A stretch of DNA of 64,000 bases, from contig NC_088295.1 of the NCBI RefSeq assembly GCF_032854445.1, positions 62,165,249 to 62,229,248 on the forward strand, given 5' to 3'. Below the pieces are notes generated by a model. That model was not told where the DNA came from and ran no database searches. It saw only the letters and a program-made list of their open reading frames with translations. Position 1 is the stretch's first letter. Each line of letters opens with the position of its first letter. The translations under genes were made by a program, and so were the position numbers. The DNA is from Liolophura sinensis (Eukaryota > Mollusca > Polyplacophora > Chitonida > Chitonidae). Of this stretch, positions 1 through 64,000 are shown one piece after another.

Positions 1-3000
1 AAGTACATAATGGTGCTTCGGTAAAATTCTATTACCTGCTTTTATGGGAATACCAAGGGGTTTTACCTTCTCACATACTACACGAACAAGCAATACTACT
101 CATGAACAATTTTACTTGCAGGATTTAAGGCATGCAAAATGGGTTTTTTACCTACACTACAGTCAAACATCCACTGAACAATCTAGATTTCTCTTCAGAA
201 GAAATTCCCCGACGTGTGTTATTTATAGTTCTACAACAAACAGCTAATGTGTTTCAAGGTTGCCATTACGTCTAATGATCCTATCAACTACTCCATAACA
301 AAAGCGGTGTTAAATTGTCTTGTCAGGTACATGCCCAAGCTAAATCTATTTACAAATAATGACATGTGAGACGTATCATTTAAAAATATGCGTAATTAAT
401 TCCGTAGAGTGTGCAAATGAAAGAACACACAAAGGGGGTATTTCACTAATTATCTATCATCAAGACAGCATGTGCAGTTGGAGGGTTAAAAAAGTTACCA
501 GACTCTTGATTACTACATGTACACTGCATACATGTGCTTCAGTTCATCTAGTACAATAATGAATTACTCCATTAAAAACAACGGCAACAAAAACCGCCGC
601 GATAACTGACCTGTTGATTTATATGTAGCTGTCAAGAAGAACTGGTCAGTCGCAGGAAACCACTTGTTTCCCAAAATAAAACACCGTACATGTGACACTT
701 GACTGATGAGCTGTGAAGGGTGTTCTTAGATTACAGGCAGTAATCAACATCATTCTTTTTTTTCTAATCAAACTTATTAATTTTCATAAACACTGTACTA
801 CAGTAGTAGAGCAAACAGACACTGTTATGAAAAACAATAAGTCATATACACGTGCAATAATACAAAGACATGGTCATCTATGTGATTTTATGCACAATTT
901 GGCATTCCATTATTTTACATTTTTAATTTCTTCAATCCTGAAAATATGAACTCAAACTTTTGTCACCAGAAGAATAGCAGAGATACACTATGACTACAGT
1001 GTTACATGTGCAAATAAAAATATACAATTTATTTATTTCGTCAAAATATGAGTAGAACGGCTTACTAATAATAATGAAATGAACTACAGAAATCTTCCAA
1101 TGTCATCTGAGAGAATTTTAGTAAGCTTGAAACTGAAAATGTTAACACATTATTTATATTCATACAAGTCTTCAGCATTTTCAGTTTCAAAAGACATGTG
1201 CATGAACTAATAAAAAAGGAACTAAGAAAAAAAGTTTCTTAAGTTAAGAAACCATGTTGAATATTCTTTACACTAAGTCCTTTACACTATTTCCTATCAA
1301 CTTCACTTTGACACTAATTATCCCAAGTTTGCTTTCAACATCTCATAAGCGTATTTGCACCCACATAATTTACAACAGTCTTAGATGTACTTACTGCATG
1401 GATTCTGAGGTAACCGCATAGATGTACATGACGTGCCCAGGCCCAAGTCACCAGTACCTTTGTCTCACACTCAGTTCATCTACTGAGTTAATCAAAGTAC
1501 TGACATTCTATAAATATGGATAGCCATTTCTCTTTTATGACATTTATGCAGCAGTAAAATAACATGTATATGTCAATAAATGTATACAAACATCTATTAT
1601 ATGTACACGCATATCAATTTATAAACAGGCATAGGGACAGACTTTGACTGGCTGCCTGGATGCATGGGATTTAGGTTAATTAAGGTGAGCTTTTACTTAT
1701 CACAATTTTTCCAGCAGGAAAATCTAGGTCAGACAGATAAAGCCAGGGCGTCCTTATTTCACTAGCATGTCTACCCTTTTCAAATCCCCTGTATAAGCTT
1801 TTAATTAAATGTCAAATGTTCTTGACTATCAAAGGAGTGTTGTAAGGGGTCTTTAGCCTTTCCTTTATAGGTACATGTACATGTTAGCTTCAAGTGGGTT
1901 GAGGCTGGTGAACTGGAGAACACATCTTAACATTTAGGTGCACTTCGAGTACCAGAGGACCACTACCTTGATATGAGCCTCAATGGTAGATATACTGTAC
2001 ACCAATATTTTGTAAAATTCAGCACAAATTCTTTTACATTTCAAATATTTAAATGTTGAAATGAATCAGAAATCTAGGAACCTCCATCAAAAACGTACAT
2101 CTACATGTACAAGTACGCATTAAAATATTGATTATTGGAACTTCCAAAAAATTACGTGAATAAACAATAACTTCAATGTTCAGGCCAAGTGTCCAAACAT
2201 TAGAGGAATTACAGTACACATTATGTGTAGTTAGCTCTGATCATGACAACGAATGCTTGAAATCACAAAAATTTTTGTAATGAATTAAACCAGCGTAAGT
2301 TTATACAGAACTTAAGCCCAAGCAGACGACATGTATACAAAGATAAGAATGTGGGCAAGGCTGGTGTATATGGAGTATGTAAACTTACACATGGGCGTTC
2401 ACATTATATAGCACTCAGAATGCAGTATCACAGGAGAGAAGTTCATGTGATCTCTGCAATGGTCAGACCATGTGGTGTATTAATTGTACTGGGTAACTCA
2501 GGGAAGCTTTGTGAAGCTGCCCTAAATAGCAAAGAGGAGTCGATTAGGCAGAATGTGTTGTCAATTGAAATGCTGCAAAACTAATCAAAAGTACAGAAAA
2601 TTGTCGGTATTTATTGACTTGATTGTCAACAAATGCCATCCATACTCAAGAATTATTCACTTTTACACTGGCGATTGTTCTTGTGGATGGACGGATTGTT
2701 CTTGTGGATGGAGGGATTAATCGGGGTGCCTGACATAAACCACTGACCTCTGGCAAGTTACTACCTTTCCGCATGTGACATACAACATATGCAAGACTAC
2801 ACAAACAGCCACACCTGGTCCAAGAAGCAGTGAGAGCCAGGAAATGAAAATTGTCATAACACAAACTTGTACACAAACATGTGCAAGTACACCAATGCTG
2901 ATGCCAGACGGTGTACATGTGGGTGTACACACCTGGCAAATGACCCAAGTTTGACACCTGCTTTTCCAGCTGATAAAGCACACCACACAAAACTGTTTAC

Positions 3001-4230
3001 ATCAACAATTAAATATGTGTCACATGCATGTACATACATGTATACATTGTCTAATATTTATTTATTTCATTTTAATATTTAATACATACATATACATATA
3101 TTATTATTATGTAATATTATATATATTAATATATTATACATCATAGTTAAATAGTTTTTTTATTTGATTTGTGCTATAACTTTTTGCTTACACAATTGGC
3201 GTCATGTTACTTTTGGATGTTTAAGTGTTGGAAGTCAGAGTGTAAACCAGTCATTCACCAAACACCTGACAACCCTTCAGACTTTAGTAAAGTCGCATAC
3301 TGAGCCGAAGTTAAGATTTAAGCCTACATGTATACAACCTCATTGATCAGTTGCGGTGAGAAATAAAACTCATGCCAAATCAGCCATTGGGGGCTGTGAC
3401 CCATCAAAGTATGAGTTTACACCATGATACAGTGGGAAAGATACTCCAGGCCAGTTCCAAAAGACCCCATCTAACTAGCAGTTATGTTATTCCTGGAAAT
3501 ACACACAGTCCCTGTACATGTATTTGTTCCTAATAATTCTTAGCACAGTTTACTTACCCTGAATGACCTACAATTTTGACTACAAAAGTGCATTTGTTGA
3601 GGCAAATAAATGTCACAAAATGTTGTTTTTGGTGCTGAAACTTACAATTTTCTGGTAGCATATCACCCCTTGTTCCAAGCAAAATTCAGAACACCTTACT
3701 AAACTAAATAGAGCTTTCAGAATCAGAAAACATGGGCAAATTAGTCATGGATGAAATCTATGGTCATTTAGCGTACATCTTCATCATGACCAAGTTACTG
3801 TATACACTTAAAAAGTACACTGCAAAAGTAATAATTTATCTCAAAGACCGTACCATATCAAGGAAGTTATACAGTCACATGTGTATACTTATATAACTTG
3901 AGCTACTGTACCTAAATAACAAGCTTTGTCACAGCAGTTGTTTGAACAGTGATTACAACTTACTGACATACTTATACCTTCATGTACATGTACATCACTG
4001 CTAACAGCAATGTATGTTTTTTTGTATTGTAACTCTTATCACAATATCACACCTTCACGCACATGGACTTGTTCTTCCTGTTTATACTGGATATACAACG
4101 TACATGTATGTACATGTGGAAAATTGTAGATGACAGAAAATACATGCTGTACATTTTTACGTTTGCCTCTAAAAAAACATACACTTTCAATCACTGTGAT
4201 TATGAAAAATAATTGTATACGTATGCACAT
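1..4230. other. Non-coding AT-rich stretch without a supported gene
   Basis: No open frame here resembles a known protein, and none has convincing paired splice sites. The stretch is AT-rich, with many TACATGTA or ACATGTACATGT palindromes, and contains one copy of an old interspersed repeat near 3598. It may be intergenic, or intronic/untranslated DNA of a minus-strand gene whose promoter could lie near 14.2 kb. Confidence 0.5.
3598..3785 (+). repeat. Interspersed repeat family R1, copy 1
   Basis: This segment is clearly similar, in the same orientation, to 7040-7225. Shared blocks include AGGCAAATAAATGTCACAAA, TTGGTGCTGAAACTTACAAT and GGGCAAnTTAGTCATGGA. A weaker relative appears near 41790-41900. 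It has no coding capacity, so it is probably an old non-autonomous transposon. Confidence 0.6.
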
Positions 4231-4234
4231 GTTC

Positions 4235-4580
4235 ATGTACATATGGACATGTCCATGTTGGCATACATGGACAGGTAGACACGGACACATGTCCATGTTG
4301 GCATACATTGTCAGGTAGACATGGACACATGTCCATGTTGGCATACATTGTCAGGTAGACATGGACACATGTCCATGTTGGCATACATTGTCAGGTAGAC
4401 AGGGACACATGTCCATGTTGGCATACACTGTCAGGTAGACACGGACACATGTCCATGTTGGCATACACTGACAGGTAGACAAGGACATATGTCAATGTTG
4501 GCATAAATAGACAGGTAGACACGGACACATGTCCATGTTGGCATAAATGGACAGCGAGATACGGACAGATGTCCATGTTT
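4235..4580. repeat. 40-bp minisatellite, about eight units
   Basis: Units repeat every 40 bases (for example from 4281 to 4321 to 4361), each carrying GGACACATGTCCATGTTGGC followed by ATACATTGTCAGGTAGAC. The first unit holds the 14-base palindrome ATGGACATGTCCAT. The right-hand units diverge. The open frames across it are by-products of the repeat. Confidence 0.9.
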
Positions 4581-5705
4581 ACAGCATCACTAATTTCCGG
4601 TCTAATACAGTTTTTACACCTAATACAGTTTTTTTAATATATGTATTTACAGTATCACTTCTTTTTAATTTATTTCACTGATACATATTTACAACAATTG
4701 TCCGGTTCACTGGAGGGTTTCATAAAAAACTTAACCTGGAAAATACATGTACTGGTAACTTTGTTCACTTTGCCATACATGTACATGTCCCATGGGTTTT
4801 GAAAATGCTCAAAAGGCCTAAAGAATAGCTTTCATTTTGTGCCAGCTGCTTATATCAGCACAAAAAGGCACACTTCTGTACTACATGTCAACATAAATGT
4901 ATAAAGTTGTGCCTATAAAGCCAACAGAAGACGCCGGCAAAAGGCATTAGTTGGCCAATTAAGCACGGAAACAACCTCTTCTAAATGTCAATGGCAGACT
5001 GCCCCTAATTCCTTAACATCAGCTTGTCTGATCTACTCCGTCATGGAAGAGGCAAAGAATTGAATCGATGTGCTTAGTAGATCAGGGCATTGACTGCATA
5101 AACCGCATGCCCACGTAACACTTGTACATACACTGTACCACTGAATAGTAGTGTCTAGCATAGGGAGGCTAGGAAGAGGGTTCGAAACAGCCGGAAAATA
5201 CACTTAAATACATATAAGTTTGCTTGAGACAGCTTCCTACTAACTTTGTCGTCCTGCACACTGTATGGATAAACTTCAGTTAGCAACAGTGACTTATGCT
5301 GAAAATAAGCACTGTTAAAATAAAGTACAATATGAATAATATGAAATATTTAGTATTTTTGAACCCGCAAGGACAATAGGTGCTGTACAATATCTCTACA
5401 CTGCTGTTAGTGGCCACTTCAAACTGGCACTAATCCAAAGGAAAATAAACCAACACTAGCTAATCTTGACCGTATGACAAATGATGTAAATGCTGACAGC
5501 TGCAACCGACAAATATTTTGATACACACGCACTTGCATTGATAATTCAGACATTATATGTGACAGAAATTAGGAGATATAGCACCATACCCTGCAAATTA
5601 TAACCAATACATCTATAATGCAAATTCAGGTATATGCAAAATGATCCCAAATGTAGTCGCTGTGATTCAAGTTCAGCTTATGTTGGCTAGCTCTTAAGCC
5701 ATTTG

Positions 5706-5975
5706 TTATTTATTGATTTATTTGATTGGTGTTTTACGCTGTACTCAAGAATATTTCACATATACAACGGCGACCAGCATTATGGTGGGAGGAAACCAGG
5801 CATAGCCCGGGGGAAACCCACGACCATCCACAGGCTGCTGCCAGGCCCTTCCACGTAAGGCTGGAGAAGAAGCCAGCATCAGCTGGACTTGAACTCACAG
5901 CAACCACATTGGTGAGAGGCTCTTGGCTCATTATGCTGCGCCAGCGCACTAACCAACTGAACCAACTGAGGCCCA
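5706..5975 (-). repeat. tRNA-derived SINE (family S1), reverse orientation
   Basis: Read on the minus strand this is a nearly complete S1 copy. It has a tRNA-like head with box-B-like GTGAGTTCAAGTCCAGCT, a CTGCCAGCAACCTG-type body, the CCCACCATAATGCTGG block, and the tail GAAATATTCTTGAGTACAG followed by CACCAATCAAATAAATCAAT. Short plus-strand and minus-strand open frames over it are artefacts. Confidence 0.85.
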
Positions 5976-6128
5976 TCCAGCCATTCGTGGGAAGCCTGGA
6001 AGCAACCTACAGATGGTCGTGTGTTTCCGCCAGGCTCTGCCCACTTAATTTCCTCGCACCATAATGCTGACCATAGTTGTATTAGTGGAATATTCTTGAG
6101 TATGGCATAAAACAGCAATCAAATAGAT
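5976..6128 (+). repeat. SINE S1, body and tail, forward orientation
   Basis: It begins exactly where the reverse copy ends. It contains GGAAGCAACCTACAGATGGT, the CACCATAATGCTG block and the tail TGGAATATTCTTGAGTATGG with CAGCAATCAAATAGATAAGT. The tRNA head is missing. With the preceding copy it forms a head-to-head inverted pair. Confidence 0.8.
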
Positions 6129-7039
6129 AAGTAATTCAACATTAAAATAATTTCATTTACTATGGTATAAATGGATTTCGTCAATAGTTTGTTTTGGGGG
6201 GTTTTTTTGACAGCTAATGCACCGGTAATTTGTGTACATGTAGATTACAGCCACATCAAGGTAAAACTGCTCTGTAAGGGCAATATTTCATTCAAAACAC
6301 AGTACATATATGTATGTACATGTCAATTTCACTGTGAATACTACAATTACTATATTCACAAACATGTACACGTCCATTTCTAAATCTTTGCAGCAATGAC
6401 AAAAAATGATGCATATCAACAAGATGAAGATCAGAAACCCATGCATGATAAGCTTCCTCATGATAAACTTTTGAACTTTCTGGAAAAAGTTTCCTTGTAG
6501 CCAGCAGACCAGTCATTCTGCAGCCACAAACAGGTATGAGCTGACACAGAAACTGACCCCCAGATAGATTCGGTCAAAGGTGTGCAGGGACATGGATTAA
6601 CACAGGAATGTAGAGCTTTACAGGAAATGTTGACACAGGTTCTTATTTCCTCACCTATATGTATGCATGTACACTTGCTTTCTGCTGTTAATATTCCCAC
6701 TTCAAGACACCTGTTCACGGGCATGCACGTATCAACATGACGAGGTAGATGTACCTGTCATGTACTTATTAAAGCAATAATACTGATTACATGTTAAGTC
6801 TTTATTATCCATAGCTGTTGAAGACAGTTGAAATTTTGAACTTCTTACTTCAATCATACAATGCAAGCTGTTCATTTCAAACAATTAACATCTCAAAGAA
6901 AAATGAAGGTTACTCAAACACAATGATAACCAGCCTGAAGTACTTGTACACAAAAGACCTTTAGTCAAATATAAGCAAATTAAGAACAGAAAGTTATTAA
7001 TAAGGATGACATAAAATTTCATCCACAAAAGGGCATTTT

Positions 7040-7225
7040 TTAAAGGCAAATAAATGTCACAAAATATTATTTTTGGTGCTGAAACTTACAATTTTCCAGT
7101 AGAATATCATGTCATGTTCCAAGCAAACCTCAAAACACCTTTCTAAAATCAATAGAACCGTCAGAATCAGGAAAAATGGGCAAGTTAGTCATGGACCAAA
7201 TTTCTGGTCATTTAGGGTACAGTAC
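7040..7225 (+). repeat. Interspersed repeat family R1, copy 2
   Basis: This is the same element as at 3598-3785, with scattered substitutions over about 185 bases. It is seen directly as shared words at matching spacing. Confidence 0.6.
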
Positions 7226-8147
7226 CAAAGTTTCACTGGGTAATTTTTAATAAAAGGTTCACATTATTTAGGCATTTGCTCAAAAATATGCCAATTTAGT
7301 TACTAACAAAGAAAATATACCATAACCATTTTACTGGACAATTGTAATAATGATGCTTAACACATACATATCTAACCCTGCACAAAGGGTTATGCTGCCC
7401 TTTTCCTCTGACATAGGAGGCCTTTAGATCACTAATGTGTACACAAATAAACATACTGGTTTTATCAGGTTTTATTTAGCTAGGTACAGCAAAACCTGCT
7501 GCTACAGTACATTGCTCTGCCTGAGGCACAAAGCATTGTAAAGGCTACATAGGACGGTATGCATCCACACAGACAAACTATTACCTGAATGTATACAATA
7601 TCCAGATAGACATACTTGCACATCCAAGTACAAAATCAATCAGCTATTTTCTTTGAATCTTGTGGTGAGAGATCAGTGATTTCCTCATTATGGATATATC
7701 TTAATCTGCATTGGTTATCACACATCATGGGCCAGAGCATGCTGAATAAATTACAAGCACCCTTGACTGGGAAAATACGGATTCTCAACTTCCAATGACC
7801 TCCCTGGGGAGTGTCATGCAAAGATTTGTCCATCATTACAAACAGGATTTCCAGGTCTTAAAATTGAGCGATACACCATGTCATCAAGGATTTTTAGATT
7901 TAACTACATGTATATGTACAATGTATGTACAGTGTAGTAATTGCACTAGAAGTGTGATGTAAGTTTACAAATTACATTTACAGAATCTGAGAAACCTGTT
8001 CAACATGTTCAGGACTACCTTAATGAATTTGTATCACCTTCCCATGTTTTACAAAAACAGTATTACATGGTGATACAGGCTAAGGGTGATGATCCTTTCA
8101 GACATAGTTTTGTGATAGTATTAAAAGTATGTGTACATTTACTTGTT

Positions 8148-8255
8148 AATTTATTTCATTGATGTTTTATGATGTACTTGAGAATATTTCACTTATATGA
8201 CGACAGTCAGCATTATGATGCAAAGAAATCAGGCAGATCCTGGGGGGAGCCTAAG
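8148..8255 (-). repeat. SINE S1 fragment, reverse orientation
   Basis: It contains the reversed tail (TTGATGTTTTATGATGTACT, then GAGAATATTTCACTTATATG) and the reversed CAGCATTATG body block. The remainder is degraded. Confidence 0.65.
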
Positions 8256-10603
8256 TACACGCACAAGAAAGACATATTTACAAATACAAACCATGCAATA
8301 TTAAATATCAGTGTATATATTATTTTCCTTAAATTACATTTAGACAAAAATTGTAATACAATAAACAGTAAAATTTTATGTATAATATTAGGTTTAAATC
8401 TAAGTGTAATATATTTAAGTATCTGTACTGCAATTTTGAAACTTTCACATGGGATGTGCATGTAGCCTTCGAATGACTTATCTGATTGGTGTTCTTCATG
8501 TCGGCAGCATGCAACCCACTCGTCCACTGAGGATCCCAATATTGTTTGAAAGGGAATAAAGTATTACATCATAACAAAATACAAAAAGAGTAATTTTTAT
8601 CACAAGACAGACTAGAATTTTTTATCACACTGATCACTGTTTGACATTTATTAACATACTGTACACATGTCCGCAGTACAAGAATATCATGTACCCTGGA
8701 CATACATTATTCTGGGCGGTTAAAGCTAAATAAGCTGTTTTGTGTGAATACATACACACATAATCATTGTCAACAAGCCCTATTGCTAGATTTGACCTCC
8801 TACTGCTATACTCTATGTATATTTAACAAGCATCACACAATACATCCTTGATTCAGAGGATACATCCCTTTTGGTACAGCTACAGTGACATAGGTGTGGT
8901 ATGAACCCACATTGGAAATGTGTCTTAATTACACCAGACTATCCCATTCGTGATATGTACTCAAGTGATGCGCTAAGCTTGGCTGCCAGATGACCCACTC
9001 ACGCTCCTCTATTTATACTTGTAAATGTACACCCATTACATCATCTAATATTGGTCTGTATCATCAGACTAGTCAGCCAATCATATGCTTCATGCAACCT
9101 CTGAGTAATCAATAATACATTACCAACAACCCTAACACTGTCTGTCATTTCTGTGTATATTCACATTTATCCCATAGTTTGCTCGTATCAGTGATATAAC
9201 AACAGTGATGTAAATTTTCAGTATTCCATGCGTTATATAAATAACCCAAACTTTTGATTGGTCACCTGAATTTTCACTGCCAATGAAATGAAAAAGTACA
9301 ACTGCATACCAGACTGCTTTTATCGTTTACTGGCGTGGGGGAAAAAGTCAGGCTAGCGATCACTAACTGCACCGTGGCAGCAGTTTCTTGATACCAAACG
9401 GTTAAGTTTTTGGGACAATGGATAGGCATAAAATTTATCTTCATTAAATATGAAAAACAGCAAAGGTTCAAGAAAGGAAATGAAGCGGGTACTCACATGC
9501 GGTGAACTCAGGCTGATGCCTCAGTATCAGATTCACTGACTACTTTGTAGAGCACCAAAGAGTTGTCTCGTGTGTGAACTGGTCTGCAACTGATGTACCT
9601 CAAGACTGTTCTTAGATCTAATCCATTCTGTTTGCCACATCGAACACGATAACTGGTTTCATTGTAACCCTTTCATTCAACATCTAGTCTACCATCACAA
9701 GGAAGTTCAAAATAACAGAACCAAAATCAAGCCCTTTGAAAAATCGTAGCTACTGTTTTGTTGCATTCTCCAAGTTCCATGATGGTTAGTAAGACCAGCA
9801 ATTAAGTTTTGAGGAGAATTGTTCGCATTAAAAACCTGCATTTGAATATTTCGTTCAGTATGACTTTTGAAATCACCGCTCCATAAAGATATGACCTAGA
9901 TTTAGGTCACAATTTTGGACCCAAATGTTTCAATAAATGAGCAGTTATGAATGCTGATATTTTCCCAAAAAATCAAAGCTCGTCGTCTTATGCACACCAA
10001 TGGACTGTGTTGAGCTTTCTGTTCATAGAAATCACAGATTTCCCCTCTGTTTTCTCGAAATATATTTAGTTAAATGTGTGGTTCGGCTCCAACCATTTGA
10101 CATATACTGATATCAGTACGCATCTCATTTACATACTTGTATTCTCTATCAACCGCCTAAATCCGTTTAAAATAAATTATGGGATACACAGGTATTGGTA
10201 TGCAATGAGTGACCCATTACATCAAATTTATTACACTCATGATGTAATTTTCCTTTGTTCCTCACCAATGGCTCAGAAGAAATCAAAATTGCACCACTCG
10301 TTTAATAAAACTCATGCAATGGGTCATTCATTATATATCATCTATATATGATAACTATGGGCTGACAATCTGGTGTGTCCAATTAAAAGGTTCTCACAGA
10401 CCTTAATAGACATATATACATAACTGTACATGTCAATGCATATGCTTGGCATGCAGTTCCTTGTGGAACAGTAGGACTCGGTCAAATCAAAACAGTCTGT
10501 GCCATGACTTTATCCTACTGTACTTAAATTTGAGAATGCAGATAAACAGCCAAGAAGAAACCCTGTAAATACATTTATCAAGTATAATGTGACTGCTGAT
10601 AAA

Positions 10604-10611
<8 letters not shown>

Positions 10612-10652
<41 letters not shown>
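10612..10652. repeat. (AT)n microsatellite
   Basis: About 20 uninterrupted AT dinucleotides, flanked by TACATGTA-rich sequence. Confidence 0.95.
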
Positions 10653-10654
<2 letters not shown>

Positions 10655-13600
10655 CACGTCTGTGTACATGTATATATAAGGGGAAAAAGGTAAGGCCTCT
10701 TAACACAAATCTCATACATGTACATGTAAATAAATCAAACATATTTTTTTGTCTTGTTTCATATTCTTCATATCCCATTGTCCTAATCTAAATAAGTAAC
10801 TCAATTATATCAGGAGTACAATCAGCTGATCACGTACCATTAGGTCTATATAAGGTTACATGTATGTCCTATTATACTGAGCTGTCACTCAACCTGGATG
10901 GCCTGGTTACAGACAATACAAACAGAGTCACAGCTCCTGGTGACTACACTGAAGTCTATACCTGCCAGCTGGGATCTGAAGTCCCCATCACCAGAGTAGA
11001 TGAAAATATCCTACAGTAGCATGTACCTTTCCATCATACATGTACAGGGTATGTTTCAGGTAGAAATGGGATTTTACCACTAGAAAAATGGTACATGCAG
11101 TACAAGTAGAACGTGTACATGCATTAAGTCAGTGTATTGTCACACGAGACAACAAGCGTTCATTGACTGATAGGGACACATTTAAAGCTCTGCTAAATTC
11201 ACACATACTACATACATCATGTCAATTAATGCATTTACCATTAAATCACATTTCTAGCTCACATAATGAGCTCACATAATCGATAATAAGTCCTTATGTC
11301 GCTGAAATTTCAGAGAGGCACAAAAAGTAAGTTTTCCATTTTTGTCTCCTATTAACACATGAAGGAAATGAACACGATCAGGATATATGTATACATTTGA
11401 AAATTGCAAAGTTCTTATTAATTTACCTAATTTAATTCCATTAATTACATGTGGCTCCTCAAGCTACACTGCAGTACATGCACAATGTACGTCACAGCCA
11501 TGTTATCACAAACCTATTACGCTGTTACATGCTGATGCTAGTAATCAGATAAACAGCTCTAAAGCATGTGGTAAAAGGAGATGTGGTAATTAGCAATTAT
11601 GTGTTTGTCACATACAGTAAGTCTGCTAATTTCCCTCCGATAACATGTTCTGTAAAAGGTCAACTTCAGAACAGTTTTAGCTGAAAACTGATGAACATGA
11701 CCACATTTTAGATACCGGACATGACTGCATCATTGAAATATAAGTTTTGGACACGTTCACAATACATGCAAAACGTATAATCATGAACTCAGACATGTTA
11801 CGGTAGTATCTCTCGGTGTGACATGTTTACACAGGCCGTAATTACTGTAATGACCAGGAGTTTGCTAAAGGGACAAATGAGGATGGATTAGATTTACTGT
11901 TAACATTATTACACCAACATTAAATGACGATGGATTTACACATCATGAACTGTACATTCAGTGCACTGACATATGAAAGATTGGATGTCTGATGTCGAAT
12001 GAGACATCACCAATGAGGAAATGTCTAATAGTGGAGGTTTAATTGTGTTAATGATACGCAGAAGTCAAATGTTGCCGTTGTACAGGTACATAATTGTGGC
12101 GACTAACACATGGGAAGTCGTGGTATTAGCTAAGGTCATAAGTATTAACTAAAAATATCATCATGCCTTTGACATGATAGGTCACATCTCAATCCAACTG
12201 GGAATAATTCCCAGACCTAATACTCACTGAACAGCTTTATGATTCATGAATGCATGTATTTCATATGGTATAAAATATATGGCATGCAACAGTCTGGCCG
12301 TCTGCTATTAAATCAAGTGTACTCTAGTCTACATGTATGTTCAATATATATACTAATATTGTTATATTAATCTGTACCATTTAAAAATTACATGCTCATG
12401 GCAGCCAATAAAGATGATAATATACAGGCAAATTCACCCCTTCCCCACACCCTATGTGCCTTCCAATGCATTACAATCCATACAAATTACAATGTTCATA
12501 AACACAAATAGAATTTTACTTTTGAGAAATAGGTTTGGTCTGTTTAGTGCCCTACAGGTATTCAATTATGGGGTGAAATACTGGCTTGATTTCCTTTATT
12601 TTGTAATGAAAGTTTTGTAGATCTATAGATGACAATCAATTCCTCTTCACTAGCTACCAGTTTTTTTGTACAGTATTGTCTCATTATAATATACACATAA
12701 AAGCTGAGACAGTCATTCACATACCTGAGCTAATACACATATATAACTGATATGATAACCCAATTAAGATCAAGTTCTAAGAAAAGCCTGCTCCAACGAA
12801 AAAGCCTGACACATGACATTTATTATATAACAATGACAATTAGTGAAACTAATATCAACATATAAGCCTGTGTATCCAGCATAACTGCTGTTACCTCAGG
12901 CTGCTCTTAAATCCTTACAGACTTTACTCTCTAAATCTGCAATCAATATATGTATTTTTATGCACATGTCCTTGAATGTTAACATAAGTACCTGTATAAT
13001 TTGTCTTTGTTACATACTGGTCATATATTGGTAATCAACATTATAACTTGCAGATGACTTAAATTCAATAAGTATTAATAAAACATCCGTCAAACCTACA
13101 TATGAAGTGCAATTCCACTTCCATAACTACAAATAATACTGTTTTACAATAAAAAATTTTTTAAAAATTGGATTTCATTAAATATTTGGAAATGTCCTTA
13201 AATAAAATCTATTAATTTGTAGTATAACTGAATCGTAAAGTTGCTTTTGTTTGCTGTTCAGCATCTTCAGCATCTTCAGCAGTTCAGTGTGAAATGTAGT
13301 TTTCAACAAAACTTATTTACTTAAATATCAGAAACTGTTGCAAATAGGCCTTAATGTTTAATTTAATCGAACTGATACAGTACACAACTCCCTTTAAATG
13401 CTATAAAATCAGAACAGCTCATATACACTTATCATTTTTAATATGACAATCAGTAAAGCAAATTTCTCAAGGATGGAAACAAATACTGTAGATTAAGTAA
13501 CTGATTCATGGGATAAAATCAAAGTACAATTACAGATGAACAGAGATTTCTCACCTACCTTTTTCAGTAGCAGCAAGCAACAGTTGATCCACCAAAAAAA

Positions 13601-14111
13601 ATAATACAAACTCAAACTTTCAAGTCGGATTATGCTGCTGTAGTTTTAAGAAAGATTTAAGCAAGAACAAAGGGTCAGAGCTGCTGAAGATTGTCTATAC
13701 GAGCCTGCAAATTTCACTGTCAATCTCCAAAAGCCAAATGTCAAATCGCTTAATCTGCCACGAAGTGCATCATCATATCAGATCATCTGATCATGTGGCA
13801 AGTCCACAAACATCTCTGGAGACCTTTGAACAATAACGAACGGAATGTCGGTTATCCTTTCTTGTCGGCAGCAAATGACAATAAACTGACACGTGCGTAA
13901 GTTGAAATCCACAGTCTTGGCCAATTCAAGCTCAACTTCAACCCATCCCAAAACGTCTACGTACAGTGCAGACAACTTGTTTTGAAAACAGAGCGATTTC
14001 AAAACAACCAACTTCTCCAAAGCTTGCAGTCAAACTTACAGCGCCAAGGATTCGAATTAACTGTCGGCGTAAAGCCTTTAAAATGCAACGGCAACATCAG
14101 TCATTTCAAAA

Positions 14112-14270
14112 GATACTTACATGCGCACTCTGCCTCAGCACTAGTGGAATATCTCGGGTGATTCATTCAAAGTACCATGGCTGACACGCCATTTTGAATT
14201 ACTCAACCTGAAGTTTTAGCGCCATCTAGCGGGGAAGAAGCGCGAAGCACCTGTCACACATTAACGTTTA
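14112..14270 (-). promoter_or_regulatory. Candidate promoter and first exon of a minus-strand gene
   Basis: GC and CpG content rises here. On the minus strand a strong donor, GCGCAT then GTAAGTATC, places an exon end at 14121. Upstream of it lie a YY1-like CAAAATGGCG (about 14186-14195) and, at 14219-14232, CCGCTAGATGGCGC, which fits the CTCF core pattern CCRSYAGRKGGCRS at every position. The exon has only a tiny open frame (starting ATGGCGTGT), so it would be untranslated. This is inference from motifs only; no coding exons were found downstream. Confidence 0.3.
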
Positions 14271-14299
14271 ACTGACGGCGCGCGATATGAGGCGATAAA

Positions 14300-16890
14300 A
14301 AAAGAGACAAAAGACAGTATCTTTATGCCAGTGATTATGTTGCCACGATTATAATCTACATACATATAATCTTAAACAGTCCGTAACAACAGGTCAACCG
14401 TATTTGAAAAATCGTTTATTAAACAGGCACCCTATATTTGATTGGTAAGCCTTGGTAAACGGCGGGAGCCTATAGCCACTGTATATATACGTGCAGATCT
14501 TCGAGTACAGTTTTCGGTTTACGGTTTTCCATACCTCCACTCATTCAGTAGGTGTTAATTATGCACAGTGTATGGAAGCTACGCTCCTATTGCAGCGGTT
14601 ACTAGTATTACCTATATAATTCTTCCAGTAAGGATGGAAGTTTAGCCTACTGATAACTAAAGACAGATGCTCCATACTGAAGAAAATGAAAGTATATCCT
14701 GCGATATGAAAATCTGTTACAGTGTCTAGTTAAATATCAATTACATTTTCGTATTATTTCCACAGTCCAAGCTGGAAGTATGTTTTAGTTCAGCATGTGG
14801 CTACATGTATACGCTAGTTAGAACCAAGATACGCATGCAGTGATTACTTTTTTTTTTCAAAGACAATTTGACATAAACAGGTGTTCTGAATCAATGCCAT
14901 TTCTCATTTGTTATATTGCATATATGGGCCTACCTCTTCTTCACCAAACACCAAAAAAATAAATGACACGCATGCATGGTATAGGGGCAGTCATTTTAAT
15001 TTTCACAATAAGGTTATACCCGTTATAATGAATGTATTATACGCACATGCAGAGATGATAGGCCTACTTTAGCAAGTTTTAGATAGGTGCCGGAACATGT
15101 TAAAAATTAGGTAATGGGTAATACACATTATATAGGTATATACATTGCATTCTAAAATAGAACTAATTCTGCATGTATGTATGTATGTATATACTGAAGA
15201 ATTCTTCACTTTTATAGGATGGCGGCCATGCATACAGTTTCATGTTTGGAACAGACCGATCGAATTGCCCCGATGCCGGGATGAACCATCTATACCCTTG
15301 GCAAGACCCTATGTGTATTCTAATTTTACGTCACGCCTATTGATGGAGAAAGTTAAGCTAAATTAGGACTACAAGAACTCCGTGGAAATCTTATAAACAA
15401 TTTACACTGATTTAATTTTGCATGTATAGCCAAGCGAATATATAATATTATACTTTTCAAAAGTTTCTTTAGCCATACATATATCTTACATTCCTTTTAG
15501 TTTTCGAGAAAAGCAAAATGTTTTGCAGTATAAATTGTAGAAACCTCAACCAGATAGGGCCTATACATATTATTCAAGCTGTTGTTCGTCCCTTGTACAG
15601 CGATAAAGGGCACAGTGGATCAAAGCCCAGCGTGCATCAATCATATCGAATGAAATCGGGCACCCCGGCCTTCCAGACAGTGCTGGCTGTATGATAGCTG
15701 GTAAAGGCCACAGTATGCCTCCAGTAATATCAAGGGCGATGTAACGAAGGGTCAAATTTGGATGCGAAGAGGCGAAGCTGCGATTCAAAGAGTCGAATAG
15801 ACGGTGATCCGAGGCTGCGATGCCAAGGGGCGAAGCTGAGAGAGAACAAAGGGGCGAAAGGGCGAGGATGCGATGAGAAGGGTTGAAGTTGCATCGCGAC
15901 TGTGGCCCGTATCAGAGAACATACTTACCAGCCACCATACACTGGTAGAGGGATAAATCCACACTCTAGCGTGGAAGGGGAGTTAACCTGGTTACCCACC
16001 TGCTATACTGGTTTTGCTACTTGACTGACATGCATGCATCCTTAGAGTAAAAGCGAATGTAAAGTGACACTGAATATAACTAGTTTTTGAACGCAATCAG
16101 AGACAAAACTTTTTACATATTCGTTATTGTTCGTATATGTTGGTACTCAATATACCATGCAATGAAGTCGATGACGTGATATTTTCAACCAGTGGCGAAC
16201 ATTAGCGAGTTGAATACATCTGCCAATATGTTTTCGACCATATGTTGGTTTATATATACTATAAACATAGCCCAACAATAAAAGGCTCAAAATAATCGTT
16301 ACCAAACAGTGAATATAATCAACACATATAAACCACCAGAAATAAAGATTAATCTAATTATTTTCAAAGACAATAGCATAGACTAAACATGCATATCTGT
16401 TTGTATTTCTCATAATCCTGTGCATGGACAAGCTACCCCGTATTTCAAACAACACCCACGTGTTAATATAGGACATACCAAATGCGCTTTTTGAAAAGAA
16501 CATATTTCATATCATTAAAAGGGTAAAGAAATGTAAACGACATAAATCATTTCTGACAAATGCCACAACAGGATACCCTTAAGAAAGACCCCCCCCCCCC
16601 CTCGCAATATGGTGTGTGGATTTGCCCTTAATTTGTACACATGTTTAATATCTCAAAGCACTGCTCTGATGGTCATGGAGAAGATGTTAAAGGTTATGAG
16701 CCTATAGGCTTAAACATGTATATGTCATTCATAATCTTCAAACTTTCTGCATCCAGCCGAGTATGGTCCATACGATAACGAAATCTCACTAAAACCACTT
16801 TTTAAATATACTACAAATCTTAGAAACGTTGAAAGAGCACTTAATTTTCGGATGAATAATAATGTGGCTGAGCGATTTTAGCTATGCATG
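14300..16890. other. Non-coding stretch with degenerate GCGAAG repeat
   Basis: No gene is supported. From about 15735 to 15890 there is a loose purine-rich repeat built from GGGGCGAAG and GCTGCGAT words. A minus-strand open frame at 15570-15788 is higher in GC than its surroundings but matches nothing I know. A poly-C run lies at 16589-16601. Confidence 0.4.
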
Positions 16891-16894
16891 CATG

Positions 16895-17110
16895 GTTCCC
16901 TTTCAAGGCAAAGACAACACTAAAACAAAGTATACATCAGATTAAAGATCATTGAACACTGTCCAGGAAAATAGTTTGATTCTTTTAAACAATTTTTTCA
17001 ACCCAGTAAAATGCTTTTAAAACATCAGATTCTGTTGTGGTCTGTAATGACCCAGTGGGTATCAGTGACGTCACGTTTATATTTTTGCCTGAAATAGTAC
17101 GTAGCAACGT
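16895..17110 (+). repeat. Element R2, left arm of an inverted pair
   Basis: It carries GGCAAAGACAACACTAAAAC, CATCAGATTAAAGATCATTG, AACACTGTCCAGGAAAATAG, CCCAGTAAAATGC and CAGTGACGTCAC. The reverse complement of 17145-17400 has the same words in the same order. A third copy lies at 21205-21440 and a fourth, reversed, at 35855-36100. It is probably a non-autonomous DNA element or a fragment of one. Confidence 0.65.
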
Positions 17111-17144
17111 TTATTCAGCGAATGCATTCATACATCTGCATGTA

Positions 17145-17400
17145 TATGCATTTAGAATGAGGATATCTGGCAGTGAATGTGTGTTACTAGACAAAAAGCT
17201 GATTTGACGACACTGTTCCTAATATGGTGAGGGGAAAAAAAACACCGTAGAATCCAAAGTTTCAAATTCATTTTACTCGGTCGGAAAAAATCATTAAAAA
17301 AAATTAATAAATAAATCGAACTGTTTTCATGGACAGTGTTTAATGGTCTTTCATCTGACATATGCCTCACGCGTAAGTGTTTTCTTTGCCTTTAAGGTAT
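17145..17400 (-). repeat. Element R2, right arm of an inverted pair
   Basis: Read on the minus strand it has AAAGGCAAAGAAAACACTTA, ATGTCAGATGAAAGACCATT, AACACTGTCCATGAAAACAG and CCGAGTAAAATG, matching the left arm. The spacer between the arms is only about 35 bases. Confidence 0.65.
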
Positions 17401-18054
17401 AGATCTTGGTAGGTTCGTGTGCATACGCACATGTACTAGCTCCCCATAGCTCTACCCTTGCTTTCAATACAGAAGAGTGTAGCAGAGGTGGAGGTTGAGC
17501 TATATACATACATTATGCTGTATGAAGCCTGTATGTATGTGTGTTATAGGCGTTATTAAGGATAAACTGAATTTGAGGAAACGCCCACGTAGTTACATGA
17601 ATGGTGAAATTTGCACAGATCCAAGCATACAGGCAAGCTTGTTCTGTTATCGACATGTATACTCTAAGATAACAATTCAGTAAATATTTTGCCGTTATAT
17701 AACACAGTTCCAGATCGATATTTCATGTATATTACATATACCTTTTCCAACATATACATATCGGTTTCTTGATATATATGCTCTTATCTGTAATGAAATT
17801 TGGTTTTTCTTGCTTTAGAGGTTACTGATCCACTATCGGGATACCGGCCAATGCATAAACGGCCTCCGCCTTCCAAACTTCAACATTATATCCAGAAGCT
17901 CAGTGTATACATTATATATCAGGCATTTCATATATATATATAGGCCATGAGATTTATATATCGTATATCCTATATTTTACAGGCTGTATGGTATGTATAT
18001 TTACATGTTCATATCGCTGCTTTTTTCTTGGAGTAGAGAAGTTTTATATGAAAA

Positions 18055-18180
18055 ATTTTCTAATGTGGAGAGCAATTATATGGAAAATATTCTGATGCAG
18101 AGAACAGGTGTAAAAAAAATGTTGTAATGCGGAGAACAGGTATAAGAAACTTGTTGTGATGGGGGAAAAGGTAGAAAAAA
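18055..18180. repeat. 32-bp minisatellite, left outlying block
   Basis: Three to four diverged units of the same 32-bp repeat as at 18985-19862, for example ATTCTGATGCAGAGAACAGG followed by TGTAA. They are separated from the main array by about 800 bases of non-repeat DNA. Confidence 0.75.
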
Positions 18181-18654
18181 ACTGCTTTTGTACCTTTTAT
18201 TTACTTATATTTATGCATTTGCTATACTTATACTATATACTTATATTCATGCAATTGCATGAAGAGTTAGAATATAACTCTGACTGAGGTAAATTTATAA
18301 GAGGCCGTATTTAACCGATTACGTGTGACCATTTGCCAGCTATTACACTGTCGTCGCTGCTCTGGTTATTCACTCTGGTTATTGTTGTGTGTCACTTGTA
18401 TTGTACGTGTATTTGGGCGTCTGGTTCTTCAGTGAAACGTTTTGAGTTTTTTAGGATCCACAGACAGTTAACGTCTGAATTTTTAACAATGGCACAATAG
18501 TTCTTTCTTTTAAAATGACTGTACTTCTTGTAGTGCCTTCGTTAAGAGAGTAGATACAAGTTTGGTGGTACAGCTTTTCGATCACCCAATAAAGCAAACT
18601 TTGTATGGAGATATATGCATTTTTTTAATCCAGTAAAGTTGTGGTATATCGGTG

Positions 18655-19059
18655 TTACGGGAAGGTACGGATGCACTTCTTTGTTTGAAAAGGACTGTTG
18701 TTCTCTAAATAGTTCTTCCCGACTATTGGTCGTACTAAAAAACGTTGACGTTTGCGGCAGTTATTGCAGTGATATGATATATGTCCTTCTACAAGAAACT
18801 GGCAGTAATAATTCTTGCAGACAAATACTGTATTATTAGGACGAACGGACAAAAACCTATTTCCCTGAAGGTCATTAAGCCTCTTTCGCGCGGTAGCATC
18901 CTTCAGAACTTTTTTGGCTGTCGCATGAGCATTAGTACTAATGTGGTGGATTGCATACACAACCTTTTTCTTTGTCTTATGTAGAGTAGGGGTGTAAATA
19001 AAATGCTGTGATGAGGAGAGCAGGTATAAGAAAAATGGTGAGATGTGGAGAACAGGCAT
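18655..19059 (-). CDS. Unidentified open frame, cysteine-rich
   Basis: This is a 134-codon minus-strand frame whose first third overlaps the minisatellite, so only the part after about residue 30 (below 18975) is unique sequence. That part is basic and has a cysteine cluster, CKNYYC followed about 12 residues later by HCNNC, which could be a zinc-binding arrangement. No known family is recognised, and no splice sites were assigned. It may be the remnant of an insertion inside the minisatellite. It could also be chance. Confidence 0.2.
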   Translation of the reverse strand: MPVLHISPFFLYLLSSSQHFIYTPTLHKTKKKVVYAIHHISTNAHATAKKVLKDATARKRLNDLQGNRFLSVRPNNTVFVCKNYYCQFLVEGHISYHCNNCRKRQRFLVRPIVGKNYLENNSPFQTKKCIRTFP

Positions 19060-19862
19060 AAGAGAAATGGTCTGAAGCGGAGAACAGGCATAAGAGAAAT
19101 GGTCTGAAGCGGAGAACAGGCATAAGAGAAATGGTCTGATGCGGAGATTAGGTGTAAGATAAATGTTTTGATGCAGAGATCAGGTGTAAGATAAATGTTC
19201 TGAAGCGGAGAACAGGTGTAAGGTAAATGTTCTGATGCGGAGATTAGGTGTAAGATAAATGTTTTGATGCAGAGATCAGGTGTAAGAGAAATGTTCTGAT
19301 ACGTAGATCAGGTGTAAGATAAATGTTCTATGCGGAGATCAGATGTAAGAAAAATGTTCTGATGCGGAGATCAGGTGTAAGATAAATGTTCTGATGAGGA
19401 GATCAAATGTAAGAGAAATGGTGTGATGCGGAGATTAGGTGTAAGATAAATGTTTTGATGCGGAGATCAGGTGTAAGATAAATGTTCTGAAGCGGAGAAC
19501 AGGTGTAAGGTAAATGTTCTGATGCGGAGATTAGGTGTAAGATAAATGTTCTGATGCGGAGATCAGGTGTAAGAGAAATGGTCTGATGCGGAGATCAGGT
19601 GTAAGATAAATGTTCTGAAGCGGAGATCAGATGTAAGAAAAATGTTCTGATGCGGAGATCAGGTGTAAGATAAATGTTCTGATGAGGAGATCAAATGTAA
19701 GATAAATGTTCTGATGCGGAGATCAGGTGTAAGATAAATGTTCTGATGAGGAGATCAGGTGTTAGATAAATGTTCTGATGTAGAGATCAGATGCAAGACA
19801 AATGTTCTGATGCGGAGAACATGTATAAGGCAAATGTTCTGATGCGGAGACACAGGCAATTA
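18985..19862. repeat. 32-bp minisatellite, main array (about 27 units)
   Basis: Units of the type ATAAATGTTCTGATGCGGAG followed by ATCAGGTGTAAG recur every 32 bases (checked at 19081 to 19113). Variants alternate between AGAACAGG and AGATCAGG, and between GATGCGG and GAAGCGG, suggesting repeated local amplification. Confidence 0.95.
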
Positions 19863-20221
19863 GTGGGACCTAGATCCGGACCAGACTATATATTAGCAGA
19901 ACACGGACTTCAATCATGATACGCGAAGCTTGAAAAGAACATTGCTTCTCCCAGATCTCTAAAGGGCGATGCATGAGGCAATATATGTATTCAACATACA
20001 TGTATGATGAATGTATGCACGTATAAACATTTACACAGAACTAAGAAGTAAAATGGTTTAGAATATAATAAGGTTAAATTTGTGTACCTAGATGTAATAT
20101 TTCCTGGAATATGTGACATTTTCAGCAAGTCACAGAATATGTCCTACGTTGGCATTTCAAAACAGGCCTAATAAGCAGGAATAGCTTGTTTTCTATCTGG
20201 TAACAGGAAGAATACTGGTCC

Positions 20222-21190
20222 AAGATATACATCACGCAGAAAGGCAAGCATGCAGGACAGCGGCGAAATAGGGCAAAATTGGGGCAGCTGGACGATGTCC
20301 TCTCACGAACTCGCTATACCCACAAGGGCACATCGTAACAATCACCCACCAGGTACTCTTTTTCTTGGGCAGTGTATAACAAATCAAACAATAATCGACC
20401 TGTATATCATTCTGACAGTATAGAAACTCTACAAAACGCTGCCACCCGTAAATGAAATTATCCGAAATTAATTCGGGTTATCTTGGTTCAAAATCAAATT
20501 GATATTTGGAAACTGGTGCTTGATTTTACACCAACCACGGAATCTAATCCGGATGACCTTTGGAAAGACATCCTGAAATTCAGTCGCAGGTTTAGAATAG
20601 ATGAACTGAAGCATAAAGACGATAACGGAGAAGTACTTTATGTATCCGATGATTCCTTAGTCTGAAATGTCTCAAATTTCAATCCCAAAACTATTCAGAT
20701 GTATTCTGACCATCTAGAGATCTTTTTACAAGTTAAATAACCCAATGCTAAAACCTCTCATAAACGTTCATTCTAATACATCATCCATTCAGAATCCGTT
20801 CAACTATGTAAAAGTATAATAATTTAGATATAAATATAAAAGAAAGAGATAATGGTAAAGTTGTTGTCGTTATGCATGGATAAAGATTCATTATATAGGT
20901 AAAAAAAATTGGAAATGTTTAATGATAAGCACGAATAAAGAAAGTATAAGGTAAATTTTAACAAATCTTAGTATGCATGTATAACTTTTGGCTAAAAAGA
21001 AAATATTTCACTAAATTTGAGTTCTAGCAACTTTTACATCTACCAAAAATTCACGAATCCATGGAAACTAAAACTGCTATCCAACATCAAATAGTCATGC
21101 AGAATAATCCTTTTTTATTCCAAATTTAGGCCCATTATCGCCTATCCTACTTTGCCAACAAAGACGTAGGTATGTAACTGTCATAGTGTA
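20222..21190 (+). pseudogene. Decayed Penelope-like reverse transcriptase
   Basis: The frame from about 20455 to 20665 (stop TGA) encodes VLDFTPT then, after a short spacer, DILKFSRRFRI. This matches the conserved start of Penelope-like and related reverse transcriptases, which read roughly G-L-x-F-x-P-T-P followed by D-I-x-x-F-x-R-R-L-R-L. Further on, in a shifted frame near 20821-20880, RDNGKVVVVMHG resembles the ADKGSAVVVMD block. In the original frame, NFYIYQKFTNP (21029) and FRPIIAYPTLPT (21125) resemble the FYxLPKIHKP and RPIVS blocks. Several stops and at least one frameshift separate these parts. It ends where element R2 begins, before the catalytic YxDD motif. Exon-like sequence at 20222-20334 may be part of it. 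Confidence 0.65.
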
Positions 21191-21204
21191 ACTTTTCTCG
21201 GGCA

Positions 21205-21440
21205 AAAATAGTTAAGAAAACATTAACGTAACGTATATGTCAGATTAAAGACCATAAAAATGTCAATAAAACTAGAGCGAACTATTTTTTTTTTAGAATT
21301 GTATTCAGCCTGGTAAAATGCAGTTGAAACTTGGGATTCTACGATGGCCTACTCTTACCATCAGGACCAGTGACGTCACATCTGGTTTTTGACACTTATA
21401 ACGAGCCCAGATTGCTACGTTTCATTATATTGAAAAGGCA
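21205..21440 (+). repeat. Element R2, third copy
   Basis: It shares ATGTCAGATTAAAGACCAT, GCCTGGTAAAATGCAGTTGA, GGATTCTACG and CAGTGACGTCAC with the inverted pair at 16895-17400. It lies directly after the truncated reverse transcriptase remnant. Confidence 0.55.
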
Positions 21441-22160
21441 CATACATATCATGGTGGCTGATTTGTACCATTCGCGTTTTCTTAATATCGCTTGTTTAAG
21501 CCAGCGCGAAATTACGAGAATACAAAAACAAAAATTCAAGAAAGCTAACATGCAAAATCACCAAAATACGAAAGAGCGAGAATGAAATACCATGCATGTG
21601 AAAATGAGAAATCATGCAAAAATAAGAAAACGCAAAACTAAAAAATTGAGAAATTAGGAAAACTAAGAATAAGAATATAAGAAAACGTTGATCTGGCATT
21701 CTGCAAACCGACAGCATAATAAAATCAGAGAGCAAACAACGCGAGATTACGAAACCACGCAAAATAAATTTTACGCTAGATACACGCAGTCATGGCCGTC
21801 CTCGGGCGTGGATGACTTACCAGAGCCGCAAGGAGAAAGCAGCGCAACAGTAATTATAATAGGTTAGACAGTAGTTTGCAGACAGCAGTTCAGTGGGGAC
21901 CAGTCGTTAATTGTTTTAATGCGAAAAAACAAATCAAAACGATAGGCTATATTCTTGTTACTATTGCATCTACACACTTCATACTTGGTATGTTAATGAC
22001 ACTTAATGCGGATCATCATCTCCTCATGTACTCATTTTAACGAAGTACAACACCTGGGGGGCGCCGCTGTGTATACCTATCTGGATAACTGTCGCCCTGG
22101 TGTTGTAATAACAACTATGGGTATTATGAGGTGTTAATACGCGTTAATGGTTAAGTGCCA
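21441..22160. other. Non-coding stretch, nothing recognised
   Basis: Purine-rich sequence (AAAATGCAAAA and AGAAAAC words at 21520-21700) with short open frames that are low-complexity artefacts. No gene is supported. Confidence 0.4.
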
Positions 22161-22164
22161 TTAG

Positions 22165-22395
22165 GGGCCTCCGTGGCTCAGTCGGTTAAAGCGCTAGCGC
22201 AGCGTAATGACCCAGGAGTCTCTCACCAATGCGGTCGCTGTGAGTTCAAGTCCAGCTCATGCTGGCGGCCGTACGTGAGAAGGTCTGCCAGCAACCTGCG
22301 AATGGTCATGGGTTTCCACCCACCATAATGCTGGCCGCCGTCGTATAAGTGAAATATTCTTGAGTACGGCGTAAAACACCAATCAAAAAAAAAAA
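22165..22395 (+). repeat. SINE S1, best-preserved full-length copy
   Basis: It starts with a tRNA-like head containing a box-A-like TGGCTCAGTCGG and a box-B-like GTGAGTTCAAGTCC. The body follows (TCTGCCAGCAACCTGCGAAT, CCACCCACCATAATGCTGG). The tail is GTGAAATATTCTTGAGTACG, then CACCAATC and an A-run. This copy defines the family used for the other S1 calls. Confidence 0.9.
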
Positions 22396-22399
22396 AAAG

Positions 22400-23405
22400 T
22401 GCCATTAATATCCCAAGTATGCAGTGTGCCTATGTATGGTATTCTATTTCTTTTAGCGAGTCGCCTATATTCAGCCGCCTGTTATATTCATACTCAATAC
22501 CAAAATTGCCTTTAGTCATTGATACGTAACAACACAAGCATATAAGATATTTGAGCTGAATGAAAGCTCACAGACACTGTAATGAAGACATAGTGATACC
22601 ATCAACAAAAATTTAACAGCTATGTATACACAGACTAATTAATGTTAAAGGACGATTATAACAGAATGCCATTTTGTGACTGTAGTACAGGCATGCAGTT
22701 TGGTTTCTTATTATTGGTCTTCGCGGATCTCAGAAAACATACACACCGACAAAAGCATCGCATCGCTAAAACTTTTTGTTTTTTATTATCAGAAAAGAGA
22801 TTACATGTAGATATTGAGAGGGTGCATGTAAAGAAGAACAAAAACAATCCTAGGTATTACTATGTCAGAAAGATGGTGTTTTTTTTTTGTTTTTTTTTTT
22901 AATTTTCTCAGTGGCGTTGTTCCAGAGAAAGCCAGAGACGGGTCAAGCTGTGGTGTGTGTCTTAATCATAGTGGCGTTAATGAAGACATGCAGTGACGTG
23001 GGGCAAGTGTATGGCTTTCAAAATGAGGCCATCCAATATGATATCTTGGTAACTTTGTCCATTTAGTGTACCATGAACTGCGACCGTATTTTGTTCACAA
23101 TCGGAGCAACATGCCTCACCATACCATACTGGGCAGCCACGTGCTGCCCCATTCATGAATCCATTAATGAATCAGTTTTAATTTCATACTTCATATACTT
23201 TCTGAATTTCTTTGGTGGTTTGTGCTGAACGTTGCTTTGGGAATTGGCCTATCAATCATTGACCTAGAACGTCTTTTTGGGTTGACGGCTTGTACACGAA
23301 TATCTGTTTTGACGCCTATGGATCCTAGATGTTGCACGTATTCATTGCATGTATTCTCAGATTATAAGATGACAACCTTTCCCTAGTACAAGGTACAAGT
23401 TTTAC
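22400..23405. other. Non-coding stretch, nothing recognised
   Basis: AT-rich sequence with a T-run near 22881-22900. Open frames here are short and unconvincing. Confidence 0.4.
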
Positions 23406-23409
23406 CATT

Positions 23410-23590
23410 ATTTCTTCTGCAATGCGGTCGCTGTGAGTCTGGCCGAACGCGGGGAGGACTGCCAGTAATCTGCAGATGTTCGTGGGTTTCCCCCGGGCTC
23501 AGTCCGGTTTCCTCCAACCACAATGCTGGCCACTGTAGTGTAACTGAAATATTCTTGAGTACCTCGTAAAACACAAATCAAATAAATATA
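23410..23590 (+). repeat. SINE S1, 5'-truncated
   Basis: It has CAATGCGGTCGCTGTGAGT, CTGCCAGTAATCTGCAGATG, CAACCACAATGCTGGCC and the tail GAAATATTCTTGAGTACC with ACAAATCAAATAAATA. Confidence 0.85.
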
Positions 23591-24539
23591 TTACTAGCCA
23601 ATTTTCTGGGAACGCACTCTACAACAATTCAATTAGTCATTCCAAGCTTACAGGCTTCTAAACTTACATAGAACTTTGTCAAAATTAACTGTGCACTTAA
23701 TTAATCTGTTAAATTTGAATACACTAACAGTATACAATATAGCATCACCCAGCGACTTTCTGTTAAATTTAACGGATTATTTTTTGAGAGTAGTAAAGAC
23801 ACACGAGCTCTATGTCATTAGACATGATTTTTTTTTGCATAGCCACGTTTTAGGTTTGAACGCACCTTGAATATTAACACAACAGGTTCTTTGCAGGTCA
23901 TTAATGTACATGTACCATCTGAAAGTCCTTATACATTGGACATTACCTCCCAAATTGGCTTTAAGTTCGGCGGTGCGATACTTTGACGATCAAGGTGATT
24001 AGATACATAAGCAGGACCCCACGGGTTCTTGTATCTCTAAGTTGCATTTCGAAGTAAACAATTCTTCGAGGAACGGACTCCTAATGTTCTGTGGCATAGC
24101 AAGACTGAATTTCTTCGTTCAGATGACGACTACATGTACATAACACCTATCATGAACCTGCATAACCATGCAACGTCATATAAACGAAAAATTCTTGACC
24201 TCGGCGTCAAACATAAGAGAAATAAATAAATCTAAGCAGCTGACCAAATACATTTAGGTTTTTTAATTCATTCCTTCTTTGCTGGCAGATCATTGCTTGG
24301 CCAGGAAAGTTAACATTTCTCGCATGTACGCATGGGGTTTAACGTCGTACTTAACAATTTTTCGGTCATATGTCATAGTGACGACGAGGAGTTATAAGGT
24401 ATGTGTACAAATATTGTGTCTTCTTTTGGCAGGGAGAGCCCGTGCCACAATGCACTGAAGCATCATGCATCAAAGACAACAGACATGACACCACTCCCAG
24501 TCACTAGTGTACTACCATTACACCAGTCCTGTTTCCTTG

Positions 24540-24690
24540 CTGTAACCTCTTAGCACTGAGCGCCAAGCGAGGCAGCTGAAAATACCCTTTTTCAAAATGT
24601 CTTTGGTGTGTCGGAACCGCGTTTGACCCCAGGGTCTCCCGATATCAAGGCGGACGCTGAACTCACTCGGCGACCGAAGCGATCAACATT
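24540..24690 (-). repeat. SINE family S2 fragment, reverse orientation
   Basis: The minus strand carries a tRNA-like box B (GGGAGACCCTGGGGTCAAAC) and GCTGCCTCGCTTGGCGCTCA. Both are shared with the fuller S2 copy at 58022-58395. Confidence 0.65.
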
Positions 24691-25179
24691 TCTCGTTGCT
24701 GAAGTCCTAAATCACGTTGGTCATTTCATTTATAATAATTCATTGACGTTCCGTACCCTACCATATCCCATATATAATATCCGACATAAATATGGATTTT
24801 GGATCACATGCGCTATAAATCTGCACGTACATTAATATATCGCGGTTATGTTACTATCCAGAAAAAAATGCCCACACCCAATATAATTCACTTTTTCTAT
24901 ACTTTCCCAAAATATACAGACTAAAAAACATTTTTAGGTGTTTGTTTAACCGAGGTTACGTTCCATGCACATTATTTCCCTTGGTGGTGTAACAACCTAG
25001 ATGCCACCAACTAAGTGATGTAGCGCATGTAGGAATCCCGAACACTGTCAAATTTGATACCCAGGGACCACACTCAGTAACAGGATTGAACAAAAGGTCT
25101 TGAAAATGTCTGGACGATTCCCACCTCACTAGCAAACATGGGCAAATATCGTGCCCATATTTAGGGTGTCCTCAAAATT

Positions 25180-25250
25180 TCTGGATGGGCGTTTTGCGCC
25201 ATACTCAAGAATATTTCACTTGTATGGCGAGGAATAGGTTTATGGGTGAA
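25180..25250 (-). repeat. SINE S1 tail fragment, reverse orientation
   Basis: Contains GGGCGTTTTGCGCCATACTC and AAGAATATTTCACTTGTATG, the reversed S1 tail. Confidence 0.65.
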
Positions 25251-25520
25251 GAAAAGATGTTTAAACAACTGTCTTTCTGCAGCGCAAACCTTTTAACTTG
25301 ATAAAACCGCAGACGTTTAGCAAAACCTGGATTAGAGTTTGATGCCTAATTTGTCGGGATCGACAGTCTATGGATTTTCCGGCGCATCGCAATGCAACAG
25401 TGTGGCAAATCATGCTTCTGATAGTTACTATACAAAGGTAATTGTATTCTAATGAAGATCCATAATAAAGTGCCACAATCAAAAATCTATATCGAAGACA
25501 TTACGGATATGAACCTTAAA

Positions 25521-25580
25521 ATTACAGAAACAACTCAAATTACAGAAACAACTCATATAACAGGAACAACTCAAAGTACA
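25521..25580. repeat. Short 18-bp tandem repeat, about 3.3 units
   Basis: ATTACAGAAACAACTCAA recurs at 25521, 25539 and 25557. In one plus frame it would encode a TETTQI-type hexapeptide repeat, but no gene is supported around it. Confidence 0.8.
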
Positions 25581-25589
25581 GATGCACTG

Positions 25590-27457
25590 TATAAGTTACT
25601 TTATTTAATGGCTGGACTTGTGTGTAAACGCGTTTGGCATCTATAGGCAAAAGATAAATAAGCAGCGTCAGAACAGTTGCGAATCTTATCGTAGAGTTAC
25701 ATCCGCAAATAATTAGCCTAGGCTCAACTGCACTTGGGCGTTTACCCGGAACTCCTGGGACCCGTTGTACAAAGCTGTCGCAACGTTACGTCAAGCGAAT
25801 TTACCAGGGTATCGTGGCTCTCCAATACCCAATGCCATGCACGTTACGGAAGACGCATTTTGTGACTGCTTCGTAAATCAGGCCAATGCTCTCCATATAC
25901 TCCCTCTATAGCCTCTACACGACATGTATTCATTCACACACTTGTACACTGTCCATATCACAAGAGCACTTTTAAACTGAACACCAATGCATATCCCATT
26001 TGAATCCTCTGAAATCCCCCAAGTATTTTACATGGTTCTCTCCAATATTTTATAAAACTTTACTTTCATGAATCATTTTAACCTGTTAACAGAATCTCTC
26101 TGGACACAAGACATGCTATTTGGATACAAATGTTCATTTCAAGACCTTGACATCATCTTTGATACACAAAAACTAAAGAGAGAAGTTTTCAAAGAATTTA
26201 CAACCTACGTATCAGATTCAGTTTTAGAGGTTTTGTTACCGTTTTTTTTTTACCTGATACACATCTAGTACTAACAGCATTTACAATCATGTTACAATAT
26301 GCAATCATGTCATTGTTCAATAATTTTTTACCTGTTCAAATTTGACAGCCAGAGTCAAATATAGCTTTTTAATTTGGACACCCTATTAGAGGGGCTAATT
26401 TGGACTTAAAGATTTTCATTTGATTGGAAACCTGAAACTAATGCCTTGTATACCAAATCATAGACTGAAGATTACTCATAAATCTTTATAGATTCAATGA
26501 TTCAAGATTTTATAGATCCTTTCAACAAACCTCTGGAGACAAATCCTCAAGGGTTAGGTTGGTCAATTTCAAGGTTTCACAAAAAGCATAATTCTAATAG
26601 TCTACGCACAATAGTGCCACCATAATATGCTTAAATAAACACCTTGCAAACATGTGAAAAGGTCGAAGAACTACAGTTACAACCTTCCAGGCCAGTCAGT
26701 TTAGCCATCAGGAGAGTAACTTGTTGAAAACAATCAGTAATCTGTTGATCAATTCATTATCTGCTGCAGTAGGGGAATTATTCCAAACTTTACAGTAAAT
26801 ACTTCACAAATGCTGTGATAGTATTGTAAATTTTCAGCAAGTGTTCAAATATGTCAGTGTGCCCCCTTCTAAGAAAACTCAACTTACGCACAGCTTTAAA
26901 CCACTTTTGCATGATCCCTCGAATACCATTTTCCTTTCCATGCTACACGTGATATTGAAGTTAAGGTCAAAGAAAATTTGAACTGATTGAAAGGATTATT
27001 TTATCTTTGCACATAACAATACATACATTTCTACAATTCAACACATTGACTGTGCAAATCAATCTCACAAATTCAATCCAGCAAACAGATGAATATGGAA
27101 AAATGTGAGATTCATAGACATAAATTGGAAAACATATGCTAATTGTAAAAAATCTCTGGAAATTGAATACAAAATGGAATCGTCAGTATAGATTGTAGGC
27201 AGGAGCATAGGACAACAGTCAATACACAAGAAAAAAAATTCTGCCAAAGGTGGGCAGAAACTTGACACCTTTTTTTTTTTTTAAATGTTGTCCACTAAAT
27301 TCACAACATGGGATAAATTTACTAGCACTTACACAAGTTTTTACATAGGCAAAACTGGTACAACAATAGAGATGTCACCAAAGTTAGGCCATGAAGTAAC
27401 ATCATCAGGTACATTTTACGTACCAGTAGTGTCACCCCAACTAAAAGTATAGAAAAT

Positions 27458-27500
<43 letters not shown>

Positions 27501-28990
27501 GTGAAAATTCATAGGGTTCAGCTATTTGGCACAGGGTTAAATTTTCAAAACACATTATCACATTGTTTTTACAGTATAGTGTAGTAATGATTGCTTTTTA
27601 AAGCACTGGGGCCTTGCATTAGTGAACAAAGGAGTTAACTCTGATACGGTGACTCCACAATGACGAGGATGACATTTTTTTTCCCTCCTGTTCCTGCAAA
27701 GCAATCACAAACAGACAAAACAAACTGGTGGAATGTCTTGTATCAGTTAGGGGATAGCGCGTCTTGGAGCCAACAGTTGCAAAAAGAGAATCAAGAACAC
27801 GGAAGCTAGGAATAAAATCTTGATAAGAATCATTGATACACACACAAAAAATCTTTCCACTGTGTACAAAAGATCACAGTGAAAGATAATAACTGTAGGA
27901 ACATAGGCATCATAAATGGTTTACATCTTTTTTTTCAAAATGACACTCCACTACATGTACTCTATAAAGGCTTCAAACAAATGAATTGAAAAACAAAAAA
28001 GATCAAATCTCTGAAACTACAGCCTAATACATACCAAATTACAGTTTGTTTTAGATACAAAGAATAAAAACAAAATATAATAATACTCTCGAACTGAAAT
28101 AACCGACCAGCCATGCCATCTTCTTACAATGAAATCTATTACAATCTAGACAACTTTCCTTATCTTAAAAACAAGTAATCAGTTTTCCTTCCATTGCAAA
28201 TTTCAATCTTCTAACATAACCTTTAAATGACAAAAACATTCATATTTTTTCTTCCACTTGACGAACCACTCCAGCAAAATGTAGCATTGTCAGTCTGCAC
28301 CACGTCAAGGTCAGCCTTCACAATGCACAATAATTTGCATCAGTTTTCATGAAAATTAAATCAGATTTGACATAAGTAACAGCCATTAATGCCCAGCACC
28401 AGGTAAAACCTTTTCCTCAGAAGAGCATTTTGCTACGTAATCCATTTCGACTTTGGGGATGTACCAGATATGTACTCAAGGGGATTACTGTCCAACAATG
28501 AGCTTAAGTTTCTTATGTTTAAATGTATTAGAATGAGATTTGTATCTATGTCTGGCCTCAACAATACTCATCCTAATACATAGACATAACAAATGACACC
28601 TGAAACTTTAGCCCAGGCTAAATACCTGTCTGAACTCTTACCACACATCTGAGCATCTTCTAGATATGCACTTTAGTGCCTTTTTGGCTTTACCACGCAA
28701 CTGGAATCAATGCACTTGTCAAGCATCTTTAGGTCATGTCAGGCAGATTTTTCCCCCGTGCTCTTGACTTGTGTCATACAGAACATGGCAGCTGTGTGAA
28801 ATGTGAAGCGCAGGGCACCGCATACAGCAATGTCACCATACTAAAGCTCAGCATCATGAGCGTACTGGATAAGCAACATGAAGCAGGAAACAGTGATGCG
28901 GACATGGTGAGACTGTCACCCAGCCTCTTGGCCTGTCAGGCTGATATCCTGGCAGATCACTGATCAGTCCCTCTCTCAAACCTGCACACC
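25590..28990. other. Non-coding stretch, possibly 3' flank of the STI1-type gene
   Basis: AT-rich sequence with one (AT)n run. The part below 28998 would be the 3' untranslated region of the minus-strand gene. I did not find a clear polyadenylation signal that fixes its end. No other gene is supported. Confidence 0.4.
27461..27497. repeat. (AT)n microsatellite
   Basis: About 18 uninterrupted AT dinucleotides. Confidence 0.95.
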
Positions 28991-28997
28991 CCAGAAT

Positions 28998-31900
28998 TCA
29001 GGTCTGAAATACCAACAGTCCAGCATCTATCAACTTCTTTATTTTCCTCCTCATTTCAGGGTCAGCTGAATGCAAGATGCTGAAACAGAGAAGCAACAAG
29101 TCGGTCAAGCAGGTGCATGCAGCTTTTCACAAACCAGTTTCAATTTTGCACTTAAAACGCAGCTAGTAAATGATTATCACAAAACACATGAGTCTGCCAA
29201 CAACCTGCGGACGGCCGTGACTTTCCACCGGGCTCTGCCTGGTTTCCTCCCATCATATTGCTTGCCACCACCGCATAAGTGAAATATTCGCGAGTTTGGC
29301 ATAAAACACCAATCAAATAGATAAATAAATAAACAAAACACATGAAAAGCAAACTGTAAAAATAAATTATGTTACTTGCACAAAGGAACTGTAAAGTGAT
29401 GAAAAAGTCCGTAGCCTTAGCCCAAATTTGTCTTAACTACCAACTTATCTAAGGCAAAAAAATATTTGTACTCAACGTCAATTTTAGTCCGGCCGTTCTG
29501 GCATAGCTTACATGTACTGTATGCCTGTCTTCCATTCTTGAAATTAGTTCTTAACTGCTTATATTAAACTGATTTAAGAGGGCACAGTTCTTAACTCCAT
29601 AAAAAGGATCTACAAATGATACAGCACAATCATTCAGGAGCCTTTCACCAATGTGATCGCTGTGAGTTCAGCTCATGCTGTCTTCCTCTCTGGTCGGACA
29701 TGAAAAGATCTGCTAGCAGACCTGCGGATGGTTGTGGTTTCTAACAGGACTCTGCCAGTTTTCCTCTCACGACAATGCTGGCTCTCGTCATTCAAATGAA
29801 ATATTCTTGAATACGACATAAACACCAATCAAATATATAATTCAATCAATAAAAAAAAATCCTTACCTTTGAGCCTGGACTTGGTTAGACCTTAGGGTCT
29901 GCACCAGCCTTTGTATGTCGGGGTCTATAAGTATCTGTCTGATCTCTGGGTTAGCCAGGATCTCCTGCATCCTTCTCTCATCCTCGTCAGCAGGGGCCAT
30001 CGCTGAGTTTATATTACTGTTCAGGACGTTCACCCCTGCACTGTCTACCTCCCGGGCCTTTGCACTCGGCTTCTCCAAATCTTGTTTATTGCCTAGCTTT
30101 GTAAAGTGATCCCCTGCACACAAAAATAACGGTAAATTAGTTCAGCGAATAAGTAAAATAGCATATGGTACACCACAAACTGACAGACATGCATAAAAAA
30201 GGCCCGGAACACATTTCTTGAAATTTAGAAAAGATAAGACAAATTTGTATCTGTCCTCGTCACACAGGGTTTAGTGCAAATACAAATACATTAAATAATA
30301 GCCATATAAAAAACAATCATGCGAATTTGATCTCTTTATAGTAGAAAAATATAGCTACCTGTACGTCTGTAGCATTTCTTTATTCATTTGAATGACAACA
30401 ATAGTGTTCACTTATATGCCAGATGTCAGATTAAGAGTGCAAAGAGGTCCTTATTAAAGACACATGCCTACAGACTTATATCACCAGCCAGGTCACAAAA
30501 GCTGGACTTGAGACCCAGACTTGCCTGGTCAATGACAATCTAACAGTCAGAACTTTGGTAACTGAGACCTCTTGTCCAACAAGGCTTAGGGCCCTCCAAG
30601 TTGTTACCAACTGAATTAAAAGAATATCACATACTGATTTCTAATCGTGTATTACCTATAATTCCACAGAAATCTTTAAAGAATTTCTGAATTTCTGAGT
30701 TATTCTGATACTTTAACATGGCCCCTTGGGGGTCACTCTGAAACTCTCCAATAGCCTGCACAAATACGGGGTCTGTCAGTCGCCGTGCCAACAAGTCATT
30801 ACCCTGAATCTGTGACAATAAATCATCTGTCAACCACTCTACAAAGAAAAACGATTACAATAGGTTAAGTTCATTACTTCTCTTGGCTGAAGCATTCAAT
30901 ACCACACTGTCTGCAGCTTACTGCACATGAACAGTCAGCAATGAAAGTTGACTTTTAGTGAATCCCTGAAATTGGCGAACCCAACCAATGTAGTTTTCTC
31001 TCGAAAATCAAATTTAAAAATGTGCATAAACTGTAAATTGTAAATTCTGAGTACCAATAACCTCCCCCCTACTATTGATAATGATTCAACACATCACACT
31101 TGTAAATTCTGAGTATCAATAACCCCCCCTACTATTGATAATGATTCAACACATCACACTTGTAAATTCTGAGTATCAATAACCTCCCCCCTACTATTGA
31201 TAATGATTCAACACATCACACTTGTAAATTCTGAGTATCAATAACCTCCCCCCTACTACTGATAATGATTCAACACATCACACTCGTAAATTCCTAGTAT
31301 CAATAACTGCCCCCCCCCCCCACTATTGATAATGATTCAACACATCACACTTGTAAATTCCTAGTATCAATAACTGCCGCCCCCCCCCCCACTATTGATA
31401 ATGACTCAACACATCACACTCGTAAATTCTGAGTATCAATAACCGCCCCCCCTACTATTGGTAATGGTTCAACACATCACACTTGTAAATTCTGAGTATC
31501 AATAACCCCCCCTACTACTGATAATGATTCAACACATCACACTCGTAAATTCTGAGTATCAATAAACTCCCCCCTACTATTGATAATGATTCAACACATA
31601 ACACTTGTAAATTCTGAGTATCAATAACCGCCCCCCCCTACTACTGATAATGATTCAACACATAACACTCGTAAATTCTGAGTATCAATAACCCCCCCCC
31701 TACTATTGATAATGATTCAACACATCACACTCGTAAATTCTGAGTATCAATAACCGCCCCCCTACTACTGATAATGATTCAACACATCACACTCGTAAAT
31801 TCTGAGTATCAATACCCGCCCCCTACTACTGGTAATGATTCAACACATAACACTTGTAAATTCTGAGTATCAATAACCCCCCCCCCTACTATTGATAATG

Positions 31901-34900
31901 ATTCAACACATCACACTCGTAAATTCTGAGTATCAATAACCGCCCCCCTACTACTGATAATGATTCAACACATCACACTCGTAAATTCTGAGTATCAATA
32001 CCCGCCCCCTACTACTGGTAATGATTCAACACATAACACTTGTAAATTCTGAGTATCAATAACCCCCCCCCCCTACTATTGATAATGATTCAACACATAA
32101 CACTTGTAAATTCTGAGTATCAATAACCGCCCCCCTACTATTGATAATGATTCAACACATCACACTTGTAAATTCTGAGTATCAACAACCTCCCCTCTAC
32201 TATTGATAATGATTCAACACATCACACTTGTAAATTCTGAGTACCAATAACCTCCCCCCTACTATTGATAATGATTCAACACATCACACTTGTAAATTCT
32301 GATATCAATAACCTCCCCCCTACTACTGATAATGATTCAACACATCACACTTGTAAATTCTGAGTATCAATAACCCCCCTACCATTGATAATGATTCAAC
32401 ACATCACACTTGTAAATTCTGAGTATCAATAACCGCCCCCCTACTATTGGTAATGATTCAACACATCACACTTGTAAATTCTGAGTATCAATAACCTCCC
32501 CCCTACTACTGATAATGATTCAACACATCACACTTGTAAATTCTGAGTATCAATAACCGCCCCCCCCCCCCCCTACTATTGATAATGATACAACACATCA
32601 CACTTGTACAGTAAATGAAGTAAATGTATTTTACACACATAAACCGTAATAAATTGTAGTTTAAATGTTTGACAGACCAAACTATATGCACCACTCACAA
32701 GAGTCTCATAGGGTCAACAGAACCTCCTTCATGACTTTTGTGGGCCTCCACTTATTAGTTTTCAAATTACGAGCAAATTACATGTACTAAGACAGAAAGA
32801 TGGACAACCAACGCTCTGGAAAGAAAATTCAAGTCAGAAGAGATTGGTACAGCCTCTGTGACCTGTCAGTTTGGTGATTCTGCCCTTATAGCAGTTTATA
32901 AAAATAAGCCAGGATGGCAAACATCAATTTGATGCATGAAAATTATGGATTTAAATTACAAAATGACAGAAAACCTATTGGAATCAAGGAAATGTTTCAT
33001 AAAGAAAAAATTACACGCTCTTCCTGCAGTTTAAAGGTAATCTGAGGTTACAAATTCTGTAAATATGAAACGATACTTACACGAGTTATTTGTTAAAGAG
33101 AAGCATGGGAAGCAATGATGAACTAGATTATGATAATCTGTAATCACTTTTTATGTATGGACTTGGGCTGGTTTGTGAACCTAATCTGAAGTCTCACATA
33201 CTTAATGTTACCATTGGAATTTATGGTTCTAATCAGTTTTCAAGATATCAGCAGAAAAATCACAGAAAATCTGACCAACAGATCCATGGACACCTAAATG
33301 CACAGAACAAGCGAATGCTATCTGCTTCTCGTCCTTTCAGGGGCGGAGCACAAGGCGAGCATTTTGTCAAACTGGTATTCTATTTTTGTTAGTTGATGTG
33401 ATGGGATGAGAGAAAGACACAGTAGAGAGACGCACAAGGTGGGCTTTTAGTCAAACTGGTATTCTATTTATGTTAGCTGATGTGACTGATCAGAGGTACA
33501 GGTTTTCTTTACAAACACGGTGAATGATGCAAGAGATTCTGAATGCTTTATCTAAAAAAGTCATGTTCATCATGGTTCCCCATTTTACCTAAATTTTACC
33601 TTATATTACGGTTGCGAATATAATAGAGGGAGGAAACCCATAAACATCGGCAGATTTCTGAAAAGACTTTCTCACATACATGTCCATTCTATGTATTATA
33701 CTTTAGCTTTTTTTTCAACACCTGCAGGCTTGCTACTAGATCTAGCAAATTTTCCCCATTATACTCATATCTGTTTCACAGATCATGTCTTTTGTCCCTT
33801 TTCCACTGTTTACAATCATGACCACAGACTTACACACTGCCATGAGGCGGTAACATACCTTTATTTTGTAGCAACCCTTCACTGGCTAGCATTGCCTGTT
33901 GAACCTCTGGGATCTCCAGTCCCTTTTCTCGGTTGGTTTGCTTAGGCTTTATAAAAGGCATGTCTTTATTGTATGTCTTTTTAGCACCAGCAGCATTACT
34001 CTCTGTCAAATTCCGTGTTTCATTAGTCCTTTTATCGTGTTTACCACTCGAAGCTGTGGCATTGAAGAGAAAGCCTTTCTGAAAGCCCCCGAATGTTTGG
34101 TTTTTATTCTTGATCTTTGGTCTGACGTCAGCTCCTCCAGTGGCACCTTGACCCCCTGAAGCTCCACCCACTGCATTATTTGACAGCATCTCCGCGTTGG
34201 CTGCTGCTCCACTGGGCATAGCACTTGCTCCTGCCTGAAGATAACAATGAGAATGTATACACTAAAAATGGTCTCCACAGAAATACATTAAGTGGTGAAT
34301 TTATTAGGACCAATGTAGCATTATTTAACACACAATTACATGCAGTCATTAGACTATAATAGGGTCAATCAGGGCCTGATCCAGGATATCCTTGAGCCCA
34401 TCAATAAGGCTTTGGAGTCAGAAGTGAAAAATATTCACACTTTCATGCTAAATGCATATAAAACAGGTCAGTATAACAGCTGCGAATCAAAAGAGCACCC
34501 AAACTATTCAACTAGATCAACCCCTATCAATGGAGACCCAGCAAATGCCCAGCAGCCATTTTTATTGATGTCAAACGTTCCTTTCCCCGACCATCATGTG
34601 ACAAGGTGGTGAGTTGGTGTCACATAAAACATAGAGTAGCGTCACAATAGAAACTGACATGCTGCGATGATGCAGACAAGACAATCAATATCTGACACAA
34701 CAAGGTTTAAAGTCCTGCTTAACAATGACAAGCATCACTACATTGTGTGTGTGGAGTGGGGATGAGAGGTGAGGGGGGTGGGGAGCAGTTTGCTGCCTTC
34801 CTACTGCAGAGACTAACTATGGAATTTGTGTCTCTAGTTGTTGGCTACTTAGGTTATGTGTATGAATGGTCAATTACAAATATAACAAAACATTATATTC

Positions 34901-36814
34901 CAAATGGTTGCTGATTTCATTAGTTTGTAGTTCAATACTTACCTGCAGAGGAACATGTGCACTGTTCTGTGCAGTAGCTGTGTTTATCGGTTTATCTCCA
35001 CTCTGCCTGCTAGCATTGTTTAATGCAGCTTGTGCCGCATTTGATTTCTTCGTTTTCCTAATGTCTCTCAAATTGTCAACCTGTCTCAGCATCTCAGACA
35101 TATCTTCCAATGGCGGTGGTGCATCTAAAACCAAAACAAAATGGGTTTAAATTGATAACTAAAACCATTCCCTTTTTTGAAGGTATACATTAAATGTGCT
35201 AGATCACACATACAAATGATTAAAGTCAAAAACCAGTTGTCCGATGCCATATTGCAAGTAACAGTCTGAAAAGATGAGTGCCATTTATTCATTATACATG
35301 TAGATATTAGCGTTACCTATATTTCAGAAAGGGTCGGTGTTTAATGCTGTGCGTAGACTCCTCGCATATAGGTACTATACGACAGTGATCAATCTAAAGG
35401 ATGGGGGAGGTGGGGGGGGTGGGGTGTTGTCTCTATGGCAGTGGGTGTTCGCACCGCCGGCCTTTGGCTAGCAAATGACTTTCTCTAAAGAATATTAAAG
35501 CTTCAGTGACAATATGAGCACAACCACAGATCTGTTTGCAAGAATCATACTACGTCTTGTGATGAATAAAAACATAGAAAATTCTGCGCACATATTTCTG
35601 GACCAACAATGATACCTACGCACAGTACTATCAGGAGGGACTATGTATCGTATTTGTGGGGAGGTCTTCCAGCAACCTGCGGATGGTCGTGGGTTTCCTC
35701 TCACCATAATGCGGCTGCCGTTGTATAGTGAAATATTCTTGAGTATGGCGCAAAACACCAAACAAATAAATAAAACAAATAAATATGTATCATATTGAAC
35801 TGGTATAAATTGGGGAACCCGCTTTTGCTCTACCAACGACTTTGCTCTGATCTACTATATATGTATATGCATTTTGAATGATAAAATGTAGCAGTCTAAT
35901 GTGTGTTACGTAGCAAAAACCTTATGTGACATCACTGGTCCCATTGTGGTCAGGAAAGGCCAAAATAGATTAAAATATTCAAATGCATTTTACTAGGTTA
36001 AACAAAAACAAAAAAAAATCCAACTCTTTTCCTTTTTAATCGTCTTTCATCTTATACATAGTTCATTTTAGTGTTTTCTTTGCCTTCAGAAGAGCGATAG
36101 ACATGTTTTGGAGTATTAGCTTTAAATACTGTTTTAATCCAGAACACAAACAATGATTTACACTACACTCATCAAGGCGAGTCACTCACATAGGACAACG
36201 GTATGCAGATATCCAAGGTTGTGAAGCAAGATTTTCTTTTTTGATGTTATTTAGACAATGTTTTCATTGTCTGCCCGTGTAAGTGAGTGTGCAGTGTTTT
36301 GGCACAAATTTAATGACAAATGCCCGAATTTCTGCCGTCTCGAATATTCAACCCAATCTCAGGTCCAACCGATTTTGGAGGTAACTACTTCACTTCAATA
36401 GTGGACTTTGTCCGACACTTGACAGTGACGAAAGGGTGTTTCTCTCTTTGTAAACACTGACATACGTTTCCAAAAGAAGAACAGTGTCTGTGATCATGAT
36501 TTATGATTTGACGTAAACGTTCAATCAATCCAATAGCAACACTGTAGTTTACTGTCCACCATGCAGTGTTTTGGCTTTCCTTCAATTGCCTGACCCAGGC
36601 CAGAGAGATATACAAAGATTATCTTGCAGAAGTGGAGTTTGAAATTTTATGTAATCAAGAAACCCACGTCTTGATGGCATTGCATCTTTGAACTTAGTGA
36701 TAGTTGATCGTCACAGAATATTGGAAGAAGACGGGCAAAGTTATGTTTTTGCACAGAAAAATAGACAATGTAGGGAAAAATAATGAGCGGAAGAACGTTA
36801 CCTTCGTCGGCCAT
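28998..36814 (-). CDS. Two-module STI1-type protein, 360 aa, six exons
   Basis: Coding exons on the minus strand are 36814-36802, 35124-34943, 34234-33859, 30838-30656, 30113-29867 and 29079-28998 (stop TGA). All junctions are GT-AG and phases agree, giving 1083 nt. The protein starts MADEDAPPPLEDMSEML and has a basic, Asn/Gly-rich middle (about 66-190). One STI1-like helical module lies at about 205-250 (DPVFVQAIGEFQSDPQGAM, NNSEIQKFF). A second is at about 300-360 (NPEIRQILIDPDIQRL, then ADPEMRRKIKKLIDAGL). Known STI1 modules in Hop/Sti1, Hip and ubiquilins bind clients or co-chaperones through paired amphipathic helices and DP-type motifs. A chaperone-linked or client-binding role is inferred from that. 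No TPR, ubiquitin-like domain, signal peptide or membrane segment was seen. I do not recognise a named orthologue. It is divergent from the DDX18 gene. Confidence 0.85.
29185..29335 (+). repeat. SINE S1 copy in last intron of the STI1-type gene
   Basis: It has GTCTGCCAACAACCTGCGGA, CCTCCCATCATATTGCTTGC and the tail GTGAAATATTCGCGAGTTTG with CACCAATCAAATAGATAAAT. The tRNA head is missing. Confidence 0.8.
29636..29845 (+). repeat. SINE S1 copy in last intron of the STI1-type gene
   Basis: It has CACCAATGTGATCGCTGTGA, TCTGCTAGCAGACCTGCGGA, CACGACAATGCTGGC and the tail GAAATATTCTTGAATACGAC with CACCAATCAAATATATAA. It ends about 20 bases from the exon-5 donor. Confidence 0.8.
31034..32610. repeat. 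About 62-bp minisatellite with C-tract, about 25 units
   Basis: Each unit is TAAATTCTGAGTATCAATAA, then a C-run of variable length (roughly 5 to 14, often starting CCGCC or CCTCC), then CTACTATTGATAATGATTCA and ACACATCACACTTG. The array lies inside the intron between exons 3 and 4 of the minus-strand gene, so the transcript carries a G-run in every unit. Unit length varies mainly with the C-run. Confidence 0.95.
35662..35785 (+). repeat. SINE S1 copy in first intron of the STI1-type gene
   Basis: It has CCAGCAACCTGCGGATGGTC, TCACCATAATGCGGCTGCC and the tail GTGAAATATTCTTGAGTATG with CACCAAACAAATAAATAAA. Confidence 0.85.
35855..36100 (-). repeat. Element R2, fourth copy, reverse orientation
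   Basis: It shares GTATATGCATTTTGAATGA, AATGTGTGTTACGTAGCAAA, CATTTTACTAGG and CGTCTTTCATCTTATAC with 17145-17400 in the same order. It lies in the first intron of the minus-strand gene. Confidence 0.55.
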
Positions 36815-38338
36815 TTTGACGCTTTGATCTTGACTCGTACATTTCTTGGCGTTATTTTGGGCATAGACTGAAAAGGAACGAGTCCGTAAATCCCAAAATG
36901 ATTTTATTTTGCTTATTTACATCACGACGGTTTGCCATAATTTTTTTTAAAGTATGATTTTTAGTCTTTGTGGATCATTTTCACTGGTTTCATTATATTA
37001 TGAAAAGTTCAACAGCAGCCACTCCAACCGGAAGCACGTGGTTTTGTTGTAATGAAAATTGAAATCTGTATCGCGTGGTGATGGAAAGTGAAATATAAGG
37101 TTGAAAACAGAATCAGGTAACTAAAGGTTGTGGTACATTTCAGTTTTTGTTACTAGTTTAAATTACACGTGGAAGAGAGAGCGTTGTCATTTGCAGACCT
37201 GAAAAAATTATATGGTTTACATGTAGTAGTTCTGTGCGACGAAAACTAGGCCCAGTGTAATACTATTTAATCGCAGATCTTTGACTTCTGGCGTTTGTGT
37301 CCTTAAAAAAAAAAAGCATTTTATTTTTGTAGGTATCATGTTTGAAATATACTTACTTTCTTTGCGGATTTTCAATAGATGTGAACGGAGCAACTACCAG
37401 TTTCCTGGAACATCTTATAGACTAGAATAGCATAATGAATTATATGCTAGGCCTATATACTGTTATATACTACAATGTCCTCTTACGTCCAGCATTCCCA
37501 AAGCCACGGGCCTTGTTTCACAAAACATAGTAAATCAGTTTTTCCTAACTTTTCTGGTAAATGACATTGCCTTACGGCATTATAACCTAGACAACGTTAC
37601 CAGAAATTTGACTTGCGTAATCCAAGTACACTGACTGTTGCAATGATAATCCAACATATTCATAATCCAAGATGAATATGGCATGTCCAGAAATTCCTCA
37701 GTCATTGTACTCAGACTACATATATGACTTATGAAGCTTTGTGAAAGTGCCTACTGGTATTTTCCTGTTCGCACTTAGAAACTCTGTTAAGTTTCCTATC
37801 AGTATCTGGCTCTGTCTCCACTAACAATCCATAGCCAAGGGGATGGCCCTTTTATTGGACCACAGATGAATTAATTTCTTAAATTTGTTATTTCCAGACA
37901 TCAAACTTGGTAAAATTTTGAATTGGCTGCCATATTTGCATTCTCAAAGCACTATCATTGTGGTGTAAAATGAAATGCAGTGTGTCCTTGTCTGTTGAAA
38001 GGATATTTTGGGTGATTTCTTTAACCATAAGTCGCCTTCATTCACAACTGTCTCTGGTATATGTAGTTATACTCTATTCAGGTACAAATTAAATTGGGCC
38101 TAATAAGATGCAGAGTTTTCAAAACGGTTAAAATTGGCTGAATCGAATGTAGATTTTAAATGTGTTGATGTAAAAGTCTGTATTTGCGACATCATTGACA
38201 CCTAAATTTGTCCAAAAAGCCCGCTGTAAAATTCATAATGTCAGACTTCATTTTATTGAGTCAGAAAAATCTAGAAAGTAAATAAAGGTAGTTTTCAATG
38301 GGTTTTCAGGGTATTCTGTTTGATGTTCATTATTGCAG
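36815..38338. promoter_or_regulatory. Divergent promoter of the STI1-type gene and DDX18
   Basis: The two start codons point away from each other across this interval. At 37028-37040 an ETS site (CCGGAAG) runs directly into a CACGTG E-box, and a second CACGTG lies at 37166-37171. A YY1-like CAAAATGGCC overlaps the ATG of the minus gene (36809-36818). The first DDX18 coding exon starts at an AG acceptor (38338), so an upstream untranslated exon must lie in this interval; I could not place it. Human DDX18 (MrDb) is a known MYC/MAX target, so the E-boxes are plausible regulators. Transcription starts are inferred. Confidence 0.5.
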
Positions 38339-38348
38339 ATCAGCAAAT

Positions 38349-41300
38349 ATGACCCAAGGTAACAAAGACTCCAGAATTGTGAAAAAGAAGAAAAAGATGA
38401 AGATGCGTCAAAAAATCTCTGTTGATGGTCAGTTTTTAACTCTGATATATATATACCGGAAATATAATAAAATGTTCCTTTTGTACTCACACAGTTGAGC
38501 TTGTAAGGTGTCATCTCTTCAACATTTTTGCAAATTTGCATGATTATTCAAGCATATTGTGAGAGCATTATTCTTTGGTGACTGATCATACTTTTTGTGA
38601 AGCCCTGAAATTGGGCAGCCCAGCTAGCGTACTTGTGTCTCTTACATTCAGTGAGAAAGGTGCATAAATATGATTTACACAGAAATTGCACGTGAGCAAG
38701 AGACACAGAAATTTGAGAGTGGGGGTAAAGAAGACTTGTAATAAAGTCACTCTTTTCAGAATTTCTAGCTTTATTACAAGGGTAATTGCCAGTTATTAAC
38801 TGTTATTGAAAGATAAATTATCAGTCATCCTTCTGTGTGTGTTTGCACATTATTTGATGTGTAAGCATCAATAATCAAACAATTGTCCACATAAATCTAG
38901 TGTGAAACATTTTACCCCTAATTTAAAAAATCCCATGGCTCCAGTGGGATTTCATGGAAGCCGAATGCTACTGATTAGATTATCACCAGATATATTTACA
39001 ACACAAATTATGTGTGTAAAAATTTTCCTTATCATCTGACAGGTGGGGTTTCAGACTTTAGCTATTATTTTCCATCTAGGTGATTGATGAAAGTCTTGCT
39101 GTTGTATATAATAAAATGGAAAATATGTGAATATATAAATCTACAAAAGTTAAGCACTAAGGAAGGAAAACCTCAAAAATTTTAAATGTTTTTCAGCATA
39201 GAAAAGAATTATTTCGTCAATTTTCACATTTGTTTTTTGTTTGTTTTTTTGTGAAACTTAACAGGTCCCATTGGAAAGGCTGTTGACAGTGAAAAAGATG
39301 TTACAATTACCATGAAAAAGAAAATTAAGAAAAAGATGAAAGTTAATCCAGAACATCCAAGCATTCCAGAAGGTACTTAAACTCATTTCATTTATGATAA
39401 CTGATACAAGGGTCAAATAATAGGGGAATTTTGAGTTTGAATTCTTTTATGGCTAGAGGTGAAAAAAAAAGTCCTACAGTATTATGTGACCTGTCAAAAA
39501 TGTTGGACATCAGTATTGGGTCACATATACTGTAACTCAGGCATCTGAGGAAAGTTTCACAAAAAGTAATTTGGAGAAGACGAATGATGAAAGCTATTGA
39601 GGAGCTGAATGTTTGTGAAATTGTGAAGTTCCTAAAGAAAAGAGATATTTGTGTTTCTGGAATATTGGAATATAACTGATCGGTAAATTAATGTCAACAA
39701 ATTTTGATTAACATTTTTCACAAGACACCTGATACTGTTTTGCTGTTGCCTTTAACAACAAAAGGATTCACACTCGAAACTTCTCTAGTCCGCCTTTTTC
39801 ACCGATTCTCCAGCTTTTGACCTAATGCTGGCTAACCTTTATGATATGGATAAGACAAACACTGTGTAGTGTGATGGGAACAGATTCATTCACTTATTGA
39901 AGTCTGACTTTCCAAAATAAATGTAAAAAAATTTAAACTCCCCATTCTTACATATACTTTTTGGCTTTATAGTTGAATTTAAATATTACTAAAGTGACAG
40001 ACAGTACCTGACTAATGTCTGTGACCCGCAAAAGACTGCCATTCAAAGCATCTTAAACCGACATTAAATATTTTTTTAGATTTTTTTTCAATTCAATAAA
40101 AGTTCAGTGAATTTTTGTCCTGACACAGCTTCATCATGTCTCCATTTAGGTGACTCAACATTTGCTCTAGCTCTCTAACGTCAAAGATATTTTCCGCATG
40201 AAGTCTAAGCAGTAGACGAGGACAAATGAAAGTTGTAGACTTCGGCGATGAATGTCTCTGGAGGGGTTGTGCTGGTGATTTTAAGCCCAATTTAATATTT
40301 TCAACGTCAGACGTCAGAGACAGCCCATGGCTTGAATACGGCGTTTCAATAGTCTTACTGTATTTTATAAAAGAAAACACTAAAAAAAGAACATCCCTGG
40401 TATGTTAGAAAGACGGAGAAAAAAATAAGATTTAATTAATTTTAAGCATTGCCAAGATGCCGTTTTTTTATTCCCATAAACCTTCAGCTTCCCTAATGAA
40501 TTTTGCACTGACTGTGATATTTGTTATTTAGAAACTGCTGTCTGAATGCTGAAATGAATGACAAAAAATGTATTTGAGGAGATGAATGCAGTTTGGACCT
40601 AGATGGTGCGCTACTGTCTGGCATATGTGTAATTTGTGACATCGTCGTTGAATATTACACAGCTTGTAAATCAACTGATTTTACGTCTGTGGTTGTCCAT
40701 GAATGATACAGACCTGCCCCACAACACTTTATGAAATGGCCCTTTTTTCTGCTAGACATAAATAAATTGTTGTTAGCGATCTCAAAACGAAGTCTTATGC
40801 AGTAGTTCTGTGTTATCATATTTCACTTCATTGATTGAATGCGTAAAAAGGCTACGTCACAGCTTAGGCACTCAACCTGATAACAAGGTGTTTGATTGGA
40901 TAAAATTCTCAAGATGGCTGCCTTGTCTCACACCAGCTATTTGTGCAGTATTGTCATTTTGTTCTACATGTTATTTGGTGATCTCATTAAAATAACCAGT
41001 TGTGATACTTTTCAGAATGCTTGAATATCCTGCTTTCGATTGAAATATGTTTTAGCCAGGCACTGTATTGTCCCTTAAGATTGTTAATTTATTCATATAC
41101 ATGCAAGTTCTTAGATTGTGAGCTTCTTAAGAGTATTATGTACTATGATACATTTTGCAATCATTTTACCTAATGCTTTTTGGTTGAATGTGTAATTTTT
41201 GAGTTTTATTTTCCAACATTAGAATTTTTAGTGAAAATCGGAAATTTTGGTGATTTTAAGGATTCCAAAAGATTAGTTATGTTGGATTTTGTTATGTTTT

Positions 41301-44300
41301 TGAATGTAATACTTGTACAACAGTGAAATAGGACAAATATTAATTGGACAATATATTGATTGGACAAAATATTAATTGCACAGAAAAAAGTTTTAGGCAG
41401 GACTGTCAAGTAGGCAAGGGAACATGTGTTTGGAGGTTTTCTAGTCTTTTGTATTTTCTTTATCATAAAACTTTGCAGGCCCTATTGGGAAGACACTCAG
41501 CAGTAAAGAAGATATAAACATTACCATGAAAGTTAAAAATAATAAGAAGAAGAAGTTGAAGGAAGACCATCTGAACATTACTGAAGGTAACTCCTTTAAT
41601 ATTTAACTCACTGATCCAAAACAAATCTACCTGACCAAAATTCGTAAGGTTTTAATCATCTCTTCTGTAGGGCATACATACATTATGGTCTGTAGATAAG
41701 ATGTTATGAGAGATATGACAAGGGACCAAGTTTTGCCCAGATGAATGCATTTTTAGATTTAAATACATGTACATATCATTATGATAAAATATTACTTCTG
41801 ATGTTGAAACTTACGTATTTCCTGTAGGATGTCACATGACCTTCCAAACAATCCTCAAATTGCTCAACACAGTTTTCATTTTAGGATCCAGATAGTATGT
41901 CTCATGGAGCCAGGCAAACAGAGCAGCTTAGCCATGTGCTCAGTTTTATTTATTTATTTATTTATTTGATGTTTAAAGTCGTACTCAAGAATATTTCACT
42001 TATGTGACGCCAACCAGCAATATGGTTGGAAGAAAATAGACAAAGCCCAAGGAAACACACAACAATCCAGGGGCTGCTGGCAGACCTTCCCATTTTCGGC
42101 CGGAGAGGAAATGGGCTAAATTTTAAGTTGCTTATCATATTACATATTGTATGTTCTAGGATGGTGTTATATATGTGTAAATGTAGACTAAAAGATATGC
42201 ATGTATTGGTGCAATGGATTATGCTTTCGTATGGCTCTGAAGTACAAATTTATAAATTACTTGTATATGCTGTAGATATGTTAAACGTTTTTGTACTTCT
42301 TAATCTTATTCACAATTCTAATGTGTGAATGGAACGAAATTCATGTGACTAGCAGAGTTTTCATTTAGAATTGGAGAAGGAGGTCAGAGTTCAAAATAGG
42401 TGGCTGAATTGAAAGTGATTACATCTCAATTACTATTGATTTAAAAAGTAAGAATATTCAAAGTAGACGGGTATGGGGATGGTAGCAGACAGCAGTCTGC
42501 AGCCTGTTACTTGCCCTTTTTGAACACCCTGGACAAGAGAAAAAAAATGGCATATGTTATCTGGGTACATCATTTTTTTGTCAGGTGGCAATGAAGATTC
42601 TATAGAAGAAAGTGCTGACAGCACAAAAGAGGTAAAGGAAGATGGAATGTCTGAAGAAACTGAGGAAGATGTACAGCAACCCTCAGGTATAGCTGCATGA
42701 AGTGAATGTGGGAAACATATTTTTCTAGGCTGAAAATTTCCTTTTTGTTTTTCTCAGTCACACTGTGCGCCTGACTTAATTTGTATTGACGGACGGGTAA
42801 TATTTATAGGCATGCCAGAAATTTTTTAAAGTACATCAGAACTTTTCAGTGAGATAATTATCAATACCTCCAAGAGAACAAAATGTAAAAGAAATGAAAA
42901 GTTGTATGTCATATTCTTGGAGTTCACACAGGACATTTAATTCTAGCAGTCAAGTTACTGTATATAAACCATGTCATAGGTTTCATTTAAGTTCATCCCT
43001 GATGAAAACTGTAAAAGCGAAAATTGAACTAGATGACATTTGCCTGTATTGCTTCGGTTCGAAAAATTGTGAAATATGGAGTAAAAATCCTAGCTTACGT
43101 ACATACATTTGTTCTTTGCTGATTCAGAAGATTTTGTCAAAAAGAAGAAAAAGAAGAAACGAAAGATGACTGAAGACACAACCACAGGTTTGTTTTAGAA
43201 AAGACAATTTGAGGCTTTTGTATGTGTATTCATAAAAAAGGGTCATTCTTTTTTTATTTATCAAAAATAAACCTTGATGTCTATGTCTCAGCTGAAGTCT
43301 TACTTTTGGCCAATCACATTCTCTCAATTTTCACTTTTCCGAACAATTGTTTACCGCTCTCTGTTTTGAGTACATGTATTTGGACCCAAACCAAATGATT
43401 TTAATACCTGGGGCAGTAGAGAGCTCTGGTCCAGTGGCAGATAACCTACTGACACAATGGCTGCTCCAACGACAAGATGGATGGTTTGGCACAAGTAGCA
43501 TTTATCTCACTTGTGACATTAATTTGTTTAAAATTTGCAGACATCTTCCTTATAATATGTATTATAAGTGCATGGGTTCCCCAAATTGGTAGAACAGATT
43601 TTATTGAAATACGAAAATTACATATTGTGGAAGGCAGTAAGTGTGCAGTTTTGTAATTTAGTACCCATACTGATGTAATTTATTACTCCTTTATATTGCA
43701 TTAGTGCTCCTTTGTTGTATGTAAGGGCTCCTGTGTTGCAAGTGCTCCTGTGTTGTATGCAAGCTCTCCCGTGTTGTATGCAAGCCCTCTTGTGTTGTAC
43801 GCAAGAGCTCCTGTGTTGTATGCAAGCACTCTTGTGTTGTATGCAAGTGCTCCTGTGTTGCCAGTGCTCCTGTTTTGTATGTAAATGCTCCTGTGTTGTA
43901 TGTAAGCACCCTTGTGTTGTATGTATGTGCTCCTGTGTTGTATGTAAGTGCTCCTGTGTTGTATGCAAGTGCTCCTGTGTTGTATGCAAGCACTCCTGTG
44001 TTGTATGCAAGTGCTCCTGTGTTGTATGTATGTGCTCCTTTGTTGTATACAAGTGCTCCTGTGTTGTATGTAAGCGCTCCTGTGTTGTATGTATGTGCTC
44101 CTTTGTTGTATCCAAGCGCATGTGTTGCAGATATCAAAAAGAGGAAGACAGACACAGGAGAATCTAGTCAAGAGGAGACAACTGATGAAGGAAAAGAGGA
44201 GACAACTGATGAAGGGAAGTCTGGAGAAGAGAGTGATAAGGTTAACCAGATGCAAGAATCACAGTGTGAGTACAACAAAAAAGATGCATACTTTTTGCTA

Positions 44301-47300
44301 ATTAAGGCCATTTATATCATTGTTGAATATGACCGATTTTGTGTTGGGTATTTTTTTGTGATTCTCTTTTTCTGCATGGGGTGTCATTTCGTTTAGTTGT
44401 AGGAAAATGCAAAAGAATGCATCAAAAAAAAAAAAAAAGAATTATAAGCATAAGCTGGTATTGCTTTTGTTACGGAATAAAAACAGTATTGGTGGGTGGA
44501 AAAAAGATGCAGCTCTGAATTTTACAGGGAAACAATGCTCAGTTATGTCCCTTGACCAATGGACCAATAGGATGTTGTCTAAAGAGAGCTCCGTGATACA
44601 GCCCATTACTCAGCAATATAGCCAATTGAATTATATAACTCTTATTCTCCCTTAGACAATCTCCAGTTGGTGATGTTCTTATCTTGGTCATAGGCCATAA
44701 CCAGGGCCTCGGCTGGTGCTCGCCGTTGTTTCAAATTTAGAACAAGTTTTTGAAATGGCGATAAAATTCGAAAAAATGAGAATGTTTAATATGTGTACTT
44801 AAAAAAATGTACAAATGTTGTACATGGGAATGGGAATGGGAATGGGAATTTTCTGGAGATTAAGCACATTTTTGCTATTTTTCTGATGAAAACAATCCAT
44901 TTACTTTCATTTCAAACAGCCTCATTTCGGTGAAACAACAACAACACAGTCACAGTCAGATTTTACTTGACAAATATACAAAGGGGGTTAAGCATTCTTG
45001 CAAAGTGACGTAGATTATATAACACTTAATGAATGAAAATCATGGCATTTTTGGAATGCCTTTCATAGAAAAATCTAAAAAAAAAATAAAATTATTAAGG
45101 GAGATAAATATAGTGTTAGACCTGTAAATGAAGTTACCTCCCTTGAAAAATTCAACCTTTCCACTTCAATAATCTATTTTTTGGAAGTAAATGAAATGTT
45201 TAAATGTTACCATCACATAAATGTGTACAAAGTCTGGTTTTCCTATGTCATACTGTGTTACTTCAATGTTTTAATCATAATGCGGCATTTGAAAGAACTA
45301 AATTTACAAATATATTTTGTAACAAATTTTTCTGATAGAGGAAATTTCATTTTACTAGGACCCTATGCGGACTGATTGAAAAAAGGATTGATTTTTTTTC
45401 TCAAAAAACAAAAACACTCTGCCAAGCATTGGTTCATTATTTTGAGGAAAATATTTCTGTATGTAGCATGGATAGCTGGAAGAGACCAAACTGATTGTAG
45501 CAGCTTTAACAAAGCGGATAAAAGTGAATTACAGATGGAGACCAACAGGAGTCATATGGACACTGTTACCATTCGATCAGTGGATGATAACAAAGATTAC
45601 GTCAAGGCGGTTAACAAAGTACGGCTAAAGAAAAATAGTATTGGCTACAAAGTCTGATGGGTGGCTAAAGTGATTTGCTAAAGAAAATACTGACCCAGAG
45701 AAAGCCCTTCATGACTGAGTATTGCTTGTCATTACAATTCAGTGCAGCATTTTTGTTTTCAACCTAGTTTGGTCCAGGCCATAACTAAGTATTGTTCCCT
45801 GTTCAGGAGAAGAATCAAACTCCGTGTATTGAAACAAACTCCACGTAGACATTGTCTGATTTATAATAGTGTGATGAGGAAGGCAGACTAACTTAAATTG
45901 ATTCTACAAGGCTCTAATAAAAGACAAGCCTTGAAAAGTCTACCACTAGAGTCAAACTTTTCACTTGCCTATTCTGTGCAATCGTTGATTGAAGGAAAAA
46001 TGGAAGTTTTGTGTGTGTGCATGCTTGGGTTTGGTGCTGAATGAATTACGGTAAATGACCTAAAAGTTGCACATTTTACCTGATTCTGAGATTTTCATCA
46101 ATCTCACAGAGGTGTTTTGAAGAACAGGAAAAATGTATATTTCACCTCCAAAATGAGTTATTTATGACATCAGTATGCCAATAAAAATGCAGTTATTGAG
46201 ATGACATTTTAGGTCATTTATTATATTTAGTGGTAAGAAAGCCATGAATGGTATCCAGAACTGTATGTAGTTGGTAATTTCTTGATAGGAAAAAGTTTCA
46301 TTCATTGGATACACATGTAGACTACTTGATGACCTCTGACAGACTTTTTCTTCTCATCCAGTACCAGGTAGCTCATTGTCCACAGCAATTTTATCTGACA
46401 CGTCCTTTGAGTCATTGAAGGAGAAAGTGTCAGAGTTGACGCTGAAAGCCGTGGCAGATATGGGGTTTACCCACATGACTGAGATACAGGCAAAAGCCAT
46501 CCCACATCTGCTGGAGGGAAGGTATGCAGAAGTTTTTAGTCCAAGCAGAAAAGTTCCTGAAAACCTTCAAAACAGAACACAAAATTTCCCAAGGATTGTC
46601 AGGTGGTTTGGGTTGATAAATCCCATTAAAAGTTAACTTGGCTGTTAACTAGCAAGAACTTAACTAATTCTACACAGTTTAACATTACTGCTGCTTTGTG
46701 CTTGGAGGTTTGTCAGTGTATTGGAAATATTCGTAATAAGCTGAAGGATGTTAAACACCAGTCCTACATGTAAATAATTCTCTACTGGCTTAGTTTTGGA
46801 GAAAATGCCATTTACCTAATTATATTTTCTTGTTCATTGAATTCTGTGCAGTTGAATTTGGTGGCGCTAAGCTGATCCAGCCTTCCCAGTATGTTTATTG
46901 GTGACATCATTTCCAATAATTCACGGAAATTATGCTTAAAATAGTTATTAAGACATATATAAAATATGCCTCAAAAATTGTTTTCAAATTTGTCCCATTT
47001 CTTGATTTATATTCCTTAAAACCCTACTCTTCATTTTATAATACATTTTCATGTATCCTTTAACTGTACTTACAGGGATTTAATGGGAGCAGCTAAGACA
47101 GGCAGTGGGAAAACCCTAGCCTTTCTCATCCCTGCTATAGAGCTCATCAATAAGCTGAGATTTATGCCCAGGAATGGTATGTAGCTTCAGAAAATGAGAG
47201 GGTTTACCATATAGGTGCCTTTAGTGGGTATCATTTGGAATTAAATAATAAAGGTTAAGTTTAAACCAATTGATATGACTTATAACTACATATTCATTAG

Positions 47301-50300
47301 TTAGGATTTAGATTGATAAGGGTTTTTTTTTTTGATGCATGCTAGTTTATGATAAGAATTCATTATTCAAGTAAATGAAATTATTTAATGAGTGAAATCT
47401 AAATAACTGCATAACATGTGCAATGTTGTAATACATGTGTCAAATTTGATTGAGGACAGGCCAACTGTATTTTAAGTAATTGAAACCTTTCAACGAAAAA
47501 TGAATGACCGTTCACACCTTTCCGGTATGCTTAAGTTAGCACAATAAATCACACCATGTGGATACGAATAAAATAATGTGAAGTCCTTCCAACGACGTGT
47601 TCACTCCCGGCAGGTACTGGTTGTGTGATCATCTCACCCACACGAGAACTCTCCATACAGACGTTTGGGGTGCTGAAGGAGCTGCTCAAGTACCATTGTC
47701 ACACCTACGGTCTGTGTATGGGGGGAACTAACAGGGTGGAGGAGAGTAAGAAACTGTCCAAGGGCATCAACATCCTGGTGGCCACACCTGGCAGGCTGCT
47801 CGATCACTTACAGGTGAGAAAAGGTGGCTGTGACACACGTTAAAACACATGACCTGACATCTGCATGGAAGTGGGGCCTGATGGCACAAGGGATCTCACC
47901 TACAGAGGCAGGTTTCATGCAGTGTGAGAAGATGGCATTCTGTGCTGTTATGCAGTAGTGCTAATCTCTTATCTAGCTCTTGGCTTTACAAGTACACCTG
48001 CTTGGAACTAGTTGATTTCAGTTCTAAGGAAAATTTGCATGTTGTACACTATGTAATGTTTGAGATCTATCCAGTGTCTATATCATGTGCCTGGGTGGGT
48101 TGTCGTGTTTGGTGTCTTCAGCATGGCATTGCAGTGACACAGAACTATAAATAAGTTGAAACTGAGAATTGTCTGCTATATGTACAAGGACACACCATCA
48201 TGATATTGCCAAAATAAGTTGAAATTATGAAAGTAAAAGTCAGAGATTATTTCCAATCACATCCAGAATTTCCTGACTTTTTTCCTATGGTTTTCCCAGA
48301 TGCTCAAATTACAACTGCTTTTTTCTCTCTAGAACACCCAAAAGTTTTTAATAAGAACTGCAATGAATGATCTGCATTTTTCCCCAGAAATACTTTGGAT
48401 TTCATGATTAACATGTATGAATAACAAAGCCTTCAATGTTGTGTTTATTTATAGAACACCCAGGAGTTCATGATTAAGAACTTACAGTGTCTAATCATTG
48501 ATGAGGCAGACAGGATCCTGGATATAGGGTTTGAGGAGGAGATGAAACAAATCATGAAGCTGTTACCAAGTAAGGGAGTATACAGTATACAATTACACTT
48601 ATTGGTATATCTGTAGGCTGGAATGCTTACTGTGCTAATTGTGTGCTGCAACACTTACTAGGCTAATTGTTTGCTACAACACTTACTGGCCTAATTGTGT
48701 GCTCGAACACTTACTGGGCTAATTGTTTGCTACAACACTTACTGGTCTAATTGTGTGCTGTAGCACTTTAGTACTGGCCTAATTGCGTGCTGGAACACTC
48801 ACATGTATTGTGCTAATTGTTTACTACAGCACTTACTGGTATAATTGTGTGCTGTAGTACTTTAGTACTGGCCCAATTGTGTGCTGGAACACTCACATGT
48901 ATTGTGGTAATTGTTTGCTACATCACTTACTGGTCTAATTGTTTGCTGTAGCACTTTAGTACTGGCCTAATTGTGTGCTGTAGCACTTCAATACTGGCCT
49001 AATTGTGTGCTGGAACACTCACATGCGTTGTGGTAATTGTTTGCTACAACACTTACTGGTCTAATTGTGGGCTGTAGCACTTTTGTACTGGCCTAATTGT
49101 GTGTTGGAACACTCACATATATTGTTCTAATTGTTTGCTACAACACTTACTGGTCTAATTGTGTGTTGTAACACTTTAATACTGGTCTAATTGTGTGCTG
49201 TAGCACTTTAATATTGGTCTAATTGTGGCTGGAACACTCACATGTATTGTGGTAATTGTTTGCTACATCACTTACTGGTCTAATGATGTGGTGTAGCACT
49301 TTAGCACTGGTCTAATTGTGTGCTGTAGCACTTTGGTACTGACCTAATTGTGTGCTGGAACACTCATATGTGTTGTGTTAATTGTTTGCTACAACACTTA
49401 CTGGTCTAATTGTGTGCTACAACACTTATTGGTCTAATTGTGTGTTGTAACATTTTAATACTGGTCTGATTGTGTGCTGTAGCACTTTAATACTGGTCTA
49501 ATTGTGCGCTGGAACACTCACATGTATTGTGGTAATTGTTTGCTACATCACTTACTGGTCAAATTATGTGCTGTAGCACTTTAGTACTGGTCTAATTGTG
49601 TGCTGTAGCACTTTGGTACTGACCTAATTGTGTGCTGGAACACTCACATGTGTTGTGCTGATTGTGTGCTACAACACTTACTGGTCTAATCGTGTGTTGT
49701 AACACTTTAATACAGGCCTGATTGTGTGCTGTAGCACTTTAATACTGGTCTAATTGTGTGGTGTAGCACTTTTGTACTGGTTTAATTGTGTGCTGGAACA
49801 CTCACATGTGTTGTTCTAATTGTTTGCTATATCACTTACTGTCCTAATTGTGTGCTGGAACACTCACATGTATTGTGGTAATTCTGTGCTACATCACTTA
49901 CTGGTATAATCGTGTGTTGTAACACTTTAATACAGGTCTGATTGTGTGCTGTAGCACTTTAATACTGGTCTAATTGTGTGTTGTAACACTTTAGTACTGG
50001 CCCAATTGTGTGCTGGAACTCTCACATGTATTGTTCTAATTGTTTGCTACATCACTTACTGGCCTAATTGTGTGCTGTAGCACTTTGGTACTGGCCTAAT
50101 TTTGTGCTGGAACACTTTACAGGGACACCGTGCCAACGTAAAAAAAATTGTGCTGTTATTTTAGACCTCTTCTACATATAATTGAGACTTCAAGATGTCT
50201 ACTGACACATATCTGACTCTGGTTGGAAGATCGAATGTTTAGTTTATTTGGGGTTTCCCTTCAACCATCAGCTCGTTCAAGTCGCTGTATTTAAAAAGTC

Positions 50301-52883
50301 TGATTTTTTTTAGTCATTTACCTCCCCTTGTTGTGTAGACGAAAGGAGATGTTTGGTGAACTTGAAATGTCAGACACAGCACAGTGTTGTAATTATGCAG
50401 TATAACTTCAGGTCTGCCATTTGCAATTACGAGTACTTTACAAAACATTATCAATAGAAAGGAAGATCGTATTTGATTTTCTAGACTTCTGATTTGCTTT
50501 CATATATCGTATTGTTTACATGTGCGATTCATGAACAAACATTGCATTGTCTTTGCGCTGCCTCATTTGCCTGTTGTCTCGTCGGGCAGATTGTTTAGAC
50601 CAGTCACGAATTTCCCCTTACAATTCTCTTAATTGACATTTTGTAGGAAATATTAGGCCCAGGAGGTTTAGTTAGGTACACCAAGAGTTAGCAGTTCTTG
50701 AGTATTGCCCATTTGTGTTGAACAGCAATAAAGTAAACAAATAAAATAGACTGATCTCTTCCAGAATCTGGGTTCTCGGTCAAACACCAAAGTTAAGCAA
50801 CGTCGAGTCCTGCTAGTACTTGGATGGGTGACCGCCTGGGAACACCGGGTGCTGTAGGCTAGCAAACCTTTTCGCCATGATATGGCTGATTATGGCGTTA
50901 AGTCATAATCATTCATTCCAGAATCTGCCCTAACTGTCTCTTCACTTATAAACCAGATTGCTACAGTACTATAGAAATATTCTCGACTAAGCCAAAAAGC
51001 ACTGATGTAATCTGTGATAATTTCAGAGAGGAGACAGACCATGTTGTTTTCTGCCACACAAACCAGGAAGATTGAAGACTTGGCTAAGATGTCGCTCAAG
51101 AAAGAGCCTCTGTATGTTGGTGTGGATGATAAGAGAGAGACAGCCACAGTGGAAGGTTTAGAACAGGTACCGTGGTGTTCTTGTAAAATTGTTGTGGAAT
51201 TGTTGTGAGATTCAGGCTATATAAGACATGACACAATAGGTCTTAACTTAATAACTGTAGACAAGTTGGATTTGATCTCTCAACCCCAGAGGGTCAGACC
51301 ATGTTTTTATGCATTTGATTAGAAAGAGCTGTACGAAACAAAAGAATAGTAAGTCGGAAGACGTAATGATAGAATATTCTTGATTTTCTTATATCTTTGC
51401 AGCTATTGCCTGGTATATGCCTATAATACCTACACAGCATAATGCCTTCAGAATATGCTTGAATAAAAAACCTTGCAAACATCCTTCTTTGAGAAATACT
51501 GTGTTTCACTTAAAGATCAGCATTTTTGAAATAACACATTGTACTTGATTCTAAAAGATTCATCCACATTATATGGCCATTTTAGAGTCTGTGTCATTTG
51601 ATTAATATTTTATTGGAAAAACTTTAGTGTTGGCAGCACCAGAATCATTACAAGGCTGTTATGTGGGTTTGAATGAGTTTGATGGTTAGACTGGTCAGCA
51701 AGGCCAAGAACAACGTAGAAAAACGCAAAATAACTTTAAACCTGATACAAAAACAATCAGTAGATGCAAGTGACCCAGGCTATAGATAGATGTGTGAGCG
51801 AACAAATGTCAATAAATAGACAGGAGTCAATAAACCGCAGACTGTGCCCGGTTTCCTCCCTCCATAATGCTGGCTGCCGTTGTATAAGTGAAATATTCTT
51901 GAGTATGGCGTAAACACCAATTAAATAAATAAATAAATGAATAAACTGCTTGTTAGAGCTTTATTCCAAAGACTGAAGAGCTAACTTGTCTGTTTCTGTT
52001 TTTCGTGTTTTAGGGCTATGTGGTGTGTCCATCTGACAAGAGATTCCTGCTGCTCTTCACATTTCTCAAGAAGAATCGAAAGAAGAAGATCATGGTGTTT
52101 TTGAGTTCCTGTCTCTCTGTCAAATATCACTATGAACTCCTCAATTATATAGACTTGCCTGTTATGTGTATTCATGTGAGTATGCTTGACACTTGCTTGT
52201 ATATCTTGGATAGGATGAAAAAATAGGATGTTATCAAAGTTCTCTGTAATTTCCACCAGTAAATACAAAACAGAACTATTTTTGAGCCATCCTCTTTGTC
52301 TTTGCTGCATCAGATCTGTGAATAAGATTTCATTCCTTGGTTTTAAAGAAAAAAGGTACAGCGGGTAAAAATGTTTTCAGTTATTCCAGAAGTTTTATTT
52401 GAGATTTGTACTGAAACTTTATAATCGCTGTGAGCTCATGTCCAGTTTATGCAGGCTTCCTCTCTGGTAGTACACAGGAAGGTCTGTCAGCAACCTGCAG
52501 ATGGTTCTGGGTTTCCACAGAGCTCTGCACAGTTTCCTCCCACCATAATGCTGGCTGCCGTCGTATGTGAAATATCCTTAGGTACATCATAAAACACCAA
52601 TCAGATAAATAAAAATATGTTTTTTTTTAACAGTGATGATGTTCAATAGGTTCACAAGTATTCTTTATTCCAGGGTAAACAAAAGCAGGCCAAACGCACA
52701 CAGACATTTTTCCAGTTCTGTAATTCTGAGGAAGCAACATTGTTATGTACAGACGTGGCAGCCAGAGGTCTGGACATTCCTGCTGTCGATTGGATAGTTC
52801 AGTATGACCCACCGGATGACCCGAAGGTAAGGGCAAATTTTCAATAGATCTTGACACCCAGAAAAAACTTAGTTTGTTATTGC

Positions 52884-52922
<39 letters not shown>

Positions 52923-55637
52923 TCTTTATTTATTGAAGGTAACTGTTCTTCCCCAAGGCCTTCACAAAGAAAACAATATATAGGAAAGAAGGCAATTTTT
53001 ATGTTATATTTCTAGTGCTGCCTGCCAGAATACAAAAATCATCAAAGTATACATACTGTAATTTTTCAGCTTAGTCACACTTTTGCATACTGTGTTTTTA
53101 TTCAAGGATATTCTGAAGGTATTATTCTTTGTAGACTGATAAAATTATACTTTTTGTAAAGCCCTGAAATCGGCCAATCCAACCAGTGTGGCACATCTTG
53201 CACTGAAAGTTGCTCTTTCATATGTGAAAATGTTGAGGAATTAGGGTAAGTTTGTTTGAAGATCGACAAGGTTTAAATTCACCACAAATCTCTCACCTCT
53301 TTCCTCATTGTGTGAAAGGTTACATATATATCACCTCTGCCAAAGAAGAGTTTTTTGCTGGTATTTAGTTTTCTGTTTGTCTTTTGTAATGTGATTTGAA
53401 TGAAATTTTGTTCACAGATGGGCCTTGGGCTAAGAACAAATCTGTTGAATTTTGTTTGTACCCCCAAAATGTTTTTTTTTTAATACTTGACCAGCTGGTG
53501 ATATGTCTTTTGTCTCCTTTTTATCATAGGAATACATCCACAGGGTGGGTAGGACAGCCCGAGGGGAAGGGGGTATCGGCCATGCCCTGCTCATTCTCAC
53601 CCCTGGAGAGCTGGGATTTCTGCGGTACCTGAAGAAAGCAAAGGTCCCACTAAACGAGTTTGACTTCTCCTGGAGCAAAGTTTCACAGATTCAACCTCAG
53701 GTAACCTATAGGTTGATGGGTAATAAACATGCAGGATTTTTTCACGGCTTATGTCGTGCTGGTCTTTAGATGCTTTCATTAAAGCTCTCTATAGACCATT
53801 TTATTTTATCGAAATGTAATTACTGTCTGTGCCTTCAATATTTACCTGCAGATGGTCTCTCCGGACATACCTGGGAAGACCTGTCAGGAACTTGTGGATG
53901 GTTGTGAGTTTCTCCCAGGCTCGGCCCGCTTTCCTCCCACCATATTGCTGGCTGTCCTCGTACATAAAGTGAAATAGTCTTGAGTTTGGCGTAAAACACC
54001 AATCCAAACTATTACTTTTGTTGATGAGGCTTACATTTGTCCAGTTGGATGTCATCATACCCTTCTAAAAAACACATTAGCACACCTTTCTGTGAAAGAT
54101 TACAAGTAACAGAACAGAACAGAATGTGACAAAATGTAGTAATTTGGCCATGGCCGAACATTTAGGTCAAATACAATATTTGGTCACGTGTCATTGTTTT
54201 CTTGAGACCATTTCCTGACATTTTGTATGTTATTTATTTTCCAGTTGGAGAAGCTTATTGAGAAGAACTATTTTCTGCACCAATCTGCTCAGTTAGCGTA
54301 CAAGAGTTACATCAGAGCGTACGCCTCTCATCATCTTAAGAACATCTTTGATGTCAGCAGCCTGGACCTACAGAAGGTGGCCTTGTCATTCGGCTTCAAG
54401 GTGCCGCCATATGTAGACCTCAGTATCCTTTGGGTTTTGTGCTTTGAATATTAACATTTTGAAACATTATGTAGTGAACTTCTTAAAAATGGAATACTGG
54501 TGATTTTTGACGAGATATCCATATTTGCTAATCAAATCAAAACTTTCCTTAAACTGTTTGTAAAGTTTGAAAAAGTAATAATGCAACCCGATTTATCAAT
54601 TTTAAGAACTTTATATTAGATTTTGAATGGTAACATGTACAAAAATAGCTGCAAAAAATCTTTTTTTTTTTTCCCAAAATCTCCAGTACAGCTGTCTTTT
54701 TTTTTTTTTTAACGTGATGGCAGTGTGATAAGATTTTCATTCTAGACTGATAAAATTCATTTGTTTGTAAGTATTGACACTGATAAACCAAACAAATAAT
54801 GTATGTGTAGTTTGATCTCCAAAATCAAATCCCAACAGACATCTAAAGTTTGATTCAAATTTGATATTATTAGTCAGAAAAATTGTTTCTTAAGATGTGC
54901 GCTTTTCGAAAATGCAACCCACAATCAAGAACAATAAAACACCATTCCGACAACAACGACGCCGTATTTCCATAGTGCTGGTTGTCACAGTCTTCAGGAA
55001 TTGAGACTTTGTCAGAGGAAGCATTGCGCTGATGCATCGCCTGGGATGGATTTGGAAATACACAATGGAATTGGGAAGTGAAAAGAGTTGTGCAGCATTA
55101 AAAGTTTTTCTAAACTCATATTTGTTTGTGGGAAGAAGTTGGTAGAAGATGGTTGGGAGTAGGCAAGTATGAGGAACAAGTTAAACACGTTGTTTGACGT
55201 TTCATGTCAATTGTCAGTTACTTGCACATAAACATCCCGACTGATTGCAGAATTATTCAAATGTTCAAATTTTCTGTAGATTTTGAGAAATAAGTTTATG
55301 AAAGGTAATACAGGTATGTGCAAATGTTACATTCTAATTTTGATTTGATTTCCTTGTTATATAATTACATAGAATCAAATTCAAAGTCCAAACAGGTTCA
55401 ACTGTTGCTTTTCAGACAACTTATTCAGACTTTGGTCCAGAAAAAAAAAACATCTCGATAAAAAATTCCTTGACCCTGACACCAGATGTTCACAATAAAG
55501 GTGGAGAGAAGGCCAATAGAAAAGGAGGGTCAGGTGGGGGCGGTTACGGATACCAGCGTGGAAACAAACAACACAAGTCCAAGGTTTTCAAACAAGTTGG
55601 TAACAGGGACAGATCCAGGAAACAGTTCTCCAGATGA
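38349..55637 (+). CDS. DDX18: DEAD-box RNA helicase DDX18 (Has1 family), 707 aa, 16 coding exons
   Basis: Coding exons: 38349-38427, 39265-39372, 41479-41586, 42585-42686, 43128-43187, 44131-44265, 46362-46521, 47076-47176, 47614-47813, 48455-48569, 51027-51166, 52014-52175, 52674-52826, 53530-53700, 54245-54422, 55486-55637 (TGA). All are GT-AG and in phase (2124 nt). Residues 1-200 are a Lys/Glu-rich tail. The core has F213/Q240 (Q motif), AAKTGSGKT 256-264, PTREL 293-297, TPGR 342-345, DEAD 367-370, SAT 398-400, TDVAARGLD 516-524 and HRVGRTARG 545-553. A conserved C-terminal extension ([15 protein letters not shown]) and a Gly-rich basic tail (GGGGYGYQ) follow, as in the family. DDX18/Has1 is an ATP-dependent nucleolar helicase for 60S subunit maturation. 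Human DDX18 is about 670 residues. The ATG is the first in-frame one in its exon (acceptor at 38338); an upstream coding exon is not excluded. Confidence 0.93.
38565..38680 (+). repeat. Interspersed repeat family R3, copy in DDX18 intron 1
   Basis: It shares CATTATTCTTTGGTGACTGA, ACTTTTTGTGAAGCCCTGAA and ATTGGGCAGCCCAGC with 53110-53230. Weaker relatives are at 30945-31025 and 54725-54835. It has no coding capacity. Confidence 0.5.
41942..42122 (-). repeat. SINE S1 copy in a DDX18 intron, reverse orientation
   Basis: Starts with (TTTA)n and the reversed tail (GTCGTACTCAAGAATATTTC), then CCAACCAGCAATATGGTTGG and GGGGCTGCTGGCAGACCTTC. Confidence 0.85.
43703..44128. repeat. 21-bp minisatellite abutting a DDX18 exon
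   Basis: About 20 units of the type GTGCTCCTGTGTTGTATGCA plus one base. Because 21 is a multiple of three, several frames stay open on both strands and yield CVVC- or HTTQE-type repeat peptides; these are artefacts. The last unit, altered to GCGCATGTGTTGCAG, ends in the AG acceptor of the sixth coding exon (44131). Confidence 0.95.
44826..44849. repeat. (GGGAAT)4 hexanucleotide repeat
   Basis: Four perfect GGGAAT units in a DDX18 intron. Confidence 0.9.
48085..48150 (+). repeat. Possible SINE S2 fragment
   Basis: GGTTGTCGTGTTTGGTGTCT followed by TCAGCATGGCATTGCAGTG resembles the interior of the S2 copy at 58200-58250 (GGTGTCGTGACTTGTGTCTT, CCGCATGATACCCTTGCAGT). Confidence 0.35.
48333..48358 (+). 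pseudogene. Decayed copy of the 5' end of the DDX18 DEAD exon
   Basis: A pyrimidine tract plus AG (TTTTTTCTCTCTAG) is followed by AACACCCAAAAGTTTTTAAT then AAGAACT. The real exon at 48455 begins AACACCCAGGAGTTCATGAT then TAAGAACT. The match covers the acceptor and about 26 bases, lies 122 bases upstream of the true exon, and then fades out. It looks like a partial tandem duplication that has lost function. Confidence 0.45.
48605..50117. repeat. About 32-bp minisatellite with higher-order structure
   Basis: Units share CTAATTGTGTGCT and come in two main types. One continues GTAGCACTTTAATACTGGT, and the other GGAACACTCACATGTATTGT. They alternate in longer blocks that also contain TACAACACTTACTGGT units. 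Spacing of 32 was checked at 49461 to 49493. It fills much of the DDX18 intron between the DEAD and SAT exons. Confidence 0.95.
50770..50860 (+). pseudogene. 5S rRNA-derived sequence (pseudogene or SINE head)
   Basis: From about the 30th base of 5S rRNA to its 3' end the match is strong. It includes AAGTTAAGCAACGTCG (box A region), GCTAGTACTTGGATGGGTGA, CCGCCTGGGA (box C region) and CACCGGGTGCTGTAGGCT. The first 25-30 bases of a normal 5S gene are not recognisable, so it is unlikely to be a working gene. It is followed by about 60 bases ending CATAATCATTCATTCC, which resembles the S2 SINE tail. It sits in a DDX18 intron in the sense orientation. Confidence 0.8.
51838..51950 (+). repeat. SINE S1, 3' portion, in a DDX18 intron
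   Basis: It has TGCCCGGTTTCCTCCCTCCA, TAATGCTGGCTGCCGTTGTA and the tail GTGAAATATTCTTGAGTATG with CACCAATTAAATAAATAAAT. Confidence 0.85.
52424..52612 (+). repeat. SINE S1 copy in a DDX18 intron
   Basis: It has ATCGCTGTGAGCTCATGTCC, TCTGTCAGCAACCTGCAGAT, CCCACCATAATGCTGGCTGC and the tail GTGAAATATCCTTAGGTACA with CACCAATCAGATAAATA. It ends about 60 bases before the next coding exon. Confidence 0.85.
52884..52922. repeat. (TAA)n microsatellite
   Basis: About 13 uninterrupted TAA units in a DDX18 intron. Confidence 0.95.
53110..53230 (+). repeat. Interspersed repeat family R3, copy in DDX18 intron
   Basis: It shares TATTATTCTTTG, ACTGATAAAATTATACTTTT, GTAAAGCCCTGAAATCGGCC and AACCAGTGTG with 38565-38680. 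Confidence 0.5.
53845..54008 (+). repeat. SINE S1 copy in a DDX18 intron
   Basis: It has CCTGCAGATGGTCTCTCC, CCTGTCAGGAACTTGTGGAT, CCCACCATATTGCTGGCTGT and the tail GTGAAATAGTCTTGAGTTTG with CACCAATCC. Confidence 0.8.
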
Positions 55638-55904
55638 TGATCGTCTAGAGCCTCATCAATTTTCCGGAATAATCAGAATATCTGGAACTTCGCTGCTGAA
55701 GGATCATCACATGTTTTAGAGGCTTTCACAGGGACTGAGAACACCGATTTCATTTATGGGTGCAAATGTGGTTTACACAGGCTGTGTTTCGGATTCAAAA
55801 GAAATGTCACAGCGTTTATCATATTGTAATATTTGAAAATCACATCCATTGTATATGCATGTGACACACTGTTCTTTAACTGTAAATGTATTAATACATG
55901 GAGG

Positions 55905-56150
55905 GCATTCCTTGGCTGAGGTGGTTAGCGTGACAGCGCGACACAATGACAAGCAAGCCTCTCACCAATGCGATCACTGTGAGTTCAAGTCTGGCTCATA
56001 CTGGCTTCCTCTCTGGTCATAGGGGCCAGCTGCCAGCTGAGGGCTTTCCCCTGGTTCTGCCTGATTTCCTCCCACCATAATTCTGGCTGCCATTGTATAA
56101 GTGAAATATTCTTGAGTAAAACACCAGTCAAATGAATAAATAAATAATTA
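55905..56150 (+). repeat. SINE S1, near full length, downstream of DDX18
   Basis: The tRNA-like head (CCTTGGCTGAGGTGGTTAGC) is followed by CTCACCAATGCGATCACTGT, GAGTTCAAGTCTGGCTCAT, CCCACCATAATTCTGGCTGC and the tail GTGAAATATTCTTGAGTAAA with (AAAT)n. The first AATAAA after the DDX18 stop that I found is in this tail, so the insertion may supply a polyadenylation signal. Confidence 0.85.
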
Positions 56151-57585
56151 AAGTAATTAATACATGTTACATGTAAGTAATAATAGTACTTCACTAACAG
56201 AAGTGCTCGAAAGACAGTTGGCAGGAGGCTAAATTATTTCTTTGGAGTTTGGATTGATCCAATTGAATATACATGTAAAAAACATACATGTATATTGAAC
56301 AGAAAACTCATTGTTTACTAAACAAAACTATGCCTAGGCCTAACTGTTATTGTATTATGGTATGGCATCTTAATCAATGAAATTGTAAGTTTACTGTGAG
56401 TATTACATATCTCGCAGACAAAGATGGATTTCTGTTTCTTTGAATCCAGGATATGTTTTGTGGCACTGTCTTTGTTATAGAAAAGAGCATGAACACATTT
56501 ATAGATGTGGATTAACAGTCATGTACAATATAAGTTAATGAACCCACAAATTGTTCTTGAATTAGTTTTCTTGATTCTGTCAGCATGGAATAGCATGCAG
56601 TGGACTTAAGCATTTTCTTTTTGTCTAGATCAGATGCAGGGATTTTTGTAGATCTCCCGCTCTTGCTGTTCGTAGTGGCCTGTGTGGATGTATTCCATCC
56701 ACTGATATGGTGTGCAAATCTGTATCGAAAGCTCATCAGTAACTAGCCAAACGCTTTTGTCGTTTTCTCCACCCAGGGTGTAATAACTCATTGATCGCTA
56801 CCATGTAAGTGAACAGTTCTTTTAATACAGCGCATGTTCAGCTTTTTACGTTCGCTTTACATCACTGCCACCACTAGACAACCTTGACCTTTGGAGGCTG
56901 TGCGTCGCACGTAGGCTTGTTGAAGATTAACTTCACCATCAATTAAAGTCATCTATTAAATTGTTTCAGCTGTTGGTTGTTATTATGTCGTGGGCACTTT
57001 AGATAAAAAGAACGCATGTGTATAAAGTATTGTTTTAAACAAGGGTTGAGAAAAAGCTTTTTGTGTTTTCTGACAGACTTCCTGTCTTATCACCCTGACC
57101 CCAGCGACCTCGGCGTTGTTCAAGATTTCTGTAGAAAATTTACTTAGTAGTGGCAGTGATGTAAAGCGAATGTTAGAGAGCTGTACATGTGTTGTAAGAA
57201 GAATGTTCATGAGTATGACGTAAAACAACATTTAATCAACCTATCAGTCAGTCCAGTGTAGATGGTCACTTTTGCAGACGTTTCACGGCGATGTATAATA
57301 TCTGTGTTTTATGCACTGTAGTGTGTTTATAGTCTCGTATTATTAGTCCCGTTACCAGATGGGATTCAGTATGTACCCCTCGTTTGTCTGCCCATCAATC
57401 CGGCACGAATCAGTTTTCTAGCCTTTCTTTTTTTCAAAGAGGGTGTACCGTTACGTCCATATTTGACAAAGTTATGGCCATTTTTGTGGTGTTTAAGAGT
57501 TTTGGACTCCAACAGTTTTCCGGACTTTGTGGAAAACAGTTCTTTGCACTGAATTCAAACTTAAGTGGTAGGCGTAAATACCGAT
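56151..57585. other. Non-coding stretch downstream of DDX18
   Basis: No gene is supported. One minus-strand 74-codon frame with an ATG (56512-56736) has natural codon composition but no recognised domain and no assigned splice sites. A short SINE-like tail with ACAACATTTAATCAAC lies near 57190-57240. Confidence 0.4.
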
Positions 57586-57589
57586 CTTC

Positions 57590-57700
57590 CTCCGGGCTCT
57601 GTCCGGTTTCCTCCCACGATAATGCTGGCCGCCGTCGTATAAGTGAAATATTCTTCAGTCCGGCGTAAAACACCAATCAAGTAAATAAATAAATAAATGC
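57590..57700 (+). repeat. SINE S1, 3' portion
   Basis: It has CCTCCGGGCTCTGTCCGGTT, TCCTCCCACGATAATGCTGG and the tail GTGAAATATTCTTCAGTCCG with CACCAATCAAGTAAATAAAT. Confidence 0.85.
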
Positions 57701-58021
57701 CGATCAAGTTCCAGTTTTGGGTTCATTTGCTCACTTTCAGAGAAGGTATGGCCGTATTGACCTCTTATGGACTCCGGATTTTTTCTATGAATGGTTAGTT
57801 ATTCTGTATAAAGCCTTGATATATTACTTCTCCGAAACTAGTTGGATATCATGCTGGAATTTCGGGCCATTTCGTCCATTTTCTACAAAAATTAGAACCG
57901 TTTTTTGTTCTACTGTGGACAATGCTTGACAGCGCTACAAGTTTTATTCTGACGGCTCGAAGTGATATAGGTCATAACTTTCCAAAGGCAATATTTCCAT
58001 AATGCTGAGACCACTCTCATG

Positions 58022-58395
58022 GTAGCCTGTAATGATTAGGGCGTTAGCCTCAAATCTGGGAGACCTGGGATCAAACCGAGGTTATACCAAAGACTTTCAA
58101 AATGGTACTTGTTGCTGCCTCGCTTGGCGCTCAGCATTAAATGGTTATAGAGCAAGAAAATGGGACTGGTTGACTGGTGGTGTCAGTATAGTGTTACCAA
58201 GTGGGGTGTCGTGACTTGTGTCTTCCGCATGATACCCTTGCAGTTGTGGCAGAACTTTGGCGGCATGGACTCGTCCTGCCACAAGATTAGACCGTGTATG
58301 TACATGCAAACTCAACTCCTCAATTCCTCGTCGTCATATTACTGAAATATTGTTAAGTACGACGTAATACCTCAAGCATTCATTCATTCATTCTT
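58022..58395 (+). repeat. SINE S2, fullest copy
   Basis: It has a tRNA-like box A region (GGGCGTTAGCCTCAAATCTG) and box B (GGGATCAAACCGAGG), then GCTGCCTCGCTTGGCGCTCA. The tail is CTGAAATATTGTTAAGTACG, then ACGTAATACCTC and (ATTC)n. The S1 and S2 tails are clearly related, so both families probably use the same LINE partner (inference). Confidence 0.75.
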
Positions 58396-58435
58396 TCCAG
58401 GATGCTGTTTCATACTGCTTAGTATTACCTTGCAT

Positions 58436-58580
58436 ACAGGTCTTTCAGCAACCAGCGGATGGTCGTGGGTTTCCCCCGGGCTCGGCCCGGTTTCCACCCA
58501 CCATAATGCTATCCGCCGTCGTATAAGTGAAATATTCTTGAGTACGGCGTAAAACAGCAATCAAACAAATAAATAAATTA
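58436..58580 (+). repeat. SINE S1, 5'-truncated, just after S2
   Basis: It has CAGGTCTTTCAGCAACCAGC, CGGATGGTCGTGGGTTTCC, ACCCACCATAATGCTATCCG and the tail GTGAAATATTCTTGAGTACG with CAGCAATCAAACAAATAAAT. Confidence 0.85.
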
Positions 58581-59321
58581 TCTTGTATACAATTTGCAGT
58601 GTCGCAGTGGACAAGTTAAGCAGGAGAAAATAACCACGATGTCTACACAGTTTCTACACTGGGAGCCGTCGATAGCTTAGTCGCTTAGGGTGCCACTGGT
58701 GTACATATATACATGTAGCAGTGATTTTTTTTTTCTCATTTTGTCTTCACAACGAATAGCCGTGGTTTGCATGCTCAGCGCATTCGTGTAGCCTGTGCCC
58801 TTCAAGGATATATGAAACTTTTGCTTTTTGTTTCTTCATACGACGTATATGATACTGCCTAGCGTACAGAAGAACAAAAAAGCTTCTCAGCTTCTGTCTT
58901 GGGGCGTAAAATGGCTTTAAACTACATTTTTCTTAATCCCCAGCGATCAGTCAGGAAATTAAGTCGTCTGTTGTGGTGACGTCAACGATGATTGCCTTCA
59001 AAGCAACTTTGTTTGGGGGGAAAGCCCTAACTGGGGGCACTGGCCCGCGTTCCCTGTAACTTCAGCAATGACGCCATTTCCAAATATTTCCGACCACTGA
59101 CGGGAAAATTTGCATAAAGACGGGTTATTAGGAAATATAAAATCCGCCTCAAAGATGAAAAAACAAATCTTGTTTTTTTTTTTCGGTGTTTTTTTTCGTT
59201 AAGACCATATTTTTCATTTTATTGAACTGCCTACCTTTTCACGCTCCTTTTAAAGCATATTGAAAAATATTAGGCTTTAAGAAGTTTTTGTTATTTAATA
59301 GTTGATCATTATCATGGAGCA

Positions 59322-59497
59322 TTGTCACTGTCCTTGTCCGCTATACTTTAAAACTGGAGAAAAATATGTTTTTCAATCATTATTATGGACCCTTGAAGCT
59401 ACGGTAAAATATTTTCCCTCCTTGGTATAATCCAGATGAACACGAGGTGTCACTGTCTCTGTAGGCTATACTTTAAAACTGGAGAAAAATCTCTTTT
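59322..59497. repeat. Local duplication, two units about 120 bp apart
   Basis: TGTCACTGTCCTTGTCCGCT with ATACTTTAAAACTGGAGAAA (from about 59333) recurs as TGTCACTGTCTCTGTAGGCT with the same second block (from about 59449). Confidence 0.75.
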
Positions 59498-60839
59498 TTT
59501 GGTTGTGCTTTTCACAACTTTGTAAATCTAATAAGAAAAGCCCATGTAGGCTATGAAGTTGTCAAGTGGAGGTAACTTTTGCAGGTACATGTAAGTTGTC
59601 TTGGCGGCGAATTACTTCCCTTGCACAGTATGTATTGATGGGACGTGTAGGTTGTTGAGGACATTTAAATCTAAATTTGTGTCCGGGTTTTATGTAATTG
59701 TACTCTGTTCTTTACTATTATTTCAAAGGTTGCACTAACCTGGTTGCGTTTGATTAGAATGGCTTGGATGATGGGCTGTCTATTTAAAAATGTTTTTCTA
59801 CAGATATTCCCGTGCAGAATAGACTCATTGTTGTTTTTGTGTTTTCTGGGATGAGTGAACGTGGGCGTATAGAACATGGGCCATAATTTTTAAGAAACCA
59901 ACAAATGAGGGATAGGTGAAAAAAATAAACTCACGCCAGACAATTTAGTGGAATAATACACGTAATAAAATCAAGGGGATATGAGACAGTCGAGACGAAA
60001 TGAACGCTTTAAATCACAGCAATCTGTGGACAAAAAAAGATGTTCGGTTATGCCATAAATCTTGGCATGTGACACAGCCGGAATTAAACCTTTCTGTTCG
60101 GGTCTGGTGGGTAGCATTAGCCCCGACGTTAACTATCGGCCGAGGGTCCTAGAGGCCACACCAATCAATAAAAGTTTCTCTGTCCGATGGCCGTAAGTTA
60201 TATCCTGTCCGATTAATGTGACATTAGTGTGGCCTGTATATTAAGTACCGCGAGAAAATGCGCCCTTCATGTTACAACCCAATCCAATATTCGCAGTCGA
60301 TTTGTGGAGAATCTCGGGAATGAAATGACAGATAAATCAGGATAGGCGATATTTTGAGGGAATGTAATCACTAGAGAAAGGAAGAATGAGGATAATGTAG
60401 CTTTAACGGCGTGCAGAAAGAAAAAAAGAGAATATAATGTAAAAAAAAAATGTCATTCCTAAGGAACAAACCGATTTTGCTATCGCAATGTTTCAGAAAA
60501 GTTTGGTATCCACGGTAAAAAAAAACACAAAAACAAAAACAAAAAAAAACAAAAACCGACGTTTGATTCGCCAAAGTTTGGTGGACTCACGGGGATACAA
60601 GAGATTACGTTTAGACGCGATCAAGTGAAAACAAAGGAATCACACGGTCAAAACGGGTTCTTTACACTGAACGGCGTGGTGGAAATATATACGTGGACGT
60701 CCGCCTGGTCTATACATTTCGAGATAAATTTTATTTGTTGTTGCTTTATACCTGTGTACGTATAAAGGTCTACGATGACGTTTACTTCAAACACAAGGGT
60801 TTGCTTCATGCACCCATAATTCTCATCAGCGTCGCATAT

Positions 60840-61035
60840 ACTTATTTATTTATATGACTGTTCTTTTACGCCGTTCTCAAGAATATTTCACTTATACAGC
60901 CGCGGACAGTATTTTGATGAGAGGAGACCAGGCAGAGGCCAGGTGGAACCCAAGAGAATCCACAGGTTGCTGACAGACCTTCCCATGTACGGCCAGAGAG
61001 GAAAGCCATTATGAGCTAGATTTGAACTCATAGTG
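60840..61035 (-). repeat. SINE S1 copy, reverse orientation
   Basis: The reversed tail (TTTTACGCCGTTCTCAAGAA, TATTTCACTTATACAGCCGC) is followed by the reversed body (CACAGGTTGCTGACAGACCT) and GATTTGAACTCATAGTGAC, the reversed box B region. Confidence 0.85.
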
Positions 61036-63049
61036 ACATCGTATCTAAGTAACATATTCTTGAACAAACAATCGATGTAGAGTAAAGGGAGGAGCTAACG
61101 GGACGTATACATTCCCAGTTATTTCGGGTAATTACCCACTGTTGTTCACAACAAGATGAATTTGAAAACAGAGGCCTACTTACGGCATATATAAATTTTG
61201 AAATTATACCTATATAAAGTAATGGAAGAGTGTAATGGAATGAATATTCCAATGGAATCGAGATCGAAGACAAGAAATCGACATTAAGTGACTTGATGGT
61301 GACCGTGTCTGACAGGTACATTAACAATATCGATGCTGGTCAGGGCGCTAAAAGGCTCACCCTTATACAAGTACCAAGACTGTAAGTGAACACGACGGCC
61401 GAACTAGAGCAACATCGTTATGTGAAAGCTTTGCTCTGTACAGGCCAAGAAACGGCTTTGTTGAATGAAACCAGTAGATACACTCAAAACTGTAATTACC
61501 AGACGGGCTGTATGTCTGAGGGCTTGGAGAATCTGAAAAGAACGCAATTTTGTATTGTATTTAGTCCTTATAGAGTCCCTGCGCCAGTTAAGTATAGTCC
61601 AGTCAAGAACGTTATGACCCAAGCCCAAATGAACAGGAGTTGTTGTTAAAAATAAGATTTTCAGGCGCCGATGTCAAACGATCCGTATTTTCGGATATCT
61701 GCCCTCGGGCAACATTTGTTGTCCAGTTTTAAAGAAATGGGCTGGGAAACACGGTTGGTTACCCGCAAGCACATGAGCAAAATTTTGAAGAATTTCTATT
61801 GCCTGTATCATGGAATGCCGTTTTCAAGAACAAATGTTGTCCGTGGATCTATTAAAAGCCAGTATGCAATAATTATATCTATTAGTAATATCACAGTGAT
61901 CAGTCTTCTGAGAGGTAGAAAATGGACATAGGGAAACGTCGCCATCGTAAATGCGCCTGCCTCAGCATTAGCGACTGTCTTATAGAACGAGCCCCTGAAG
62001 AGAAACAGTATATAGGCTGCTGAGTGCAAGAGAGCCTGTTTTACCATAATGAATTTGGTGGAATAATTGCACATATGCTCAGCCTATAGCGTTAACGACA
62101 AAACCCATGAAGCGATTATTCTATGTCTTGTTTGAGAGAAGCGCCGGCCTCTTTCATGTTGATTACTGTTGTGTAAATCCACTTTGATCTAATTCCGTGC
62201 TCCGCAGCTGTTTGCCGGGTGTTCATTGTCCAAGGCGTTATAAACTGAGTAATCGATCGATCGCTATAACACGATTTTTTTTTGCACAAATATTTGGTTG
62301 TCCTGATGAATGACAATGTAAAGTGACACTTCCGGGTTGTCTACGGGATATGCGGTTTTCTTGGAGATTTTTTTATGGTGCATTAATGTAGACCGTAACG
62401 GAAATCTTTTACAGGTGAATAGATACCGCTAAAGGGTTTTGCCGCAAATGGGAATGTGATTGATTGTCCATCAAGTGCACTAAAACCGGAAACGAGATTA
62501 CCACTGCTAACGACATTACCCTCGACTTTGCAGCTTGTCTGGTTTGCTTTTGTGCAATGTCCAAAAGAGGTAAAAGGTATTAAGTTCGGCTGGTTAGTGA
62601 CTGTTTGCATTGCTTTTACCCTGTATAAGGTCTTTAGCCGCCGGTTTTACGTGCATAGGGATAAGAGATTCCTTTGGTAGAGTAAAAAGGGCTTACGCTG
62701 GGAAAGGTTTGAGCTTGTCTTGTCAAGTGTTCTGTCTTCAAATGGAAACCAGGAACCGTTATAATGTATTCATGCAAATAGGCATATAACTGGGATGTAG
62801 GAAATTCTATATTTCCCCAAGCGCAGATTTCAGTCTCGCCTGAATTAAACACTTGAATTCTTTGGAAATTCAGACACTGTTCAACTAACAGGAATGTAAT
62901 CTGTGCCAATTTTTGTGTCATATTCGAGAAGCCTGAAACAGATATGACTGATTAAAATGCTTTAACGCATTTGGAACAAACCGAAGCGTGAAACAACAAT
63001 GTAAACTGATTGGTTGAAATTACTAAAGTAAGATAATACATTTCCCATG

Positions 63050-64000
63050 TATACTTTAACCCATTGTTGTCCTCTACCTTTTCTCAGATACTAGTACTAA
63101 TGAGTACAGGACATGCCTCATGGGCGTCGACATCAAGAGGCCCTGTATGAGTATTATTCCTAAACTGTCATCCACGTTTACATTTGTCTTGTATTATTTA
63201 ACACATTGTTGTTCTCTGTCTTTTCTCAGATACTAGTACTAATGAGTACAGGACATGCCTCTTTGGCGTCGACATCAAGAGGCCCTGTATGAGTATTATT
63301 CCTAAACTGTCATCCACGTTTACATTTGTCTTGTATTATTTAACACATTGTTGTTCTCTGTCTTTTCTCAGATACTAGTACTAATGAGTACAGGACATGC
63401 CTCTTTGGCGTCGACATCAAGAGGCCCTGTATGAGTATTATTCCTAAACTGTCATCCACGTTTACATTTGTCTTGTATTATTTAACACATTGTTGTTCTC
63501 TGTCTTTTCTCAGATATTAGTACTAATGAGTACAGGACTTGCCTCATGGGCGTCGACATCAAGAGGCCCTGTATGAGTATTATTCCTAAACTGTCATCCA
63601 CGTTTACATTTGTCTTGTATTATTTAACACATTGTTGTTCTCTGTCTTTTCTCAGATATTAGTACTAATGTGTACAGGACATGCCTCATAGGCGTCGACA
63701 TCAAGAGGCCCTGTATGAGTATTATTCCTAAACTGTCATCCACGTTTACATTTGTCTTGTATTATTTAACACATTGTTGTTCTCTGTCTTTTCTCAGATA
63801 TTAGTACTAATGAGTACAGGACTTGCCTCATGGGCGTCGACATCAAGAGGCCCTGTATGAGTATTATTCCTAAACTGTCATCCACGTTTACATTTGTCTT
63901 GTATTATTTAACACATTGTTGTCCTCTGTCTTTTCTCAGATACTAGTATTAATGAGTACAGGACATGCCTCATAGGCGTCGACATCAAGAGGCCCTGTAT
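63050..64000 (+). repeat. 142-bp tandem array of exon-like units, running off the window
   Basis: Units recur at exactly 142 bases (ACCTTTTCTCAG/GTCTTTTCTCAG landmarks at 63081, 63223, 63365, 63507, 63649, 63791, 63933). In each, a pyrimidine-rich tract ending CTCAG precedes 57 bases that end CCCT before GTATGAGT. Exon-like segments are 63088-63144, 63230-63286, 63372-63428, 63514-63570, 63656-63712, 63798-63854 and 63940-63996; the intron-like segment is 85 bases with a branch-point-like TTTAAC. Of three frames, only the one reading TSTNEYRTCLMGVDIKRP is open in all seven copies. The other two meet TAG in copies 5 and 7, or in copies 1-3 and 7. Segments of 57 nt in phase 1-1 would splice to a 19-residue repeat. 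No family is recognised. A plain satellite is the main alternative. Confidence 0.6.

Follow-up and report, generated by a model that had tools for sequence, protein, structure and literature searches.

A 142-bp tandem array with splice-like units at one chiton locus, possibly the mini-exons of a fast-evolving gene

The window analyzed in this study was the whole of a 64,000-nucleotide stretch of a chiton genome (C1:62165249-62229248), and the genome searched comprised 609,464,459 bases in 632 contigs. A DDX18-like RNA helicase gene occupied window positions 46340-55637 on the plus strand, upstream of a 142-bp tandem array that began at 63037 and ended 1,731 bases beyond the window edge. The array consisted of 19 gapless units in 2,695 bp, and TRF placed it at 286-2980 of the extended locus (L001), with 19.0 copies, 97% matches and 0% indels. 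Eight exons of the helicase gene (Table 1) were recovered by the same scan that was used to look for exons beside the array, with scores of 19.7-35.0; because they were picked by these same scores, they represent a biased sample. The first exon shown matched DDX18 in PDB (E 8.3e-10), and the other seven were named from helicase motifs.

Table 1. Positions of the helicase-like exons and of the parts of the tandem array, in window numbering
Feature	Position	Strand	Basis or sequence
DDX18-like exons 1-4 of eight	46362-46521, 47076-47176, 47614-47813, 48455-48569	+	exon scoring
DDX18-like exons 5-8 of eight	52014-52175, 52674-52826, 53530-53700, 54245-54400	+	exon scoring
142-bp array, in-window part	63037..64000	+	TRF, unit alignment
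Left edge, 3' part of "intron" preceding unit 1	63037..63087	+	comparison with array consensus
Exon-like segment, unit 1	63088..63144	+	TSTNEYRTCLMGVDIKRP + junction Tyr
Intron-like spacer, 85 nt, typical of units	63145..63229	+	GTATGAGT...TTTTCTCAG
Exon-like segment, unit 2	63230..63286	+	TSTNEYRTCLFGVDIKRP
Exon-like segment, unit 3	63372..63428	+	TSTNEYRTCLFGVDIKRP
Exon-like segment, unit 4	63514..63570	+	ISTNEYRTCLMGVDIKRP
Exon-like segment, unit 5	63656..63712	+	ISTNVYRTCLIGVDIKRP
Exon-like segment, unit 6	63798..63854	+	ISTNEYRTCLMGVDIKRP
Exon-like segment, unit 7	63940..63996	+	TSINEYRTCLIGVDIKRP; donor split by window edge, whole in L001

Each unit was composed of a 57-nt exon-like segment and an 85-nt intron-like spacer, repeated at a spacing of exactly 142, with a GC content of 47% in the segment and 32% in the spacer. 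An earlier note on this DNA had described seven such segments, each preceded by a pyrimidine tract and CAG and followed by GTATGAGT, and all seven were found in that form. Across the units the segments were flanked by ...TTTTCTCAG on the 5' side and GTATGAGT on the 3' side; before units 11 and 18, TTTTCTGAG replaced TTTTCTCAG, giving TGAG acceptors. As sequence signals, AG, 57 nt and GT were present in 19/19 units, so that each unit carried what is seen in tandem exon-intron genes, an exon divisible by three with an acceptor and a donor. A branch-like TTTAAC lay 29 nt upstream of the exon, with no AG between. The left-edge "intron" differed from the array consensus at 9 of 51 positions and retained the acceptor and a branch-like CTTTAAC (A at 63059); the probability that nine changes would leave the acceptor, the branch motif and the AG-free zone intact was about 0.07, and this retention was suggestive only as support for splicing. 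Joined in phase 1, the segments would encode a predicted 19-residue repeat, [TI]S[TI]N[EV]YRTCL[MFIL]GVDIKRP plus a Tyr formed at each junction, with one Cys per unit.

The splice signals were scored with a rough splice-site matrix. Acceptors scored 7.2-8.3 in 17 units (8.3 in most, 7.2 in unit 1 and 7.8 in unit 7) and 2.3 in units 11 and 18, while donors scored 2.9. A score of 8.3 was reached by 5 of the 3,495 AG sites in the window and exceeded the acceptors of the eight DDX18-like exons (2.4-8.0), whereas 2.9 was reached by 666 of 3,778 GT sites and fell below the donors of the same exons (3.6-11.6). By these comparisons, the unit acceptor was strong and the donor weak, and the weak donors suggest that inclusion of the exons would vary.

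The complete combination of signals was rare. When random 142-bp segments of the window were treated as tandem units, an open symmetric cassette appeared in 10 of 6,286 segment-strands, and in 65 of 52,846 in a finer scan; with the branch motif and the absence of an intervening AG also demanded, it appeared in 1 of 52,846 overlapping segment-strands. Among 20,000 dinucleotide shuffles of the unit, 7 gave the full cassette. These figures flatter the unit, because overlapping segments were sampled and the thresholds, chosen after it had been seen, lay slightly below its own scores. Ten TRF rows of period at least 84 were also tested, and the cassette occurred in this array alone, even at relaxed thresholds, although the other nine rows amounted to about four distinct arrays. 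The main competing explanation, to which we assign a considerable probability short of even, is a non-coding minisatellite of ordinary length that was enlarged and homogenized by unequal crossing-over and carries its pyrimidine tract, AG and GT by chance. The rarity of the full cassette, and its absence from the nine other rows, speak against it. However, given overlapping segments, post hoc thresholds and the many arrays present in 609 Mb of genome, chance would be expected to produce a few such cassettes genome-wide, which argues for the minisatellite.

The array was found at a single locus. A DNA search of the genome returned at least nine matches, every one within the array; the counts are lower bounds, and absence of a match does not prove rarity. 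The earlier note had called for a genomic copy count and regarded thousands of dispersed or centromeric copies lacking spliced reads, as in satellite-type DNA, as fatal to its interpretation; the search showed a single locus. The 1,141 bases of left flank occurred at one place in the genome, and the right flank had no second match for about 590 bases beyond the array, where a dispersed element began. This element (L001:3569-3803, about 230 bp) was seen at 39 other places at 71-79% identity, among the 40 of 92 candidates that were scored. Like minisatellite and satellite DNA, the array was a gapless, head-to-tail run of near-identical units (97% alike) in a single block, and tandem arrays were common in this region (31 TRF rows in the window, overlapping rows counted, and 6 besides this array in L001), as a minisatellite would lead one to expect. 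It was unlike such DNA in its full splice-like cassette and in the concentration of its variation in one 57-nt part.

Among units 1-18, nine columns varied, seven of them in the segment (4, 10, 16, 26, 33, 35 and 47) and two in the spacer (126 and 140); unit 19, whose spacer departs from column 71 at the array end, added no new segment column, and that spacer was omitted from these counts. Mean pairwise difference per site across the 18 units was 0.0490 for the segment as against 0.0038 for the spacer, a 13-fold contrast, and nine types of exon and three of intron could be told apart. The hypergeometric probability that at least seven of the nine columns would fall in the 57-nt segment was 0.022, and this coincidence of the varying part with the predicted exon counts against a minisatellite. 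When the block was slid round the unit, seven or more columns were captured at 28 of 142 positions, and clustering at the best block position had P 0.05 by columns and 0.019 by diversity. Six other arrays served as controls, with clustering at P <0.02 in two (L003, 0.008, and a three-copy array, 0.0135) and P from 0.10 to 0.75 in four; the mean diversity of L003, 0.32, suggests register slip. The contrast between segment and spacer was therefore real, but clustering as such was not unique to this array, as two of the six controls also clustered. The unit types followed the order A B B C D C E F G H F F I H H H H B J, which agreed with block duplication.

The variable codons in the window were those given in the earlier note (T/I, T/I, E/V, ACA/ACT and M/F/I), and the units beyond the window edge added two states, a silent ATC/ATT and Leu at the M/F/I site. 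The variable columns fell on codon positions 1, 2 and 3 in the ratio 1:3:3, with no sign of constraint, a pattern in keeping with a minisatellite. Of the 171 possible single changes in the frame, 7 would create a stop, 130 are replacements and 34 are silent. Replacement was observed at four codons and silent change at two, so the comparison of silent with replacement changes that had been proposed, carried out informally, resembled the 130:34 expectation. The argument that the last variable site stays hydrophobic proved trivial, as the middle T of its codon is invariant and the code then gives M, I, F or L. Likewise, the absence of stops weighs little when 7/171 single changes alone would create one, and both observations were dropped as evidence of selection.

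The plus-strand frame was open in 19/19 units, and no stop interrupted the 19 joined segments; a second plus frame was stopped in 5/19 units and the third in 19/19. The earlier statement that exactly one frame is open in all seven copies held for the plus strand, but on the minus strand, too, the joined segments had an open frame, with a similar codon score. None of the 12 further copies contained a stop or a frameshift in the open frame, an outcome that would have spoken against the mini-exon interpretation had it been otherwise. The earlier note saw correctly, and both the open frame and the cassette persisted through the longer array; its interpretation is partly supported, by the set of splice sites and by exon-like diversity beside homogenized "introns".

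Codon usage was evaluated with a model trained on kinase and P450 loci, which supplied 43 open frames with 12,245 codons. The 18 codons of five exon variants scored 1.35-2.91, against a coding mean of 2.68 and an open non-coding mean of -2.69, and the 18-codon likelihood ratio, which leaves out the junction codon, favored coding 2.1-4.3 fold. With the junction Tyr codon included, the ratio was 0.85-2.65 fold for the eight units printed; 16% of open non-coding segments then scored at least as high as the 19-unit mean, and 23% of coding segments scored no higher than it. None of the three unit versions tried passed the cassette test once a codon-score threshold was also applied, which counts against coding. 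Codon usage therefore supports coding weakly at best.

Splicing anatomy that is better supported than coding, with codon and substitution evidence near neutral, is also what would be expected if the repeated exons were real but belonged to a non-coding RNA or an untranslated region, and the failure to find a start exon in 55.7-63.0 kb agrees with this. On that explanation, however, a length divisible by three and a frame open in 19/19 units would be coincidence. The RNA fold of the unit was ordinary (z -1.21 and 0.28), and Rfam gave no hit on the array, its two sub-threshold L001 hits lying at a microsatellite. We consider non-coding exons very unlikely.

Partner exons were sought on both sides of the array. 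Between 55.7 and 63.0 kb, internal exons scored at most 19.1 (best on the control strand, 14.9) and first exons with a phase-1 donor at most 13.0 (control strand, 8.4). The best first-exon candidate (58160-58295, 13.0) was not adopted, as it had no clear signal peptide. No convincing 3' exon was found in a search to 82.5 kb, a scan that short exons could escape, and the missing partner exons, like the lack of constraint, favor the minisatellite. The best downstream plus-strand exon (21.7) resembled peptides read from several places here and was probably a dispersed element. A minus-strand open stretch at 74193-74461 scored 23.2, and the open frame containing it had no Pfam match. If the gene exists, its unique exons would be short or farther away.

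Within the coding reading, the gene could end in unit 19, whose frame continues past the donor for 25 codons and meets a TGA at 65775-65777 (window numbering extended), with AATAAA 12 nt behind it at 65790 and then a GT-rich stretch. The open read-through and these signals fit such an end; on the other side, the tail scored as non-coding, part of the read-through reflects a spacer that is open in the other units as well, and AATAAA or ATTAAA occurred 23 times on the plus strand of the 14 kb scanned. We regard this placement as improbable. Used as a protein query, the last unit with its tail gave a single outside match, at E 1.47.

When the repeat was searched against the genome at the protein level, 82 matches had an E of 10 or less, of which 19 were the array's own units and 63 lay outside. 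Eight of these 63, at four loci (L003-L006), were examined, and all lay in other tandem arrays, as judged by TRF for L003, L004 and L005 and by eye from the translation for L006; this too is what a minisatellite would predict. Two of these arrays, a 72-bp array (G000:C10:19324933-19325566, L003:234-867) and a 51-bp array (G000:C2:16670400-16670954, L005:401-955), were open in one frame over long stretches and matched the repeat peptide weakly. No paralogue of the array was found among the eight outside protein matches examined, which does not prove its absence. Pfam and PDB had no significant match to the repeat peptide, the one PDB hit having E 0.95. Two Pfam families were set aside: Sortilin_C (E 0.009, 16.8 bits against a cut-off of 27), which came from a repeated query and whose five genome matches lie elsewhere, and DUF5804 (E 0.02), which was not significant. 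Literature searching, largely without full text, turned up no account of this array, or of mini-exons arranged in tandem in any chiton, among the papers listed.

The explanation we favor by a narrow margin, at close to an even chance, is that the array represents symmetric phase 1-1 mini-exons of an unrecognized, fast-evolving plus-strand gene. Each 57-nt exon would add 19 residues once transcribed, spliced and translated, with a Tyr completed at every junction. The exon-intron units may multiply and be homogenized by unequal crossing-over or gene conversion, and changes in length would keep the frame because whole units with symmetric exons are copied. Exon copies would stay different, possibly through selection, while introns are kept alike. 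In a more specific and rather doubtful form, this would be an orphan gene of the chiton, composed of little other than 142-bp exon-intron units, in which the near-identical intron acts as a recombination substrate and the one-cysteine exons are kept different; if so, individuals would differ in the number and order of peptide repeats.

Such a mechanism would not be new, as the SmPoMuc, S. mansoni 10-3 and Tetrahymena LRR genes already work in this way. In the SmPoMuc mucins of Schistosoma mansoni, introns show high conservation from one repeat to the next, as they do here, and PMC2576457 describes introns more than 94% identical while exon differences are kept by selection; the same source, citing others, reports introns more homogenized than exons in spider-silk genes. 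The direction of the diversity contrast in the array (0.0038 in the "intron" vs 0.0490 in the "exon") fits these cases. The SmPoMuc unit, as described there, is about 1 kb with microsatellites, in 15-exon genes of a multigene family with demonstrated transcripts, whereas the chiton array has a 142-bp unit, was found at one locus, showed no convincing partner exons in 55.7-82.5 kb and is known as DNA sequence. PMC4015677 and PMC10526429 describe tandemly repeated exons with 81-base repeats in the S. mansoni 10-3 gene, and micro-exon genes (MEGs) whose short exons, like those of the array, are mostly a multiple of three in length; the introns of MEGs range from 100 to almost 5000 bp, and MEGs also have a signal peptide, which was not found for the array. 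The Tetrahymena LRR genes with 90-bp exons share equal exon length, a single intron phase and a junction residue with the array, and unequal crossing-over was proposed for their expansion in PMC6564038. They differ in encoding leucine-rich repeats, in phase 2, in thousands of genes, as opposed to another 19-residue repeat, in phase 1, at one locus.

If transcribed, the array would provide a compact mollusc case of protein growth by duplication of exon-intron units. At 2.7 kb in total it is short enough for one long read to type it completely, and repeat-number change, exon diversification and intron homogenization could be measured together. If it is not transcribed, it would serve as a useful caution that a minisatellite can look this convincing.

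Elsewhere in the window, other long arrays lay at 31038-32608 (62-bp unit, whose consensus contains a run of nine C), 18991-19850 (32-bp unit), 43703-44116 (21-bp unit) and 48628-50116 (94-280-bp units). On the minus strand, 29866-30838 contained two exon-like stretches with scores of 46.9 and 19.9, one of which gave a sub-threshold match to the STI1/HOP DP domain (26.3 bits against a cut-off of 29.1).
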